DNA from: a virus
IMG/VR virus record: IMGVR_UViG_3300020408_000005
Coordinates: 1 to 64,000 of that record
Strand: one strand, 5' to 3'
Length of the DNA stretch: 64,000 nucleotides
Positions 1-64,000 of the stretch are shown here, one piece after another (within the stretch, counting starts at the first letter, position 1; every line of letters starts with the position of its first letter). Below the pieces are notes generated by a model that had not been told where the DNA came from, did no database searches, and saw nothing but the letters and a program-made list of their open reading frames with translations. The position numbers were made by a program, and so were the translations under genes.

Positions 1-827
1 TTTGGTAGATTACCTACATCAATGTAGAATATTCTACGTTCTGGTGCTCTTGATAATCTATAGATCACAAGACTATCTTCAATCATTCTAAGTTGATTGA
101 GTGCTTTGATTGCCTTATGTAAATGTGACATAATCACATTCTTATTCATATCTTTCAAACCACTGTGGCAGAAAGCAATAGCATCAGATGCAATCTTGAT
201 CCCTGTAGTTTCAAGACCACGTAAACCTTTTTGATTGTAAACGTAATATTCTGCTGATCTAGGTGCAGTCAAAGATTCCATTGTGCGTGGATCTACAAAC
301 TGCCTATCTTTCTTTGCTTCAAATTCTATTACTTTACGAATCTTACGGGGGTCAATATACCTTAACTCTGTAATACCACGACGAGGATTCTTAGTATCAA
401 TGACCTTATGGTAATATAACTTTCCATCTATGTACCATCTGCGGAATATATCGTATGCTTTCTTATCAAAATCTAGTAATCTGAGAACGTTATGAAACTC
501 GTCTCTAATTTTTTTGCGTATCCCTGCACTTACTTCTAAGTTTGCTAGGTCTACATCTACAGGACTATCATCTCTGTCACCTGCGATTGCCTCATTGACA
601 ACATCATCCACTGCCCTATCACACTCTGGGTGAATGGACATTTCTCTATATCGTCTAATAAGATCTGATTCGTCTTTATAACTACCATCTAAGTCAATAG
701 CGGTTCCAAAATAACCACCACCTGCTACGGGAGTTGCAGCATCATCAGATTCTTTACGCACAAAAGAAGGACCATTATTCTGACCCTTCTTCGCACGCTC
801 AAGAGAATAACCAAAAAGTTGAGACAT
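1..827 (-). CDS. 20: Portal vertex protein gp20 (partial, C-terminus beyond the left edge)
   Basis: The reading frame opens with ATG at 827 (MSQLFGYSLERAKKG) and stays open to base 1, giving about 275 residues of a protein that is 524 residues in T4. It contains the portal-type stretches IHPECDRAVDDVVNEAI, FDKKAYDIFRRWYIDGK and RYIDPRKIRKV, all characteristic of T4-like gp20. The portal dodecamer sits at the unique capsid vertex, nucleates prohead assembly and is the channel used by the gp17 packaging motor. It follows gp19, as in T4. A late-promoter-like GCTAAATA lies 26 bases upstream. The identification is firm; only the C-terminal part is missing because of the window edge. Confidence 0.93.
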   Translation of the reverse strand, partial: MSQLFGYSLERAKKGQNNGPSFVRKESDDAATPVAGGGYFGTAIDLDGSYKDESDLIRRYREMSIHPECDRAVDDVVNEAIAGDRDDSPVDVDLANLEVSAGIRKKIRDEFHNVLRLLDFDKKAYDIFRRWYIDGKLYYHKVIDTKNPRRGITELRYIDPRKIRKVIEFEAKKDRQFVDPRTMESLTAPRSAEYYVYNQKGLRGLETTGIKIASDAIAFCHSGLKDMNKNVIMSHLHKAIKALNQLRMIEDSLVIYRLSRAPERRIFYIDVGNLP

Positions 828-852
828 TAACTATGTACCTGTTCTACGTAAC

Positions 853-860
853 TATTTAGC
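853..860 (-). promoter_or_regulatory. Possible late promoter for gp20
   Basis: The minus strand reads GCTAAATA, one mismatch from the T4-type late consensus NATAAATA, 26 bases before the gp20 ATG and just after the gp19 stop. A weak inverted repeat (GAAACC at 868-873 with GGTTTC at 888-893) overlaps the gp19 stop region and might slow read-through, but it has no T-tract. Confidence 0.4.
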
Positions 861-879
861 GAGGTAAGAAACCGCGTTT

Positions 880-1551
880 TTATGACTGGTTTCCGCTATC
901 TACGTCGTTGTCGTAAGTCCAGTATTGTACTTGGAACTCTACAGTGTACTCTTCTGGAGTGTCATTTGTTCCCCAGTCAAGTTCGATAGCACTGATGTTA
1001 CTTGGCCAGATACCTTCAAATCTATAAGTTCTGATAATGTTTCCTTTACGATCCATCTGACGAACTTTTGCTGTAGACTGATAGTCTGCAATAGTATTTG
1101 AATTTTGGAAGTTTTGTTGTAGTGCTTGGATGTTAGATGACCACGCCTCGAAGAATGCTCTGAACTTAAATGATTGATCATTAAGTACAGTCACTGTCCA
1201 AGGTTCAAAGGTTCTATCACCTGCAATTTTTAATTGTCTTCCTCTGTAAGGAACGTTAACAACTCCTACAACGGATGCGGGAATGTTTGCTGCCTTTACA
1301 AGGAATGTACCAAACGCATTTGCTGTAGTAGCGTTTAGTTGTGAACCACCGCTTAGTGTTTCTAAAACGTCAGCGGTTGATCCAGTTACTCCACCAGGTT
1401 GAGGTGTAATCTCACTCTGTAAAACAGGAGGTGCGAATACTTCAACTTGGAACAGATTAGGACGTGCAAAGTCCTTTACGTTATCTCGGAAGGTAAAGAT
1501 AGGTGCTTTTATGTTTGCACCTTGTACCTGTCCTGGTTGTGCTTCTGCCAT
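880..1551 (-). CDS. 19: Tail tube protein gp19
   Basis: This 223-residue protein is the inner tail tube subunit, which stacks as hexamers inside the gp18 sheath and carries DNA into the host. The T4 gp19 signature is clear: FARPNLFQVEV near residue 29, then GRQLKIAGDRTFEPWTVTVL in the middle and YRFEGIWPSNISAIELDWG near the C-terminus. T4 gp19 is 163 residues; the extra length is an N-terminal extension and an inserted loop after FAPPVLQSEI. It lies directly downstream of gp18 with only 18 bases between them, so both are probably on one transcript. The start is the only ATG that keeps the extension. Confidence 0.96.
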   Translation of the reverse strand: MAEAQPGQVQGANIKAPIFTFRDNVKDFARPNLFQVEVFAPPVLQSEITPQPGGVTGSTADVLETLSGGSQLNATTANAFGTFLVKAANIPASVVGVVNVPYRGRQLKIAGDRTFEPWTVTVLNDQSFKFRAFFEAWSSNIQALQQNFQNSNTIADYQSTAKVRQMDRKGNIIRTYRFEGIWPSNISAIELDWGTNDTPEEYTVEFQVQYWTYDNDVDSGNQS

Positions 1552-1569
1552 TGTTAGTTACTCTCTTGA

Positions 1570-4359
1570 TTAAGATGTTACTTCACTGAAACTAGAACCA
1601 GTTCTAGTAGCGGTAAAGGTTAATGTAATGTAGTTGATAGAGCGTGTTGGTTTCACGAATATCTCCGCGAAGAACTCTCCTCTATCTATTGCTTCAGGTG
1701 GGTTGTTGCTCGTATCGCAAACGACCAAGAAATCAACGATTCCGCGACGAGATTGTATTGAACGTAGGAATGGTTCTACGATGTTCTTGAATGAAGAACG
1801 TGTAAACTCATCGTTAAGTTCAAAGAGTTGTGTTTTTGCTGCGTCTGCTATTGCATCTTCTAGTACCAAGAACAAGCGACGAACGTTAATTCTGTCGAAT
1901 GCTGATTGATATGAAAGTGCAGTCTTGTCACCGAATAGTACAATACCCTGACCTGGGAATGATACGATTGGGTTGACTCTTGCAGCATAGAGTTTGTCTC
2001 TATGATCTTTTAGAGGTGAGTAAGCAAGTTTAATTGCATTACGTAATTGACCTCTATTAAATCCTGCGGGTGAGAACCACGCTTCTGAATTTAATGTTGC
2101 ACTTAGTACAAGACCTGCAACGTCTGCGTTACAAGGAACGTAACGATATACGTCATTGTACTTGTCATAGATGTACTTATAGTTGTTATCGAATACAGCG
2201 TAAGATGTTGATCCTAACTTACTGTACATATCGATTGTTTTATTAACAATTACATTTGTGTCTGATTGTCCTATTACATCTCCGCGTGATGGTGAGATAA
2301 ATGCTATACAATCTTTACGAGTTGCAGCAATGTCAATGATCTTCTGTGCTTTAGCAACAGTATCATTAGCGTTTGCCATTGATGGACCCATCAAAATGTA
2401 ATCTACATCAACTGTTTCTCTATCACCTATAAGGTCATATCCACCAAGGATATTTGCACGAGATACTGTGTATCCGTCTACTCCACCTTGTAGTGTGTAT
2501 TTTACAGTTGAACCATTTGTTGTGCTGATTATTTCACGACCAAGATTTGTTTCGTTATCTTTGATTGGTGTTGCGTATTTGATAAGATCAAATGAACGAG
2601 ACACACCAGATAAACCAAACCCGCCATTAGCAGCACTATCAACATCCATTAATGATGATCCTTCGTGAGAACCCCAGTAAACGTATGCTGAGTTAGATTT
2701 GATTACATCTTTATAGTAAAGTGTTTCGCCTTGTACACCTTTAGCGTCTGTAGACTTAGAAACAAATAGGAATTTCTCAAGGACTGATCCAGGAGTTCCT
2801 GTTAGTTTTCCATCTCCGTCAAGGATGAGGATGTGCATCTGGTCATTATCACCACCGCGATCCTTTACCCAAGGAGAAGTTGTAGGACGTGGAGCAATGT
2901 TGATCCATTTTTGTTCGCCACCATAGTAACGTTCTTCGTATTCTGAACGTACGCTTAATACTTGAATACCACCACTAGAAGTGTTGTCATCATCGATTGT
3001 GTAGTTTGCTGCAAAGTCTTCTGAACCTGCATTGTTTACAACACGTAACTGACGTTCAACGCTTTCTACTGTTGCTTTGTCACCTGTTCTGTTACCACCT
3101 GATGCTGCATCCCATAATGCAATAACATCACCTGGATCAAGAACATCTGATGACTGAGCATAGTCAACGTTAAGTTCAATCTTTCTTGTTACAGGATCAT
3201 ATGCTACGACCTGTCCAAGAACGTCGATAGATGATGGAGATGAAGCATCTGTTTCTGCTCTCCAATACTCACCAACCTTAAAGTCTCCATTAATAGTTGT
3301 AGGACTCAATGTAACAACCATTGTGTAACTAAACACTTTTGCTTGTGAGTTTCCTAGACTATAGGATATATTTGACTTGTTTGTAATTATATCTGTGAAA
3401 TCCCATTCAGCAGATGTAGGTGCTCCGAGTGATAAGATTTGATCTGGACCTGCATCGGTCATCACTATTCTTAGTGAGTTACCAAAAACTCCAGGGAATC
3501 TTGAACCCCACTTCCAAGCGTTAGCAGCAGTCTCGATTGTTGATTCATACTCCTCAATGTTTTTAATAAGAGGAGCAGTAACACCTGTTACAGTTGTCTC
3601 ATTAATAAATGTTTTGCTGACTGTTACAGTTAGACGAGCAACAGCAACACCATCTGTGTGAGATGAAGCAGTTGTGCTTAGTTCTCCACGTGTTACGGTT
3701 AAGTCGTTTCCAACGATAGCACTTACACGAATTATCTCATCTTCAATCTTTAAGTAGTCGTTTAACTGTACGTTAAGTGCACCACCGTCAGCAACAGTAA
3801 CTGTTGTGTCACTTGAACTTAATGTTCCACCCTCGTTTAAAGTTGTAGATGTTCCTGCTTGTTCTATTAATGTAATAGATGAACCCGCAGCGTGTGAAGT
3901 AGCAGCAGATGCTAACTGTCCACGTAGAACTGTTAGGTCATTACTGTTTACAGCAGTAACCTGTAGTATTTCAGCGTCTATTAAGATCAGATCGTTCTGA
4001 GCAAAGTCTGTACTATCCTTAACTGTAAGAGTAGTATCTGCTCCACTGAAAGTTGTCTGAGTTGTTTGTGCTGTGTCTATTGAGTTTTTAAGTGCACTTG
4101 CTTCTGCTCTTATGACTTTTAATGTACCGCCATAGAGTAAAAACTGTGATGCACTGTACCAGTATTCGTAGTTAAAGTCACTAGGTCTACCAAATGTAGA
4201 AAGTAATTCTTTCTCACTTGTAATATCAACAATCTTGTTGACAGGACCCTTTTCAAAAGAACCGACTATCACTGCCACATTATCTAAAGTTGCATTTGCA
4301 ACTGTTGTCAGATCCTTTTCAAGTACAACGACCCCTGGTGAAAGTTGGGTGGATGCCAT
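1570..4359 (-). CDS. 18: Contractile tail sheath protein gp18
   Basis: This 929-residue protein is the tail sheath, which contracts around the gp19 tube during infection. The N-terminus (SPGVVVLEKDLTTVA, then FGRPSDFNYEYWYSASQFL) and the C-terminal half (LAYSPLKDHRDKLYAARVNPI, then FDRINVRRLFLVLEDAI) match T4 gp18, which is 659 residues. The excess includes two tandem repeats of about 65-70 residues at roughly residues 102-243, described separately. A strong AGGAGA ribosome binding site precedes the ATG, and a late promoter AATAAATA lies about 45 bases upstream. The gene is followed at once by gp19. Confidence 0.96.
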   Translation of the reverse strand: MASTQLSPGVVVLEKDLTTVANATLDNVAVIVGSFEKGPVNKIVDITSEKELLSTFGRPSDFNYEYWYSASQFLLYGGTLKVIRAEASALKNSIDTAQTTQTTFSGADTTLTVKDSTDFAQNDLILIDAEILQVTAVNSNDLTVLRGQLASAATSHAAGSSITLIEQAGTSTTLNEGGTLSSSDTTVTVADGGALNVQLNDYLKIEDEIIRVSAIVGNDLTVTRGELSTTASSHTDGVAVARLTVTVSKTFINETTVTGVTAPLIKNIEEYESTIETAANAWKWGSRFPGVFGNSLRIVMTDAGPDQILSLGAPTSAEWDFTDIITNKSNISYSLGNSQAKVFSYTMVVTLSPTTINGDFKVGEYWRAETDASSPSSIDVLGQVVAYDPVTRKIELNVDYAQSSDVLDPGDVIALWDAASGGNRTGDKATVESVERQLRVVNNAGSEDFAANYTIDDDNTSSGGIQVLSVRSEYEERYYGGEQKWINIAPRPTTSPWVKDRGGDNDQMHILILDGDGKLTGTPGSVLEKFLFVSKSTDAKGVQGETLYYKDVIKSNSAYVYWGSHEGSSLMDVDSAANGGFGLSGVSRSFDLIKYATPIKDNETNLGREIISTTNGSTVKYTLQGGVDGYTVSRANILGGYDLIGDRETVDVDYILMGPSMANANDTVAKAQKIIDIAATRKDCIAFISPSRGDVIGQSDTNVIVNKTIDMYSKLGSTSYAVFDNNYKYIYDKYNDVYRYVPCNADVAGLVLSATLNSEAWFSPAGFNRGQLRNAIKLAYSPLKDHRDKLYAARVNPIVSFPGQGIVLFGDKTALSYQSAFDRINVRRLFLVLEDAIADAAKTQLFELNDEFTRSSFKNIVEPFLRSIQSRRGIVDFLVVCDTSNNPPEAIDRGEFFAEIFVKPTRSINYITLTFTATRTGSSFSEVTS
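3630..4056 (-). repeat. Two tandem beta-module repeats inserted in gp18
   Basis: Residues about 102-165 and 173-243 of the sheath protein are two copies of one module. Each has the order TTxTV, D..LIIDAEIL or D.LKIEDEII, NDLTV.RG, a short stretch with SH, then G and a hydrophobic strand. Related modules occur in the 623-residue structural protein (KILIGNEVIRYTGK region) and in the giant baseplate protein (GIIIMGDNERIQY region). The position near the N-terminal third suggests a surface-exposed addition to the sheath core; this is inference. Confidence 0.7.
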
Positions 4360-4401
4360 TGTTTAATTCTCCTTGAAAAATGCTTCCAATTTTACTAGAA
4401 T

Positions 4402-4409
4402 TATTTATT
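4402..4409 (-). promoter_or_regulatory. Late promoter for gp18-gp19
   Basis: The minus strand reads AATAAATA (context TAATAAATAATTC), matching NATAAATA exactly, in the 90-base gap between the zinc-ribbon gene and gp18. The gp18 ATG is about 43 bases downstream, a normal distance for a T4-type late promoter recognised by gp55/gp33 with host polymerase. Confidence 0.6.
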
Positions 4410-4449
4410 AATACCGATGTTTCTGATGGGGAAACAAAACGTGAACTGT

Positions 4450-4680
4450 TTACCAGTCAGGATAGTCACACCATTTACGACTCTTTTTATTTCTTCTACG
4501 TACTTGAACACGTTTCTTAGTACATTCTTTACACTCATATGCAAATGCAGATGGGTAGTTACCTCTATCCTTTCTAGTTTTATAAAAATCTGATAATAAA
4601 TTTTTTGTGACAAGACATTTACGACACCTTCTATCTTCTAATAACAGGTGTTCTAACTCTAACTCGTCTTCTAGGTTCAT
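4450..4680 (-). CDS. Small zinc-ribbon protein, endonuclease VII/HNH-like zinc site
   Basis: This 76-residue protein has two CxxC pairs, C19/C22 and C50/C53, separated by 27 residues. The layout CRKC...FYKTRKDRG...CKEC resembles the zinc-binding part of phage recombination endonuclease VII-like and HNH proteins, but no catalytic His/Asn block follows. The chain ends in a basic stretch (KKRVQVRRRNKKSRK), suggesting nucleic-acid binding. The ATG overlaps the end of gp17 by four bases (ATGA), so it is translationally coupled to the terminase. A role next to packaging is possible but unproven. Confidence 0.75.
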   Translation of the reverse strand: MNLEDELELEHLLLEDRRCRKCLVTKNLLSDFYKTRKDRGNYPSAFAYECKECTKKRVQVRRRNKKSRKWCDYPDW

Positions 4681-6326
4681 CTATATTCCCACATATAGGT
4701 TCTCTCACCATAAGGATCAGAGTTCCAGACGTTACCATCTTCATCAATGAATGTTGTATCTTCTATGCCATTATCAACAAAACCAAATGGTGCCATATCT
4801 GCTTCTATTGCTTCTCTTTGTTCTTCATACATCTTTACACGAACATCATTATCGTGTATCTCTTTGAAATATGGTTGCACTGCTAACCAAGCAAAGATAA
4901 CTAAACACATAGCAAGGTCATCATTACATCCTTCTTCTGCTTGCCACGACTGTCCTTTCTGAATAAAGGTAGTTAGTTCTGAGATAATATCATAATCACA
5001 TAGCGTCATCTTATCATCTTCTATTAATTGTTTTAAGTTAGAACAACCAACTTTCTTTACAGCACTAGACATCTTTACACCAAGTTGTACTTTACCACCA
5101 GAGAATCCTTGTCCTATAACTTGTCCTGCTCTACCACGCATAGCAGACATTAATAGATTGTCATACTCAAGATCATACTGTATGATGTCTGCTACCTGTG
5201 CACCAACGTCATTTACTTCTACTAATACAAAAGCGTGGTTGTATGCACTTGCAGTCTTGACTATAATATCTGGGAATAAAAGGGGTTTAACTGTATTACT
5301 TCTATATTTTGCTACTAATTTATACGGAGGTTCTGTAGTATCGAATATACAAAACGCACTATAGTCACCATCTACTCCGCGTGCTACGTCTACAGTCATC
5401 GTATAAGTGTGTCCGTCAATCGGATCTTCATAAACATCCAGTCCTACACTGGAGTGTAGAGGATCTTCATAAACCATTAATCTTAATTTACTTGCGGAAA
5501 TTAGTGTATCTACAGATCCTAGAAACTCACATTCAAACTCAACTCTGAACTGTGCCTCTGATGTGTTTGCTATAGTTTGCTCTTTCCACTTCTGATCTCT
5601 ACCTGGAACCTGTGACCAGTGCACCTCTGTATTAACATATTCGTTCTTATTTCTTTCTGCATCGTGCCATATTTTATAATACATATTCATCCCGTGAGGG
5701 GTAGAAATGATAATAACTTTTGTTGATTTACCAGAAGATATAGTAGGATAGACAGAAGCAAAAAACTGTTCAGCAATATTATTCGGAACGAACGCAAACT
5801 CATCAAGGAAGATAATATTAAAGGACATCCCACGAACAGCAGAAGCAGAAGTAGATGAAGCAAGGAGACGAGATCCGTTCTCCAATTCGACTGACCCCTT
5901 GTTCCAACCAACAATACCCTGCTGCATCCATTTAGGAAGGTTCTCATAAGATAACTGTAAGCGTCCCAACATTTCTCTAGCAGTCGGGGCTTTGTTTGCG
6001 AGGATTGCGACATTGACATTATCGTTGAATATTACATACCATAATAGATATGATGTTACAATGGTTGATTTACCAGACTGTCTAGGTAATTTAGCAATAT
6101 TAAATCTATTCTCGTGAAAACTTTTTACCATCTCCTCTTGGAAATCGTACATATCAAAAGGTATAACACCTTCATCAAGAGATACAATCCTAATATAATT
6201 ACGAATAAAATATGCAGGATCTCTACTACATTTAACAAACTCTCTTACCTGTTCTGGTGAGAAGTTAGTTGCAACGTTTGCTTTCTTAAGATTAGGGTTG
6301 CCTAAGTATATCTGGTTTTCTGCCAT
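4677..6326 (-). CDS. 17: Large terminase subunit gp17 (packaging ATPase and nuclease)
   Basis: This 549-residue protein is the DNA packaging motor, which docks on the portal, translocates DNA and cuts the concatemer. The N-terminal ATPase shows Walker A RQSGKST at residues 82-88 and Walker B IIFLDEFAFV at 171-180, with the coupling motif IIISTP near 206. The RNase H-like nuclease begins at VDVARGVDGDYSAF (312-325), followed by VLVEVNDVG and CNDDLAMCL, which carry the later acidic residues. T4 gp17 is 610 residues. Its ATG overlaps the pcyA stop as TAATG. A NATAAATA match lies 43 bases upstream within pcyA. Confidence 0.97.
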   Translation of the reverse strand: MAENQIYLGNPNLKKANVATNFSPEQVREFVKCSRDPAYFIRNYIRIVSLDEGVIPFDMYDFQEEMVKSFHENRFNIAKLPRQSGKSTIVTSYLLWYVIFNDNVNVAILANKAPTAREMLGRLQLSYENLPKWMQQGIVGWNKGSVELENGSRLLASSTSASAVRGMSFNIIFLDEFAFVPNNIAEQFFASVYPTISSGKSTKVIIISTPHGMNMYYKIWHDAERNKNEYVNTEVHWSQVPGRDQKWKEQTIANTSEAQFRVEFECEFLGSVDTLISASKLRLMVYEDPLHSSVGLDVYEDPIDGHTYTMTVDVARGVDGDYSAFCIFDTTEPPYKLVAKYRSNTVKPLLFPDIIVKTASAYNHAFVLVEVNDVGAQVADIIQYDLEYDNLLMSAMRGRAGQVIGQGFSGGKVQLGVKMSSAVKKVGCSNLKQLIEDDKMTLCDYDIISELTTFIQKGQSWQAEEGCNDDLAMCLVIFAWLAVQPYFKEIHDNDVRVKMYEEQREAIEADMAPFGFVDNGIEDTTFIDEDGNVWNSDPYGERTYMWEYR

Positions 6327-7015
6327 TAATCCTTACTCCAAGGTTTGTCAAATAAGACCGTGTTTATATATTTATCTGCCCAGAGGGGATCAAACCACTG
6401 TGATAATACTGCTTTAGTTTTTTTGTTCTTTCTCTGAGATACACAATACCAACATTGATCATCCAATCTTTTCATTATAGGAATGAATGGTGAGTGTGGA
6501 TCTCTCTTTGCGTGCCTTACAGCGTCACAAAATACTATCAAATATTTTTGTACTACTGAATAAAAATCATCTCTCGCTTTTTGATCTTTTAATCTAGCAA
6601 ATTTACAATGCTGCGAGAAAACATCCTCTGCCCATATAGGTAAAGGTCTCTTGTCTTTAAATTTAAACTTCTCACTTATTACTGATAGTTTAGAATTGAG
6701 ATCCACTCCGTGTACAGGAGACACATCGACAATAGCAGCAGTAATAGTTGAAGGCGTTTGGATAATGTCACAACCAAAAATAGGTAAACGATATTCTGGA
6801 TCTGGATAAAGAACACAATGTATAATTTCTATTTTGTCTGTGTTTGCTCTTTCAATATGGAGTTTTCTAAGTCCTTTGCATTTCCACATCTCATTGCGTA
6901 TAGTCACTTTTTCGTGTTCTATGACACTATGATCTGACTCAATAACTGTGAGGTCAGGCAAGTCACTAATATTCCTGCGGATAAGATCCGCTAACTCATC
7001 ACAAAGATTTGTCAC
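6326..7015 (-). CDS. pcyA: Phycocyanobilin:ferredoxin oxidoreductase PcyA (auxiliary metabolic gene)
   Basis: This 229-residue protein belongs to the ferredoxin-dependent bilin reductases; PcyA reduces biliverdin IXalpha to phycocyanobilin in four electrons. Similarity to cyanobacterial PcyA (about 248 residues) runs the whole length: LRKLHIERA, IIHCVLYPDPEYRLPIFGCD, AAIVDVSP, KNKKTKAVL and YINTVLFD. E55, H66 and D83 correspond to the substrate-binding residues Glu76, His88 and Asp105 of the Synechocystis enzyme, and N in KNKKT to Asn219. Alignment to the PebS type found in other cyanophages is poor. The start is a GTG two bases after the nuclease stop; the next in-frame ATG (residue 43) would remove conserved sequence. 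It sits between virion genes. The related phage PcyX type cannot be fully excluded without phylogeny. Confidence 0.92.
   Translation of the reverse strand: MTNLCDELADLIRRNISDLPDLTVIESDHSVIEHEKVTIRNEMWKCKGLRKLHIERANTDKIEIIHCVLYPDPEYRLPIFGCDIIQTPSTITAAIVDVSPVHGVDLNSKLSVISEKFKFKDKRPLPIWAEDVFSQHCKFARLKDQKARDDFYSVVQKYLIVFCDAVRHAKRDPHSPFIPIMKRLDDQCWYCVSQRKNKKTKAVLSQWFDPLWADKYINTVLFDKPWSKD
6369..6376 (-). promoter_or_regulatory. Possible late promoter for gp17 inside pcyA
   Basis: The minus strand reads GATAAATA 43 bases before the gp17 ATG, an exact NATAAATA match at a usual distance. It lies inside the pcyA codons for the conserved ADKYI segment, so the match could be coincidental. Confidence 0.35.
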
Positions 7016-7017
7016 AA

Positions 7018-7479
7018 TTATTCTGCAAGTGTACCACGTGATCTACGAAGTTGTCGTAGTTCTTCAAAGTCTTTTTGTTTCGTACCTCCATCATAGGGCC
7101 AAGCATACCCTTCACCAATCATCTCTTCGTTGAGAGATACATTCCCATCACCAACATATAACCACCCAAGCAAACGACCATACTTACCAACCCCGCCTTT
7201 GAGTTCAGTTCGTATAGTAAGTTCAGACTCTCCATCAATAGCACTCTCCAATTTTTCTTTTAACCAGTTAGTAGCATCTATGCCCAATGCTTTTTCTTCT
7301 AAATCACGGGTGCGTTTCTCAGGAGTATCAACACCTGCAACACGAACTCGTTCTTTCTTGTATAGATCAAAACCTAGATCAATAGTAACATCAATAGTGT
7401 CACCATCAACTACTCGGTTTATTTCCGTCACTCGGAAGTTGTAGCAACTCTTCCTGCTTGGTGGAACCATTGCTCCCAT
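7018..7479 (-). CDS. Thermonuclease (staphylococcal nuclease-like)
   Basis: This 153-residue protein has the SNase fold sequence. VVDGDTIDV, RVRVAGVDTPE and GKYGRLLGWLYV carry D27, R46, D51, E54 and R102, the counterparts of Asp21, Arg35, Asp40, Glu43 and Arg87 of staphylococcal nuclease, so all five active-site residues are present. It should be a Ca2+-dependent nuclease cleaving single- or double-stranded DNA and RNA. No signal peptide is visible, so an intracellular role such as host DNA degradation is more likely than export. A GGAG site seven bases before the ATG supports this start, even though it overlaps the upstream membrane-protein frame by 74 bases. Confidence 0.93.
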   Translation of the reverse strand: MGAMVPPSRKSCYNFRVTEINRVVDGDTIDVTIDLGFDLYKKERVRVAGVDTPEKRTRDLEEKALGIDATNWLKEKLESAIDGESELTIRTELKGGVGKYGRLLGWLYVGDGNVSLNEEMIGEGYAWPYDGGTKQKDFEELRQLRRSRGTLAE

Positions 7480-7579
7480 CGTTCATCTCCATAAATGCCA
7501 TCCTTAGTATATAGACGATATACCAAGTAACTATTACAACAAGTATTCCTACCATCCAGATAACACCCCAAACAACCAT
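7406..7579 (-). CDS. Small single-pass membrane protein
   Basis: An open frame of 57 codons begins with the ATG of a TAATG overlap with the 2OG oxygenase stop. Residues 2-25 (VVWGVIWMVGILVVIVTWYIV...) form one clear transmembrane helix, followed by a polar tail rich in Ser, Asn, Gln and Glu. The last 74 bases overlap the 5' end of the nuclease gene in another frame, which is unusual. The coupling arrangement and the well-formed helix argue it is expressed; no function is recognised. Confidence 0.5.
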   Translation of the reverse strand: MVVWGVIWMVGILVVIVTWYIVYILRMAFMEMNDGSNGSTKQEELLQLPSDGNKPSS

Positions 7580-8196
7580 TAGTTCTTATTGTGTACTATT
7601 GTATGGTTTCCATACCACTGTCCGTGTAATGGAAAGTCTCCTGTTTTATTTACCTTCACATTAAATCCTATTGAATATTTTTGATCTCTTGAATAGTTCT
7701 GTGTAGTAGAATGTTCCAACCAAGATGGAAATAATATCAAAGTATCAGGAAATGTTTCTACTGCCATCTCTTGATAAGTAGCAAAACAACTCATTCTTGC
7801 TTGTACAAGTGGACTATGAAAATTAATTAATCCTTGTTCTGGACTTGTCTTATGATAATAACATCCTGACAACTCAAATCCTGGGTGCATATGTTGATTC
7901 TGATTAGCACCTGTTGGGTATATATTTAACCAAGACTCAGGTATATTCCAATTATCGTGACCGACATATTTAATAACACACTCTGCAATATATGATTCTA
8001 AATTTGGCATTTCATATGCACGAAAAAAATCCCTCCAATGATCTTGCTTGGAAGGATCATCACCGAAGTGAAGAATTAATTGTTCTTTCTCTTGTACATC
8101 ACTAATAACTTTTTCAAGTTCATCCCTTATCTCAGAGTCATCGTGTCTGAATCTTAGAACTGTGGATGGAAATAAATCAATAACGTCAGGTTGCAT
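7579..8196 (-). CDS. Putative 2OG-Fe(II) oxygenase (phage type, 205 aa)
   Basis: The protein matches the phage 2OG-Fe(II) oxygenase group with the pattern WLNIYPTGANQNQHMHPG followed by SGCYYH, and later LILFPSWLEHSTTQN. H102 and H104 in the HMH segment and H162 are the likely iron ligands of the double-stranded beta-helix, and YSIGFNV is the final strand. Such enzymes hydroxylate proteins, nucleotides or small molecules with 2-oxoglutarate and O2; the substrate here is unknown. It lies in the accessory insertion between gp16 and gp17, upstream of the small membrane protein and thermonuclease. Confidence 0.85.
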   Translation of the reverse strand: MQPDVIDLFPSTVLRFRHDDSEIRDELEKVISDVQEKEQLILHFGDDPSKQDHWRDFFRAYEMPNLESYIAECVIKYVGHDNWNIPESWLNIYPTGANQNQHMHPGFELSGCYYHKTSPEQGLINFHSPLVQARMSCFATYQEMAVETFPDTLILFPSWLEHSTTQNYSRDQKYSIGFNVKVNKTGDFPLHGQWYGNHTIVHNKN

Positions 8197-8218
8197 AATA
8201 AAGTTTCTGTTACACTAT

Positions 8219-10312
8219 CTAGGAACTACGACAGTTCCATTTTTTAAGTGCTAATGCTTTACGAGTTGGTCTACCTTTCTCATCTTTCATAGGTCCTCTC
8301 ATTCCACCCATTCTTTTGCAAAAATTGTTTTGCCTTTTATCTGCCTTACTACCTGGTTTTGGACTACCTGTTACAGGTGCTTTAAGATCTGAACCAGGAT
8401 TCTCACGTTCGTAAGACTTTCTTCCTTTTTCATTTAACCCACCACTAGGATTTTTTCCTTCTTTACGTTGCCACGCAGATTCTTTAAAACTTTTTAAACC
8501 ACTTTTAAGGTTACTTGCTTTACCTGTTTTTACGTGACCATACTTAGCAAGATCTTTATGTAGGTCTCTATACTGTGCTTTACTATCACCAGATCTTTTG
8601 TTTGACTGATCCATTCTTTTGTTTTTACCTACAGTTTGGTATCCTTTACCAACACCTGCATATTTTTTTTGATAGAACTCTTCTTTTACCTTAATTTTTC
8701 TAGGGTATGCTGATTTATTTGAATCTTGTCTCATTGCATCAGAATCATATCTTGAAACATAGTCAATTCTATCACTAATTTTTTTTCCTAGTTTTTTCTC
8801 TGCTCTTTTTATTCCTTTATCTCTCGCTTTCTGATACTTACCCATCTTGCCACCGTGAACATAATTTTTATCAAACTTTGCGTGGTAGAGATAGTTTGCA
8901 GTAGTGTTCTTACTTAATTCATCAATCTGTTCTACTTCTTCTTTATATGACTGCACTCTAGTTTTACCAAGAATGTATTTTGGATCATTCTTCATTGCTT
9001 TCTGTGCATCTGCCTCATCATTTTTATTTACATTTATAATTGTCTTTCCACCTTTTTTAGTTTTAGTATGTGCTATATTACCCATTTCTTCTTTTACTTC
9101 TTTTTTCTTCTTAGTTTTCTTAGCAAACGCTGCCATAGGACCTGATGGTTTACCAGTTCCCTTGTAGATACCATAAGAAGTTCCTTCTGACTTCATACTT
9201 TTTATATGTTTTCTGATCTTGTCTGCTTGACTCTTATGTTTAGTTACAGCACTATCCAGTTCCTTTGCAACCGTTTTGAGTTCTTTCTCTTCTTTCTTCA
9301 TCGATGCTTTTGCTGCCTTGATTCTATCAAGAAATGCTTGTCCACCTTTCTCTTTCTTGATCTCATCATCAGTCCTTGCTCTACCCATACTATTATTCTT
9401 AGCGTATAACTTACTCTGCATATCATTAGTGCTAGTAAGTCTACCTCTACCATAACTCTCTTTATACAAATCAATTAATTCATTTCTTGCTTCTCTTTTA
9501 CTAGGTCTACGATACCTACCAACTTCTGTAACTCTACCATCTTTACCATAGTGCCTTCCCTTTGTTCTATTGACGTGATCTGTCATTGCAGTATCTACCT
9601 CTTTAGTGCTTCTAGCATACTGAGTAGACTTATCTTTTAAATTAACTTTTTCTTCTACCTTTTTTGGACCGTATGTGATGCAAGGGTTTTTACCACAACC
9701 ACAATTTTTCTTAGAATCTGGTTTTACTAACTCAACTTCTTCATTTTTCTTACCCACATCCATTATCGCACCTTTACCATACTTATCAGTTATTCTTTTC
9801 TTAACCATCTCAAGTGCTCTAACACTATTCTTTTGCTGCCTTAACATACGTGCTTTTCTTTGAGCATCAGTCTCAGTATTTTTTGTATGGTTAGCAGTGG
9901 TTGCATCAGATTTTTTAGGTGAACTAGGATCACCACCTGCCATTGCAATACTATCTTTCCAATGATCATATCCTTCTTCTGGAATATAACCTTCACTGTT
10001 TATTCCAAGAACTGCCTTTAATTTTTTACCTGCTGAATATGGATTTTCTTTTGCCTTTCTTTTTCTTGTTTCTGCTTTTATTGATGACATCTTCAAAGCA
10101 TTAGAAAGTTTAGCACGCTTACTGTTGTACTTTGGTTTACCTCTAAACGTTGAATCAATCGCACGAGCAACTCTCAATCTCTTACTAACTGTAGGATCAC
10201 CATATTCTTTTATGATCTCTTCTTTAGTAACTTTAGATTTTTTCTTTTTATCCTCACTATGATCGCAACCACAAGATTCAGAATAGTTTTGAAATGATTG
10301 AAGATTAGTCAT
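8219..10312 (-). CDS. Lysine-rich protein with DUF6321-like C-terminus
   Basis: This 697-residue protein is extremely basic and low in hydrophobic residues. Its last 80 residues (AWQRKEGKNPSGGLNEKGRK, then YERENPGSDLKAPV and GPMKDEKGRPTRKALALKKW) match a short marine-phage family that I recall as DUF6321. A segment near residues 460-510 with VEQIDELSK followed by a basic helix is a recurring cyanophage motif. Two Cys clusters occur: CGCDH near residue 14 and CGCGKNPC near 204. Function is not known. High charge suggests binding to DNA or an internal virion role, but that is inference. The ATG overlaps the zinc-finger gene stop as TAATG. Confidence 0.85.
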   Translation of the reverse strand: MTNLQSFQNYSESCGCDHSEDKKKKSKVTKEEIIKEYGDPTVSKRLRVARAIDSTFRGKPKYNSKRAKLSNALKMSSIKAETRKRKAKENPYSAGKKLKAVLGINSEGYIPEEGYDHWKDSIAMAGGDPSSPKKSDATTANHTKNTETDAQRKARMLRQQKNSVRALEMVKKRITDKYGKGAIMDVGKKNEEVELVKPDSKKNCGCGKNPCITYGPKKVEEKVNLKDKSTQYARSTKEVDTAMTDHVNRTKGRHYGKDGRVTEVGRYRRPSKREARNELIDLYKESYGRGRLTSTNDMQSKLYAKNNSMGRARTDDEIKKEKGGQAFLDRIKAAKASMKKEEKELKTVAKELDSAVTKHKSQADKIRKHIKSMKSEGTSYGIYKGTGKPSGPMAAFAKKTKKKKEVKEEMGNIAHTKTKKGGKTIINVNKNDEADAQKAMKNDPKYILGKTRVQSYKEEVEQIDELSKNTTANYLYHAKFDKNYVHGGKMGKYQKARDKGIKRAEKKLGKKISDRIDYVSRYDSDAMRQDSNKSAYPRKIKVKEEFYQKKYAGVGKGYQTVGKNKRMDQSNKRSGDSKAQYRDLHKDLAKYGHVKTGKASNLKSGLKSFKESAWQRKEGKNPSGGLNEKGRKSYERENPGSDLKAPVTGSPKPGSKADKRQNNFCKRMGGMRGPMKDEKGRPTRKALALKKWNCRSS

Positions 10313-10455
10313 TATGCTACTTTATTATTAGATGGGTTTCTAGGACAATTTTTTTCGTGTTTTTCAATCCACGTCTTAGGTCTCCAATGTCCTTGAGGAG
10401 ACTTTAATCCACAATATGCACATACCCACTGACCATTAATATCTTGTATCGCCAC
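10312..10455 (-). CDS. Tiny C2HC zinc-finger protein with GTG start
   Basis: A 47-residue frame starts at a GTG that has an excellent GGAGG ribosome site six to seven bases upstream, three bases after the stop of the 183-residue gene. The protein carries C12, C15, H33 and C37 (CAYC, then EKHEKNC), a plausible single zinc site, with Trp residues around it. It ends in the TAATG overlap with the lysine-rich gene. Function is unknown; a nucleic-acid or protein adaptor role is possible. Confidence 0.72.
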   Translation of the reverse strand: MAIQDINGQWVCAYCGLKSPQGHWRPKTWIEKHEKNCPRNPSNNKVA

Positions 10456-10458
10456 GGA

Positions 10459-11010
10459 TCAACCTCCAACAACTTGTACTTGTTCTACAACTACGTCCGC
10501 AGAACCTGCTGTTAACTTAACGGTTCTTTGTAACATAGGAACGGTGTTGGCAATTACATCAGCATCACTAATTGAATATGCAGAACCTGCACCTGACGCA
10601 TCAATGTCTGTAGTAATTGTTATGTCAGTGACTGCTGTTACTTTCTTACCTGCTGATGCAGCAGATTCAAAGTCTGATCCAAAACCATCTGTGTCACCAC
10701 CATCTATAGTCTGAACAAAATCTCCTACAGCAAAACTGTGACGACCACCTGCTCCTGTACCGTGTCCACCACCTGCAACAGTAAATACTGAACCGTTAGC
10801 ATTAGTTGCACCAGTAATACTAATATTTTTTGATTTACCTACTGAAAGCAAGACTGCTTCCCCTGCTGCAAGTGTAATAGCAGGACCGCTATCGAACTTT
10901 ATGGTTGATGCAGATGCAGCATATGCACGTACAACTCCACTTTTAACGACGATGTAAGCAGTACCTGAACCACTCACTGTCGTAGTATCTAAGACATTTA
11001 ATACAGACAT
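10459..11010 (-). CDS. Hypothetical virion-like beta protein (183 aa)
   Basis: The chain is rich in Gly, Ala, Ser, Thr and Val, with short beta-strand-like segments (TAYIVVKSGVVRAYA, AVLLSVGKSKNISI) and a Gly-His patch (GGGHGTGAGGRHSF). Charge is low and there is no membrane segment. This composition is typical of phage head or tail decoration proteins, but I recognise no family. It has its own late promoter match 28 bases upstream and lies just after gp16, so late expression is likely. Confidence 0.7.
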   Translation of the reverse strand: MSVLNVLDTTTVSGSGTAYIVVKSGVVRAYAASASTIKFDSGPAITLAAGEAVLLSVGKSKNISITGATNANGSVFTVAGGGHGTGAGGRHSFAVGDFVQTIDGGDTDGFGSDFESAASAGKKVTAVTDITITTDIDASGAGSAYSISDADVIANTVPMLQRTVKLTAGSADVVVEQVQVVGG

Positions 11011-11037
11011 CGACTTTTTGACACAAGATTGTTTTTA

Positions 11038-11499
11038 CTATTTATCCTCTTTCTGTTTCTGTTTGAGGAATTTCGCAAGATCAGCAGTGCTACCAACAAA
11101 CATTGTGTTGTTAGTAACGTTACCTGTTACAGCACCTTTTGGACCTTCTTCTAATTCTTGCATTTTTTTCTGAAGGTCAATTAGTTTATCCGTGGCATCT
11201 GCCACGTTCTTAATAAGATTACCTGCTACCTCATAGGCACGTGGTGAATCTGTTTGTTGTGATAGTTCTAGGATTCCGTCTACCGCTTCCTGTCCCTTGT
11301 CAATTAACGAATACAAATTGCCACGAGTATATTCGTAGTCTTTTTTAATTGCTTCGTTTTGTTTTACAGGTGTATCTTCTACTCTCTGTAATGTAGGTTT
11401 CTCATCTTTAACGATGGATGTCTCTACATCAAGAGCGTCTTCAATACCGTCGAATTTACTCGTCGTTTCCTGTGACTGGGTTTCTTGATTTTCCATCAT
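11038..11499 (-). CDS. 16: Small terminase subunit gp16
   Basis: This protein (about 153 residues from the ATG pair at 11499/11496; an upstream ATG at 11538 would add 13) resembles T4 gp16. Shared features are the central helical segment YEYTRGNLYSLIDKGQEA, then TDSPRAYEVAGNLIKN (T4: NADSPRHMEVFATL), a coiled coil, and the Gly-Asn linker GAVTGNVTNNTMFVGSTADL (T4: NATVFMGSPTEL). gp16 forms rings that regulate gp17 and help choose the packaging site. It overlaps the gp15 3' end by about 44 bases whichever of the paired ATGs is used. The gene order gp13-gp14-gp15-gp16 is as in T4. Confidence 0.92.
   Translation of the reverse strand: MMENQETQSQETTSKFDGIEDALDVETSIVKDEKPTLQRVEDTPVKQNEAIKKDYEYTRGNLYSLIDKGQEAVDGILELSQQTDSPRAYEVAGNLIKNVADATDKLIDLQKKMQELEEGPKGAVTGNVTNNTMFVGSTADLAKFLKQKQKEDK
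11039..11046 (-). promoter_or_regulatory. Late promoter at the gp16 stop
   Basis: The minus strand reads GATAAATA, an exact NATAAATA match formed by the last gp16 codons and stop (GAT AAA TAG). The next gene starts 28 bases downstream, at 11010. Confidence 0.5.
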
Positions 11500-12253
11500 T
11501 GAATTCACTGAATAGTTCATTAAAACCAAAATCATCATCTGGATCAGAAGTGATTGGGTCTGGTTCGACCGTGTATCTCATTTCACGAGGTGCACTTGTT
11601 TTGCTATCAGGAGCAGTATCGACGATTGCCTTACGTATAAGATCTTTCTCACCGTCGAGAACAGGACCGTAGATATAAGTTTTGCAAGTGAAAGTTATTG
11701 TATATATGAGAGTTCTTCTTGTTGTATAGTCACCTTCATAATCATCATCATAAGATATTGTATTTAAAACTACTGGAAAATCTTTTTTCTCCTGTAACTG
11801 ATCGTTCAGTTGTACAGAGATATTAAATGTGGGTTGGAAGTATGGAAGTATTTGTTCTAAGATTTGTAAACCGTCATCTTGATTCTTTGAAAGAATTGCT
11901 AACTCAAAGTCAACGTTGTACGGTACTGGCATAAACGCTTTTTGTAGGTCAGTTCCAACAGCAGTCCTAACTCTCTGTGTTGGGGAGACCTTTCTTGTTG
12001 CGTCGTAATTGAAACCAGAAATCTCAAACGAAATCCTAGGAAGCGTAATTTGAGTCGCATCTTTCCTAGTTAAATCTCCTACTTGTTGGAGTCTTGCTAA
12101 AAACTTTTGTTTAGGTCCATATGCCAATGGCACCTTCATATACTCATATTCCGTAGCATTTTTTTTCCTACGAATTTCTATGTTATTAAACAATGTACCG
12201 AAGGCAATAACTGACTTTCGGAATATTTCATTGTATGTATATGTACCTAACAT
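11456..12253 (-). CDS. 15: Tail sheath stabilizer / tail completion protein gp15
   Basis: This 265-residue protein matches T4 gp15 (272 residues) throughout: YNEIFRKSVIAFGTLFNNIE, KVPLAYGPKQKFLARL, LPRISFEISGFNYDA, FELAILSKNQDDGLQILEQI and LPYFQPTFNISV. gp15 forms the hexamer that caps the tail tube and sheath and joins the tail to the neck. The acidic C-terminal tail (DPDDDFGFNELFSEFND) is also seen in the family. The ATG overlaps the gp14 stop at 12253. Confidence 0.95.
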   Translation of the reverse strand: MLGTYTYNEIFRKSVIAFGTLFNNIEIRRKKNATEYEYMKVPLAYGPKQKFLARLQQVGDLTRKDATQITLPRISFEISGFNYDATRKVSPTQRVRTAVGTDLQKAFMPVPYNVDFELAILSKNQDDGLQILEQILPYFQPTFNISVQLNDQLQEKKDFPVVLNTISYDDDYEGDYTTRRTLIYTITFTCKTYIYGPVLDGEKDLIRKAIVDTAPDSKTSAPREMRYTVEPDPITSDPDDDFGFNELFSEFNDGKSRNPVTGNDE

Positions 12254-13119
12254 TAACTAGCACCTCCAATATCACCAAATGGGTTCCCTTCTGAGAAGTC
12301 AATGATTCCATCAGCAAGGGTCTCAAACGAATCATTTGAATCGTATTCGCTTGATGTATTATTTAGTGTATTATATGATGCAGTTGTCCAAGCAGCACTT
12401 GATGACTGCCCTGTTATAGTCTCTGGAACTGTAAATATTCCAGTTCTATTAAAGACTTGTAATTGTCTATTAGTAGAATCCCAAGACTTAACCTCTGCTG
12501 TAATATTAGAGGTTCCACCTGCCACCACTTCACCGACTGTAAAGTCTCCAGTGCCACCTGTGGCAAAGTTGATAGTGATGGATACTGAGAAGTCCTGTTC
12601 GATTTGATCGATTGCAGTAACTCCTGTATCGAACTGCTCGTCGCTGAACTCGAAGAGTTCACACTTGAGACCCCATACGTGGATCTTACCTAACTGGTAG
12701 AAAGGTTGTTCGTGCTCAACGAACATAATTTTAAATATTTTATTTGCCATAGGGAAGTAAACCAAGTCTCCTTCGTTAGGTCTTCCTTCCACAATCAGTT
12801 GTGCATTGTCATCAACTGCTTCTGTAAATCTTTTTCTTGATATTATAAATGTAACTTGATCAGAAATCCTTACACCAAACTTAGTAAAGAGATCACCATC
12901 ACCAGTAAATCCAGTTGGATCTTCAATGTACGCTTCTATCTCATAGGCATCATCAAATTTAGACAAAGCATCTTCAGTAAATGTTGTATCTTCATTTACT
13001 AAAGTTCTAGGCAAATAGAAGACATTCTTTCCAAACATCTTTATCTGTTCTATAACAAGATTCTCTATAAGATCTTGTTCGCCAGTTGTACCTTGTGTAA
13101 AGTAGGAGTTAGTTGCCAT
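12253..13119 (-). CDS. 14: Neck protein gp14
   Basis: This 288-residue protein matches T4 gp14 (256 residues): IEQIKMFGKNVFYLPRTLV, KFGVRISDQVTFIISRKRF, RPNEGDLVYFPMANKIFKI and EHEQPFYQLGKI. gp14 forms the neck with gp13 and connects the filled head to the tail. Residues about 190-255 (FTVGEVVAGGTSNI, VKSWDSTNRQLQV, ETITGQSSSAAW) are an insertion relative to T4 and match a beta module found in several other structural proteins here. Start and stop codons overlap those of gp13 and gp15. Confidence 0.94.
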   Translation of the reverse strand: MATNSYFTQGTTGEQDLIENLVIEQIKMFGKNVFYLPRTLVNEDTTFTEDALSKFDDAYEIEAYIEDPTGFTGDGDLFTKFGVRISDQVTFIISRKRFTEAVDDNAQLIVEGRPNEGDLVYFPMANKIFKIMFVEHEQPFYQLGKIHVWGLKCELFEFSDEQFDTGVTAIDQIEQDFSVSITINFATGGTGDFTVGEVVAGGTSNITAEVKSWDSTNRQLQVFNRTGIFTVPETITGQSSSAAWTTASYNTLNNTSSEYDSNDSFETLADGIIDFSEGNPFGDIGGAS

Positions 13120-13913
13120 TATCCAATCATATCCATTGGTGGAGTTTCGTATGTAGTACGAAGTTGTTCGTCTAACTGTTGAAGTTCCTCTACAGCATCG
13201 CTATAAATTTTCTCACCATTTAGAGTAACACCACCAGGGAGTTGAACGTTTTGGAACTTAGTTAAATTTGTTCCCCAATATTTTTTAATCATCGCAGTAG
13301 CATAATCCTTGACCCACATCTCATTATAGATTTTTGTAAAATTAATTGGATCTAATGCACGAACACAATCAATAACAATATACTCACCCTCACGAACATC
13401 AGTGTTAGTATCAAAGTCGATATATAAACGACCAGATGTATGAGTAAATCTTGTAGGTTTCATTCCTTCCAATAAGAAATTAATTGTCTCAAGATGTGTC
13501 TGAATCATATAATAATGATAAAACTGTGTTGATGTAAAATCAAACAGATCATTCAATCTTAACTGATAACGAATGTCAAACATATTTGCAGTACCTTTGT
13601 CTTGGAAAGTAAAGATACCATTAACAGACGTTATAAAATCAGGTAAGGTTAAAAAATTATTTTGCGTCTTAAATTCTGTACTACCTACAGTCTCTGTAGT
13701 ATCTGCTTGAAAAGCATCTACTTCAGATTGAGTCATTTGATGCTTTAGGTAAACTTTTTCTGAACCACCGTAATGATAAATATGAAACTTCTCGATAGTA
13801 TAATCGATAGCATCATCTATTTGATCATCAGAAACGTTGACTTCTAATACAGGTTTACCTAATCTGCGAAGTGCGTATTCTTTTAGTGTTGCTTTAGAGG
13901 TTGGAGTTGCCAT
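13119..13913 (-). CDS. 13: Neck protein gp13
   Basis: This 264-residue protein resembles T4 gp13 (309 residues). The N-terminus LKEYALRRLGKPVLEVNVSD with DDAIDYTIEKFHIYH, and the C-terminal block MWVKDYATAMIKKYWG, then QLPGGVTLNGEKIYSDA, align with the T4 RRLGAPIINV, RWVKDYATALAKE and LPGGVTVDGQ regions. gp13 assembles on the portal after packaging to seal the head and dock the tail. The gene is coupled to gp14 by a one-base overlap. Confidence 0.94.
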   Translation of the reverse strand: MATPTSKATLKEYALRRLGKPVLEVNVSDDQIDDAIDYTIEKFHIYHYGGSEKVYLKHQMTQSEVDAFQADTTETVGSTEFKTQNNFLTLPDFITSVNGIFTFQDKGTANMFDIRYQLRLNDLFDFTSTQFYHYYMIQTHLETINFLLEGMKPTRFTHTSGRLYIDFDTNTDVREGEYIVIDCVRALDPINFTKIYNEMWVKDYATAMIKKYWGTNLTKFQNVQLPGGVTLNGEKIYSDAVEELQQLDEQLRTTYETPPMDMIG

Positions 13914-13914
13914 A

Positions 13915-14178
13915 TTAGTTTTTTTGTAACTTAACCATTACAGTCTCCTTTTGCATAGGAGCGACATCATTCAATCCATTAGCATCGAACCAAGGAGCAT
14001 TCTCCCAGTCAAATCCTTCACCGAATGTATTGTCAGGTGCCATAACATACCAATGACATTTAGCGTCAGGTATATCCACAGCACAGACCGCCCAATCATC
14101 TGCCCACTGGGGCACTTGCACATACATCACTGGTAGGTGATTGGCAAATAAAGAAATAATAAAGGAGAATAAAATCAT
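13915..14178 (-). CDS. Hypothetical protein with hydrophobic N-terminus (87 aa)
   Basis: The first 20 residues (MILFSFIISLFANHLPVMY) are hydrophobic and could be a signal or membrane anchor. The rest is Trp- and Asp-rich (WADDWAVCAVDIPDAKCHWYV, then APWFDANGLND) with two cysteines. The ATG overlaps the tail-fibre stop by four bases (ATGA) and the stop is one base before gp13. If translation starts at the later Met of PVMYVQVPQWADD, the protein would be soluble. No family is recognised. Confidence 0.65.
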   Translation of the reverse strand: MILFSFIISLFANHLPVMYVQVPQWADDWAVCAVDIPDAKCHWYVMAPDNTFGEGFDWENAPWFDANGLNDVAPMQKETVMVKLQKN

Positions 14179-17100
14179 AATGCAGCGATCGCAGCAGCGA
14201 ATTGTGTGTAATTTAGTGAGTTCGCAGCAGCAGTTTTAAGTTGTGCTAGTGTAATTGTTTCTGCCTGTAATGCAGAGTCTGCCTTAACACCTTGTGCAGC
14301 AGTAGCATAATCAGATGATGCAGTTGCAGCAGCACTGCCTAAAGTAGGTTTACCAGTTAGATCATTGTATGCTCCACTGGTTGCTACAGTTGCCAAGTCA
14401 CCTGGTTGTGTAGCAGAAGCAGCAAGTGTACCTTGTGCAGCAGTTGCGTAAGCACTTGCAGCAGTAGTAGCAGCAGATCCAAGTCCGAGAGTTGTTCTAG
14501 CAGCAGATGCTGATGCGTCATCAACCAGAGTTAGACCAAATGTGCTGATTGCAGAGGCATCAAGTTTTCCAGTGATACCTGCTGTTACACGAGCGTCAGC
14601 ACGTGCATCTGTATAATAAAGATTTGTTGATCCTTCTGCTACATCATCAGTATCGTGGTTAGATAGAGATGCAATAGTAGATGGGATAGTATATGAAATA
14701 ACACCAGTAGAAGCGTTATATCCTAAATCTCCACTAACTGAAATGTGTCCACGAGTTCTTGCAGCAGTGGTGAATAGGTTGGTTGATCCTTCTGTGATAT
14801 TATCTGTGTTAATGTCTGACTGAGTAACAGACAAAGTACCAGAAGAATGTGAAATACCTGTTCCATATGTGAAGTGTGTTCTTGTTCTAGCAGCAGTAGT
14901 AAATAAGTTACTTGAACCTTCAGTTACATTATCAGTATTAATATCTGACTGTGTGACAGATAATTGACCTGCTCCACTTAGTTCAATACCAGTTCCGTAT
15001 GTAAAGTGTGTTCTTGTTCTAGCAGCAGTCGTGAATAGATTTGTAGATCCCTCAACGATGTTGTCAGTATCAAACTCACCAAAGTCAGCAGATAGAGTTA
15101 GTAAGTTACCTGCGTCATTGTAGGTAGCAGAAATACCAGTACCACCTGCGATTAATGCAGCAACACGATCATCAACTCTTTCGTCAGTAAAGTATAGATT
15201 TGTAGATCCTTCAGTAAGAGCATCTGTATCGTGGTTACTGATGTCACCAACCTGTGATTCTTGGAACGTAATAGTTCCAGTAATGTTCAAGTTACCTTGA
15301 ATCTCAAAGTTTGTAGAACAAACAAAGTTACTTACAGATAAAGTGTTTGAACTAGGAATATATTTAAAGTTATCTGAGTCAGTTCTTATTTCAGTGTTTC
15401 CAGTTGTAGCAGAAACAAATGTTGGGAAGAATGTAAGGTTAGAACCTGTGGTGTTTGTGACATCAACTAGAGATGCAGTATCAGCATTACCAGTCAAGTC
15501 ACCTGTTACGTTACCAGTAATCTGACCTGTAACTCCAAGTGTGCTTTGTAAAGTTACACCATCTTGAACATTAAGAGTTCCAGTAATATCAGTGTTACCT
15601 GTAGGTCCATCTACAACAAACTTGACTCCTGCTGATCCACCAACTGATAAGTCATCACCAACAAATGCTTTCTTCTTAACTGATAAACCACCATCTGTAT
15701 GTACAGAAGCAGCAGCGTCATTATATCCAGAAGAATCTGTTATATTATTTGCTTGTACAAGACCTGCGAATGTAGCATTACCTGATGTTACATCTATACC
15801 AGAATTAAAGTCTGCGTTACCATCTACATTTAAAGTTGAATCTAAGTCAACTGCATTAGTTACATCAAGTGTTCCTGCAATATCAGTATTACCACTTGCA
15901 GATGCAACGTTGAATTTATTAGTGTTAATGTTGAACGAACCACCAACGTTTAAGGTTGATTGTAAGTTTGCTACAGAAGTAGCGATAAGTGAGGATATAG
16001 TTGTAGTTCCACCAGTTACGTCTAATGTTCCACCAACAACTGTATTTCCTGTAGGTCCATCTACAGTAAAGTTACCCGCACCAACATCAAGGTCGTCTCC
16101 AATAAATGCCTTCTTGGTAACTGCTAAACCACCTGCTGTAAATATTGCAGCACCGTTATTGTTTGCAGCAGTTGCCTGTGCAGTAGAATTTGCTCTTAGT
16201 TTCTCATCAAATGTTACAATACCACCAACACCAAGAGTCCCATCTAATGTGCTATTTGTATATACCTTTAAGTCTCCACCAATACCAGTGTTACCTGCAA
16301 CAGATAATCCACCTGCGGATACTCTTAACGCACCATTAGATGACCAAGTTCCACCAAGAGTTGCATTAGTAGCATTTGTAAAGGTTGATATTCCAGTTAC
16401 ACCTAAAGTATTTGTAATATTGGTAGCACCCGATACATCTAAAGTATTACTTAATGTCGCTCCTAACGTCACTCCAAGCGTCCCTGAGAGGGTTGTATTG
16501 CTTGTGACACCCAAAGTACCACCAACGCTTAGATTAGAACTTCCTCCAACAATATTTACAGATGAATTTAAAGTAGATACTCCGTCTGCTCTAAATGTTC
16601 CTGCAACTAATGTATTACCTGTAGAACTAGCAACTGTAAATTTATTTGTATTGACTCTTAAGTCATTTGTTACATCAAGTGTACCAGTAATATCAACATT
16701 TCCACCGAACGATCCATCATCACCTACGACGAGATCGTCACCAACGTGTAGATCTATTCCTATACCTGCACCACCACCAACGATGAGGGCACCTGTAGAA
16801 GAATTAGTTGCGTTTGTAGTATCAAATAATTTTATAGAACCTGCGTCTAAACCAGATCTAGTACCAGTAAATACCTCAGAATTATTAGTTGCATTATGAT
16901 AGAAAGCATATCTAAGTGCTGAATCATCCCATCCAAAGAATCCTACTTTAGCATTTGAATCATAATATCTAAACTCCACACCACGATCTTTTGCATCGTC
17001 AGATGAAGGAGCAGTATCACCACCTAATGTAATGATAGGATCGTCCACAGTAATAGTAGTACTGTTTACTGTAGTTGTGCTACCGTGAACTGTTAAGTTA

Positions 17101-20100
17101 CCATCAACTATGGCATTACCACCAACATTAAGATCTTGTCCTGAACTCAGGGTAACTGGGGATGTGAATTGAGTAGTAGCATTTACTGTTAATGCGTCAC
17201 CAGATGCGTCACCAATGGTATTCTGTGCACCATTTAAAGTAACATCTCTGTTTAAAGTAACATCTCCGTGGACGGTAAGTGTTCCTGCTGTTGATGAACC
17301 TGCTCCAACTCTACCTATTGTTGTATTACCAGATTCTCCAAGAACTGTAAATTCTGTAGTATCTCCAGAATTAAGTTTACCGATATAAAGATCGTCACCA
17401 ATATAGAGATCAGTAGCGATACCTGCACCACCATATACTCTTAAGTTTGAATTATTATCTGTAGCGTATGAAGGTGTATAAGCAACTGTTGATCCTGCAC
17501 GTAATTTATATCTTACACGTAAGTAGTTCTGTGTACTAAATGTCTCAGTTGTTCCTAAGTCTTTTTGGTTAATAGCACCGTTAATGTATAAATCTGAGTT
17601 AAACAGAGTGTCACCTTCAATGTAACCACCACCATCGAAACGGAAAGACCCGTAATCTCCACTAGATATGATGAAATCGTCTTGAGCATTTGTTCCTATA
17701 GTTGGTACATCAACATCCTCAGAATGGAAGAAGTTACCTAAATTTAAAGTTCCTTCTATATCTGTGTTACCATTCGTAGTGCTGATTTGGAATTTTTGTG
17801 TACTACCGTTAGTAAGCGTAAAGGTCTTACCAGTAGTATCCATTAAGAAATCATTATGTAGAGTTACATCGTCATCAACATCAAGTGTTGCATTAAGAGT
17901 AACATCACCATCTACATTTAGAGTTTGGTCAAAGTCTACTCCTTGTTTCGTGTTGAGTGTTCCTTCGATAACTGTATTACCGTTATCAGAGTCAACCGTA
18001 AACTTGTCAACATTACTAGCAGTACGAATCTTGAACGCTTTTGCATCGGCAGTAACAATTAAATTATCTGTAATTTCAGTTTCTAACTGAACATCTAATG
18101 TACCTTCAATAACTGTATTACCATTATCTGTATCAACTGTAAACTTATCTACACCCGCAGCAGTTTGTATATTAAATGATTTATTATCTGCCTTGATAAT
18201 TACATTGTTATTAACTTCTGACTGTCCTGCAATAGTAACAGTGCCACCAATGTGTGCGTTCTCAGAAAGTCCAAGTCCACCAGTTACAACTAATGTACCA
18301 GTTGTAGTTGATGTAGAACCTGTATTTGTTGTAAGTGCTAAGTTACCTGCAATTAGAGGAGCATCAGTACCAGAAAAAACTTCAGATGTATTAGTTGCAT
18401 TATATAAGAATCTATATCCACCTGTACCTGACCAAATATTTGAGTTAGCATAATCTTCATCCCAACCAAAGAATCCAACACGTGCCTGAGTATCGTAGTA
18501 TTTAATCTCAACACCACGATCTTTATTATCATCAGTAGTGGGGGTAGTGTCTCCACCAAGAGTAATGATGGGGTCATCTACCGATATTGTTGTACTATTT
18601 ACTGTGGTTGTAGTTCCGTCTACTTGTAGATTACCACGTACTTGTACTAAACCTGTTGCAGCATCATCGTCACCTGGATCTAATACCATAGTGGCATCAC
18701 TGGTTCCGATAGTATTCTGCTGTAAGTAGAAATCTTCTACTTGAACTTTTGAAGCAACATTAGTTGCTGTGATAACAATACCATCATCTGATGTTACGTT
18801 TATCTTTGCTGTTCCTGATCCTGCATTATTTGAGGTAATGTCAAGAGTTCTATTTACAGAAGAGTTTACGTTATGATGAATTAGAAGAGAACCTGATGAA
18901 CGTTCTATTGTTTGTAGAGGTGTGTTTCCAGGTCTGTCAAGTTTTATAAGTGCACCACTAATATGAGTATCAACGTTAATATCTACTCCACCTGCACCAG
19001 TATTATCTACATTGTTGGCAGTAAATAATAAATTTCCACTGGTATCATTTACAGTAACATAATTAAGATAATTAAATCCTCTATATCCAGTTGTCGCTGT
19101 TAATTCTTGATCTAACTCAAAAGTTTCTAATGTATTACCATCAGCAAATCCCACTCTAGTGTTTTGCATCTGAGTGTTATCAACTGCAAGTGGTGCAATA
19201 GTAACGTGACCATTTGCATCTACATCAAAATCTTCTTGAGCAAATGATGCTAAACCTTTTTGTTCTGTAGCAGCAGCAGCGAGGTATCTCCAATTACTTA
19301 CATCACCACTTGTATGAGTAGGTGCTCCTTGTCCTGCACCAATATTTGTTATCGCCTGATATACTTTGCTTGCATTCTCAATAATATCGTATCTATTATA
19401 TGTTGAACCTGCATTATAGGTTGCATACTTTGAACCTTCAGTTGCAGTGGCAATCGGTACATTGGTTGCTTGTGTAATTCTTCCATATCTATCAACGGAA
19501 AACTTAGATGCGTTTACAGTTTCTGTTCCGAATGGTTCACCATTAGCACCGTTAGTAGATACAGATGTTAATGATTCAACGTTATATGAACCCACAACAA
19601 CCGCAGTATCAGCAAGGTCAATAAATGGGTTGGATGCTACACCATCAGGTGTAGTAAATATAACTCTACCTGCACCACCAGTTAGGTTTCTAGTTGTAAT
19701 TTGTCCTGTAGCAGTTCTAGTTAACAAACCAAAAGTGGTTATGTTTGCTAATGCTGTTAAGTCACTATCTAATCCTTGTGCGTCAGTAATACCATACTCT
19801 GCAAGAGTAGATGCTAAACTAGCACCAATAACTCTACCTCTTGAGTCAACTTCAACTCTAGAATACAGAGCAGTTGCATCAGGATCATTAGGATTATAAT
19901 GTGGAAGAGAAGAAACTAATTCTAAGTTTGTTGCAAGGTTTAAGTTTGATGAACCGTCAAAAGATCCAGAACCAGTTATAGAACCAGTTAACTGAATTTG
20001 TCTTGCAGATGCGAGTCTCGTAGATGTAGAAGCATTTCCAATCAAGGTTGCACTAATAGCACCCGCCTCAAAGTTACCGTCAGCATCTCGTTTAACAAGA

Positions 20101-20288
20101 GTGTTAGCAGCATTTGATTCAGTTTCTATCGGTCTCTCATATCGCAGAGAGTTCCAAGGTGTAACACCATCTCCGATCTTGATACGTGAAGTATCGATCT
20201 CGATTCCCAGTTCACCTTGAGCAAGTATAGGGTTGATGTTTGCCCATTGTTGAGCACCATCACGTCTTAATTGGAGTCTATTTGCCAT
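14175..20288 (-). CDS. Long tail fibre protein with Mtd-like N-terminus (2037 aa)
   Basis: Residues 1-55 (RLQLRRDGAQQWANINPIL, GELGIEIDTSRIKIGDG, TPWNSLRY) match the N-terminal domain of major tropism determinant-type fibres. The remainder is repeat-rich beta structure: many NTxVxGTLDV-type units, a duplicated block around 18.35-18.64 kb and 16.83-17.11 kb (DDPIITLGGDT, DRGVE, VGFFGWD), and near the C-terminus several TEGS(T/S)NLF repeats followed by Ala-rich AYATAAQG repeats. This is the architecture of a long adhesin fibre that meets the host surface. No chaperone domain is visible at the C-terminus. It has its own late promoter (TATAAATA) and follows a terminator, so it is an independent transcription unit. 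Which receptor it binds cannot be told. Confidence 0.88.
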   Translation of the reverse strand: MANRLQLRRDGAQQWANINPILAQGELGIEIDTSRIKIGDGVTPWNSLRYERPIETESNAANTLVKRDADGNFEAGAISATLIGNASTSTRLASARQIQLTGSITGSGSFDGSSNLNLATNLELVSSLPHYNPNDPDATALYSRVEVDSRGRVIGASLASTLAEYGITDAQGLDSDLTALANITTFGLLTRTATGQITTRNLTGGAGRVIFTTPDGVASNPFIDLADTAVVVGSYNVESLTSVSTNGANGEPFGTETVNASKFSVDRYGRITQATNVPIATATEGSKYATYNAGSTYNRYDIIENASKVYQAITNIGAGQGAPTHTSGDVSNWRYLAAAATEQKGLASFAQEDFDVDANGHVTIAPLAVDNTQMQNTRVGFADGNTLETFELDQELTATTGYRGFNYLNYVTVNDTSGNLLFTANNVDNTGAGGVDINVDTHISGALIKLDRPGNTPLQTIERSSGSLLIHHNVNSSVNRTLDITSNNAGSGTAKINVTSDDGIVITATNVASKVQVEDFYLQQNTIGTSDATMVLDPGDDDAATGLVQVRGNLQVDGTTTTVNSTTISVDDPIITLGGDTTPTTDDNKDRGVEIKYYDTQARVGFFGWDEDYANSNIWSGTGGYRFLYNATNTSEVFSGTDAPLIAGNLALTTNTGSTSTTTGTLVVTGGLGLSENAHIGGTVTIAGQSEVNNNVIIKADNKSFNIQTAAGVDKFTVDTDNGNTVIEGTLDVQLETEITDNLIVTADAKAFKIRTASNVDKFTVDSDNGNTVIEGTLNTKQGVDFDQTLNVDGDVTLNATLDVDDDVTLHNDFLMDTTGKTFTLTNGSTQKFQISTTNGNTDIEGTLNLGNFFHSEDVDVPTIGTNAQDDFIISSGDYGSFRFDGGGYIEGDTLFNSDLYINGAINQKDLGTTETFSTQNYLRVRYKLRAGSTVAYTPSYATDNNSNLRVYGGAGIATDLYIGDDLYIGKLNSGDTTEFTVLGESGNTTIGRVGAGSSTAGTLTVHGDVTLNRDVTLNGAQNTIGDASGDALTVNATTQFTSPVTLSSGQDLNVGGNAIVDGNLTVHGSTTTVNSTTITVDDPIITLGGDTAPSSDDAKDRGVEFRYYDSNAKVGFFGWDDSALRYAFYHNATNNSEVFTGTRSGLDAGSIKLFDTTNATNSSTGALIVGGGAGIGIDLHVGDDLVVGDDGSFGGNVDITGTLDVTNDLRVNTNKFTVASSTGNTLVAGTFRADGVSTLNSSVNIVGGSSNLSVGGTLGVTSNTTLSGTLGVTLGATLSNTLDVSGATNITNTLGVTGISTFTNATNATLGGTWSSNGALRVSAGGLSVAGNTGIGGDLKVYTNSTLDGTLGVGGIVTFDEKLRANSTAQATAANNNGAAIFTAGGLAVTKKAFIGDDLDVGAGNFTVDGPTGNTVVGGTLDVTGGTTTISSLIATSVANLQSTLNVGGSFNINTNKFNVASASGNTDIAGTLDVTNAVDLDSTLNVDGNADFNSGIDVTSGNATFAGLVQANNITDSSGYNDAAASVHTDGGLSVKKKAFVGDDLSVGGSAGVKFVVDGPTGNTDITGTLNVQDGVTLQSTLGVTGQITGNVTGDLTGNADTASLVDVTNTTGSNLTFFPTFVSATTGNTEIRTDSDNFKYIPSSNTLSVSNFVCSTNFEIQGNLNITGTITFQESQVGDISNHDTDALTEGSTNLYFTDERVDDRVAALIAGGTGISATYNDAGNLLTLSADFGEFDTDNIVEGSTNLFTTAARTRTHFTYGTGIELSGAGQLSVTQSDINTDNVTEGSSNLFTTAARTRTHFTYGTGISHSSGTLSVTQSDINTDNITEGSTNLFTTAARTRGHISVSGDLGYNASTGVISYTIPSTIASLSNHDTDDVAEGSTNLYYTDARADARVTAGITGKLDASAISTFGLTLVDDASASAARTTLGLGSAATTAASAYATAAQGTLAASATQPGDLATVATSGAYNDLTGKPTLGSAAATASSDYATAAQGVKADSALQAETITLAQLKTAAANSLNYTQFAAAIAAL

Positions 20289-20318
20289 TGTTTATTAAGG
20301 ACACTATCGCCTCTTTGA

Positions 20319-20326
20319 TATTTATA
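20319..20326 (-). promoter_or_regulatory. Late promoter of the tail-fibre gene
   Basis: The minus strand reads TATAAATA, identical to the T4 late promoter core, 31 bases upstream of the fibre ATG and immediately after a terminator hairpin. Confidence 0.75.
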
Positions 20327-20338
20327 AGCAAAATAGAA

Positions 20339-20355
20339 AGGGACCGACGGTCCCT
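20339..20355 (-). terminator. Terminator hairpin after the coiled-coil gene
   Basis: The sequence AGGGACC-GAC-GGTCCCT is a perfect 7-bp stem with a three-base loop, six bases after the stop at 20361. On the minus strand it is followed by TTCTATTTTGC, a moderately T-rich tract. It separates the DUF4815 transcript from the tail-fibre transcript. Confidence 0.65.
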
Positions 20356-20360
20356 AACGA

Positions 20361-20564
20361 TTATTCTGCATTTACTTCGTCTACCGTATTAGTTTTTAGG
20401 TATTCTAGAGTCTCAATAGCACCTTGTAATTTGAGCATTTGAGTCTCATTTTCTTTTACCTTTGCTACGAGTTGTTGATTTTCATCACGTAGTTTGTTGT
20501 ACCTACCTTTAAAATCGTCGAGCAGTTGTTGCTCGTCCATTGTCTCAGGGGTGTCTACAGTCAT
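20361..20564 (-). CDS. Small coiled-coil protein (67 aa)
   Basis: The protein is almost wholly helical with heptad spacing (LLDDFKGRYNKLRDENQQLV, then KVKENETQMLKLQGAIETL), so a coiled-coil oligomer is expected. Its ATG overlaps the stop of the 73-residue gene by four bases. It is last in its transcription unit, just before a terminator. It could be an assembly factor for the adjacent fibre proteins, but there is no family evidence for that. Confidence 0.7.
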   Translation of the reverse strand: MTVDTPETMDEQQLLDDFKGRYNKLRDENQQLVAKVKENETQMLKLQGAIETLEYLKTNTVDEVNAE

Positions 20565-20782
20565 TGATTTTTCTCCAAGAATGATTTTAGTAGAGATTTG
20601 ATCTCAGTCAGTTCAGATTTTAGCACATCAACGTCAGTTTTTAAATTGGAGAACTCTCCATCTTTTAACTTACGTTTTTTTGCTGCACTACCATTAGTAG
20701 CATTAATATTTAGCACAGCACCAGAAGAGGAATCTCGTACTAAGTTTGGATGACCCTCAACTCTCTGGTATTTTGGTTTCAT
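20561..20782 (-). CDS. Conserved-looking small protein (73 aa)
   Basis: The N-terminus KPKYQRVEGHPNLVRDSSSG, then AVLNIN, resembles a short family seen in T4-like phages, where a VxGHxxLVRDxxTxAVLN pattern precedes a C-terminal helix. Here the C-terminal 35 residues (NLKTDVDVLKSELTEIKSLL) form a coiled coil. It starts within the stop region of the DUF4815 gene and is coupled to the next coiled-coil gene. Role unknown; probably a structural or assembly accessory. Confidence 0.75.
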   Translation of the reverse strand: MKPKYQRVEGHPNLVRDSSSGAVLNINATNGSAAKKRKLKDGEFSNLKTDVDVLKSELTEIKSLLKSFLEKNQ

Positions 20783-23700
20783 TACAAATCACTAAGTGCA
20801 ATAACTCTAAGGTTTTTGATCTCTGGAACGTAGCACTGATTAGACGAAGTTAAAATAATTTTAACCTGTGCTATCGTAAATTCAGTTCCCTCAAAGGTGT
20901 ACTCAAAATCTCTATAAAGGAGACTCTCAGTTTTCTGAATTGTCTTGTCCTCAAGACCATTGCCATTAAAATATGTATAACCGATTTCACTGACTGGAAT
21001 TGTAGTTCCAACAGGAACAATCTTATACATAACTTTTATCTCTGTAGATGGATGTCTCCATCCTTCAAATCTTACCCTAAGTGAATTAGCAGGGTTAAGA
21101 AGATTCATTACCTTAGTAACGTAAACTGCATCATCAAGATCACCTGTAGGACTTTCTGCATTGTTACTACCAATCGCAAGATCATTAACTCTGTTCATAG
21201 TAGTAATTAAGGAGCAACGATCTGTGTCAAGAACAGGAGATATATTTGCATTAGATGTTGTCATTATCATCTGTACGTTCAATGATTTAGAACCAGATAA
21301 TTTAGCATCTTCGTTTACCTGTGAACAAACCATCTTAGGTTCGTCAAGATAATTATCCTCATTAGGAATCATATCGTAGTAAATACCATCATTAATAAAT
21401 GATGCTTGAGTTACATTGTTACCATCCTGTATTGATGTACCAGATACTGCGTTAAGTCTAGGAACAACATCTGTCTCAGGATATACTGTCATTTGTAATT
21501 GAGGATATAGTTGATCGAACTGTATGTTCTGTGTAGCAACTACATCAAAACCACCACTTACAATACCTGCTGAAGATACAGATGAAACTTGTAGTTTATA
21601 TGTATCAAGTGTTGGACTACCAATAGCGGTATGTAATTTATTAATTTCAGTCAAAGGAATACCATCAAGATTGTAACATTCAACTATACTGTTAGGACTG
21701 TGTGCAATAGCAGTAGTTCCTGCTTGTCCACGAGAACCAGATGGTAATGTAAATATTTTACCATCACCAGATATACCAGTATATTCAATAATTTCAAAAT
21801 GTTGTTTAGGAATTTCTGGATCACGAATAAGAATATAACCTTTATTAGATGTACTTACTGTAGAACCATTAATAACAGTATGGAATGCAGCACCATCCAT
21901 AACGTGTAACTGGAATGAACCTGTTACACCATCACTTGCTGTAATACCATTTGTATGATATGCAGAGTCTATTAGAGTTGGTGATACTTCAGATGTAACG
22001 CCACTTATCAATACTGAGTTAGTGCCATCGTGCATACAGTGGTTTGAATGACGTACCTTAATTTCAGTTGCTCTGTTAAAGTATGAGATAGGAGCAGATG
22101 GATAATCATTAATATCATCACCTTGGAAATTTGTACCACTTGTTCCAATAGTTCCTGATCCAGTTGTAGCAGAAGCAATTACCTGAGTGACTGCATCACC
22201 ATCAGCGAATGTACCTGTGATAGATTTAACTGTCACAACTCCTGTTCCTGCGTTCCAGTCAGTAACCATTGCAGATGCACCAGTACCATTTGTTACTACT
22301 GTACCAGTAGCAAATGTACCAGACACACCAGTTAATGTAATAGTACCAACAGATCTTGAAGATACAAGTCTATAGATGTAACTAGCACCAGATGCAACAC
22401 CTTCTCTAAATGTTCCTACAACATCATCAAGTATTAAGTATGCGTTAGATGAACCTGACACACCCTGTACAACTTCACGAACAATAGCAGATGGAGCAGG
22501 AGATACATCAGTCTGTGTAATTTCAGCACCTATTGTAAAGTTAGCAACGTGATCTGAAAGTATTATCTTAATCTCTGGTTTTGTAGTTTCAATAGGATCC
22601 AATCTTAGTCTTGATATACCAAAGTTACCTTCTGCAAGTTCTGCGTTATTAAACCAAGCAGTTCCAGATCCACCTGTCTCAAATTGTGCTTTATATAATG
22701 TAAACTTAAGGTCTTCATATTGATCAGCAGTCCAAGTAGATGCGTTCTGTGATTTGAATAGAACACCTGCATATGGTTGTTCAGATATAGTTCTATCAGA
22801 TGTAACATCATCTTCACCCATTCTTGAGATCCAAAGTTTATATTCATTGGAGTCAGAAAGTATAACAGCACAGTAGTCTCTATTCTCAGCAACATATACA
22901 GGTGATGGGAATGTAAACTTAGTTGGTATAGTACCGTTTTCAGATAAGTTAATATCAGATGGTAATAATGTTACGTCAGAAAAAGCAAGAACTTTTGTAG
23001 TTGGATAACCATTTGCCATTTCTCTGATCTGACAAGATACAGGGATTCTTTCGTCACGAGTTCTAAAGTAAATATCAATACTTGTTAAGAATGCACCACC
23101 CTTAGATTCAACCAAGAATGATTGAGCAAGAGGGTCATACCATCCAGTATCTCTAACTGTTAATGATGTGTTATTAACTGTACGATCTTGTGTTACTGTG
23201 TCTCTTACAACATCAGCATTTCTAACAGCAAGGATAGTTGCTTGTTGTGTTTCTATGACACCAGATGCAACATAATTGTGTTGTGCAGCAGAGTCAACCT
23301 CACCAGGAACTCTTGAGTCAGTTACAGATGTTGTTACACGAACAACTCTTGTACCTGTTGCAAATCTTGGGTTAGTATTAACAGCAGGATTAGGAATCCA
23401 CATAATACCTTCCATATCACCATTAGTATTAGCAACCAATCTCTTAGGTTTAACAACAGCACGAGCACCAGATGTTTCACCTACAAGAATTTCACCCTCT
23501 AATGGGTTTCCATAGTATGTACCCATAACTGTATCTGACATTGTTCTAGTATCAATGTTTAGATATGGAGTTGTAGAAGCGTAAGATGTAGGTAGTTCAG
23601 TCTGATCATAAGGTGATAAACCGTCAGTAAATCCACTATTAGGATCAACAAGTTTTAAACGACATTGTGATGTTTGTCCTACAACAGTTTCACCTACAAC

Positions 23701-26700
23701 AAAAGGTGTATCATTAGTACGAATATCTTCAATAGTATTCTTAATAACTTCAAGTAGTTTTGGTGATGTATAGAAGTTTACATCAACATTATCAATGAAT
23801 GAATAAAATCTTGTATTGGGTTTTAAACGTTGGATCTTAAACGCGATATTTCTAGATCTGATAAACGGAACTACAGTTCTTTCAATAACACGATCACCAA
23901 TATTTGTACGGTCAATTCTAGGAGTAATACGAGTTCTTAAACCAGATCTAGTTTGTGAACTTGTTGTATTACTTACATTAAACGTGATCTGTCTAATACC
24001 ATTTCCACGCATATGTAAGGTAGAAGAAGACGTTGTTGTAGATGACCAGTTGGTTCTCCAAGAATTCCATTGCACAGGAGCAAATCCAGTATTGGTATCA
24101 GCACCACTTGCAACCATTGCTGCTTCATAACTACCTTCCATATTTACAACTCTATCAGGAGCACGACGTGTATCTACCCAATCATCAGATGATGGATATA
24201 AGTCAAGACGACCAATATATGCAAATACGTTAAATGGGTTTACATTCTCAACTCTTGAAGCATAAGGTTGAACAATAAATCTTTTTTCTGTATAAGGTCT
24301 TGTAATTGTACCTGTATCGTGAACAGTAACACCACTAGATTGTGTAGTGCTAAACTGTAATGATACGTTTGTAGTGTAGTGAGAAGGACGTAAAATACCT
24401 TCTTGGAAATCTAACGATGCACCAAAATCTTCGTGAGTAGTATCTGTAGAATCAAAACTTGTAAAGTTATCTACAAGGAATCCGTTTTTAAATTTATCAA
24501 ATCCATCACTATCTTTTATAGGTAATGAACTTGTTTCTAATTCAAGTAAACTTAAAGAAGTATAGTACTCTAGTTGGTCAACACGTTTTTCAATAGCACC
24601 GATGTCACGCATAGTGAATCTACGGTTGTTCTCTCTTGAAATTCTTACATCTTCTGGAGAATATCCATATGGTCTATGAACCATAGTTGCTAGTAACATT
24701 GCATTATCAATGTTTGCAGGGATTTCATTTAGTTCTCCAGATATACCTTTAACAACTTTAAATTGTTGCTGATCTGTTAAGAATACTTTATCTACTCTAC
24801 CAAGATAGAAATCGTAGTCACAACGGAAATCAGATTCTGGTTTAGGAATATCGATAATAGTAGCATTGTTTGAAACGCCTCCTGACGCGAAACTGCGGTC
24901 TTTAAAGTCTAACGATGCACAGTTAACAAAGTATGGTGCACCGACGGTGCCTGATCCAGATAATACTGGAGTTACACCTGGACGGAAATCAAGAACATCT
25001 CTAAGTTCTTTTGCAACACCGTTCTCAACGTACTGTGGAATGTCATCATAATCTACACCAACATATGATTCAGATGCAAAATAGTCACCAGTTGCTTCGT
25101 GAACAAACCTATTAAATACAACTTTTAGTTTTCTTAGTGGTTTAGTTGATGATGCAAATCTAATTAATTTTGAAATATCATAGTAATGTCCTTGTTGGTT
25201 AGGATCTAAGAAGAATGACTGTGTTATGTTCTTACTACCATTGTCAATAGAACCATCAGCATCGTTGATGATACCATTAATTACAACATTGTTAGCATTG
25301 AAACCTTGTACAGTCTCACCTAACTGGAAGAACTTATCATTCTCATAAACAAAATGACAAACATATGAAACTGAGTTGAAGTTTACAACACGTGCTTTTG
25401 CCTTAGATGTTTGTCCTTCAATAATTGTACCTTTCTGGAAGATGGTAGCATCCTGCATTGTGATGAAAGGAATTTTTGCAGAAAGTTCATCTAATGATTC
25501 ATATACTGCGTGTACTTTATAAACATCAGAAGAACCTAGAGATATTTCTTCATCTTCAATACGTGTACCATATAATGAACCATATGAAAGACCATACTTA
25601 GGAGCATCAGAAGATATATTTGTTTTCTCAATCTTCATCACTTCCATTTCGGTAGCGTTCTTTAATTTCTTCTCTGCTTGGTTTTTAGATACAGAGGTAA
25701 TTAAACGACAAGATGTAACACCTGTTAAACCAGAAACTGTTAAAGATGTTCTAGGAGTACCTGTGCTGTTAAATGATAGATTAGGTTCAATATCAATCAA
25801 AGTACCTGCTGTAGGTGCTAATTCTACTAACTGATAATGATCCTTATCATATGCAAGGAACTGTTCATCAGCAGGTAGAGATATTGTAAAGTCATTAGAT
25901 CCAGTAACTGTTATATCATCAAAAGATCTTGCAACTATAACTGATTCATCTGTGATGCTCTTAATAGATTCTTTAGGCATCTCAATTAGAAGATCAGCAG
26001 TTTCTTTATCATATACTTGTGCTCTACGACGAACCATAAATGAGTAATCACCATTACTCAAACCACTTGCAGTACCACTCGCATTTAAAGCAGATGTAAT
26101 ATTATTTGTTATTGTGTTTGCAGATATAGGATATATCTTATCCATTGTAAATGTGTTCACACCGTTTGGTGTTAGAACATCTCCAGGACGTAAATCAAGA
26201 GTAAAGTTTGAGTTTGTACCTGTAAAAGCAGTACCATTAATATTAAAGTTAACACCACTAATAATAGTTTCTTGATCAAGAAGTAGATCTCCTGCAAATG
26301 TAATTGCATTTGTATCTGGATCTCTACCAGTTACACCTTTAGCATCTGTAATTTGGAAACTAAATGAGTTTGTGAGAGTTCCAATTTCTACACCATCTTT
26401 TTCTATAACTTCTCCTGCACGGAATGTACCAAATACTTGATAAACTTTGAATACAGTTTGTGCTGATGTAGCATCTACCACAAATGCTTTTGCTCTAGTT
26501 GTTCTACCACGAATAACAGCACCTTGTCCCGCAGTTACTGCTTGAGACATTTGGAATGTAGTTAGTGGTTGTATATCAAAAATATATGTCTTGAATACAG
26601 TTGAAGAAGCAGTTACAGTTGTTCCACTATGATATTCATATGCAGCACAACGTGCGTATGCTATAACTTCACCCGCTGCGTTTAATGATCCACCTGGGGC

Positions 26701-27975
26701 TGAGTCTCTAAACTCAAGAACTTGATAGTTTGCTGTTACATTATTACCATTAACTATAGGAGAACCTTTTACATTATTCATCAGCATATAGTTGCCGAGT
26801 TCAAATGGAATTATAGAGTTCTGTAATGCTTTTGTGTCTCTTGGTTTTTGTACATCAATAAAAGTAGGAACTAGAGTTTCAATCTCATATCCTCTTACAT
26901 ACGCTTTTCCTGGAGATACCTCTAACGCATAATATGCAGAACTAGATGCAATTCCACCTGGGGATGTTCTACCTGGAAGATATACACCATTATTTTCACC
27001 ATCATCTTGATGCTCACGCATTCTTAGATCAAATTCTCTAACACTATAGTCACCTGACTCGTCAAATGTTCTACGAGCAAGTTCTCTTTCTATTTCATTA
27101 TATGCAGTTCTTTCTACGAATGATTCTATTGCTGAATCATTGATACGTAATAATTCAATAAAGTTTTTATCTGTATCATCATCAATAACTTTTTTAGTTA
27201 ATGAACAACGAATTCTAAATCTATGTGCACCAGGTGCAGAATAGTTAGATGTTCCAGTAGCATTATCATTTAATGATGGATCATCTTCTGGAGTTACAAT
27301 AGATTCAAATACTTCTAGACCAACCCTATATGATGGACTATTTGTATATTGATCAAGAATAATTGTTTGCTCACTTACATCTACAAAGTAACCACGTATA
27401 AAATATACACCATTAGCAACTGTAGCAGTAGAACCAACAGCAGTTGCAGTTGTAGGTAACAACTGTGCAAACGGTGTACCAACTTCAATTAGAGTAGATC
27501 CAAAAGTAAGTTCTGCATCACATACTAACTGTTCATTTGCAGTGAAAGTTCTAGTATCACTATCTGTTCCACCAGATGTAATATATTTTAGATATAGAGT
27601 TATATAACCACGTTCTGATTCTGTTGCTGATATAGAAAATATAACTTTTGCTTTGATGCCAGTTGTAAGACCTGTAACTATTCTTCCTTCTAACTGTGAA
27701 CGATATAATTCAACATTTGTTCCTAAGAAACTTGCTTGTAGTAATACTGCTTTTGCATCTAAATCGTAACCTATCTGTCCAGGGATGACCATTGCACCAT
27801 CTTTGAACATATGAGTTCCCATCGACTCAACCTGATTTTGCATCAGTGATTGAAGCGTGGTTAATTCTCTTGCCTGTATCGGATACCCAGGACGGAATAA
27901 AACTTTATAGAAGTTATTATCCGAACTAAAGTCGTCGTAATAGGGACTGATATTGAGGTTGGTATTCTGTGGCAT
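20782..27975 (-). CDS. DUF4815-family virion structural protein (2397 aa)
   Basis: The N-terminal part (YYDDFSSDNNFYKVLFRPGY, QARELTTLQSLMQNQVE, HMFKDGAMVIPGQ) is characteristic of DUF4815, a large structural protein in marine T4-like phages. The middle (YTSLSLLELETSSLPIKDSD region, then WYDPLAQSFLVESKGGAFLT with DIYFRT) is also conserved in that group. Around 22.2-22.4 kb are SGTFATGTVVTNGTGAS-type beta modules shared with gp14 and gp8. The C-terminal part (YVTKVMNLLNPANSLRVRFEG, then VPEIKNLRVIAL) resembles fibre or baseplate attachment segments. It is transcribed between gp8 and the fibre gene and is probably a baseplate-proximal fibre or baseplate component; the exact location in the virion is inferred. 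Confidence 0.87.
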   Translation of the reverse strand: MPQNTNLNISPYYDDFSSDNNFYKVLFRPGYPIQARELTTLQSLMQNQVESMGTHMFKDGAMVIPGQIGYDLDAKAVLLQASFLGTNVELYRSQLEGRIVTGLTTGIKAKVIFSISATESERGYITLYLKYITSGGTDSDTRTFTANEQLVCDAELTFGSTLIEVGTPFAQLLPTTATAVGSTATVANGVYFIRGYFVDVSEQTIILDQYTNSPSYRVGLEVFESIVTPEDDPSLNDNATGTSNYSAPGAHRFRIRCSLTKKVIDDDTDKNFIELLRINDSAIESFVERTAYNEIERELARRTFDESGDYSVREFDLRMREHQDDGENNGVYLPGRTSPGGIASSSAYYALEVSPGKAYVRGYEIETLVPTFIDVQKPRDTKALQNSIIPFELGNYMLMNNVKGSPIVNGNNVTANYQVLEFRDSAPGGSLNAAGEVIAYARCAAYEYHSGTTVTASSTVFKTYIFDIQPLTTFQMSQAVTAGQGAVIRGRTTRAKAFVVDATSAQTVFKVYQVFGTFRAGEVIEKDGVEIGTLTNSFSFQITDAKGVTGRDPDTNAITFAGDLLLDQETIISGVNFNINGTAFTGTNSNFTLDLRPGDVLTPNGVNTFTMDKIYPISANTITNNITSALNASGTASGLSNGDYSFMVRRRAQVYDKETADLLIEMPKESIKSITDESVIVARSFDDITVTGSNDFTISLPADEQFLAYDKDHYQLVELAPTAGTLIDIEPNLSFNSTGTPRTSLTVSGLTGVTSCRLITSVSKNQAEKKLKNATEMEVMKIEKTNISSDAPKYGLSYGSLYGTRIEDEEISLGSSDVYKVHAVYESLDELSAKIPFITMQDATIFQKGTIIEGQTSKAKARVVNFNSVSYVCHFVYENDKFFQLGETVQGFNANNVVINGIINDADGSIDNGSKNITQSFFLDPNQQGHYYDISKLIRFASSTKPLRKLKVVFNRFVHEATGDYFASESYVGVDYDDIPQYVENGVAKELRDVLDFRPGVTPVLSGSGTVGAPYFVNCASLDFKDRSFASGGVSNNATIIDIPKPESDFRCDYDFYLGRVDKVFLTDQQQFKVVKGISGELNEIPANIDNAMLLATMVHRPYGYSPEDVRISRENNRRFTMRDIGAIEKRVDQLEYYTSLSLLELETSSLPIKDSDGFDKFKNGFLVDNFTSFDSTDTTHEDFGASLDFQEGILRPSHYTTNVSLQFSTTQSSGVTVHDTGTITRPYTEKRFIVQPYASRVENVNPFNVFAYIGRLDLYPSSDDWVDTRRAPDRVVNMEGSYEAAMVASGADTNTGFAPVQWNSWRTNWSSTTTSSSTLHMRGNGIRQITFNVSNTTSSQTRSGLRTRITPRIDRTNIGDRVIERTVVPFIRSRNIAFKIQRLKPNTRFYSFIDNVDVNFYTSPKLLEVIKNTIEDIRTNDTPFVVGETVVGQTSQCRLKLVDPNSGFTDGLSPYDQTELPTSYASTTPYLNIDTRTMSDTVMGTYYGNPLEGEILVGETSGARAVVKPKRLVANTNGDMEGIMWIPNPAVNTNPRFATGTRVVRVTTSVTDSRVPGEVDSAAQHNYVASGVIETQQATILAVRNADVVRDTVTQDRTVNNTSLTVRDTGWYDPLAQSFLVESKGGAFLTSIDIYFRTRDERIPVSCQIREMANGYPTTKVLAFSDVTLLPSDINLSENGTIPTKFTFPSPVYVAENRDYCAVILSDSNEYKLWISRMGEDDVTSDRTISEQPYAGVLFKSQNASTWTADQYEDLKFTLYKAQFETGGSGTAWFNNAELAEGNFGISRLRLDPIETTKPEIKIILSDHVANFTIGAEITQTDVSPAPSAIVREVVQGVSGSSNAYLILDDVVGTFREGVASGASYIYRLVSSRSVGTITLTGVSGTFATGTVVTNGTGASAMVTDWNAGTGVVTVKSITGTFADGDAVTQVIASATTGSGTIGTSGTNFQGDDINDYPSAPISYFNRATEIKVRHSNHCMHDGTNSVLISGVTSEVSPTLIDSAYHTNGITASDGVTGSFQLHVMDGAAFHTVINGSTVSTSNKGYILIRDPEIPKQHFEIIEYTGISGDGKIFTLPSGSRGQAGTTAIAHSPNSIVECYNLDGIPLTEINKLHTAIGSPTLDTYKLQVSSVSSAGIVSGGFDVVATQNIQFDQLYPQLQMTVYPETDVVPRLNAVSGTSIQDGNNVTQASFINDGIYYDMIPNEDNYLDEPKMVCSQVNEDAKLSGSKSLNVQMIMTTSNANISPVLDTDRCSLITTMNRVNDLAIGSNNAESPTGDLDDAVYVTKVMNLLNPANSLRVRFEGWRHPSTEIKVMYKIVPVGTTIPVSEIGYTYFNGNGLEDKTIQKTESLLYRDFEYTFEGTEFTIAQVKIILTSSNQCYVPEIKNLRVIALSDL

Positions 27976-27978
27976 TTT

Positions 27979-29514
27979 TTAGAACTCTACAACGATTTTG
28001 ATGTCTTCAATTTGGTCGCCCGCCCTAGAGATTGCTCTCCTATTGTCTATGTAAATTACTTTACCTGAATCCTTTTTCACTTCAGGTTTGGCGTAACCAG
28101 ATGTGAATGACATACCTAAATCATATTCTGTGTTGTTTATAACACGTGTTGCTTCACCAGGAACTACAGGGAAGTTGATGTCAGGGTCAACAGATGTACC
28201 TGATCCCGAACCAACGATGGTGTTACCACCAGAGAACTCAACTTTGTTACCAGTAATCTCAGGGAATATACCATCAACTCTGTTTTGATAAAATTTCAAA
28301 ACTTTAGTTATAGAGTTCCAAGAAACTACACGACCACGAGCAGTGACTTGTTGTCCACCCACAGTACGAGTTTGAGTTATGATTTCATCAGTATTAAATG
28401 ATCCTGTGAAATCTGGAGAAAATATTACAGCGTTTGATGCTGACAAAGTAATCGCATCTGCCAATTCTTCTGTACCATACTTAAATGGGTTTAGAACTAA
28501 ACCAATACGACGATAATCATTATCAGTAGGGAAGTCTCCAGATCCCTCTGAGTATGTAAATTTAGTGTTGATCATTACACGGAAACCACCTAACTCAATA
28601 GCAGGAGTAGATCCGTGACCACCTTTAGGTGGAATAATAACGTCAATGGCACCACCAGATCCTGTACCAGAACCAATACCATTAACTTCATCAACAACAA
28701 TCTTACCGAAGGAATAGTTAGATCCTCCAGAAGTTACAGTTGCAGATACTATACGACCACCATCAACAACGATAGAAATACGTCCACCAGTTCCATCTCC
28801 TCTTAGAGGTATGTTTTCATATGTACCATTGTTATAACCAGAACCAGATGATTGGATAACAACAGTATCTATCTCTCCTCCTACAGCATCTGACTGAACA
28901 GCAGTATCAATTAATACAGGCATATAGTCTGCTGAGAAGAATTTTAGAACCTGCCCCACTGGGATGGTGTACATATACTTCCAACGATAACCATCAGCAG
29001 TGGTGATAATAGAAGTAGAAGTGCCAGTGGGTTCGATCGTACTAGGTTTACCGTTCGGATCAGAGGGTGACGTTCCATTGTAGATACATTTGTAAACTTG
29101 ATATGAACTGTTAACAACGTAGAAATCAGCATCATATAGTTTAGTAGCACCACTAGAAGCAGTCTTACTAGATGAGTAGTCATTACGATACATATCGTAA
29201 ACATAACCTAAACCACCAGTAGTTTGTTCTGGGGGTATCCAGTCAATACGACGTACAACTTGAATAGCGTCACTAGCAAGGACACGTTTCATAGAAATCA
29301 TATCGTCATATGAATCTGAAAACTCTTGGAAAGAGTCAATAGGAGTAGGAGGATTATTCTCGTTATCCCACTCTTGAGGACGACCAATGAAAACATACAA
29401 ACGGTCACGATTTGCACCCGCAACGATGTCACTCTGAGTCGAATCTGGTCCCTCAAGTGATTTGATGAATTTTTCAGCGGTGAAAATTCTAAATTGATCG
29501 GTAAGTAATGCCAT
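27979..29514 (-). CDS. 8: Baseplate wedge protein gp8
   Basis: This 511-residue protein has the gp8 layout: FRIFTAEKFIKSLEGPDS, RLYVFIGRPQEWDNENNPPT, DSFQEFSDSYDDMISMKRVL, VVRRIDW, then TTADGYRWKYMYTIPVGQV, aligning with T4 FITFGRSEPW, VIPRRDW and DGYVWEYLFEIP. gp8 dimers form part of the wedge periphery with gp7, gp10 and gp53. T4 gp8 is 334 residues; the extra C-terminal sequence holds a Gly-Tyr beta repeat (GSGYNNGTYENIPLRGDG) and a VVSWNSITKVLKFY module shared with other proteins here. A perfect late promoter TATAAATA lies 23 bases upstream. Confidence 0.93.
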   Translation of the reverse strand: MALLTDQFRIFTAEKFIKSLEGPDSTQSDIVAGANRDRLYVFIGRPQEWDNENNPPTPIDSFQEFSDSYDDMISMKRVLASDAIQVVRRIDWIPPEQTTGGLGYVYDMYRNDYSSSKTASSGATKLYDADFYVVNSSYQVYKCIYNGTSPSDPNGKPSTIEPTGTSTSIITTADGYRWKYMYTIPVGQVLKFFSADYMPVLIDTAVQSDAVGGEIDTVVIQSSGSGYNNGTYENIPLRGDGTGGRISIVVDGGRIVSATVTSGGSNYSFGKIVVDEVNGIGSGTGSGGAIDVIIPPKGGHGSTPAIELGGFRVMINTKFTYSEGSGDFPTDNDYRRIGLVLNPFKYGTEELADAITLSASNAVIFSPDFTGSFNTDEIITQTRTVGGQQVTARGRVVSWNSITKVLKFYQNRVDGIFPEITGNKVEFSGGNTIVGSGSGTSVDPDINFPVVPGEATRVINNTEYDLGMSFTSGYAKPEVKKDSGKVIYIDNRRAISRAGDQIEDIKIVVEF

Positions 29515-29536
29515 TGGATACTATGTACCTTCCTTT

Positions 29537-29544
29537 TATTTATA
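29537..29544 (-). promoter_or_regulatory. Late promoter of gp8
   Basis: The minus strand reads TATAAATA, identical to the T4 late core, in the short gap between the 623-residue gene and gp8; the gp8 ATG is 22 bases downstream. Confidence 0.7.
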
Positions 29545-29549
29545 GTAGT

Positions 29550-31421
29550 TTAGTCAGGTTCGTTTCGGATATAGGATGGATAATTTATAAATTGGATAAC
29601 ACCTATGGCACCTGACGTACCTCCAGTGATATTTTCGTTCTTATTCCAAAGATAATTTCCTGAGTTTGCAACTGGATTATTAACAACAAGAACCTTTGTA
29701 GTTGCATCCCAAGATACAACTGTTGCTGCTACTCCACTTAAACTTCCTGTGACAGTTTCACTCTGTGTAAAATTATAAGAGTTATTCATAACACGGAAAG
29801 TAAACTCAATAGTTGCTAGGTGTAGTTCTCCATCACCTAAAGCACCTGCAACTGTGACAGTAGGAGATCTAGAAGGAAGAGACGAGTCTGTCATTTGGTC
29901 TCCAACTTGGAACAATGAAGTGTTTTGTCCACCCAATGTTTCCTCAATACCATATAGAGATGATGCAATACCACCATCAAGACTGATAGCATTTGCAAAT
30001 TCTGTATTAGTATTTACTAGATCAGGAATACCATCTCCTGCTCCTTGTAATTCATCATCATCTTCAAATTTTTTGTCTTGTATTAGACCAATAGGATCTG
30101 TTAACTGAACAATAGTATCACCTATAGAATCAACTAATACGTGTGGTTCAACACCAGTTTCACTAGATGCTGCTACACCACCAATAAAGTCAATAACTTG
30201 AGATAAAGTATTTGATGATCCACCGTCAATAAATGCTAATTTATCAACTTCAAATACCAAATACAGTGCACTGATCTCAGGTTTCCAGTCATATACACGA
30301 GCAATTTTGTTACTTGAACTTTCAGATGTTCTTATAACACGATCTCCAACATTAAAAACATATTGACTAATACCATCTGCATTGTTAGCAAGTGAATCTA
30401 ATGTAACTTTTTGATCATATCTAAAATTAACAGCACGGTCACATCCTACAAAAGATGTAGCAGTTTTACCCGTATATCTAATAACTTCATTACCTATTAA
30501 TATTTTTCCAGATCCAGGATAGGGTGCAGTAGTCTCAACAAATACTGTTTGATCAGAAATACCTACATTATTAATAAGACCAGTTAAATTATATAAGAAT
30601 GAGTTAAATGCTTGTCTGTTTCTAGACCTTTTTATTAAATCAGTATTCCTAGTAAAAATTACTTGGGGTTCTGATGAAAAACCACCACCAGGATCAAGAA
30701 TATCGATTGAAGTAATAGCACCAAGATCGACAGTAGCAAGTGCTCTAGCACCACCACCTCCACCACCATTGAGTAAAATAACGGGAGGTGTCTGGAAAAA
30801 CTCACCCGCACTCGATATGTTTATTTTTTTAACAATACCAAATTCATCTACTTCTGCAACACCAGTAGCACCCTGTCCACCTCCACCAGATACAATAATA
30901 TTAATATCACCATTCTCATAATTAGCACCAGTATCTTCTAATGCTAAACCAGTAATTAATCCAGTAACAGGTCTGAGTTCAGCACCTGATCCACCACCAC
31001 CTTCTATTACAGCAGTTGTAGCATCATTAAAATATTGATCACCATTCGACAACATCTGAATGTATTGAATAGAACCCGCAGGAGCAATCAGTGTTCCATC
31101 AGGTGCAACTTGATCAGTGTCATATAATATTGCTTTTGCCTTCGCACCATATCCAATTCCTGTTGTTTCAAGTTTAATTCTAAATGGATCGTATCCAGTT
31201 CCAGGATCTAATACTTTAACAGCAGCAATTTGTCCGTTAGTAATTACAGGTTCAAGTATTGCTTCTCTTAAAGGTGTACCACAATTAGTAACTTTTAATT
31301 CTGGTGGGTCGCCCGCAACATATCCAGTCCCTCCATCATTAACAAATACGTCCTTTATTCCGAACGTACTGTTAAAGATAGGTTCAATAACTGCTCCTGA
31401 TCCTGGGACTGTTCTTGCCAT
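29550..31421 (-). CDS. Gly-Tyr-repeat baseplate-associated structural protein (623 aa)
   Basis: The first 250 residues are six or so beta repeats of the form IxxVxVxDxGxGY..PPxVxxxGGGGxGAxAxA (for example AAVKVLDPGTGYDPFRI and ITSIDILDPGGGFSSEPQVI). A short module near residue 290-340 (KILIGNEVIRYTGK, then CDRAVNFRYDQKV) and the C-terminal ETVTGSLSGVAATVVSWDAT module recur in gp18, gp8, gp14 and the giant. There is no T4 counterpart I can name; its place between the gp10-like protein and gp8 suggests a baseplate or short-fibre role in the gp9/gp11 region. Stop and start codons overlap the gp10-like gene. Confidence 0.82.
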   Translation of the reverse strand: MARTVPGSGAVIEPIFNSTFGIKDVFVNDGGTGYVAGDPPELKVTNCGTPLREAILEPVITNGQIAAVKVLDPGTGYDPFRIKLETTGIGYGAKAKAILYDTDQVAPDGTLIAPAGSIQYIQMLSNGDQYFNDATTAVIEGGGGSGAELRPVTGLITGLALEDTGANYENGDINIIVSGGGGQGATGVAEVDEFGIVKKINISSAGEFFQTPPVILLNGGGGGGARALATVDLGAITSIDILDPGGGFSSEPQVIFTRNTDLIKRSRNRQAFNSFLYNLTGLINNVGISDQTVFVETTAPYPGSGKILIGNEVIRYTGKTATSFVGCDRAVNFRYDQKVTLDSLANNADGISQYVFNVGDRVIRTSESSSNKIARVYDWKPEISALYLVFEVDKLAFIDGGSSNTLSQVIDFIGGVAASSETGVEPHVLVDSIGDTIVQLTDPIGLIQDKKFEDDDELQGAGDGIPDLVNTNTEFANAISLDGGIASSLYGIEETLGGQNTSLFQVGDQMTDSSLPSRSPTVTVAGALGDGELHLATIEFTFRVMNNSYNFTQSETVTGSLSGVAATVVSWDATTKVLVVNNPVANSGNYLWNKNENITGGTSGAIGVIQFINYPSYIRNEPD

Positions 31422-33100
31422 TACCTAATTTCTATAGTTCCATTCATAGATGAGTGGATTGTGCATTGATAATATAGAGTGCTTGGTGCATCAAAAGGAA
31501 CTGTAAATGACTGCATAGAAGTTTGCGATCCAGAAATACCTGTAGTATATGGAGTTCCTGATAGTCCAGTTGTGGACTGAATTCTTAGTGGATGAGATGC
31601 TCCAGTAGTGTTATTAAAATCATATGTAAATCCACGATAAAGAATTATATTAGGATCTGTAGATCCTCCTGATGGTAATCCAGGTCCATTAACTGTATAG
31701 TTTGATTGTCCAACTGCACTGAATGAATATAAAAGTGTTGGAGATGGTTTATATACAGTTGCATTATTATATCCTTTAATAACACTTGCTCCCGCAGGTG
31801 CACTAGAACCTTGACGTTTGAATCCTCTATCAACGTCTTCAAAAGTTGTACCATCATTAGCAACCTGTAGTTCACCATTAGTATCAATTTTAATTTTTTT
31901 GGTACCAATATGAATTTCAGTTCCTGTAGGAAGAACTAAGTTGTTACTTCCATCAAGTGATATTTTCTTAGTACCACCACTACCAAATCTTATCTCAGAG
32001 TTTTCTGGAACCTCTAAATTACCAGATCCGTCAAACTTAATAGACTTAGCAGCATCACCACCAAAACGAATATCTGTTCCTGTAGGTAAATCTAGGTTAT
32101 TATTTCCGTCAAACTTAAGTTCTTTAGCAGAACCAGTAGTACCAAAACGGATAGAACTTGAAGCAGGAAGTTCAAGAATTCCATCAGTATCAAATGTTAT
32201 ATCACCAAAACCGAACTTTAATTTCTGTGCACCAAGATCTACAGCACCATCTTCTTGTTCAGTAATTAATTTATTTTTAGATGAAATCTTAACATTACCA
32301 GATACTGCTAGTTCTTGTGTTTGGTTAGCAGTTCCTGTAGCACTAACTGTAACAGTACCACGAGTAGCACCTGCTTCAGCAGTAAATGATGCGAATGTTG
32401 CTTCAATTTTATTGCCATTAACATCCTCAATTTCTAAAGGTGTTCCTACTTTCATCGCACCAAAACGTAAACGAAGACCCTCTTCTTCTGTAGAGTTTTC
32501 TGACGCTAATTTAGACGTGATAGTACGAGTAGCACCTGTGTCTATACTATGAACAGTATGTTCTTTTCTCTTTCTACGAGTAATTTCTTGATCAGATCCT
32601 ATAGAAATACCTGTATCATCCATCCAAATAGTAGAACTGGATAGATATAAATCCCTAAACTTAAGTGAAGTACTACCTAAGTCATATGTGTTGTCGGTGT
32701 TTGGTAGAAAATGAGTTGAAATAACAACGTTATTAGAACCATTGTTAGTCAAGTTAGTAATGGCATTGCCCCCACCGCCACCACTACCTTGTAGGTCATC
32801 ACCAGGTTGGAATCTTGAGTTCGCTGTATTCCATTTCAATACTTGACCATTACCTATACCAGTCAAGTCAACATCAGTCAAATTAGATGATGCCAGATCT
32901 CCTTCAGTAAATACTGATCCATTCCATTTAAGGACTTGGTTTGTTGATGGTGATCCAACACTAATTTGCAAATTAGTATTATCACCAAGTTGGGTGTATA
33001 ACTCGTTAATTACATTATTAACTTTTATAGCACCGTCTCTGAGGGTATCTCCTGTACCATCATTTGCCGATAGACCGACGTTTACATTCTGCTTAGCCAT
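31421..33100 (-). CDS. gp10-like baseplate fibre protein with cupredoxin-like C-terminus
   Basis: The N-terminus (AKQNVNVGLSANDGTGDTLR, then DGAIKVNNVINELYTQLGD) closely resembles the start of T4 gp10 (KQNINIGNVVDDGTGDYLRKGGIKINENFDELYYELGD pattern), the domain that attaches to the wedge. The middle is a repeated beta region with RFGxxxxKxIxFDGxxNLxLPxxxxI units, five or six copies. Residues about 453-559 form a cupredoxin-like domain: ASHPLRI followed much later by LYYQCTIHSSMNGTIEI, giving His, Cys, His and Met in copper-site order. Total length is 559 residues against 602 in T4 gp10, but only the N-terminus is homologous. A CATAAATA promoter match lies 25 bases upstream. Confidence 0.85.
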   Translation of the reverse strand: MAKQNVNVGLSANDGTGDTLRDGAIKVNNVINELYTQLGDNTNLQISVGSPSTNQVLKWNGSVFTEGDLASSNLTDVDLTGIGNGQVLKWNTANSRFQPGDDLQGSGGGGGNAITNLTNNGSNNVVISTHFLPNTDNTYDLGSTSLKFRDLYLSSSTIWMDDTGISIGSDQEITRRKRKEHTVHSIDTGATRTITSKLASENSTEEEGLRLRFGAMKVGTPLEIEDVNGNKIEATFASFTAEAGATRGTVTVSATGTANQTQELAVSGNVKISSKNKLITEQEDGAVDLGAQKLKFGFGDITFDTDGILELPASSSIRFGTTGSAKELKFDGNNNLDLPTGTDIRFGGDAAKSIKFDGSGNLEVPENSEIRFGSGGTKKISLDGSNNLVLPTGTEIHIGTKKIKIDTNGELQVANDGTTFEDVDRGFKRQGSSAPAGASVIKGYNNATVYKPSPTLLYSFSAVGQSNYTVNGPGLPSGGSTDPNIILYRGFTYDFNNTTGASHPLRIQSTTGLSGTPYTTGISGSQTSMQSFTVPFDAPSTLYYQCTIHSSMNGTIEIR

Positions 33101-33124
33101 AGTAGGGGGTTTTTTCTACAGTTT

Positions 33125-33132
33125 TATTTATG
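33125..33132 (-). promoter_or_regulatory. Late promoter of the gp10-like gene
   Basis: The minus strand reads CATAAATA, a NATAAATA match overlapping the stop codon of the YHYH protein gene and 24 bases before the gp10-like ATG. Confidence 0.5.
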
Positions 33133-34495
33133 TCATATCAAAAGATTCTGACGTATTATCCAGAAAAACATCTTGTCTAGTAAAATCAGGATTGTTATTG
33201 TCCCGATCAAATGTAACTGGAGTCATATCGTACTTTCCAATACCAGTATCAAATTTAAGGATAGTGGAATAATCTATAGACGTTCCAGAACCTGTTACAG
33301 TAAGGATCGCCAGATTGCTTATTAAGGGTGAGTTTTGTGCCTGAGTAGATGCACCAACTGGACCAGTCAATACACATCTATAACGATAACCAGTCATAAA
33401 TGGTTGAGCATTTATTGTTAACGTTGCTGATGTATCACCAGTCAAATTAGACCAAGCAAATCCACCGTCTGTTGATACTTGCCACTGATATGCAATAGTA
33501 TCATTTTGTGGTTGTATCTCTGCCAACAAACTAAACTGTTGTGTGTTACCACTTTGAACAGTAGCATTTGTTGGTTGAAGTGTTATTACAATACTAGGGG
33601 GTTGAGAAGGAGTATCGCCACCATCATCAGTAGGTGGTGCAGTTTGTGTGAAACCATCATTAGCGGGTACTACCATTGCCTCTTTCGAGGTCAAACCCAT
33701 CATAAAAGGAAATACTGGATTTCCAGAATTATCTTCAGTAAGAAAGTATGCAAAAGTACCACTAGGATACTCAGGTGTTACACAATATCTACCATTATGT
33801 GTGTCTAACTTACCTGTTCCACCAGTATATTCATAATCTTCCATAAACACACCTGCGGGGTATGTTGTATCATATACAGGTCTTCCAGGTGCTTCTTGGA
33901 CTCTCACTGTCCATCCAGAAGACATTCTGATTACAGGTGTAGTGTTATCATTAGCATCTGTATATCCGTAAGGACCATATACAGGATAACCATCAAAACT
34001 ATAACCTATTATTTTAGAATGACCATCAGGGTGTCTAATATTATCACCATTATATTGAGATGAACCATAGTAATCATTATATCCTGCCATCACTTGATTG
34101 GCATTCCAACAATCTATGAAGTCGCTGTCGTTATAACTGTACTGACCACTTGACTGAGGATAACCACCACAACTATCTTCTCCATAATTAACAGCAGAAC
34201 CAATACCCGCTGCCACGTAGGAAAAACCCGACGGGGGAGACCCATCAGTTCCTGCACTAGGATTAAAGAAGACGACACCGTTTGCAGCAATACCAATAGC
34301 ACCCAAACCGACAACCCCAGAATTAGACGTGTTTGATCCACCTCTGTAAACAAAGTTGTGGTTGAAAGAATATGATGTAATTGTGTTTGAATTGTTAGCA
34401 TTAGGAAAAGTTCCTGAGTTCACTGGAGTTGGTAAACCATCACCAGTTACTGTTAGGACATTATTGCTACTATTATAGGATCCATTTGCTGCCAT
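33128..34495 (-). CDS. YHYH-domain protein with Ig-like domain (455 aa)
   Basis: Residues about 15-280 follow the YHYH family: GDGLPTPVNSGTFPNANN, NGVVFFNPSAG, then IIGYSFDGYPVYGPYGYTD, a GVFMEDYEYTGG segment and NGRYCVTPEYPSGTFAYFLT. The family-naming Tyr-His-Tyr-His is replaced by QYSYND. Residues about 303-402 are an Ig-like domain (TVQSGNTQQFSLLAEI, YQWQVSTDGGFAWSNLTGDT, RYRCVLTG). Ig-like domains on phage surfaces commonly bind cell-surface glycans weakly. It lies between the giant baseplate gene and the gp10-like gene, so it is probably a baseplate or tail-tip decoration. It also has a close relative of its YHYH domain inside the giant. Confidence 0.82.
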   Translation of the reverse strand: MAANGSYNSSNNVLTVTGDGLPTPVNSGTFPNANNSNTITSYSFNHNFVYRGGSNTSNSGVVGLGAIGIAANGVVFFNPSAGTDGSPPSGFSYVAAGIGSAVNYGEDSCGGYPQSSGQYSYNDSDFIDCWNANQVMAGYNDYYGSSQYNGDNIRHPDGHSKIIGYSFDGYPVYGPYGYTDANDNTTPVIRMSSGWTVRVQEAPGRPVYDTTYPAGVFMEDYEYTGGTGKLDTHNGRYCVTPEYPSGTFAYFLTEDNSGNPVFPFMMGLTSKEAMVVPANDGFTQTAPPTDDGGDTPSQPPSIVITLQPTNATVQSGNTQQFSLLAEIQPQNDTIAYQWQVSTDGGFAWSNLTGDTSATLTINAQPFMTGYRYRCVLTGPVGASTQAQNSPLISNLAILTVTGSGTSIDYSTILKFDTGIGKYDMTPVTFDRDNNNPDFTRQDVFLDNTSESFDMT

Positions 34496-34503
34496 AGTAG
34501 TAT

Positions 34504-35255
34504 TTAGTCGTCGTCGAAGATTTGTGTAGGTGTGAAGTTGTCAACCGTTGTTGCACCGATGTTGACGGTAAGAACAGCAGCAGTTGATAGAACAGGGATT
34601 GCACCGTTAGATGTGATACCAACACGATATTCATCATTTGTATCTGCCTGTGTAGTTCCAGGAGTTTCGTATGTAGCACTGGTTGCTCCACTGATATTAT
34701 TCCAACTATTTGTTCCATAATCTTTCTTCTGCCACTGATATGAAAGAGTTCCGTTATTAACGTTAACTGCTGAACCCATATATGGATGATTGCCACATAC
34801 GTAATTAAGAGTAGCAGGAGCATCTGATGCAACTGTGATGCTGACACTACGTGTTGTAGCAGCAGCAAATCCTGCTGCGTATGTTGCATAATCTGCAACT
34901 TGATTTCCATTAAGACGATATACAACACCAGTCTCATATCTTTCAGTTCCACCGTATGCGTCTGCATTCTCACTGAAGTAAATTGCGTGAGTAGTATTAG
35001 ATGCGTCATTTTGATTGAACTGATAAGTTGCTCCACGAACAAATGTAAGTGTTGGTGCTTCAGTATTTTGTGTAAACTGACCTCCTGTGAGGTAGTATCC
35101 TTTACCAGATCCTTGATTGTAGTAAGGATGATTTACAGATTTACTATCAACTAAAACTGAGTAAGCAACAACATTAGATATTGTTACTGTTGCTGCAACT
35201 TGGAAGATAGCAGTTTGACCTTGGTTAACAGTAATATTTCTAGGTGCTTCAGTGA
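34504..35255 (-). other. Ig-like domain with an inserted cupredoxin-like domain at the giant's C-terminus
   Basis: The Ig-like segment starts with APRNITVNQGQTAIFQVAAT and resumes with LSYQWQKKDYGTNSWNNIS and STAAVLTVNIG. Between them are about 115 residues with THAIYF and LNYVCGNHPYMG, a cupredoxin-like pattern with His, Cys, His and Met. The neighbouring YHYH protein has the same Ig-like domain without the insert. Confidence 0.6.
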
Positions 35256-38200
35256 TTGTTATAAAGTTCTCAATAACTCCTGTTCCACCAGTCTCAGGTA
35301 TAAAGTTAGGATCGTAAATATCAATACCACCATTTAATGCAGGTCCTGTAGGTCCTAAGAAATCATCTGCAACAGTTGTGTTTGCAGTAATTGCAGGTAA
35401 TGTATAACCTTGACCTGCGTTCTTAACATCAATCCTTGCAACACCGACAAGTGCTTTAATACGTCCACCAAATCCTGTTGAAGATATAACATCAACTTGT
35501 GGTCTTGTACTATAACCATCACCAGAGTTTGTTAATATCGCATTAGTAATACGTCCCTTCTCAATCTCAGCAAGTGCAGAAGCATTACGTCCTTTAACTG
35601 CTCCACCGTACTCAAATGTAATTAGAGAGTTAGATGATTCAATAAGAGCAACTGTTCTTGTTTCTTCTTCACCATCAATTCTAAGTTCATCACCTGCTTC
35701 AATAGGTGGTACAACTGTTGCTGCGATAACGTCAACATCAGAACCAACATAAGAGAATGCAACGAAGGTTGAACCTGCACGAGGAACTTCAGAGAAGATA
35801 ATTCTAGAACCAACAATTTCAAAACCAATTCCAGGTTCCTGTATAACACCATTTAACTGGCATATAATATTATTCTCAGGTAAGATTGTATTTGACTGTA
35901 CACCATCAGTTAGAGTCAATGAGTAGAATACTCCATTTAACTTCAAGTTGAATGAGTTACGTAATGAGTCAAAGTCGAATGATATATCATCTAATTGTCT
36001 TAACTTACCTTTATATACACCGTGGAATGTTGATCCTATAGCAGGTGCTTCAGTAAATTGTATATTATCTGAGAATGCAGTAAATGCGTAATCAGCACCA
36101 GGTGGTTGTAAGATACCATTTACAAAGATCATCATATGTCCTGCGGGATCTGGGAAGTATTGTGTACCATTTCCTTGAGTTAGTTTGAATGCTTTTTGTA
36201 CACCATCAAATCCTCTAAAGAATCTACGTACTCTACCTCTCAATGATCTAGCAGATGAACAAGCACCTCTGAAACCATTATCTCCAATAATTTGTGAGTT
36301 CTTCTGGAATGTTCCTTGTGTTCCTTCTAGATGTAAAACAGCACGAGTACCAAACTGTGTAATCTTAGCAATCTTACCATATGCAGTTGTATCTGTTATT
36401 GTGACTGCACCAATAGTTGTATATACAGATGGGAATAGAGTTCCGACTGGTACTTTTGCTAATTGATATTGTGTATTACTTGCAATATCGCTTATTGTCA
36501 CACCTTCTGGAGTTCCAGTTTCATTTGCAACAAATACATAATTGGTGTTTGTATCAATCTCAGTAACAGTCACTGTCCAACCAATACTAATACCACCAGA
36601 TTGAATTTGTAACACGTCACCAACGTTAAATGTATCACTAACTCCAGTATCAGTAATTAATGCAGTATATGTAAGTCTTGTAATTTGCCTACCGTGTACA
36701 TATTCACCGAAGTTAGGTAATGTAACGAACGATTCAATCTCAATAATTTGATCAGTAACAGATCCATAGATAACGTCTTGGGGTTTAAACTCTCCAGTTA
36801 CTGTGGAGATGTCGTAAGTGATTCTACCACTCTGATTATCAATTAGAGCACCATTATTGTTTCTAACAATCAAGGCAGTTGCTTTAGATCCAGTATCTTT
36901 AGAGAAAAACTTATCAGTTGCAATAAATTCACCCTGACGGAAGTTAACAAGAATCCTATCGTGCTCGCCAACATATGTACAGGTACCACCAGATGTAACA
37001 CCTTCAATAATGTCACCTGCTGTAAATGTTCCATTATAATCAATTAGTTTAATATATGTCTCGTTATCGGTAGCAAGAACTTTACCAGTATTTGATGTAG
37101 CACCTTGAACAACAACCATCTCACCATTCTGAATCTTAATACCAGTTCCACCACCTTGTGCAGAGAATGTATTACAGGTCATATACTTTGCCTGATACAT
37201 AACGTCTGCTAAATTATCTTCCATACGAACTATCTGAGCAGTAGCACCAGAGGTTCCACCATAGATAACATCAGCAAGGTTGAAACCTGCTTTGATTGGT
37301 GTTGGTACATCACGTGTTCCAAAAGTTGTAGGTACACGATCTACACCTGGATCTACACTAACAACAAGTGTATGTAATTGTGATGGAGTTCCTGGAGTTA
37401 GAACTATTGGTTCTCCATCAATGTATTCTGTAAGAACTATTTGAGTAGGTGTTGAATTAGGATGGATATAGTAAACTGATCCGTCTAGTTCTGCAATATT
37501 AGATCCAAGAACAATATACTCAACTCTGTCATATGGTTCAAAGTTATTAGCAACGTTTATAACTCCATTAGAAACAGCAACACCTGCATCAAACTGTGTT
37601 CTTAAGTATGTTGTTGGGAATTCTGAGTATTGTAATGCAACTAATATTAAATGGAATAGTTGATATAACTTATGGCAAGCAGTTGCAGTAGGACGTAATT
37701 CTCTATCAGGATTAGTTCCATCAATAGTGTAAAGAGGTTGGTTAGCAAATGTGCCAGGTTCGGGAGCAGTTCCTTTCAATATATGATCCATCAAGTCTCT
37801 AATCATCCTTGCGTGATAAAGAAGACGAGTTCTGAATAAGTTTGGATATGCTACGAAATTGCCATCAGCGTCAAACCAAGAATTGATGAGTTGCAGTGTT
37901 CTAGCATTACCATTTGTAATGAAATCATATACAATCGCTTTCTGTATTGGTTCAGCAAACGAAGCATCTCCTGCATAACCTGGATATTGACTTAATGTAC
38001 TTTCATATGATTCTAATCTAGTATATGTGTCATTGTACATTAACAATCTTGCAGATTGCTTATACATCTCTGTACCACTTCCAAGACCGTGAAGAAGTAT
38101 TTTGAATAGTACGTGTGCAGCAGATGTAACATCGTAACAAGTTCCACCTTTATATACAGTGTTAGTAGTAACAGGTGCAGTTCTAGTTATAGTTGCAAGA

Positions 38201-41200
38201 TGACTTCCATTACCCGCTGCTGCTGTGGTAATAGTATTAATAAGTATCTCCCAAAGGGTATTAATGGCAGAACTCTGTGTGGTGCAGTTTCCGTTACCTG
38301 CTGAGTCGTAAGTTATAGTTATGTCACGTCTAATAGCACGTTCACCTGTAAGTGGCCATTCTAGTGGTAGTGTTCTTGTTATACCAGTTAAGTATGCTGT
38401 AGGATTGCTTGTATTTGAACTATCAAAGAGATTAATAGGAATACCCATCAATGAAGCGATAGATGCTGCTTCGTTTACACAACGTGTTTGAGCACCACCT
38501 GTATATACAGATACTGCATTTGCCTGAGCACTTACGAATGAGTGAGCGTAGTTACCTGCTGTTGTAGTTCCTACAAATACTGTAAATGTATTTGTGGTTG
38601 TAGCAGTAATCGGTAAGTTTGCATTTGCAGCAGGGTCTGTGATACGAGGGTAACTATGATTTGTAGCACCACCATCCATAGTGCAAGTAAATACAAGACT
38701 ATTTGTTTTGATTCTAATGCTGTCATTTGTTGTAAATGTATGTCCATTAGATGTAATTCGTAAGTTACCTGATGTTGGGAAATATTCTACATTTGTAGGA
38801 GTTATAGTTGTATTACCAGAACTTTGATCAACGGTAATTGTTCCGTCATATACAGCATTACCTTCAGTTACACCATTTGTAGTAATAATTTCCTGTCTCA
38901 TTACTTGAGTAGCAATATCTCTTGCTTCTTGGAAGATATATTTAACTTCTGCTGCTTGGTTGCTGATATGTTGTATAGCATTACCAACTGTGATGTAGAA
39001 CTCACTTGAATACCACATACGGTTGTTACCACCGTGTTTTAAGTTAAAGACTAATGCTTCAAGTAAATCTACAACGTCATCAACACAAGACTGATAATCA
39101 TAACCACCAGAGAATGCCAATCCTGGGTATTGTGACATACCACGACCAACAGCGGTTGTAGCAATAAATCTTATATTATTCTCAATCTCATTTGCAGCAT
39201 CATAGTAACCATTAGTTGTAGCATTTTCATAATAATCATCTCTTGGTGCTGCTTGTCCTAATCCACCTGTTACTCCTTCATCCTCATAGGGAGTAAACCC
39301 TAAACGGTTTCTGATGGCGAGTATGCACATATCACGTGCTAACTTAAAGGCATAAGTTGTTTCATCAGATTGAGCAGTTACGTGACTTAATCCCAAGTCT
39401 GAATTCAAATATAATGCAGCAGCATCATATGATTCACTATTACCACCAAATCTTAAATCGTGTGCTATAGATTCGATAATATCAACAATATCATCTTCAC
39501 AATTAACCTTACCACCTGGAACTCTGAAACCTTTAGATTGTGCAAAAGATGTCTTAGTTAAAATATCAACTGCTTCACCCGCAATAGTTTTAGCATTCTG
39601 TACTAAAAGATTAGCAGCATCAAGATCTCTATCAGATCCTGTATATGCTTTAGGATCTATTGTAATAGTCTCATCACGATATACAGGTTCATCTGTGTAT
39701 AACATCTGATAGTAATCAGAGAAATCAAGAGCAACTTGAGCAGGGTTCTCATTTCTACCAATCAATAAACCTTGTATTGCTTTTTGTGCTAACTTCTTAG
39801 CATATTCAATCGCATCAATCATCGCAAGCAATTCATCTTCAATATAATTGATGTTAGTCTCATTATCGAGATAACTATCAATCATTGCTTGAGTTTCAAA
39901 GTTACCACCTGTAACTAAGTCACCTGCAATGGCAGGAAGTATATGATCTCTAATATCTCTTACACATTTTGCTCTATTAGGTATTGTTAGTTTATTTACT
40001 GTTGAGAAACCAACTTGTATTTGATATTTGTTCTCAATGTAGAATACTGATTCATCAGCGATTGCTTTTCTATTAAAGTAAATTAAATCAGCACCATCTC
40101 TAAATCTATGACCTGTAGGTCCGATAACATCTAGTAGATCATCTACAAGAGTCATAATATCATCTTGTATTGTTTGAGATGCAGGAGATGAGAAGTAATT
40201 AGGAACACGAACCTTAGTTGAGTATGTTCCTTCTAAATTTGTCTCATCTAATGTAATTACATCAATACAAAGTTTTGCAACTTCTCTCCAAGTATAGATT
40301 GATTGTAATTGCTCACCACCAATATGTTGTAAGGCACCAGATCCTTCAATGTAAGCACGACCAACAATAGTTGTTTGGAAGTTACCACCTGATATAAGGT
40401 CATCAATAATAGCAGGTATAATATATGATTTTGTATCTCGTAAACAAACATTTGATCCATAACCACTCATACCACCATCACCAGGGATTACGAAATCAGG
40501 GTATCTATATTTAAGACGACCAACTGCTTCTTCAGCGATGTAATCAATATTTTTCTTTATTATATCAGCACACAATCTATATTCTTCACGACTTAGATCA
40601 ACACCTTCAGTAGTAAGTTCAGAACGCCATAATTCAACTTCATCAGCGTTAGCAGTAGATATTATGTGATTAACGTATGTTGCATATACTGCACTCTTCT
40701 CCATAGGGAATGGTGCTTCGCCAAGAAGTGCGAATGATACGTTTGTACTATCGTTGAAGATAATAGGGGGAGTAAAACTACTATTGTACTGGGAGATTCC
40801 TTTGTAGATTACAAGATTATCAATCCAACCATTGAAAGGATTACCATTATTCCATCCTGCACCAACAGTGATCTTACTATTTGCGTTGTAATTATTTGTA
40901 TCAGTATATGTGCCAACCTCTGAACCATTTACATATAATTTAGTGACACTTGTAGAACGAGATACTGCAATATGATACCAAGTATTGATTGTAGTAATAG
41001 CAGAACTAGCAGTAATTACATCACTTGCTCCAATGGATAAACGAAGTGACTGACCAGACATTAATATACCTAGTTTAGCATCAGATGAAGATTCTCTAAG
41101 GTCAATAAGTCTCTGTACACCAGTAACTGAAGCAGGACGTATCCATAACTCCATTGTATAGTCACCATTAGCAGCATCTGCTCCATCACCAAATAACACA

Positions 41201-44200
41201 GCGTTACTTGATGGGAAAGTAACATATGAACCAGATCCAGTAAATCTTAGTGAACCAGTATCAGTTTTAAATGTTAATTTATCTTGAGATACGTTTGCAT
41301 ATGTAAGTTTAGAGTTGGTTATTAATTCACCTGCTTGTAATACGCCACTGATTTGTTTTGAGAAGATCCACTTGTTACCTGCATTAGATCCTATGACATC
41401 ATATGTTGCACCAGATGTAATTGCTCTTATAGTATCACCAAATCCAAATTGTCCACCACTTGATTTGTCTTGGTAGGCGTGTTTTGCACAACGTAAAGTC
41501 TCACCATCTACAAAAGCGTAAGGAGGAAGAACACGAGGTACATTAGTAATTGACCATTGATATGTTGCAGGATCTCCACCTGTAGGATCTTCTAGAGTAT
41601 CAGTAATGATTCTCATAAAGGATGTTATAGCGTTTGCCTGATTAACACAACTATTAGTGTATCCCGCATATGCAGCAGAAGGTGCAGTCTCAGTTACTGC
41701 TGCTTCAAATGCTGCTACTGTTCCTGGAGATGCAGTTGATCCAAGATTAGTAATCAAAATATTCATTAATGTAGTAATTGCTGATGCAACTGCCTGACAA
41801 GTTGGATTTGCAGGATCAGCAGTTATTGTTAGATCTTTTACTTGATTCCAGTTATGAGATCCTGCTTTAGTCCAAGTATTGTTTCTCATTACCTCAATGG
41901 CAATATCTCTTGCCTTAGTAAAAGCATTTACAATAGTATCTCTATCACCAGATGTTACACCATACTGTAGAGTTTTCTTAGTTGCTTTATAAACAAAGTT
42001 ATTACCACCGTGTGCTAAGTTATAAACCATCGCTTCAAGAACATCAACAATATCAGATAAACAATGAACATCTCCACCTGATACGTTATATCCTGGATTT
42101 TGTGTTTTAGCATAATGTAATGCTTCATATGCAATAAACCATTTATTAGCAAGAATTAGATCTCTTGCGTCACCGTGACTATTGCTTATAACAGCAAACT
42201 CTGCGGTAATAGTAGGATCTCTGTATTGTGGTAAATTTGTTGTATTAGTATTAATTACTTCATTACGAATACACTGAATTGCTAAATCACGTGCTTTATT
42301 AAAGGCATAAATTGTTTGTGCAACTTCACCATCAACGTGATATATTGCATTACCTTGTACATATGTGTTAGCAGCATCCCAGATTTCTGAGTTGCCATCA
42401 ACTTCTAATTGATATGCAACGATATTTAAAATATCTACAATATCATCTTCACAATCTCTATCTCCACCTAATGATGGTACTGTAAATGATGGATAGAATG
42501 CTTTCATCAATCCAACTGCTTCTTCAGCAATGAATCTATCATTCTTTCTTATTAAAACAGCAGCATCAAATGAACGTTGATCGTCTACACCTACTAATGA
42601 AGCATTATCATAGTAGATTTGTTTATTACGTATTGAGTCACCTGCTGCAAATTGTGATCCTGACAGATAATTATACCTAATTTCTTGGTTTCTTACCTCT
42701 TCAAAGTCTAAGAAGTCTTGGTTATTAGCAGTTCCTGCCTCATATAATTCTTCTGGATTGATAACTGTCTCAGAAATATTGTCTAAGATAGTATTTGGAT
42801 ATGTAATTGAAGGAACACGTTGGAAAATAAGACCAAAGAATGATGATGGAGGTGATAAATCAACAGTATCAATGATTTGTTGTGATACATCGTCTGTGTA
42901 TGGTGCAATTACAGTAACTCTTGCAGCAATTTTAGATGCAGCAGAGTAAATTGTATCATTAAATCTGATATTAAATTCACCAGTTTCAAATGCAGCAGTA
43001 CCAGATGTACGAGAAACAACTAAATTAGCATCTACAACACCATCTCTAAGGTTATTTTCTTCAATAATTGCAAAATCACCTTGTAAATTTGTAATTCTTT
43101 CACCTTGCTCATATATTGTCTTACTTGTTATACCATTTACAGCACTTAATACACCATCAAATCCAGTAGATGATGCTAAAACATTGTCATTTATTTGGAA
43201 ACTACCATTCTGATCAATAATATCGATATAATCTACACCAGTATCAATAACAGTTGCAGTTCCTTCATTCTGTAAAGATCTTACAGTCTTACCTGTTGTT
43301 GGGAAAATACCAGATGTTGTACTAAATGTAAATCTTGTGATATTAATTTGAGAGAATGTAAGATTTCTAAACTTAATTCTTGAAGGTGCTTTAGGTGGTT
43401 CAGAAAATACGACAGATGGACCAGATGTTGTGAATGCAGTTCCAGGAGATTGAGCAACACCATTAATAAGAATTAATAATTGATCATCAGTTGCAGTTAC
43501 AGATTCACCTTCCACTGTTAATGCAAATTGTGTCTTAATTCCATTGAAATCAGTTTCAATATTATCTAATTTTTTAACAATAGAAGTTAAGATTTCTTCA
43601 GAGTTAGTAAGTCTTCTTTGTCTGAATAATACTTCAGTGTTATTAAACTCTGTATATATTGGTTGTGAGTTAGCAAAAGAAGTGATTTGATTAATATTAG
43701 TAGCACTAAAGATATTAACTTCTTTAACAAGATCGGATACAACTTTTCTTCCAGATATATCTTTACCTGCTGCAAGTGCCAGTTCACCAAACATATTAAA
43801 TCCAACTGGATGGTTAGTTTCTAAAATACTCTTTCTCCAGTCATTAATAGGAGTTTGTGATTTAATCACATAAGAGAAATTCTGATAGAAGTAACTATCT
43901 TGAATTTTTTGAACAATCTCAGATGGTTTACCAACATCATCAATAAACTGACCAGTGGTAGTTGTCATTGAGTCAATATTCAATGTACCACGAGCAATCG
44001 ATAAGTTATCAATTAAACCAGATGCACGAGATACCTGTGCAGTAACACGCTCTCCAGTTGTCCAAGTTCCAGTGTAATTTTCTAACTTAAGGATTCTAGG
44101 TCCAATCTGCCAACCTTCATTTTCTGATACATATCCTATTGCAGTTGCTGTTTCTAAAGATAAACCTTGATATACGAGTTCTCCTCTTAAGAAACGTGAT

Positions 44201-47200
44201 GTCTCAACTATAGCAGTTGCTAAACCACCAAATACCTCGGTAAGAAGAATCTGACGACCATCACCTTGAGTTAAGAATGTAATAAAGTTACCAGACTCAG
44301 CATCAACCTGTGTTAGTGCTATTCTAAGTTGATCTGCCTCAAGTGAATTTGCTTCACCTGCAATAGCATAGTAAGTAGTTGTAGAACTCAAACTAACCAA
44401 ACCTGCTGAACTTGGTTTTGGTAGAATACCAACTGTAGATCCTAAATCTTCTGCTCTAAGTTGAATAGCAGCACCAGTTGTAATACCGTGTGGGAAGTTA
44501 AACTGTAGATAACCCAAGTCAAGGTTTACAACATAGTTAAATTCTGATTTAAGTGTAACTGTTGGTTCAGAAGAATATCCAGATCCAGGATTCTTAATTA
44601 AAACTTCAGAAAGTCTATTATTTTTGATAATTGCTTCTGCTTCAGCACCTGTTCCACCACCACCTTCAATGACAACTCTAGGAACAGATGTGTAACCAGA
44701 ACCAGGATTGGTAATCTTAATTTCAGATAAAAGAGCAGTATTGAATAGTTGTAAGTTAACTGGGAATGTAATCTCAGGTCTTAAGGTGTAATCGTGAGAA
44801 TAACCAAAACCAAATTCGTTATTTTTAAGTTTCTTAATCTTACCGATACTTGTACCTTGTAAGAATACAGATGCACCAGATCCTTCATTAGGAATTACAA
44901 CTTGTAAATCACCACCAGATCCTTGTAATAAAGATCCTAATATTCCTGGAATTTTATCAATATCAATAGATGCAGTAGTATATCCTTTACCTGGAGATGT
45001 TAATTCAACAGCAGTAATAACACCTGTCAACTCACCATCATCTGAAACTGTAATATTACATAGACCACCTTCACCATCTCCGTCAATAACAACATTATAG
45101 TAAATACCATTAATGTATTCTGTACCACCAGATATGATACGAATCTTCTCAATTTCTCTGTTAGATGCTATATCAGTAACAATAGGTAACTTCTGATAGA
45201 ATCCACCTGGATTTACCAGTTTGATATTTGAAATAGGACCGATTGCTTTAGTAGAAGTTGTGCTATAAGATGCTCTTGAAACTCCTGTTTCAGTTACTCC
45301 TAAAGGAGCATTTGTTTTTTCTGGTTCTACAAGAAGTGGGAATGTAAATTCGGTATCACTTACTATATTATTAATTCTAAATGTACCTTTGTAAGGTGTT
45401 TGTATAACGTCAATAAATGAGACAGGACCAACAGGTGAATTAGATGGAAGAGTTCTTGATGGATCAAAGTAATATGAAATATTAGTAACATCCTCATCAA
45501 CAATAAACTTAACAAGTGGTTTAGGTGATGTTTGATCAGTTAAACCTGGGATACCTTCTCTAACAATGTTTACAAAAGGATATTCCAATTTATATTGGTT
45601 ATCCTTAGAGAATGACATATAATATCCAAAGTTAGATGGATCGTCAAGGTCAAATATGTATTGATGTCCACGAACAAATAATAATTCTGGATGTTTAGCG
45701 TAAATATTAACGTTTGATACTGATGAACTTGCAAATGTAGGATCTTGTACAGCAGTTGATCTTAATCTATATGTAAATGTTCTAGTATCTAATACCTCTT
45801 CTATAAAGAATGATCCACCATATTCTGTAGTAGTAAATCCTTCTACAAATATAATTTCGTTTGCACTAAAATTGTGCTTACTATTAGATACACAGAATAC
45901 TAAATCTGTAAATGTTAGTGGACCAGATGGTATTACATCTTTAGCAAGATTAGATGTAAGATGGAATTTCTTAACACCAACTAAACCTGCTATTGTTATA
46001 ATTTTACCAGTTGCATCAAATGTTGCAGATAAACCAACTGCCTGTGCATCAAGAGTATCACCCTTAATAAAGTTTGAATCTGAATATACTGCTTCAATTT
46101 TTATAATGTAATCTTCAGCAACAAATGGTTGCCAAGTAGCAAATTGTCCTAGATTGCCAGTAGAGAATGGAGTATTTGCTAAATCAACATCAAAACTACC
46201 TGCGTCACGAGTATATACCCAGTTAATATTACCATCAGTTACAGTACCAACTGTATGAACTGGAGCAGTAACACCAGAAACTGCTGTAGTTCCTGATGTG
46301 TAAATCTTCCCATCATTATAAACCTCATCACCAACTGTATAAGGATTATTTGTTACCCACTGAGGTATTGTTGTCTCAACTAAAAATGTTTGTGCTATTG
46401 TGTTTCTATCATTTGCACTAGATTTAAGTAATTTTGTAGTATCAAATGTACCGATAATATTACCAATATCAACGCTATCAGTTCCAACATTAACGATAGT
46501 ACCATATGCACTAACTACATCTTGACCACCAATTACAGAATACTGTTGTAGTAAAGATCCTTTTGTAAAAGATGCTGTCTGATTAAATGATACTGTCTTA
46601 ACAGTGTCTATTGACTGATATACTGCATCACGAATATAGAATTTGGGAATAACAGTTGTACTTAATAGAAGTTTTCTACCAAGAGGAGTTGGAATAGTAG
46701 CAGTTCTACTCTCATAAATTTGATCTGTAGATACAAATGAGTAAGTTCCTTCAACATTATTTGATACAACATCAGCATAATCAAGTATTTGTAGACCCGC
46801 AGGACCTAATGCCCAATCCCCAGAAGTAATCACTTGGGTATTAAACGTAAAGTCGTTCACAGCGGCTGCGACTGTTATCTGCATACCTGCTTCAACAGTG
46901 CTTAGTGTATATGTTCCAGTTTTAGTTTGTTCCCTGTCTAACTTGAAGCAGAATCCTGCTACCTTTTTATTAGAACCAACTGCCTGAGCAGGAGTAAATG
47001 TATCTGTATATTTTGCAAGACCTGATACAGAAATATTATCTACCCAACCACCAATAGAAGTAGCAACAGCAGGAGATGATTTACCAAATAATAGTATAGA
47101 TTTAAGTTGTGTATCTATAGTTGTACTTGTTACATCAATTTGTTCAACACCATTGATGAATACTTTATAAACGTAAGTACCAACACCAGGAGTTGATTTA

Positions 47201-50200
47201 ACAAGAGCAACGTGTATAAATGCTTCGTTATTAAATGTTGACCAGTTAGTTGTGGATGTAGATAGGTAAGTATTAGAACCTAACTTTAAACGAACTTTAC
47301 CAAAATCAGCACTTGTAGAATCACCTTCTAATTCTACAACTGCATTATCACCTGTAGTAGGAGTAACATCAAAAATATTTGGTGTAGAACTTTGAGCATT
47401 ATATTGTGCTTGCCCAATAGCAATCCACGCTTCAACTGTATAATTTGTTGCTACATCAGCACCCCAATCCAATGACAGTCTATTTGCAGCAGCACTTATA
47501 TTTGCTGACTGTGCACCATACTTCCATTTAGAAGTATCTAATGTAGGATCTACAGACCATCCTGCTGTTAAATTATTGTCATATGTATCATCTCCAGTTA
47601 TGGTTGATTCAAAGTTTAATATTGCCAATTCATTTGATTCAATCTTATCACCTGCAATTAAAGTATCACCAGAATTATCGTTTGTAATTGTAGTTGGATG
47701 GAAACCAATACCATTATTTTGTTTTAGTGATGAAGCATTTAGTATATTACTTGTATTCCAAGAAACTTTAAATATAATCGCTCTATGATCATTAAAAGCA
47801 TATTTAACGTATGCACCAACATCAATATTACCAAATATATCAAATTGTACACCAGTTGCTTTAATATCTTCAAATGTTCCACTAGGGGCAAGCATTTTAA
47901 CTACTGAAGGTGTCTTATAATCAGTAGGTGCAAACTTCATATACAAAATACCCACATTCTTGGTATTTGATATTGAATATGCAGTAGCAGTTACATATCT
48001 AGAACCATAATCATCAATAGTAATCTTAGGATTGCTGAATCTATATGAAGTATTGCCAAACTGTCTACTCCACTGAACCTCAATAGTAGCAGTATCATAA
48101 AAAGTTTCACCAATTATTATTTCACCAGTTCCCGCAGGATCATTAACACCAACAAATATAGAAGTATTATTACTTGTAAATTTAAGATCAGTCATTTGTT
48201 CTGACCCTGCTGCTGTACAGATCTTACGTTTTTCTTTAATGGAACCGTCTGTATCTAACAGTGCAATCCACATATCATCTGGATTAGGTGAGTTAGTATC
48301 AGTTGTACCACCAATATAGATCTGACCATCAGAGTCAATAGTAAGAGATGAAATATAATCTCTTCTAGTAGAACCAGATATACCTGCTATTTCACGTTGC
48401 CATACAGGAACAGCAGTAGGATTATTGAATCCATCAAAACCAGAGGTGTATTTGGCAACAACTAAATCTGGATTGTATGTAAGGTTTACATTATTGGGTA
48501 TTGTTTCACCAACAACGTAGATAGAATGTGGAGATGTATTTTCTAAGTAAATTCTGTTGAACACACAACGTTTGTCACCCGCAGCAGGTTGTAGTGGTGC
48601 CATTGTTCTTGTCCACAATAATCTACCATCACTATTGAACTTAGCAATTAAACCTGCCGAATCACCATCAAGATCATCTGCTTCACCAACAACATAGAAT
48701 GTTCTATCATCAGCAATAGCAATATCTCTAATTTTTACAATTTTTTCAACACCACTTGTATTTTCATTTAATAATGTAAGAGCATAATTTGCTTTTTTAT
48801 ATCTTTGTGGATGAGAAACCCTAACTTCTGGAGGTGTTGATGCTGAATACTCAGATCCAGAGTTTATAATATTAACATTATTGACTGCACCAGACTCTTC
48901 TCTAACAAGTTCTAACTTAAAATCTTGACCAGTTCCACTAACAATTTCATAATTAGGTGGTATATCTTCATTGTAACCTAGACCTTGTTGACTTATAGTT
49001 ACTGTCTCAACACCCGATACAACTTTTACTCTATATGTTTTATTAGTTTGATCAATAATAGGAATACTATCAACAATAATTTCATCACCAACTCTTAAAT
49101 CGTGCTCATCAGCGGTTGTAATTCTTCCCAATGGAGCATCATTCACCATAGATGATGTATATTGAGTAATATCAATACCTTTTACAGAATCAACTTTAGC
49201 AGATGCACCATATCCGCCAGTATCAGTGTTATCAAAGAATAACTTATCGTTAACTTTATATGATATACCTGGGTTTTCAACTACAAATCCACTAATCTTA
49301 GCATCTTCAAATTTAGTAGTAGTATCAATTTCAATATCAACCTGTGATCTTGTAGAAACTCTAGGGTAGTAATCAAATAATTGTAGTACAGGTTCTTCTG
49401 AGATATAATTTAACTCATCTTGCTCTAACTGTGATATGACACCATCACGGTTTGTATCTTCTATTTCAAATATAAACTCTTCTCCTAGTTCTGTTACAAG
49501 AGTATCTGTGTCTTGGTTAGGTGTACGATCAATATCAATATCAACATCTTCATATGGATCACGGAATCTAACAACATCAAGAGGAATATTTGTTTGCACA
49601 GCATCTTGACTGTAGTTCCAAGTATCAGGTTGTGAGTATAGTTGTGGACCACATACATATGGAAATACAGGTAAACCTGCTTCTGATGCGTCTATAGAAA
49701 CAAAGTAAGCGTAAGTACCTTCAGGATATTCAGGTGTTTTACAAAAACGTCCATTGTATTGGTCTAAATCACCTGCTTGGAAAACATACTCATAGTCTTC
49801 TATGTAAGTTCCTGCGGGTTTGTCTGATAGTAAAGGTCCATCAACACGAACTGGATTTGGGTTAGTGGCAGAATCAAATAATAATATTGGTTTGATTCTG
49901 TAAGATGATACACATCTCTTAATACCAGATGATTGATCAGCAGCATCAATATAACCATATGGTCCGTATATTGGGTTTCCATCAAATGCCCAACCAATAA
50001 TAGGAGAATGTCTTAATCCAGATGATAGTTCTCTAAGAAGACCTGTTGAAGGATCTTTAAATACGTTATCACCAAGAACATAACGTAATTGTTTGGGATC
50101 TGATAGGTGAGCATATTCACCACCATATTGTGTATTATATCCTGCAAAAACATAACCACGAGCAGGGTCTACTAATCCTGATAGTTCAGTTTCTAAGTTT

Positions 50201-53200
50201 TGTGTCCACTCAAATACGTTTGCAGTAAATGATGCACCTTGACCTATAGATTCGCAACGAATAGTTGTAAGACCTGTTGTATATCCTATACCTCTGTTTT
50301 CTACAGATATACTTAATACTTTACCTTTATCTTCACCAAATGTTCCAATAGTTGCTTTTGCAACAGCACCATATCCATCTCCATTAATAATAATTTTAGG
50401 TGGAGAAGTATATCCATTACCAGATGCAATAATAGCAATAGAAACTATACGACCATTAATTATAATTGGTTGTGCAACTGCACCTTCACCAGAATTTAAT
50501 TTAATATTTGGAGAAGATGTATAACTTGATCCTGCTGTATCTACGCTAATAGATTGAATAGGACCTCTTACCTCGGCAGTAGCAGTAGCACCTGTTCCAT
50601 TGCCTCCTGAGATGCTTACAGTGGGTGCTGAGGTATATCCTTGACCAGGTGTCTCAACAAGTACTTTACTTACAACTCCGTTTGTAATAACAGCAGTCGC
50701 AGTAGCACCAAATCCACCTCCACCAACAATAGAAACTAAAGGAGATGCTGTATATCCAGAACCACCTGCTGTAACATCAACACTGAAGAGTGATCCATCT
50801 ACAATAACACTAGCAGAAGCACCTGATCCACCACCACCAGATATTTCAATAAGTGGTTTAGATGCAGCGTCATATCCTGTACCAGAATTTACAATATCAA
50901 CACTTGTTATTCCACCAAACTTAGTCTTAGTTTGAGACTTATAAGACCAAACAGAAACACCATTTACCCAAGCACCAATAGGACCAAATGATAAATCATC
51001 ACGTCGTGATACAGTCTCTACAATTCTAGGAAATCTACTTAGTTTTCTTTGGTTTCCTGGGAGTAAAGCAGACCCAATGAACGGACCAACTTGATAGTTT
51101 GGAATACCTGTTGTAGCAACATAAGAGTAATTTGCGTTGAAGAACGTATTTTGTACATTGGTTGTAAACTGATTAATTGAGTTATTAATTGCTTCTTCTG
51201 TTGATTTACCTTTATTAAGGTCAACAGACATCAAGATATTACCTTGAGGTGCATTAGGTGCAGGGGCAGCAATCTGATATGAGAAAACAGTGTTACTTAT
51301 ACGAGATGTTACAGCAAATGTACCGTTAAAGATTGTTGGGTTTGCACCGTATATTGTTACAGAGTCACCAACAAGAAGACCGTGGTTATTTGTAGTATAT
51401 ACAGTTGCAGTTTGATTGTTAAGTCCACCTGGTTCAATATTTGTTACAGAGATTAATTTCTTAACATTATACAACCAAGATGTAATTCTTTGATCTGTAG
51501 ATGAAGATCCAAGAGATGCAACATTTAATTTATCACTAGGAAGATAATATGAACCAGTATCGGTAAGAACTGTTCCTGTTGCTTCAGCAATACCAAGAAC
51601 ACGTAATTTTACTTCAGTATCTTGTCCTCTATTGATATAACAGAAAATATCAGAGTATATTGTTGTACCTGCATCCCAATCTTCTACAACACCGTTTTTA
51701 GAACGTGTACACTCAATAAACTGGTTTAATGATTTTTCTTTGTATTGTATTCTTTCGTTATCACCCATAATGATGATACCGTTCCTTTCTGGCCACCCAA
51801 TAGTAGAGTCAACAGTAATAATAGACTCGGTTTCTGTTAAAGGTTCTACAAGTGTTGTTTTATAAGGTATTGTAAATTTTCCTTCTAAAGTTTCTTCAGA
51901 TATTGACAATTCATAGATTGTTCCAACACCAGTATTGATAGCAATAACGTTTTCAACCAAACAAACCGCATTTCCAACACTTGTATCTACATCATCTGCA
52001 TATTGGAATAATTGAGAGTCTAATATATCAACAGGACTTCCACTTATCAATTCTACACGAATAATTGTATCAACAGACCAAGTTGCAGCAGATGGTTTAA
52101 TTAATTCATCTTTTGGATATGAAACATCAACATTTTCTGAAAATAAGACTTTAAATAAGTACTCTGTGGCAGTTTTTGTACCTTTAGACACATAGAAGTC
52201 TTTTATTGTCTTAATAATCTGTGGAGCATTGATTTTAGTGTAATCAATATCTGCATCAGGTAAGAACTGGTTTACAAAACGTTCATATAGTGTTCTAGAG
52301 AATAAGGCATCAAGATTCTCAATAGTGCTTCCAATTTCGTGAGATGATTGAATACTTTGTGCTTCATTTGTAAATACTTGATTTCCCCTAATATCATATG
52401 AAGAAACACCTGATACACCTCTCTTACAATTTACAAATTGAGATGGTTGATACTCTGAACCGTGTGAGTGTACTGTAAAACCTGTAACTTCTTGGAATCC
52501 AACATCACAAGACGCTGCTGCTGCTTTTGGACTTGCAATAAAGACTTGTGGTGGTTCATCTTCAGAATATCCGTCACCAAAACTTGTTATATTAATATCA
52601 GTAATTTCACCATTGAATATAGTTGCTACAGCAGTTGCACCAGTACCACCAATAGGATTACCTGATAAATCTTTTCTATTATCAACAATATAGACAGATG
52701 GTGCATCATTGTAACCACTTCCACCAGTTAATAGTTGTATATCAGTAAGTTTAGTCCCTGTTACCTTAACGTCTAATATTTGAGCACCCACAGGATCAAT
52801 AATACGACATCTAGGAGGAGTTACATATCCTCTACCAGGAGAAATCATTTCAATCCTGTCTACTCTACTCTGATCATCTAAAATTGCTACAGCAGATGCT
52901 CTAATACCAATAGGATCAGCAGGTTCATCAATATAAACTATTGGTGGTGTAGCGTAGTTAAGACCTCTTGTTAATACTGTAATAGATCCATCAACTACCT
53001 TACCATTATCATTTAGATCTATTTGTGCGTCAGAAATAGTTGCACCACCAGGATTTGTAAAACTTATGGATGGAATAGAATCATATCCAGAACCTGATGA
53101 TTGAACGTTGATTGCTGTAACTTGACCACTAGCATCATCAACAGTTACAGTTGCTTTTGCTATAGAACCAGAAGGATCGGCAGGTGTATCAAATACAACT

Positions 53201-54315
53201 ATTGGTGGGTTTGCAGATGTATAACCTTGACCACCATCAATTAGTTGTACATTTTTTATACCGTTTATAAGTGCTTGAGCAGTTGCTTCTTTACCAGAAA
53301 CACCTACAGGAGTTAATACAGTTACTTTTGGTGTAAAATTAATTCTATATCCACTACCACCATCTTTTACTATTAAATCTGTAACTTTATTATCATTGAC
53401 TCTTGCAATAGCAGAAGCACCTTTACCAAATTGAGGTGCAATAAGTTCTACAGATCTAATTGTGACTTTATCACCGTCAGAAACTGCTTCTTTAAGTATT
53501 AAGTGATCGTTATATACTGTAAAATCTGTAAATGCAGTTTTAACTACACCGTTTACTGCAATCAAACAAGAAATTGTAGATAATGGAGAGTATGGAGCAG
53601 TATTTCTTCTTAAAGGTAATATTTTTGCACCATCAAGAGACAAATCTATATTAAGTGTGTCTAAAACTCTAACAGGAACACTTGTATAACCTATAAGATA
53701 CTCAATTTTAGTTATTTGAGTAGATCCAAGAGTATTTGTGGGTGGAGTCTGGAATCTAATATTTGACCCATCAAGAAAATAGTCAATATTAGGTTCTAAC
53801 TGCAAACCATTTACTATAACACGTAAATATTCGACAGAGTTTGGTGTTATTGGTGTTCCAAGTAATTTTAATTCAAAACTTGTTTTTACACCATCAAACT
53901 GTGTTCTTATATTTTCTAATTCTTGTATTTTTTTATCAAATTCTACTTGGTTGACACCTGGAGTGAATACAACCTCTGGAGATTTTGTTGTTTCTTCATA
54001 AAATATAATTTCATTATCAATCTTGATAGTTCCGTCTTTCTCAAGAAAATTATCAACGGTCTCTACAGTAATATTTTGATCAGCAGCACCAACACGATCT
54101 AATACAACAGATTCAGATGAAATAAAGTTAGGATTATATTCTTCACTCGAAATATCTGTATAACTCAGTATATTGTTTAATATATCATACGGTTTACCAC
54201 TTTTCTCCTGTGACTTGTAGTATTGTACTAACAAGTCTACAAAAGACTGATCCTCTTCTTTTATAAACGCAGGGATCTGGTCCTGTAACCGTTGGGATAC
54301 CTTAACTGACTTCAT
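34504..54315 (-). CDS. Giant baseplate protein in the gp7 position (6603 aa)
   Basis: One uninterrupted 19.8-kb frame. The position after gp25-gp6 is that of the wedge initiator gp7 (1032 residues in T4), but direct similarity to T4 gp7 is not visible, so the name is positional. The N-terminus (LQDQIPAFIKEEDQSFVDLL) and FYVSKGTKTATEYLFKVLFS near residue 690 are typical of large marine-phage baseplate proteins. Then come Gly-Tyr beta repeats (about 293-596 and 1129-1356), a YHYH domain (1432-1559), propeller-like repeats (1859-2230), a LamG-like domain (2229-2446), a second LamG-like domain (4356-4516), six helical modules (3918-5144), five Cys-led helical motifs (4168-5413), ING-type repeats, and a cupredoxin-like domain nested in an Ig-like domain (about 6370-6600). 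It is probably a baseplate scaffold carrying host-contact domains. Confidence 0.85.
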   Translation of the reverse strand: MKSVKVSQRLQDQIPAFIKEEDQSFVDLLVQYYKSQEKSGKPYDILNNILSYTDISSEEYNPNFISSESVVLDRVGAADQNITVETVDNFLEKDGTIKIDNEIIFYEETTKSPEVVFTPGVNQVEFDKKIQELENIRTQFDGVKTSFELKLLGTPITPNSVEYLRVIVNGLQLEPNIDYFLDGSNIRFQTPPTNTLGSTQITKIEYLIGYTSVPVRVLDTLNIDLSLDGAKILPLRRNTAPYSPLSTISCLIAVNGVVKTAFTDFTVYNDHLILKEAVSDGDKVTIRSVELIAPQFGKGASAIARVNDNKVTDLIVKDGGSGYRINFTPKVTVLTPVGVSGKEATAQALINGIKNVQLIDGGQGYTSANPPIVVFDTPADPSGSIAKATVTVDDASGQVTAINVQSSGSGYDSIPSISFTNPGGATISDAQIDLNDNGKVVDGSITVLTRGLNYATPPIVYIDEPADPIGIRASAVAILDDQSRVDRIEMISPGRGYVTPPRCRIIDPVGAQILDVKVTGTKLTDIQLLTGGSGYNDAPSVYIVDNRKDLSGNPIGGTGATAVATIFNGEITDINITSFGDGYSEDEPPQVFIASPKAAAASCDVGFQEVTGFTVHSHGSEYQPSQFVNCKRGVSGVSSYDIRGNQVFTNEAQSIQSSHEIGSTIENLDALFSRTLYERFVNQFLPDADIDYTKINAPQIIKTIKDFYVSKGTKTATEYLFKVLFSENVDVSYPKDELIKPSAATWSVDTIIRVELISGSPVDILDSQLFQYADDVDTSVGNAVCLVENVIAINTGVGTIYELSISEETLEGKFTIPYKTTLVEPLTETESIITVDSTIGWPERNGIIIMGDNERIQYKEKSLNQFIECTRSKNGVVEDWDAGTTIYSDIFCYINRGQDTEVKLRVLGIAEATGTVLTDTGSYYLPSDKLNVASLGSSSTDQRITSWLYNVKKLISVTNIEPGGLNNQTATVYTTNNHGLLVGDSVTIYGANPTIFNGTFAVTSRISNTVFSYQIAAPAPNAPQGNILMSVDLNKGKSTEEAINNSINQFTTNVQNTFFNANYSYVATTGIPNYQVGPFIGSALLPGNQRKLSRFPRIVETVSRRDDLSFGPIGAWVNGVSVWSYKSQTKTKFGGITSVDIVNSGTGYDAASKPLIEISGGGGSGASASVIVDGSLFSVDVTAGGSGYTASPLVSIVGGGGFGATATAVITNGVVSKVLVETPGQGYTSAPTVSISGGNGTGATATAEVRGPIQSISVDTAGSSYTSSPNIKLNSGEGAVAQPIIINGRIVSIAIIASGNGYTSPPKIIINGDGYGAVAKATIGTFGEDKGKVLSISVENRGIGYTTGLTTIRCESIGQGASFTANVFEWTQNLETELSGLVDPARGYVFAGYNTQYGGEYAHLSDPKQLRYVLGDNVFKDPSTGLLRELSSGLRHSPIIGWAFDGNPIYGPYGYIDAADQSSGIKRCVSSYRIKPILLFDSATNPNPVRVDGPLLSDKPAGTYIEDYEYVFQAGDLDQYNGRFCKTPEYPEGTYAYFVSIDASEAGLPVFPYVCGPQLYSQPDTWNYSQDAVQTNIPLDVVRFRDPYEDVDIDIDRTPNQDTDTLVTELGEEFIFEIEDTNRDGVISQLEQDELNYISEEPVLQLFDYYPRVSTRSQVDIEIDTTTKFEDAKISGFVVENPGISYKVNDKLFFDNTDTGGYGASAKVDSVKGIDITQYTSSMVNDAPLGRITTADEHDLRVGDEIIVDSIPIIDQTNKTYRVKVVSGVETVTISQQGLGYNEDIPPNYEIVSGTGQDFKLELVREESGAVNNVNIINSGSEYSASTPPEVRVSHPQRYKKANYALTLLNENTSGVEKIVKIRDIAIADDRTFYVVGEADDLDGDSAGLIAKFNSDGRLLWTRTMAPLQPAAGDKRCVFNRIYLENTSPHSIYVVGETIPNNVNLTYNPDLVVAKYTSGFDGFNNPTAVPVWQREIAGISGSTRRDYISSLTIDSDGQIYIGGTTDTNSPNPDDMWIALLDTDGSIKEKRKICTAAGSEQMTDLKFTSNNTSIFVGVNDPAGTGEIIIGETFYDTATIEVQWSRQFGNTSYRFSNPKITIDDYGSRYVTATAYSISNTKNVGILYMKFAPTDYKTPSVVKMLAPSGTFEDIKATGVQFDIFGNIDVGAYVKYAFNDHRAIIFKVSWNTSNILNASSLKQNNGIGFHPTTITNDNSGDTLIAGDKIESNELAILNFESTITGDDTYDNNLTAGWSVDPTLDTSKWKYGAQSANISAAANRLSLDWGADVATNYTVEAWIAIGQAQYNAQSSTPNIFDVTPTTGDNAVVELEGDSTSADFGKVRLKLGSNTYLSTSTTNWSTFNNEAFIHVALVKSTPGVGTYVYKVFINGVEQIDVTSTTIDTQLKSILLFGKSSPAVATSIGGWVDNISVSGLAKYTDTFTPAQAVGSNKKVAGFCFKLDREQTKTGTYTLSTVEAGMQITVAAAVNDFTFNTQVITSGDWALGPAGLQILDYADVVSNNVEGTYSFVSTDQIYESRTATIPTPLGRKLLLSTTVIPKFYIRDAVYQSIDTVKTVSFNQTASFTKGSLLQQYSVIGGQDVVSAYGTIVNVGTDSVDIGNIIGTFDTTKLLKSSANDRNTIAQTFLVETTIPQWVTNNPYTVGDEVYNDGKIYTSGTTAVSGVTAPVHTVGTVTDGNINWVYTRDAGSFDVDLANTPFSTGNLGQFATWQPFVAEDYIIKIEAVYSDSNFIKGDTLDAQAVGLSATFDATGKIITIAGLVGVKKFHLTSNLAKDVIPSGPLTFTDLVFCVSNSKHNFSANEIIFVEGFTTTEYGGSFFIEEVLDTRTFTYRLRSTAVQDPTFASSSVSNVNIYAKHPELLFVRGHQYIFDLDDPSNFGYYMSFSKDNQYKLEYPFVNIVREGIPGLTDQTSPKPLVKFIVDEDVTNISYYFDPSRTLPSNSPVGPVSFIDVIQTPYKGTFRINNIVSDTEFTFPLLVEPEKTNAPLGVTETGVSRASYSTTSTKAIGPISNIKLVNPGGFYQKLPIVTDIASNREIEKIRIISGGTEYINGIYYNVVIDGDGEGGLCNITVSDDGELTGVITAVELTSPGKGYTTASIDIDKIPGILGSLLQGSGGDLQVVIPNEGSGASVFLQGTSIGKIKKLKNNEFGFGYSHDYTLRPEITFPVNLQLFNTALLSEIKITNPGSGYTSVPRVVIEGGGGTGAEAEAIIKNNRLSEVLIKNPGSGYSSEPTVTLKSEFNYVVNLDLGYLQFNFPHGITTGAAIQLRAEDLGSTVGILPKPSSAGLVSLSSTTTYYAIAGEANSLEADQLRIALTQVDAESGNFITFLTQGDGRQILLTEVFGGLATAIVETSRFLRGELVYQGLSLETATAIGYVSENEGWQIGPRILKLENYTGTWTTGERVTAQVSRASGLIDNLSIARGTLNIDSMTTTTGQFIDDVGKPSEIVQKIQDSYFYQNFSYVIKSQTPINDWRKSILETNHPVGFNMFGELALAAGKDISGRKVVSDLVKEVNIFSATNINQITSFANSQPIYTEFNNTEVLFRQRRLTNSEEILTSIVKKLDNIETDFNGIKTQFALTVEGESVTATDDQLLILINGVAQSPGTAFTTSGPSVVFSEPPKAPSRIKFRNLTFSQINITRFTFSTTSGIFPTTGKTVRSLQNEGTATVIDTGVDYIDIIDQNGSFQINDNVLASSTGFDGVLSAVNGITSKTIYEQGERITNLQGDFAIIEENNLRDGVVDANLVVSRTSGTAAFETGEFNIRFNDTIYSAASKIAARVTVIAPYTDDVSQQIIDTVDLSPPSSFFGLIFQRVPSITYPNTILDNISETVINPEELYEAGTANNQDFLDFEEVRNQEIRYNYLSGSQFAAGDSIRNKQIYYDNASLVGVDDQRSFDAAVLIRKNDRFIAEEAVGLMKAFYPSFTVPSLGGDRDCEDDIVDILNIVAYQLEVDGNSEIWDAANTYVQGNAIYHVDGEVAQTIYAFNKARDLAIQCIRNEVINTNTTNLPQYRDPTITAEFAVISNSHGDARDLILANKWFIAYEALHYAKTQNPGYNVSGGDVHCLSDIVDVLEAMVYNLAHGGNNFVYKATKKTLQYGVTSGDRDTIVNAFTKARDIAIEVMRNNTWTKAGSHNWNQVKDLTITADPANPTCQAVASAITTLMNILITNLGSTASPGTVAAFEAAVTETAPSAAYAGYTNSCVNQANAITSFMRIITDTLEDPTGGDPATYQWSITNVPRVLPPYAFVDGETLRCAKHAYQDKSSGGQFGFGDTIRAITSGATYDVIGSNAGNKWIFSKQISGVLQAGELITNSKLTYANVSQDKLTFKTDTGSLRFTGSGSYVTFPSSNAVLFGDGADAANGDYTMELWIRPASVTGVQRLIDLRESSSDAKLGILMSGQSLRLSIGASDVITASSAITTINTWYHIAVSRSTSVTKLYVNGSEVGTYTDTNNYNANSKITVGAGWNNGNPFNGWIDNLVIYKGISQYNSSFTPPIIFNDSTNVSFALLGEAPFPMEKSAVYATYVNHIISTANADEVELWRSELTTEGVDLSREEYRLCADIIKKNIDYIAEEAVGRLKYRYPDFVIPGDGGMSGYGSNVCLRDTKSYIIPAIIDDLISGGNFQTTIVGRAYIEGSGALQHIGGEQLQSIYTWREVAKLCIDVITLDETNLEGTYSTKVRVPNYFSSPASQTIQDDIMTLVDDLLDVIGPTGHRFRDGADLIYFNRKAIADESVFYIENKYQIQVGFSTVNKLTIPNRAKCVRDIRDHILPAIAGDLVTGGNFETQAMIDSYLDNETNINYIEDELLAMIDAIEYAKKLAQKAIQGLLIGRNENPAQVALDFSDYYQMLYTDEPVYRDETITIDPKAYTGSDRDLDAANLLVQNAKTIAGEAVDILTKTSFAQSKGFRVPGGKVNCEDDIVDIIESIAHDLRFGGNSESYDAAALYLNSDLGLSHVTAQSDETTYAFKLARDMCILAIRNRLGFTPYEDEGVTGGLGQAAPRDDYYENATTNGYYDAANEIENNIRFIATTAVGRGMSQYPGLAFSGGYDYQSCVDDVVDLLEALVFNLKHGGNNRMWYSSEFYITVGNAIQHISNQAAEVKYIFQEARDIATQVMRQEIITTNGVTEGNAVYDGTITVDQSSGNTTITPTNVEYFPTSGNLRITSNGHTFTTNDSIRIKTNSLVFTCTMDGGATNHSYPRITDPAANANLPITATTTNTFTVFVGTTTAGNYAHSFVSAQANAVSVYTGGAQTRCVNEAASIASLMGIPINLFDSSNTSNPTAYLTGITRTLPLEWPLTGERAIRRDITITYDSAGNGNCTTQSSAINTLWEILINTITTAAAGNGSHLATITRTAPVTTNTVYKGGTCYDVTSAAHVLFKILLHGLGSGTEMYKQSARLLMYNDTYTRLESYESTLSQYPGYAGDASFAEPIQKAIVYDFITNGNARTLQLINSWFDADGNFVAYPNLFRTRLLYHARMIRDLMDHILKGTAPEPGTFANQPLYTIDGTNPDRELRPTATACHKLYQLFHLILVALQYSEFPTTYLRTQFDAGVAVSNGVINVANNFEPYDRVEYIVLGSNIAELDGSVYYIHPNSTPTQIVLTEYIDGEPIVLTPGTPSQLHTLVVSVDPGVDRVPTTFGTRDVPTPIKAGFNLADVIYGGTSGATAQIVRMEDNLADVMYQAKYMTCNTFSAQGGGTGIKIQNGEMVVVQGATSNTGKVLATDNETYIKLIDYNGTFTAGDIIEGVTSGGTCTYVGEHDRILVNFRQGEFIATDKFFSKDTGSKATALIVRNNNGALIDNQSGRITYDISTVTGEFKPQDVIYGSVTDQIIEIESFVTLPNFGEYVHGRQITRLTYTALITDTGVSDTFNVGDVLQIQSGGISIGWTVTVTEIDTNTNYVFVANETGTPEGVTISDIASNTQYQLAKVPVGTLFPSVYTTIGAVTITDTTAYGKIAKITQFGTRAVLHLEGTQGTFQKNSQIIGDNGFRGACSSARSLRGRVRRFFRGFDGVQKAFKLTQGNGTQYFPDPAGHMMIFVNGILQPPGADYAFTAFSDNIQFTEAPAIGSTFHGVYKGKLRQLDDISFDFDSLRNSFNLKLNGVFYSLTLTDGVQSNTILPENNIICQLNGVIQEPGIGFEIVGSRIIFSEVPRAGSTFVAFSYVGSDVDVIAATVVPPIEAGDELRIDGEEETRTVALIESSNSLITFEYGGAVKGRNASALAEIEKGRITNAILTNSGDGYSTRPQVDVISSTGFGGRIKALVGVARIDVKNAGQGYTLPAITANTTVADDFLGPTGPALNGGIDIYDPNFIPETGGTGVIENFITITEAPRNITVNQGQTAIFQVAATVTISNVVAYSVLVDSKSVNHPYYNQGSGKGYYLTGGQFTQNTEAPTLTFVRGATYQFNQNDASNTTHAIYFSENADAYGGTERYETGVVYRLNGNQVADYATYAAGFAAATTRSVSITVASDAPATLNYVCGNHPYMGSAVNVNNGTLSYQWQKKDYGTNSWNNISGATSATYETPGTTQADTNDEYRVGITSNGAIPVLSTAAVLTVNIGATTVDNFTPTQIFDDD
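38885..42565 (-). repeat. Six copies of a helical module in the giant protein
   Basis: Copies encode residues about 3918-4028, 4051-4146, 4581-4688, 4743-4849, 4903-5006 and 5041-5144. Each has an opening helix of the type N...IA.EAV, then a segment around YP.F.VPGG, an invariant C-x2-D followed by I, V or T, a GGN (DGN in copy 1) about 20 residues later, an HI or HV element in most, and a closing helix of the type ARD.AI..(I/M)RN. A LamG-like domain sits between copies 2 and 3. I do not recognise the module as a named family. Confidence 0.8.
50250..50930 (-). repeat. Tandem Gly-Tyr beta repeats in the giant protein
   Basis: Six consecutive repeats of about 36 residues follow the pattern VxSVxVxxxGxGYTSxPxVxIxGGGGxGAxAxA (for example LFSVDVTAGGSGYTASPLVS and VSKVLVETPGQGYTSAPTVS). 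A second series with longer spacers lies at about 52.5-53.4 kb. The same unit appears in the 623-residue, gp8 and 1104-residue proteins. Confidence 0.8.
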
Positions 54316-54335
54316 CTCTTATTATTCTTGGTGCT

Positions 54336-56423
54336 TTAGAAGCAAGTGTCAAACTCAGGGTAATCAAATACCGTGGTTGGATAATCAATTATATTTATCG
54401 AGGTTCCGTCAAAGTTGATTGGAGTAAAATCTAACGGATCGAAGTTTGGAACGCTAGTTCCATCAATGGTGTAGTCTATAGTGATTACTTGTGGGTTGAA
54501 AATAGTTGGATCTACACCAGTTCCTATATTTACATTACCACTATCTAGCAGAACTGTAACAGGAATACGTGATGTTCCATCAGGAGTGCTTGCTACGTTT
54601 ATAGGACCTAGACAAACTTCTCCAGTTTTATAATTAACAGTTCCAACACCAGACTTAAGAATAACTTCTTTTTCATCTAGTTTTGTAACCATTATTAATT
54701 CACCTCTACCATTATCTCTCACATTCACTGGTAAAAGAGCACTTGTATCATTTTCTACAAATGTACTAATACTTAATACTGAATTTGTTGTTAACTGTTG
54801 AGATGATACAGCAAGATCTAATAACGCATCTGTGTAACCTGTAGAATAAAATGTTCCACTCTTTACAGCAGAAAATTTAGGACTACATACTGCCACACCA
54901 TCACTAGAATTACCAGAACCAATATCACCAGGATTTACAATAGCATTACCAAAATCTACACATTGAGTGAATGTAGAACCAAATGGGAATCCAGATACAT
55001 TTAAACCAAGTGTCATTGTTGTCTGATTACCAACAATACTATTTTGAGATTGATCAATCATTGTTTGGAACGCAGATGTGTCAATCCTTCCATTAAATCT
55101 ATTTGCAGATCCTTGTGTATTAAAGTCATCAATAGCACCAAGAACTCTAGATGCCAATTCATTATTTGATAAGTTTGTTGATGTACCGTCAAAGAACACA
55201 TATGTCTTAGGACGTATGTATAGAGTTGTAGGATCGATAATTACTGGTTCGATCGCTGCCATAGAATACTTCAATAAATCATTCTTGATACGTTTCTTGG
55301 TAGTAGCGTTTAACGCTGCACCAGATTTAGTTTTTACAGCAACAAATACTTTTCCATATACAGGTGGGTAGACTCTTTCTCCACCATAAGCAGTAACAGA
55401 CTTTGCTTGAGGATAAACCAGTTTAGTAACATACTCATAATCAGACTCCGTAACTGCTCTGTTTTGGGCACTGAATGCCCTTGGAGCGTTGTACTTGATA
55501 GATATAACATCTTCTCCTGCTTCACCGTCCTGAGAGGCATCTACGGTTGCTATAGAGATGTTTGCAGCAGGTACATTGCGACCAGTATTATCTGTTACTC
55601 TACCTATAAAAGTAAACTTCTTACAACCATTTGCTTCTGGTCCATTAGTTCTAACATATTTAAGTCTTATAACCTCACCTGCTATTAACTCTCTACCTAT
55701 AATACCATCACCAAATATTACAGTATATCTAAGATCATCCGTTTCTTCTAAGAAATAACCACGAGTTGTACCATCTACATTTACAATATTTGTAATTTGG
55801 TTGTAAGTATCTATTTCTTCACTTTGAGCATTAGGTGAAATAGACACATAAAGTAAGTCTGTATCTACATTGTCAACAGGAATCTCGTATTTTCTTTTTT
55901 TAACGTCAGTTACGTTGTACTCATACTCTAATAAATTACCTTGATATATTACTGTTTTATTAAATGTTGCAAGACCAGTCTGCTGATCTACCATAGAAGT
56001 GATTGGTTGTGGAACTGTGAATGTATATGCTTGACCATCAACAGCAGATACAAATACATCGCCCGCAGGAATAGTTACGGTAGATGGATATGTTGTTCCT
56101 GATCCAAGAAAACTTGTTTGCACTGCAAATGCAACACACGCTTTTGCTGCTTTTATTGATCTAGGTGTATAATTTAATTGTTTTGCTATCTTTACTACGT
56201 TGTCTCTTATTGTTGCCGACTCTAAAAATGCTTCATTCATCGCCATATTAGCGTTGAAAGCAGAATAATAAGTATTGTATGCTAATACGTCTAGAAGATA
56301 TGACGCAGCAGATCCATCAAAGTCGTAATCTGTAAATTCTGTTCTAGTTCTTAGATACGATTTGATGGATTCTTTTATCTCTCCAAAATCAAGAGATGTT
56401 AAATTTGATGGTATTGCGGGCAT
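54336..56423 (-). CDS. 6: Baseplate wedge protein gp6 (baseplate J family)
   Basis: This 695-residue protein matches gp6 (660 residues in T4): LTSLDFGEIKESIKSYLRTR, YDFDGSAASYLLDVLAYNTY, NANMAMNEAFLESATIRDNV and IAKQLNYTPRS are the family's N-terminal signature, followed by FGDGIIGRELIAGEVIRLKY and the VTESDYEYVTKLVYPQAKSV segment of baseplate J proteins. gp6 dimers link the wedges into the inner baseplate ring and contact gp25 and gp7. The gene starts one base after gp25 and ends 20 bases before the giant. Confidence 0.96.
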   Translation of the reverse strand: MPAIPSNLTSLDFGEIKESIKSYLRTRTEFTDYDFDGSAASYLLDVLAYNTYYSAFNANMAMNEAFLESATIRDNVVKIAKQLNYTPRSIKAAKACVAFAVQTSFLGSGTTYPSTVTIPAGDVFVSAVDGQAYTFTVPQPITSMVDQQTGLATFNKTVIYQGNLLEYEYNVTDVKKRKYEIPVDNVDTDLLYVSISPNAQSEEIDTYNQITNIVNVDGTTRGYFLEETDDLRYTVIFGDGIIGRELIAGEVIRLKYVRTNGPEANGCKKFTFIGRVTDNTGRNVPAANISIATVDASQDGEAGEDVISIKYNAPRAFSAQNRAVTESDYEYVTKLVYPQAKSVTAYGGERVYPPVYGKVFVAVKTKSGAALNATTKKRIKNDLLKYSMAAIEPVIIDPTTLYIRPKTYVFFDGTSTNLSNNELASRVLGAIDDFNTQGSANRFNGRIDTSAFQTMIDQSQNSIVGNQTTMTLGLNVSGFPFGSTFTQCVDFGNAIVNPGDIGSGNSSDGVAVCSPKFSAVKSGTFYSTGYTDALLDLAVSSQQLTTNSVLSISTFVENDTSALLPVNVRDNGRGELIMVTKLDEKEVILKSGVGTVNYKTGEVCLGPINVASTPDGTSRIPVTVLLDSGNVNIGTGVDPTIFNPQVITIDYTIDGTSVPNFDPLDFTPINFDGTSINIIDYPTTVFDYPEFDTCF
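54392..54399 (-). promoter_or_regulatory. Possible late promoter of the giant gene, inside gp6
   Basis: The minus strand reads GATAAATA within the last codons of gp6, 76 bases upstream of the giant's ATG. It is an exact NATAAATA match but inside coding sequence and somewhat far from the start. Confidence 0.4.
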
Positions 56424-56837
56424 CTATACTTGCTCCAGTAAGAAATCAACGGTTTGCACTAAAGTTTCACCAATAATCTTATAGTCAAGTTCAACACGGA
56501 GACTGTTATCATCTTCTGGATCTTGCTGTACTCTAACCGAACGAACATTTATTCTAGGTTCTAGTCTTGTGCAAACGTTGATGATTTCTTCTTTAATGTC
56601 TTGTGCAACAAAAACATCATATGGTTCAAATAATAGTTCTCTTAAACGTGATCCAGTCTTAGGTTGAAATGGTCTTTCACCCATTCCAGTTAATACTAAA
56701 TTACGGACTGACTGTTTAATAGCGTTTTCATTCTTAACAGTAGTAAAATCCTCAGTATTTGGATTTGGTTTCATCAAAATACTGAAGTCTTTAAATGCTC
56801 TACTAAGTTGTCGTTCTGCTCTGAACTTGTACGCCAT
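56424..56837 (-). CDS. 25: Baseplate wedge protein gp25
   Basis: This 137-residue protein is gp25, a lysozyme-fold-like wedge subunit that forms the core bundle with gp6 and gp53. The signature is NAIKQSVRNLVLTGMGERPF followed by QPKTGSRLRELLFEPYD, with LEPRINVRSVRVQQDPEDDN and LRVELDYKI in the C-terminal half. Length equals the T4 protein (132 residues). A GATAAATA late promoter lies 26 bases upstream. The gene abuts gp6. Confidence 0.96.
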   Translation of the reverse strand: MAYKFRAERQLSRAFKDFSILMKPNPNTEDFTTVKNENAIKQSVRNLVLTGMGERPFQPKTGSRLRELLFEPYDVFVAQDIKEEIINVCTRLEPRINVRSVRVQQDPEDDNSLRVELDYKIIGETLVQTVDFLLEQV

Positions 56838-56940
56838 TACTCAAAACTTTTATTTGTTTTAAGTATTTATCACGTTCGGGCATAGTTACTAACCACTTGC
56901 CACTTTTGACAAATTCTTCACTCATATCAACTCGAATCAT
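56803..56940 (-). CDS. Possible small protein overlapping gp25 (45 aa)
   Basis: A frame starts with an ATGA overlap at the stop of the basic 45-residue gene and encodes IRVDMSEEFVKSGKWLVTMP, then ERDKYLKQIKVL, a plausible amphipathic peptide. It runs 35 bases into gp25 in another frame, and a late promoter lies inside it, so the region may instead be a plain leader for gp25. The call is tentative. Confidence 0.35.
   Translation of the reverse strand: MIRVDMSEEFVKSGKWLVTMPERDKYLKQIKVLSNGVQVQSRTTT
56864..56871 (-). promoter_or_regulatory. Late promoter of gp25-gp6
   Basis: The minus strand reads GATAAATA (context CGTGATAAATACTT) 26 bases before the gp25 ATG. It matches NATAAATA exactly and heads the baseplate gene run. 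Confidence 0.6.
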
Positions 56941-57074
56941 TTACCCTGTCCTCGGTAACGTTTTTTTGCTGCATTACGAGAAGTTGCAGAATACTTGCTG
57001 TGCTGTCCTCTGCCCTGTCTTGTTTTTTTAGGTTTGGATTCAATAGTTTGACCCATACTGAAAGTTTTTGCCAT
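56937..57074 (-). CDS. Small basic protein (45 aa)
   Basis: The frame encodes AKTFSMGQTIESKPKKTRQG, then RGQHSKYSATSRNAAKKRYR and GQGK, a very basic, Gly/Ser/Lys/Arg-rich peptide. Similar short basic proteins occur in this place in T4-like cyanophages as far as I recall, which raises confidence that it is a gene. A TATAAAA element lies about 16-20 bases upstream. It may bind nucleic acid; function is unknown. Confidence 0.7.
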   Translation of the reverse strand: MAKTFSMGQTIESKPKKTRQGRGQHSKYSATSRNAAKKRYRGQGK

Positions 57075-57095
57075 AGTAATAATGTAGTTTTATAA

Positions 57096-57135
57096 GAGGG
57101 CACTCCTTCTACGTGGAGATCTTTTGTACTCCCTC
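57096..57135 (-). terminator. Possible hairpin after the 44-residue gene
   Basis: On the minus strand GAGGG (57135-57131) pairs with CCCTC (57100-57096), with an inner CTCC/GGAG pair, just after the stop at 57134. The stem is interrupted and no long T-tract follows, so termination is uncertain. Confidence 0.3.
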
Positions 57136-57268
57136 AGTGTGAATGACTGTAATCTATATCTATATCAATACCAGAACAATCTGGTATTTCAAGATTGTCA
57201 TCTTCTTGACCTTCCATCATCTTTTCTATCCACTCTTCAAACCTTTGTGACTTTCTAGTTTTTTCCAT
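57134..57268 (-). CDS. Small acidic protein (44 aa)
   Basis: The likely start is the ATG at 57268, six bases after the PAAR-like gene stop; a longer frame from 57328 would overlap that gene by 55 bases. The protein is EKTRKSQRFEEWIEKMMEGQ, then EDDNLEIPDCSGIDIDID and YSHSH. It has a helical first half and an acidic end with one Cys and two His. No family is recognised. Confidence 0.6.
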   Translation of the reverse strand: MEKTRKSQRFEEWIEKMMEGQEDDNLEIPDCSGIDIDIDYSHSH

Positions 57269-57273
57269 TTGAG

Positions 57274-57801
57274 TTAACCACAGAGAACAGTAGGAGAACC
57301 GTAGGCAATAACTGATTTGCAAGGCCAAGATCTAAATCTAGGTCCCACACCCAGTGGATCTAAGATTCTAGCGACTCGTCTTTTAAGGGCGAATACAGTA
57401 TATGTAGTCGCTGTAACAACCCTTTCGTGTCCAATACCACCTTTATCTTCGATCGTTAATATACTTCCTCCAAAAGGTGTGGGTATAATACACATCGCTT
57501 TTCCGCACGGGCAAGTGTAATTTACTATATTCGTCGTAATTGATCTGTGTTGGATAAATGAATCCATTTCCAACATAATGGGAAGTTTATTTACTAACAC
57601 TGTTGCTCTTAGCGGAGATAAACCGACTAGAGGTATCATTGGTGTGGGTGGCCACCAACAAGTTTTGTTTTTTAACTCAATAGTAAATGGTATAGGTGTA
57701 CTTCCGCAAGGTTGAGTGTTATGAATAGTTGCAGGTATAGGAATCCCGTGTCCACTACAAGGTAGACCATTGTGACTTGCTACTGGGAGTTTTCCTGGCA
57801 T
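57274..57801 (-). CDS. PAAR-like spike tip protein candidate (175 aa)
   Basis: The N-terminus PGKLPVASHNGLPCSGHGIP, then IPATIHNTQPCGSTPIPF, resembles PAAR-type spike proteins, with His and Cys residues that could bind the central metal and Gly/Pro-rich turns. T4 has a PAAR protein, gp5.4, capping the gp5 spike. The remaining 130 residues (KNKTCWWPPTPMIPL, YTCPCGKAMCIIPTPFGG, then GPRFRSWPCKSVIAYGSPTV) contain further Cys pairs and are longer than a minimal PAAR domain (about 95 residues). Position upstream of gp25 fits a baseplate hub or spike component. It is coupled by TAATG to the upstream 56-residue gene. Confidence 0.62.
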   Translation of the reverse strand: MPGKLPVASHNGLPCSGHGIPIPATIHNTQPCGSTPIPFTIELKNKTCWWPPTPMIPLVGLSPLRATVLVNKLPIMLEMDSFIQHRSITTNIVNYTCPCGKAMCIIPTPFGGSILTIEDKGGIGHERVVTATTYTVFALKRRVARILDPLGVGPRFRSWPCKSVIAYGSPTVLCG

Positions 57802-57971
57802 TAGAAAGATGCGTCCGCGTAATTTTCTGCTGATTCATTAACTACGGTGTAAGTAAGATCCTCTGTAAAATAAGATCTGTATATCCTACCCCAAATAATG
57901 TCAAACTCAGATTGATTTAGATCTTTGAATAGACAATTTTCTTTCAAATAGATGTGATAAGTTTTTGTCAT
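57801..57971 (-). CDS. Conserved small protein (56 aa)
   Basis: The frame encodes TKTYHIYLKENCLFKDLNQS, then EFDIIWGRIYRSYFTED and LTYTVVNESAENY. It begins with a one-base TAATG overlap with the 1104-residue gene and ends with the same overlap into the PAAR-like gene, so it is clearly part of the operon. The alternating pattern suggests a small alpha/beta fold. Function unknown. Confidence 0.75.
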   Translation of the reverse strand: MTKTYHIYLKENCLFKDLNQSEFDIIWGRIYRSYFTEDLTYTVVNESAENYADASF

Positions 57972-60900
57972 TAATCGAACCTCAAGTCACATTCATCAAA
58001 ATAAGGGTTTCCGTAATTGTTCATAGTGTCATCTAGTAACTTTGAACCTGCTGTAGAATAGTTCCTATAAAGTAAACTTCCTTCATAGGGACCCATTTCT
58101 ATATAGTTGTCCGCATTGATTAGGTTAGGGTCTATAGAAATAGCAGCGTGTACAACCTCATATAGTGCTTGACAACTAGAAAAAGGCGAATCACTACAAA
58201 GATCAGTCTGTGCAAGTGCGTTACCACTTCCGTCATATCCCTTATTAACATCTAGTACACCATCTGTAACAAAGTTGTGCCAACACGGGTTTGGTAACTT
58301 CCCTCCACTACAACTAGGTAGACTTGCGGAGTTATAGTTGTATATCCCCGCATTTCCACTAAATTGAAATGTTTGTGCGGAATAAGTCTGAACATTACTT
58401 CCCAACCACGTCGCTAATTGATCTAATTCCGTAAATCCCGCGTTTAAGGCATAATCAAATGTGTTTTCATCACCAGATAAAGGTACAAATGCGTATTGTC
58501 CTGCGGAAGTCTCATAACATCTACCCTCTGCATCTCCTTGCTTACAAGGATGAGATTTCTTAGGTGCATTGTTTACTGTAATCAATCTAGGACGTGTTAA
58601 TGTGGGTTGAGGTAGTGTTTGTAGGAAATTTAAGAATGACGTGTTTACAGACGCTCCTGCACCGCTTACATCGCCTTCTATCTCCAATGATACACGTATC
58701 CTTGCAGTCTCTTCCTGACTAGCACAGTACTTAAATGGCATATACCCTTTTACAGACTTTTCACCATCTGCATCCAGTGTTACAAAGGGGCACGGTATAT
58801 CAAAGAACCTTCTAACCTCATATAACTGTGGTTGACCCCATTCTTCACATCCCTCTGGGTATAATGAGTTGATTCCTGCTGTATCTGCGTCAACTTCCTT
58901 TGATGTTTCGTTAGATTCTTGCCAAAACTGTGAAATTTCCGCATTTCTCTCGTTAAAGTTAGGTGCATATTGACGCAAGTTAGAAAATAGCGTATCTGGA
59001 GAGTAATAATTATTAATATCAGACCATTCTCCAGGCATATCTAGTTTCAAACAGTTCTGCGGAGTTGATTCACAGTCTTTACTTACCTCTTCATCGTTCA
59101 AATCTGGCATATCCATATAACTTGATACTACAGGATCGTTTTGTGAGTCATCATACTCCCCAATATTTTCATTAAAGGCATCTAAGTTTAAATTTACCTG
59201 CTCTTGCATACCAGTATCCAGTATTCCTGTCTTCAATAAACCATCATAGTTATTTGCTATTTCCCTTACATTACCTCCTGTTCCAGGTTCTTCCAGATCT
59301 TCCTCGTATCTTTGCACAACTAACACTCTAGGTTGTGACGAAGGACTGTATCCTTGACCTGGATCATTGATAATTACGTTTATAATACTGCCTTGATCAT
59401 CTAAAACAGGTGTTAACTGTGCTTGTTTGAGCGTTCCTTGGAATCCAGACTCATTTTTGTACGATTCATTGAGTATTGCAGCGGTAGATTCCTTATCTGT
59501 TAACTCTTGACCTTGAAAATCTGGGTCATTATACGTTTTATTCTGTAAATTTATACCAGAATCATTAACAAATGTCTCTTGTTGGAACCTTGTAGGGTCA
59601 GCAAACCCCATTTCACGCATTGTTTCGGGAAATTCTATCGCAAGATCGGGATTTTTGTAATCTTTTCCGCTATTGATGATGTTTACTCCTGCAACTTTAC
59701 CCTTTTCATCAATAATTGCCTCTATAAATGCCTCACTTAAGTTACGATCTGGTATAAGTGCGTTCTCTTTTAATGAAACACCGAGGTAAGTTACTCTTTT
59801 TGGGAACTCATACACTCCCCAGAACGCTGCTTTGTCCTTTATACCGTATCCTGCTAGTACATTTATACTCCCACCGTTAGATGAAGTAAAAGATTGGTTG
59901 TATGTAAACGCATTTCCCGTAGTTTCATTGCTAATTTGAGTCAATTCCATATATCCACAGTTCATTTCATCACCAAAATAGCGACAAGCAGTAATCATCC
60001 ACCCATTTATACGCTCTCCTACTGCAAAAAACCCTGTATTGGATGTATATCTAAAAAATATACGGGGTTCATCTGTATCAGTTCCCCAGAATGACTCATT
60101 TGCTCCTATTTGATTGAATGGAGCATCTACATACATTCTAGTTTTCTTTGTTACCCACGCACTCTCTTTTATAGTGTAATTGTAAGTATGATACTCAAGA
60201 GTGGGTTGTGCGTTATCACTATCAAGACAAGGAGCGTCTGTTGTAAGGAAGTTTATACCATATACGGGTCCATTCCACGGATATGACGTATCATAGAGGT
60301 AATATACGAATTGTCCCTCGAAAGCATCGTGAAAATTCAATGATCTTGGTACAGAACCCTTTACTGGTCCGTTTTTTCCATAAAACCACTCGTAATACGC
60401 TGCTGTACTCAATATTTCTACTGCTGAACCTCCCCAACCCGCTTGAGATGGTGGATCTTGCAATGCAAGGTAGTCTCCTAGTCCAAAACTAGCGTTTTCA
60501 TCAAAATCATACCACCCAGAACGATTTACTTCACCTGTATTCCTTGGTTTTCCTAAATTTTCAATCTTTTTTCTACCTCTAGGTGCTCCAGAGGTCATTA
60601 CGTAACCAATTATACCTACAAATGCGTATTGTTGCTGTCTAGGGTCTGAACAATCGGGTACTCCCGCTACTCCAATCTCTAAATTATTCTCTTTTACGGG
60701 GTTTATTGTGTAAAAATTGTCAGGACCACGGTTTACTCCGCTAGGTAACTTATATTCATACAGAGGAACTGCGGTTTCACCACCTTTCATTAACCCAGAT
60801 GACGCTGCGTTCGCTGCGGATGTCCAAATGTACCCTAATAACTCTCCTCCGCTACCTGTAGTCAAGTATGAGTTGTTTCCTGCGGAGTCAAAGTTAGTAT

Positions 60901-61285
60901 AGAGTGGAACAGCACCAGTTTGACTGTCCTGCATTATAGTGAAGTACTGTGCACTCCTCTGACGTGGTTCTCTATTGTAACTACGGAAGTCGTAAACGTT
61001 ATCTTCTAGAGTATCTTCCTTACTGTATAGGTGATCTCTTAATTTACCACTATAGTATCTGTATATTGATGTTCTTTCTGCATCACAGTTATCTAAACAC
61101 GTTGCAGTAGGTTCTCCTAGGTAAAATACCTGATCCTTACCAAACTTAAACCCACCAGGACCTATCCCTTGGAATTGAATGGTGTACCCTGCGGGTATAT
61201 TAGTTCCAGTATAGACTTTTGTATAATCTTCTGAGTCAACAGGGTTCATATAAGAACGACCTGTTTCTAGGATCTTAGCGGGCAT
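57971..61285 (-). CDS. Cysteine-rich virion structural protein (1104 aa)
   Basis: The first part has lectin-like repeats reminiscent of DUF5648 (SIYRYYSGKLRDHLYSKED, then YFTIMQDSQTGAVPLYTNFD, and TAVPLYEYKL with DNFYTINPV), a module found in bacterial surface and phage proteins. Residues about 520-670 include two Gly-Tyr-type repeats (VAGVNIINSGKDYKNPDLAI and INVIINDPGQGYSPSSQPRV). The second half is acidic and Cys-rich; roughly 19 cysteines occur in all, many in pairs (CLDNC, CESTPQNC, CKQGDAEGRC). It starts within the 3' end of the 94-residue gene. A baseplate or fibre location is likely from context, with no direct T4 equivalent. Confidence 0.82.
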   Translation of the reverse strand: MPAKILETGRSYMNPVDSEDYTKVYTGTNIPAGYTIQFQGIGPGGFKFGKDQVFYLGEPTATCLDNCDAERTSIYRYYSGKLRDHLYSKEDTLEDNVYDFRSYNREPRQRSAQYFTIMQDSQTGAVPLYTNFDSAGNNSYLTTGSGGELLGYIWTSAANAASSGLMKGGETAVPLYEYKLPSGVNRGPDNFYTINPVKENNLEIGVAGVPDCSDPRQQQYAFVGIIGYVMTSGAPRGRKKIENLGKPRNTGEVNRSGWYDFDENASFGLGDYLALQDPPSQAGWGGSAVEILSTAAYYEWFYGKNGPVKGSVPRSLNFHDAFEGQFVYYLYDTSYPWNGPVYGINFLTTDAPCLDSDNAQPTLEYHTYNYTIKESAWVTKKTRMYVDAPFNQIGANESFWGTDTDEPRIFFRYTSNTGFFAVGERINGWMITACRYFGDEMNCGYMELTQISNETTGNAFTYNQSFTSSNGGSINVLAGYGIKDKAAFWGVYEFPKRVTYLGVSLKENALIPDRNLSEAFIEAIIDEKGKVAGVNIINSGKDYKNPDLAIEFPETMREMGFADPTRFQQETFVNDSGINLQNKTYNDPDFQGQELTDKESTAAILNESYKNESGFQGTLKQAQLTPVLDDQGSIINVIINDPGQGYSPSSQPRVLVVQRYEEDLEEPGTGGNVREIANNYDGLLKTGILDTGMQEQVNLNLDAFNENIGEYDDSQNDPVVSSYMDMPDLNDEEVSKDCESTPQNCLKLDMPGEWSDINNYYSPDTLFSNLRQYAPNFNERNAEISQFWQESNETSKEVDADTAGINSLYPEGCEEWGQPQLYEVRRFFDIPCPFVTLDADGEKSVKGYMPFKYCASQEETARIRVSLEIEGDVSGAGASVNTSFLNFLQTLPQPTLTRPRLITVNNAPKKSHPCKQGDAEGRCYETSAGQYAFVPLSGDENTFDYALNAGFTELDQLATWLGSNVQTYSAQTFQFSGNAGIYNYNSASLPSCSGGKLPNPCWHNFVTDGVLDVNKGYDGSGNALAQTDLCSDSPFSSCQALYEVVHAAISIDPNLINADNYIEMGPYEGSLLYRNYSTAGSKLLDDTMNNYGNPYFDECDLRFD

Positions 61286-61559
61286 CCATTTGTGCTAGAG
61301 TTTCTTCAATTTTATTTAGTCTGTCAAAAATAGTATCAAATACCTGTAGCAAATTACTATGGTTATCATTTCCAGGGATCTTATATTGTATCATATCAGC
61401 ACCTCTACTTAAGAATGCTTCTATCTGCTGAGTACGATTGGCAATGTTAGTAGCAGTCTTTGCTATCATTCCAAACCTCCACTCGTTCTCCTCTTCTATA
61501 GATTTAAACTCAGGTACCTCTAAATCTTGAGGTATTACTAAATCTTCTTGGTTTTCCAT
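61275..61559 (-). CDS. Small coiled-coil protein (94 aa)
   Basis: The protein has an acidic N-terminus (VIPQDLEVPEFKSIEEENEW) and two helical stretches, TATNIANRTQQIEAFLSRG and LLQVFDTIFDRLNKIEETLA, the latter with heptad character. It overlaps the 1104-residue gene by 11 bases and its ATG overlaps the 2OG oxygenase stop by one base. It might help assemble the large downstream protein; no family is recognised. Confidence 0.75.
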   Translation of the reverse strand: MENQEDLVIPQDLEVPEFKSIEEENEWRFGMIAKTATNIANRTQQIEAFLSRGADMIQYKIPGNDNHSNLLQVFDTIFDRLNKIEETLAQMDAR

Positions 61560-62095
61560 TAAAAATAATTAAAATTCAATACTACACGGAACTTTTGGTC
61601 TGTGCAACTGGTACCTGCGTGAGGTGTATTCACCTTAAATTTTAGCAAACGATTTGCCTTACTGTCAACTTTAGTACCGTCTTGAAAGTATGTATAACCA
61701 TTATTGTCATTTAGATAGTATATTGCAGTAGTAGCACCATCAAACTCATCAGATCCATACTCACCACAGTCTGTATGGAAGTCATACTCCTGTAGTTTAT
61801 CTGTATGGTGGTTTAGGTTTGCCTTTATACGTATCAGTGCTCTTGGTTGTAAACTGTTTATTATAGGTAATACCTTCTCATACTGAGGTCCTAGAGGTTG
61901 TCCTCCTCCATATACGTAGTTTACCATTTGCCAGTTATATATCTCTTTCGCTTGTAACTCAGGATCTACCATTCGGGCAACGTGCATTACCTTCGCTTTG
62001 TTTACATACCACGGAAAGTCTTGTCCCGTAAAGTAGTCTCGGATTTCCTCAAACTCATTCGGGGGGAGGTAGTTATCGATAATTTGAAAGTTCAT
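61559..62095 (-). CDS. Putative 2OG-Fe(II) oxygenase (178 aa)
   Basis: From the ATG at 62095 (a GTG one codon upstream is also possible) the protein shows a prolyl-4-hydroxylase-like core: YDFHTDCGEY gives the HxD pair H107/D109, TTAIYYLNDNNGYTYFQDGT is the central strand pair, and KVNTPHAGTSCTDQKFRVVL gives the distal iron ligand H159 and the 2OG-binding R170. All key residues are present. The substrate is unknown. It is one of two oxygenases in the window and shares little sequence with the other. It is coupled to the coiled-coil gene. Confidence 0.92.
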   Translation of the reverse strand: MNFQIIDNYLPPNEFEEIRDYFTGQDFPWYVNKAKVMHVARMVDPELQAKEIYNWQMVNYVYGGGQPLGPQYEKVLPIINSLQPRALIRIKANLNHHTDKLQEYDFHTDCGEYGSDEFDGATTAIYYLNDNNGYTYFQDGTKVDSKANRLLKFKVNTPHAGTSCTDQKFRVVLNFNYF

Positions 62096-62165
62096 CACAA
62101 TTTCAGAATAGTTACGACGACGCGGGGGTAACGTTTCTCATCGTCAGACCCCTCTATATGCCTTT

Positions 62166-62330
62166 CTAATGGTCACAAACATAGTTTTGGTTGTATCTGT
62201 CTATCGACGGTTGTATTTTATCCAATATATCTTCACATTCGTCATAAGTCTCAGTCTGATACTGAAACAAGTTCTTTTGATACTGTTCTACTGCTCTATA
62301 GATTAAAGAGAGTTCTGCTTTGTTAAACAT
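62166..62330 (-). CDS. Small protein (54 aa)
   Basis: The frame encodes FNKAELSLIYRAVEQYQKNL, then FQYQTETYDECEDILDKIQP and SIDRYNQNYVCDH, a largely helical peptide with two Cys. It overlaps the AbrB-like gene by eight bases (ATGTTTAA), a translational coupling. Between it and the 2OG oxygenase lie 70 bases containing a GGGGT/ACCCC inverted repeat. Function unknown. Confidence 0.7.
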   Translation of the reverse strand: MFNKAELSLIYRAVEQYQKNLFQYQTETYDECEDILDKIQPSIDRYNQNYVCDH

Positions 62331-62484
62331 CTGCCTTAGTGATGATTAATTGTTCGTCGATAATATCATATTGTAACATATCTCCCACTGTCAACGCAAG
62401 TTCTTCAACGATCTGATCAGGTATCTTAAAAGTCATTTCACCGTAATCATCTTCCTCAATAGGAACTAGAAATCTTTTACTCAT
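62323..62484 (-). CDS. AbrB/MazE-like small protein (53 aa)
   Basis: The frame encodes SKRFLVPIEEDDYGEMTFKI, then PDQIVEELALTVGDMLQYDI and IDEQLIITKADV. The pattern IPxxIxEELxLxxGDxLxYxxxDxxLIIxK is that of SpoVT/AbrB-type swapped-hairpin proteins, which are usually DNA-binding or antitoxin-like dimers. It overlaps the NlpC/P60 gene by eight bases (ATGAGTAA) and the next gene by eight bases. A regulatory role is possible; none is shown. Confidence 0.7.
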   Translation of the reverse strand: MSKRFLVPIEEDDYGEMTFKIPDQIVEELALTVGDMLQYDIIDEQLIITKADV

Positions 62485-62896
62485 TCTTTCGTAAAATATA
62501 GCGTATCAATGGTATATAGGATTCTATGTATTCTAGGTTACTAACGTACGCATACTTGTGTTGAAGTATTAACCCATCACCCAAATATATTGCTGCGTGC
62601 TTGATCTTATCAGTACCAAATGAGAAGCATATCACGTCGTTCTTTTTCAAAATGTCTGGGTTAAACTCACTGTCACCTTCCTCTTTCTCAAAGACAATAC
62701 TCCAACCCTCTCTTTCTATATCCTCTATCTTATACTGTCTGACTGTAAGAGAGTAGTCCTGAGAGAACTCCTGTACTCCAGTCTCTTTCATATAGTCATA
62801 GATGAGTGTGAAACATCCCCCACCCCTTTGCTGCTTCCAAGGGCGACCTAACCAAGGGGAGTAATCATCCTCGTACTTTTTTAGCAAATGGTCCAT
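62477..62896 (-). CDS. NlpC/P60-family peptidase (139 aa)
   Basis: The NlpC/P60 active-site pattern is present: RGGGCFTLIYDYMKETG with C28 at the start of a helix, DVICFSFGTDKIKHAAIYLG with H100, and GLILQHKYAYVS with H113 as the likely third residue. The arrangement resembles the NlpC domain of lambda-type tail assembly protein K. Such enzymes cleave peptidoglycan stem peptides and, in tails, help local wall digestion. No signal peptide is present, so it may act from the virion. The ATG is preceded by an AT-rich leader without a clear ribosome site. Confidence 0.87.
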   Translation of the reverse strand: MDHLLKKYEDDYSPWLGRPWKQQRGGGCFTLIYDYMKETGVQEFSQDYSLTVRQYKIEDIEREGWSIVFEKEEGDSEFNPDILKKNDVICFSFGTDKIKHAAIYLGDGLILQHKYAYVSNLEYIESYIPLIRYILRKNE

Positions 62897-63080
62897 ACGT
62901 AAAATTTTTTTTGGGATTTTTTTTATATATCAGGGTACCTTAAATGCGTTTTCGATAATATAGCAAACCCTATACTTTTGTAGGTTAGACAAAATCGAAT
63001 TTTTTAATATGCCAGTTTTGGAATTGGCACAAGGTGAAAATGGTTATCGTTTTCATTCTCACCTGTGTCACCTCTGAGAC
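62897..63080 (-). other. Intergenic region with inverted repeats
   Basis: No gene is seen in these 184 bases. A 10-bp stem with one G-T pair (63033-63042 with 63054-63063, loop of 11) lies after the 141-residue gene, followed on the minus strand by TGCCA/TGGCA arms. Neither has a T-tract. Nearer to the NlpC gene, the minus strand reads TATATAAAAAAAAT, a possible promoter-like element. Confidence 0.45.
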
Positions 63081-63506
63081 TTAACGCTGATTATCTGCTA
63101 CCGCTGTTAAAAAATCCTCAGTTAACCAAATTAAATTTGAAAATCCATCTTGACTTCTATCTTCTACCCATACCACGTTTTTCTTATCAAGAGATCCGAT
63201 AATGCCCTTAACAACATTTTTAGATACTACGTTATCTCTATTAAGGTATGCGTGAATTTCGTCAAAGTCTGTTATTATTTCGTTAGGGTCTAGGTTGCCA
63301 TAATAAAAACCGTACTCACCCCCGATAGGGTTATCTGTTGCTTCGTCAATAATTTCTTCGATAGCAAAGAAACTTAAGAAATTCTTTTCTAACTCAGTAA
63401 GGGTAATTTTATTTGAAGTTTCTGATCTAAAATAATCCTTAACCTCAAAAGTTCCTTCTAGGTAGTTAGAAGTGTTCATTTTGTTGTAAGTTGCTACAGA
63501 AGTCAT
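63081..63506 (-). CDS. Putative winged-helix-like protein (141 aa)
   Basis: The protein is soluble and acidic. LTELEKNFLSFFAIEEIIDE, then FDEIHAYLNRDNVVSKNVVK with GIIGSLDKKNVVWVED and a Tyr/Phe-rich wing (QDGFSNLIWLTEDFLTAV), looks like a winged-helix domain of the MarR type, which would bind DNA. I have no firm family match. A TATAAT-like element lies about 35 bases upstream, so it may be expressed early by host polymerase. Alternative start at M10 is possible. Confidence 0.65.
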   Translation of the reverse strand: MTSVATYNKMNTSNYLEGTFEVKDYFRSETSNKITLTELEKNFLSFFAIEEIIDEATDNPIGGEYGFYYGNLDPNEIITDFDEIHAYLNRDNVVSKNVVKGIIGSLDKKNVVWVEDRSQDGFSNLIWLTEDFLTAVADNQR

Positions 63507-63743
63507 AATGGGAAAAGTGTAATTCGTTTTGTATATATTAATTATAGCGATTAATTCCCTATTGTGCGAATAATTCCCAATATATGTTAAGTTGCTGTTA
63601 TTATGACAATTCCGTTACATAACACTAGAAAAAAAATCCGTTTCGTGCTAACTTCCTAAGACTCCTATTACTAGAGATATTTAAAGAGATATAAAATTAT
63701 AAACTATATTTTTTTATACCTTTTTATTAATAGGGTTTTTTAT
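63507..63743 (-). promoter_or_regulatory. AT-rich spacer with a possible host-type promoter
   Basis: These 237 bases hold no supported gene. The minus strand has TATAAT at 63546-63541, about 35 bases before the 141-residue gene, with no good -35 at 17 bases, and a run of eight Ts (plus-strand A8) at about 63630. It may be an early or middle promoter region, or a homing-endonuclease insertion boundary. Confidence 0.4.
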
Positions 63744-64000
63744 TCATTTATACCGTAAATTTTTAAAATGGTCGTTTACTTTGTTCCCATCTATATGTCT
63801 CACTTGCCTATGTTCTAGGTTAACAGTTTGGTTACTTTCTATTGTTTCCGCACTTAAAAAAGCACTAGCAACTAGGCGGGCAATTCTTCTTACAACTGTC
63901 TTACCGTTATGTCTCAAAGTCACTCTCTTGTAACCGTTTTCATTAATATGAGTCCTAAGTTTTTTCCACTTTCCCCACTTAGTTGAATAGACCTCGCCAT
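63744..64000 (-). CDS. HNH/NUMOD4-type homing endonuclease (partial, N-terminus beyond the right edge)
   Basis: The minus strand is open from the edge to the TGA at 63744 and encodes EVYSTKWGKWKKLRTHINEN, GYKRVTLRHNGKTVVRRIAR, LVASAFL and, after a linker, VRHIDGNKVNDHFKNLRYK. This is the pattern of phage HNH homing endonucleases: a NUMOD4-like GKxVYSxxxGxxKxLxxxxxxxGYxxVxL start, an RxVAxAF helix, then HxDGxKxNN. The HNH core carries the His and Asp-Gly-Asn of the motif; the usual second Asn is Asp (VND). These enzymes copy themselves into unoccupied sites and are common in T4-like phages. The 85 residues visible look intact. Confidence 0.82.
   Translation of the reverse strand, partial: GEVYSTKWGKWKKLRTHINENGYKRVTLRHNGKTVVRRIARLVASAFLSAETIESNQTVNLEHRQVRHIDGNKVNDHFKNLRYK

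Follow-up and report, generated by a model that had tools for sequence, protein, structure and literature searches.

Which protein does the frame of 6603 codons encode that follows the wedge gene gp6 in a T4-like cyanophage, and what are the helical repeats that it carries? The DNA analyzed here, hereafter referred to as the window, is a stretch of 64,000 nucleotides (positions 1 to 64,000) that forms part of the 70.5-kb IMG/VR record IMGVR_UViG_3300020408_000005. The two genes at the center of this question are:

34504-54315, minus strand: whole giant ORF (putative gp7), 6603 residues, family phrog_701
54336-56423, minus strand: gp6 wedge gene, directly upstream of the giant (phrog_219, E 2e-194)

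An intact giant reading frame in the slot after gp6

The giant gene is a single unbroken ATG frame of 6603 codons, while the longest open run in shuffles of the same bases was 128 codons, and its G+C content by codon position (0.47/0.43/0.16) is that expected of coding DNA. Contigs from other samples with 95-99% identity keep the long frame unbroken across the stretches compared. Intact ORFs occupy the same slot in the isolates P-RSM4 (6603 residues), S-SZBM1 (6619), ACG-2014d (6818), S-CREM1 (5422), S-SM1 (6180) and P-RSM6, whose version (8573) exceeds that of the window. Since near-identical contigs and isolates carry intact long ORFs, an assembly artefact is unlikely, as is the undetected frameshift that an earlier note on this DNA had named as one way in which its uninterrupted frame of 6603 residues might fail. 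The equal length of the P-RSM4 protein was discarded as a coincidence because the middle regions of the two proteins differ.

The frame belongs to the family phrog_701 ("virion structural protein"), whose genes span 5,422-8,573 residues in cultured cyanomyoviruses, in line with the statement of the earlier note that giant baseplate-linked ORFs are known from marine T4-like phages. Relatives of residues 1-600 were found in 383 phage records, nearly all of them from cyanophages, and the phrog_701 gene stands directly after gp6 in every isolate or relative viewed. Some records of the family already bear a gp7 label ("wedge initiator gp7"). Because cultured isolates carry it in this slot, in part under the gp7 name, the ORF is of a known kind; the giant gp7 itself is already known.

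In the window, gp25 and gp6 lie upstream of the giant, and connector and wedge genes, gp8 and VrlC lie downstream, neighbors that match the baseplate position between gp6 and the gp8-side genes originally described for it. The next gene after the giant, a connector-like gene at 33128-34495, has two segments in common with it, one related to the YHYH region (window 49648-50013; 52% identity) and one to the C-terminal region (window 34528-34773; 36% identity). Since these two segments are common to both genes, they can be read as a sign of module exchange between neighboring baseplate genes.

Relationship of the giant to T4 gp7

The domains of the giant outside its helical repeats are as follows:

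53980-54315, minus strand: gp7 core, first part, residues 1-112 (from compact relatives)
52402-53979, minus strand: G-x-G-Y repeat insert in the core beta-hairpin, residues ~113-638 (absent from compact relatives)
52036-52401, minus strand: gp7 core, FYxxKGT helical part, residues ~639-760 (matches T4 gp7 731-760)
49690-50130, minus strand: YHYH domain, residues 1396-1542 (HMM, E 5e-31)
43756-44082, minus strand: gp7 HPVGF segment, residues ~3412-3520 (matches T4 gp7 821-888)
40801-41232, minus strand: LamG/ConA lectin-like domain, residues 4362-4505 (HMM, E 2e-21)
35350-37374, minus strand: conserved phrog_701 C-terminal region, residues ~5648-6322 (family comparison)
34546-35238, minus strand: Ig-like/cupredoxin-like tail, residues ~6360-6590 (domains by eye, C-x2-H-x2-M by search)

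The giant had been thought to replace gp7 and to begin with baseplate-like sequence. The second of these observations was correct: residues 1-112 and ~639-760, which form one continuous domain in relatives with a compact N-terminus, correspond to the gp7 core, and the G-x-G-Y repeat insert splits this domain inside a beta-hairpin. A profile of the joined core, compared with all PDB sequences, gave two gp7 proteins, that of T4 included, as its sole significant matches (E 1.6e-4 and 2.2e-4). The comparison of the N-terminal region with gp7 that the earlier note had suggested, here an hhalign alignment of the core profile with T4 gp7, yielded an E-value of 5e-6 at T4 residues 731-760 (the FYxxKG helix). 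Eleven of 15 family members carry a match to the Pfam baseplate wedge model. A second T4 gp7 segment, which ends in HPVGF, recurs at residues 3440-3506 of the giant; the wider segment aligns with T4 gp7 821-888, a match that by itself is weak (PDB E 0.1). Some 2,650 residues lie between the FYxxKGT and HPVGF motifs, and a C-terminal extension of ~3,000 residues follows the gp7 segments. An AlphaFold model of a compact gp7-core relative was poor (pLDDT 52), which, like the weakness of the HPVGF match taken alone, counts against the gp7 reading. In the pelagiphage HTVC008M, the slot protein (1016 residues) aligns with the two gp7 segments of the giant at E 2e-8 and 5e-14 and, with weak scores, with their two counterparts in T4 gp7, in order; at the sequence level, it bridges T4 gp7 and the giant.

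Because both T4 gp7 core motifs are kept, and in order, "replaces gp7" is the wrong description: judged by its sequence, the giant is the T4 gp7 orthologue, enlarged more than six-fold by inserts and a C-terminal extension. A different assignment has been published for pelagimyophages and cyanomyophages, from which gp7 was stated to be missing and in which VrlC was suggested to fill its place (PMC7029224); the giant would then be a separate, peripheral fibre-like protein. We regard this as highly unlikely, given that the two gp7 segments recur, in order, in the giant as well as in the slot protein of the pelagiphage, and the VrlC protein of the window was rejected as a gp7 candidate since it has no similarity to T4 gp7 (BLASTP E 2.1). 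The gp7 segments of the giant likewise speak against the absence of gp7 stated in that paper (PMC7029224). The orthology shows a conserved wedge protein to be capable of taking up thousands of residues at a handful of insertion points.

As for the further domains, HMM searches confirm the YHYH and LamG-like domains seen before (E 5e-31 and 2e-21, respectively), and of the propeller there is a weak signal near residues 1980-2030 only. The cupredoxin-like domain proposed for the tail holds in part: a type-I-copper-like C-x2-H-x2-M motif was located by search, and the Ig/cupredoxin domain call itself was made by eye. This motif reads CGNHPYM (residues 6507-6513, window ~34780-34800) and, together with an upstream His, resembles a complete type I copper site.

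The helical repeats and phycobiliproteins

Profile searches define the following repeat units in the giant:

42235-42582, minus strand: phycobiliprotein-like unit U1, residues 3912-4027, CEDD (profile searches)
41854-42186, minus strand: phycobiliprotein-like unit U2, residues 4044-4154, CLSD (profile searches)
40222-40584, minus strand: unit U3, residues 4578-4698, CLRD, Cys4624 (Pfam Phycobilisome E 1e-5, profile, model)
39745-40107, minus strand: unit U4, residues 4737-4857, CVRD, Cys4784 (profile, AlphaFold model)
39280-39636, minus strand: unit U5, residues 4894-5012, CEDD, Cys4939 (profile, AlphaFold model)
38866-39216, minus strand: unit U6, residues 5034-5150, CVDD (profile searches)
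37768-38064, minus strand: diverged unit U7, residues 5418-5516, no Cys (E ~5e-9)

A BLAST comparison of the giant with itself found no internal repeats, but profile searches did reveal them, and in place of the two unnamed helical repeat families described earlier they show one, with six clear units at residues 3912-5150, followed by a seventh, diverged one (5418-5516). The LamG domain sits among the units, between U2 and U3. When a profile made of 51 phage units only was compared with the PDB, phycobiliproteins accounted for all 60 of the 60 best matches listed (top E 8e-8); the Pfam Phycobilisome model matches 18 of these 51 units. In the reverse direction, PF00502 matched the giant frame of this record and seven cyanophages (8/8 unit-bearing records) and neither of the two control genomes, T4 and HTVC008M. 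We modeled U3-U5 with AlphaFold from an alignment of 38 phage sequences (pLDDT 78), a prediction that may lean on phycobiliproteins in the training data. With this model, VIA-align returned phycobiliproteins as 50 of the 50 PDB entries listed (Z 15.2-16.5), with an rmsd of 2.1-2.8 Å over 131-148 residues for many entries, and Foldseek of the three-unit multi-domain model gave a probability of 1.00 with weak E-values (0.1-0.9).

Short helical bundles might come to resemble each other by convergence rather than by homology, and the low pairwise identity (~9-23% in structure alignments) and the marginal matches of single sequences to the PDB (E 0.19 and worse) would fit such an origin. However, the profiles match in both directions with no competing family, the units and the phycobiliproteins have a pattern of conserved residues in common (Asn, C-x-x-D, GG), and the predicted fold matches over 131-148 residues; convergence is, in our estimation, extremely improbable. 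On the strength of the profile searches and the model, the helical repeats are homologous to phycobiliproteins, and a domain mosaic that at first could not be named is now nameable in part. A search of open papers, with most subscription papers lying outside it, turned up no account of virion proteins that contain phycobiliprotein-like domains; automatic Pfam matches to phage units may already be present in databases.

At least 338 cyanophage records contain the units, which are present in no other named phage group (E 1e-5). The units are absent from T4, the SAR11 phage HTVC008M, the cyanopodovirus Syn5, Ma-LMM01, P-SSM2 and S-CBWM1, and from the four cluster C cyanomyoviruses examined. Some phages possess them in other tail proteins, beyond the gp7 slot. 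A cellular origin of the repeat was considered and set aside, as the five matches to genome contigs, of which four fall on marine MAG contigs assigned by binning to archaea or Flavobacteriales and the fifth on a contig of 188 kb from a Nonlabens assembly, are best read as phage DNA in assemblies. The giant unit-bearing ORFs in these Euryarchaeota-, Flavobacteriales- and Nonlabens-named assemblies most likely lie on misbinned or carried-along phage contigs.

Conservation and possible roles of the pigment site

Phycobiliproteins are light-harvesting antenna proteins. We scored the pigment site of the phage units at the position of Cys84/Asp87 of the phycobiliproteins. Among 506 distinct phage units, the chromophore Cys is present in 95%, the chromophore Asp in 93% and the Arg of CxRD in 51%; in the three-unit alignment (U3-U5), Cys and Asp are invariant in 38/38 sequences. 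There is one such Cys per unit and no conserved partner Cys within it. U3 and U4 of the window have a complete C-x-R-D, U1, U2, U5 and U6 have Cys and Asp only, and U7 is devoid of the chromophore Cys. Because Cys and Asp are held under selection, a functional ligand or covalent link at the bilin site is likely; an attached bilin would be the leading specific candidate.

We compared the occurrence of the units with that of the bilin lyase CpeT in 27 phage genomes. All 15 genomes with CpeT have units, and of the 12 genomes that lack CpeT, two have units (S-B43 and S-T4) and ten do not (Fisher p 8e-6; within Kyanoviridae p 8e-4), counts that are confounded by shared ancestry, with the unit-less phages of the Kyanoviridae coming mostly from one cluster. 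CpeT is also found in four of five uncultured unit-bearing contigs of >170 kb. In S-PM2 (segment 155000-182000), CpeT (8953-9480) is located upstream, at a distance of ~1.5 kb, of a tail ORF of 3779 residues with units (10929-22268 of the segment); the tRNA run that the record annotates inside this ORF may reflect a problem with the coordinates. In S-CAM1 (KU686192), CpeT (18277-18789) is located just upstream of a unit-bearing ORF (20148-24155). No coupling of the units to bilin reductase (PF05996) was seen in the phage genomes compared; P-SSM2 possesses the reductase and no units. The genome of S-CREM2, which has no units, encodes the S-type phycobilin lyase cpcV (24817-25269); according to the published report on this phage, it has neither psbA nor hli (PMC10665884).

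If the virion is loaded with bilin, at least the CxRD units U3 and U4 would covalently carry a phycobilin supplied by phage or host enzymes and attached by a phage CpeT-type lyase. The conservation of Cys and Asp, the presence of units in every CpeT-bearing genome and their absence from 10 of the 12 CpeT-less ones, the position of CpeT close upstream of unit-bearing ORFs in S-PM2 and S-CAM1, and its presence in most of the large uncultured contigs are all consistent with this. However, the co-occurrence is confounded by common descent, S-B43 and S-T4 have units and no CpeT, P-SSM2 (reductase) and S-CREM2 (lyase) have pigment genes and no units, and just about half of the units keep the CxRD Arg. 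Moreover, T-type lyases have been described for the Cys-153 position, not for Cys-84 (PMC10452541); CpeT, a T-type lyase, is classed for a different cysteine, which weighs against a simple coupling of units and CpeT. We consider covalent loading of these units somewhat unlikely, and take a similarly doubtful, marginally more reserved view of the broader proposal that virions carry bilin-loaded domains on baseplate and tail proteins, which the phage lyase and bilin synthesis genes would in part serve.

The phycobiliprotein fold could instead be a pigment-free structural or adhesive module whose Cys serves inter-domain or inter-chain disulfides or packing. The loss of the CxRD Arg from about half of the units and the missing Cys of U7 favor this, and disulfide networks are reported in the tail of phage Milano (PMC10811340). 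Yet each unit has a single invariant Cys with no conserved partner inside the unit, and the Asp that contacts the bilin is conserved together with it. We judge such a pigment-free role slightly more probable than bilin loading, though still less likely than not; another ligand may also be bound at the conserved Cys and Asp. Bilin-loaded virions, if true, would overturn the view that phage pigment genes only boost the host antenna. The repeats also open to direct test an old question, namely what purpose bilin lyases and genes for bilin synthesis serve in cyanomyoviruses.

Presence in the virion and a model of the baseplate array

T4-GC969, the slot gene product of S-SM1 (6180 residues, three units), is among the proteins found by mass spectrometry in purified S-SM1 virions (PMC3037559). 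The slot protein of S-CREM2, ORF122, which has 1937 residues and no units, was detected in virions with 91 unique peptides (PMC10665884). Both data sets attest to the presence of the protein, not to the persistence of one full-length chain. The giant could plausibly serve as a wedge subunit of very large size. Starting from the computed identity of the core and the computed fold of the units, we infer how the protein might dock, in how many copies, and with what contact to the host. The gp7 core would dock on the wedge of gp6 and gp25 in the manner of gp7, and because of this mode of docking about six copies would project a domain array from the baseplate rim. The YHYH, LamG and other domains might touch the cyanobacterial surface, and the phycobiliprotein-like domains may have been recruited from a light-harvesting fold to act as stackable modules for spacing or binding. 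The best explanation of the locus, which we hold with good confidence, is a marine cyanomyovirus gp7 orthologue with inserts and an array of phycobiliprotein-fold domains projected from the baseplate wedge.

Comparison with known systems

T4 gp7 (1032 residues) has in common with the giant the slot after gp6 and the FYxxKG core followed by the HPVGF segment. The giant is more than six times longer, and whereas the extra sequence of T4 gp7 is N-terminal to the core, that of the giant is placed within the hairpin of the core, in the gap that separates the two motifs and at the C-terminal end. The HTVC008M slot protein likewise has the core segments in order and the same gene order, but there are no phycobiliprotein-like units anywhere in its genome. 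The host of HTVC008M is a heterotroph without phycobilisomes. The phrog_701 proteins of cyanomyoviruses (P-RSM4 PRSM4_106, S-SZBM1, ACG-2014d and S-SM1 T4-GC969) are of the same family, slot and architecture, units included, and differ in the middle region and in unit number (3-10 unit matches per genome). Further large gp7 proteins (>3300 residues; loci L028, L064, L065, L067 and similar) form a second lineage, in which the core runs unbroken and is accompanied by an HPAGF segment and about two units.

The phycobiliproteins (C-phycocyanin, phycoerythrin and allophycocyanin; PF00502) resemble the phage units in predicted fold, in the conserved Asn and in the C-x-x-D chromophore motif, with their complete C-x-R-D being found in the window only at U3 and U4. 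They differ from the phage units in that the latter are tandem domains of a virion protein. Tandem phycobiliprotein folds that keep their pigment residues, within a baseplate protein found in hundreds of marine cyanophages, would put this fold to a new use.
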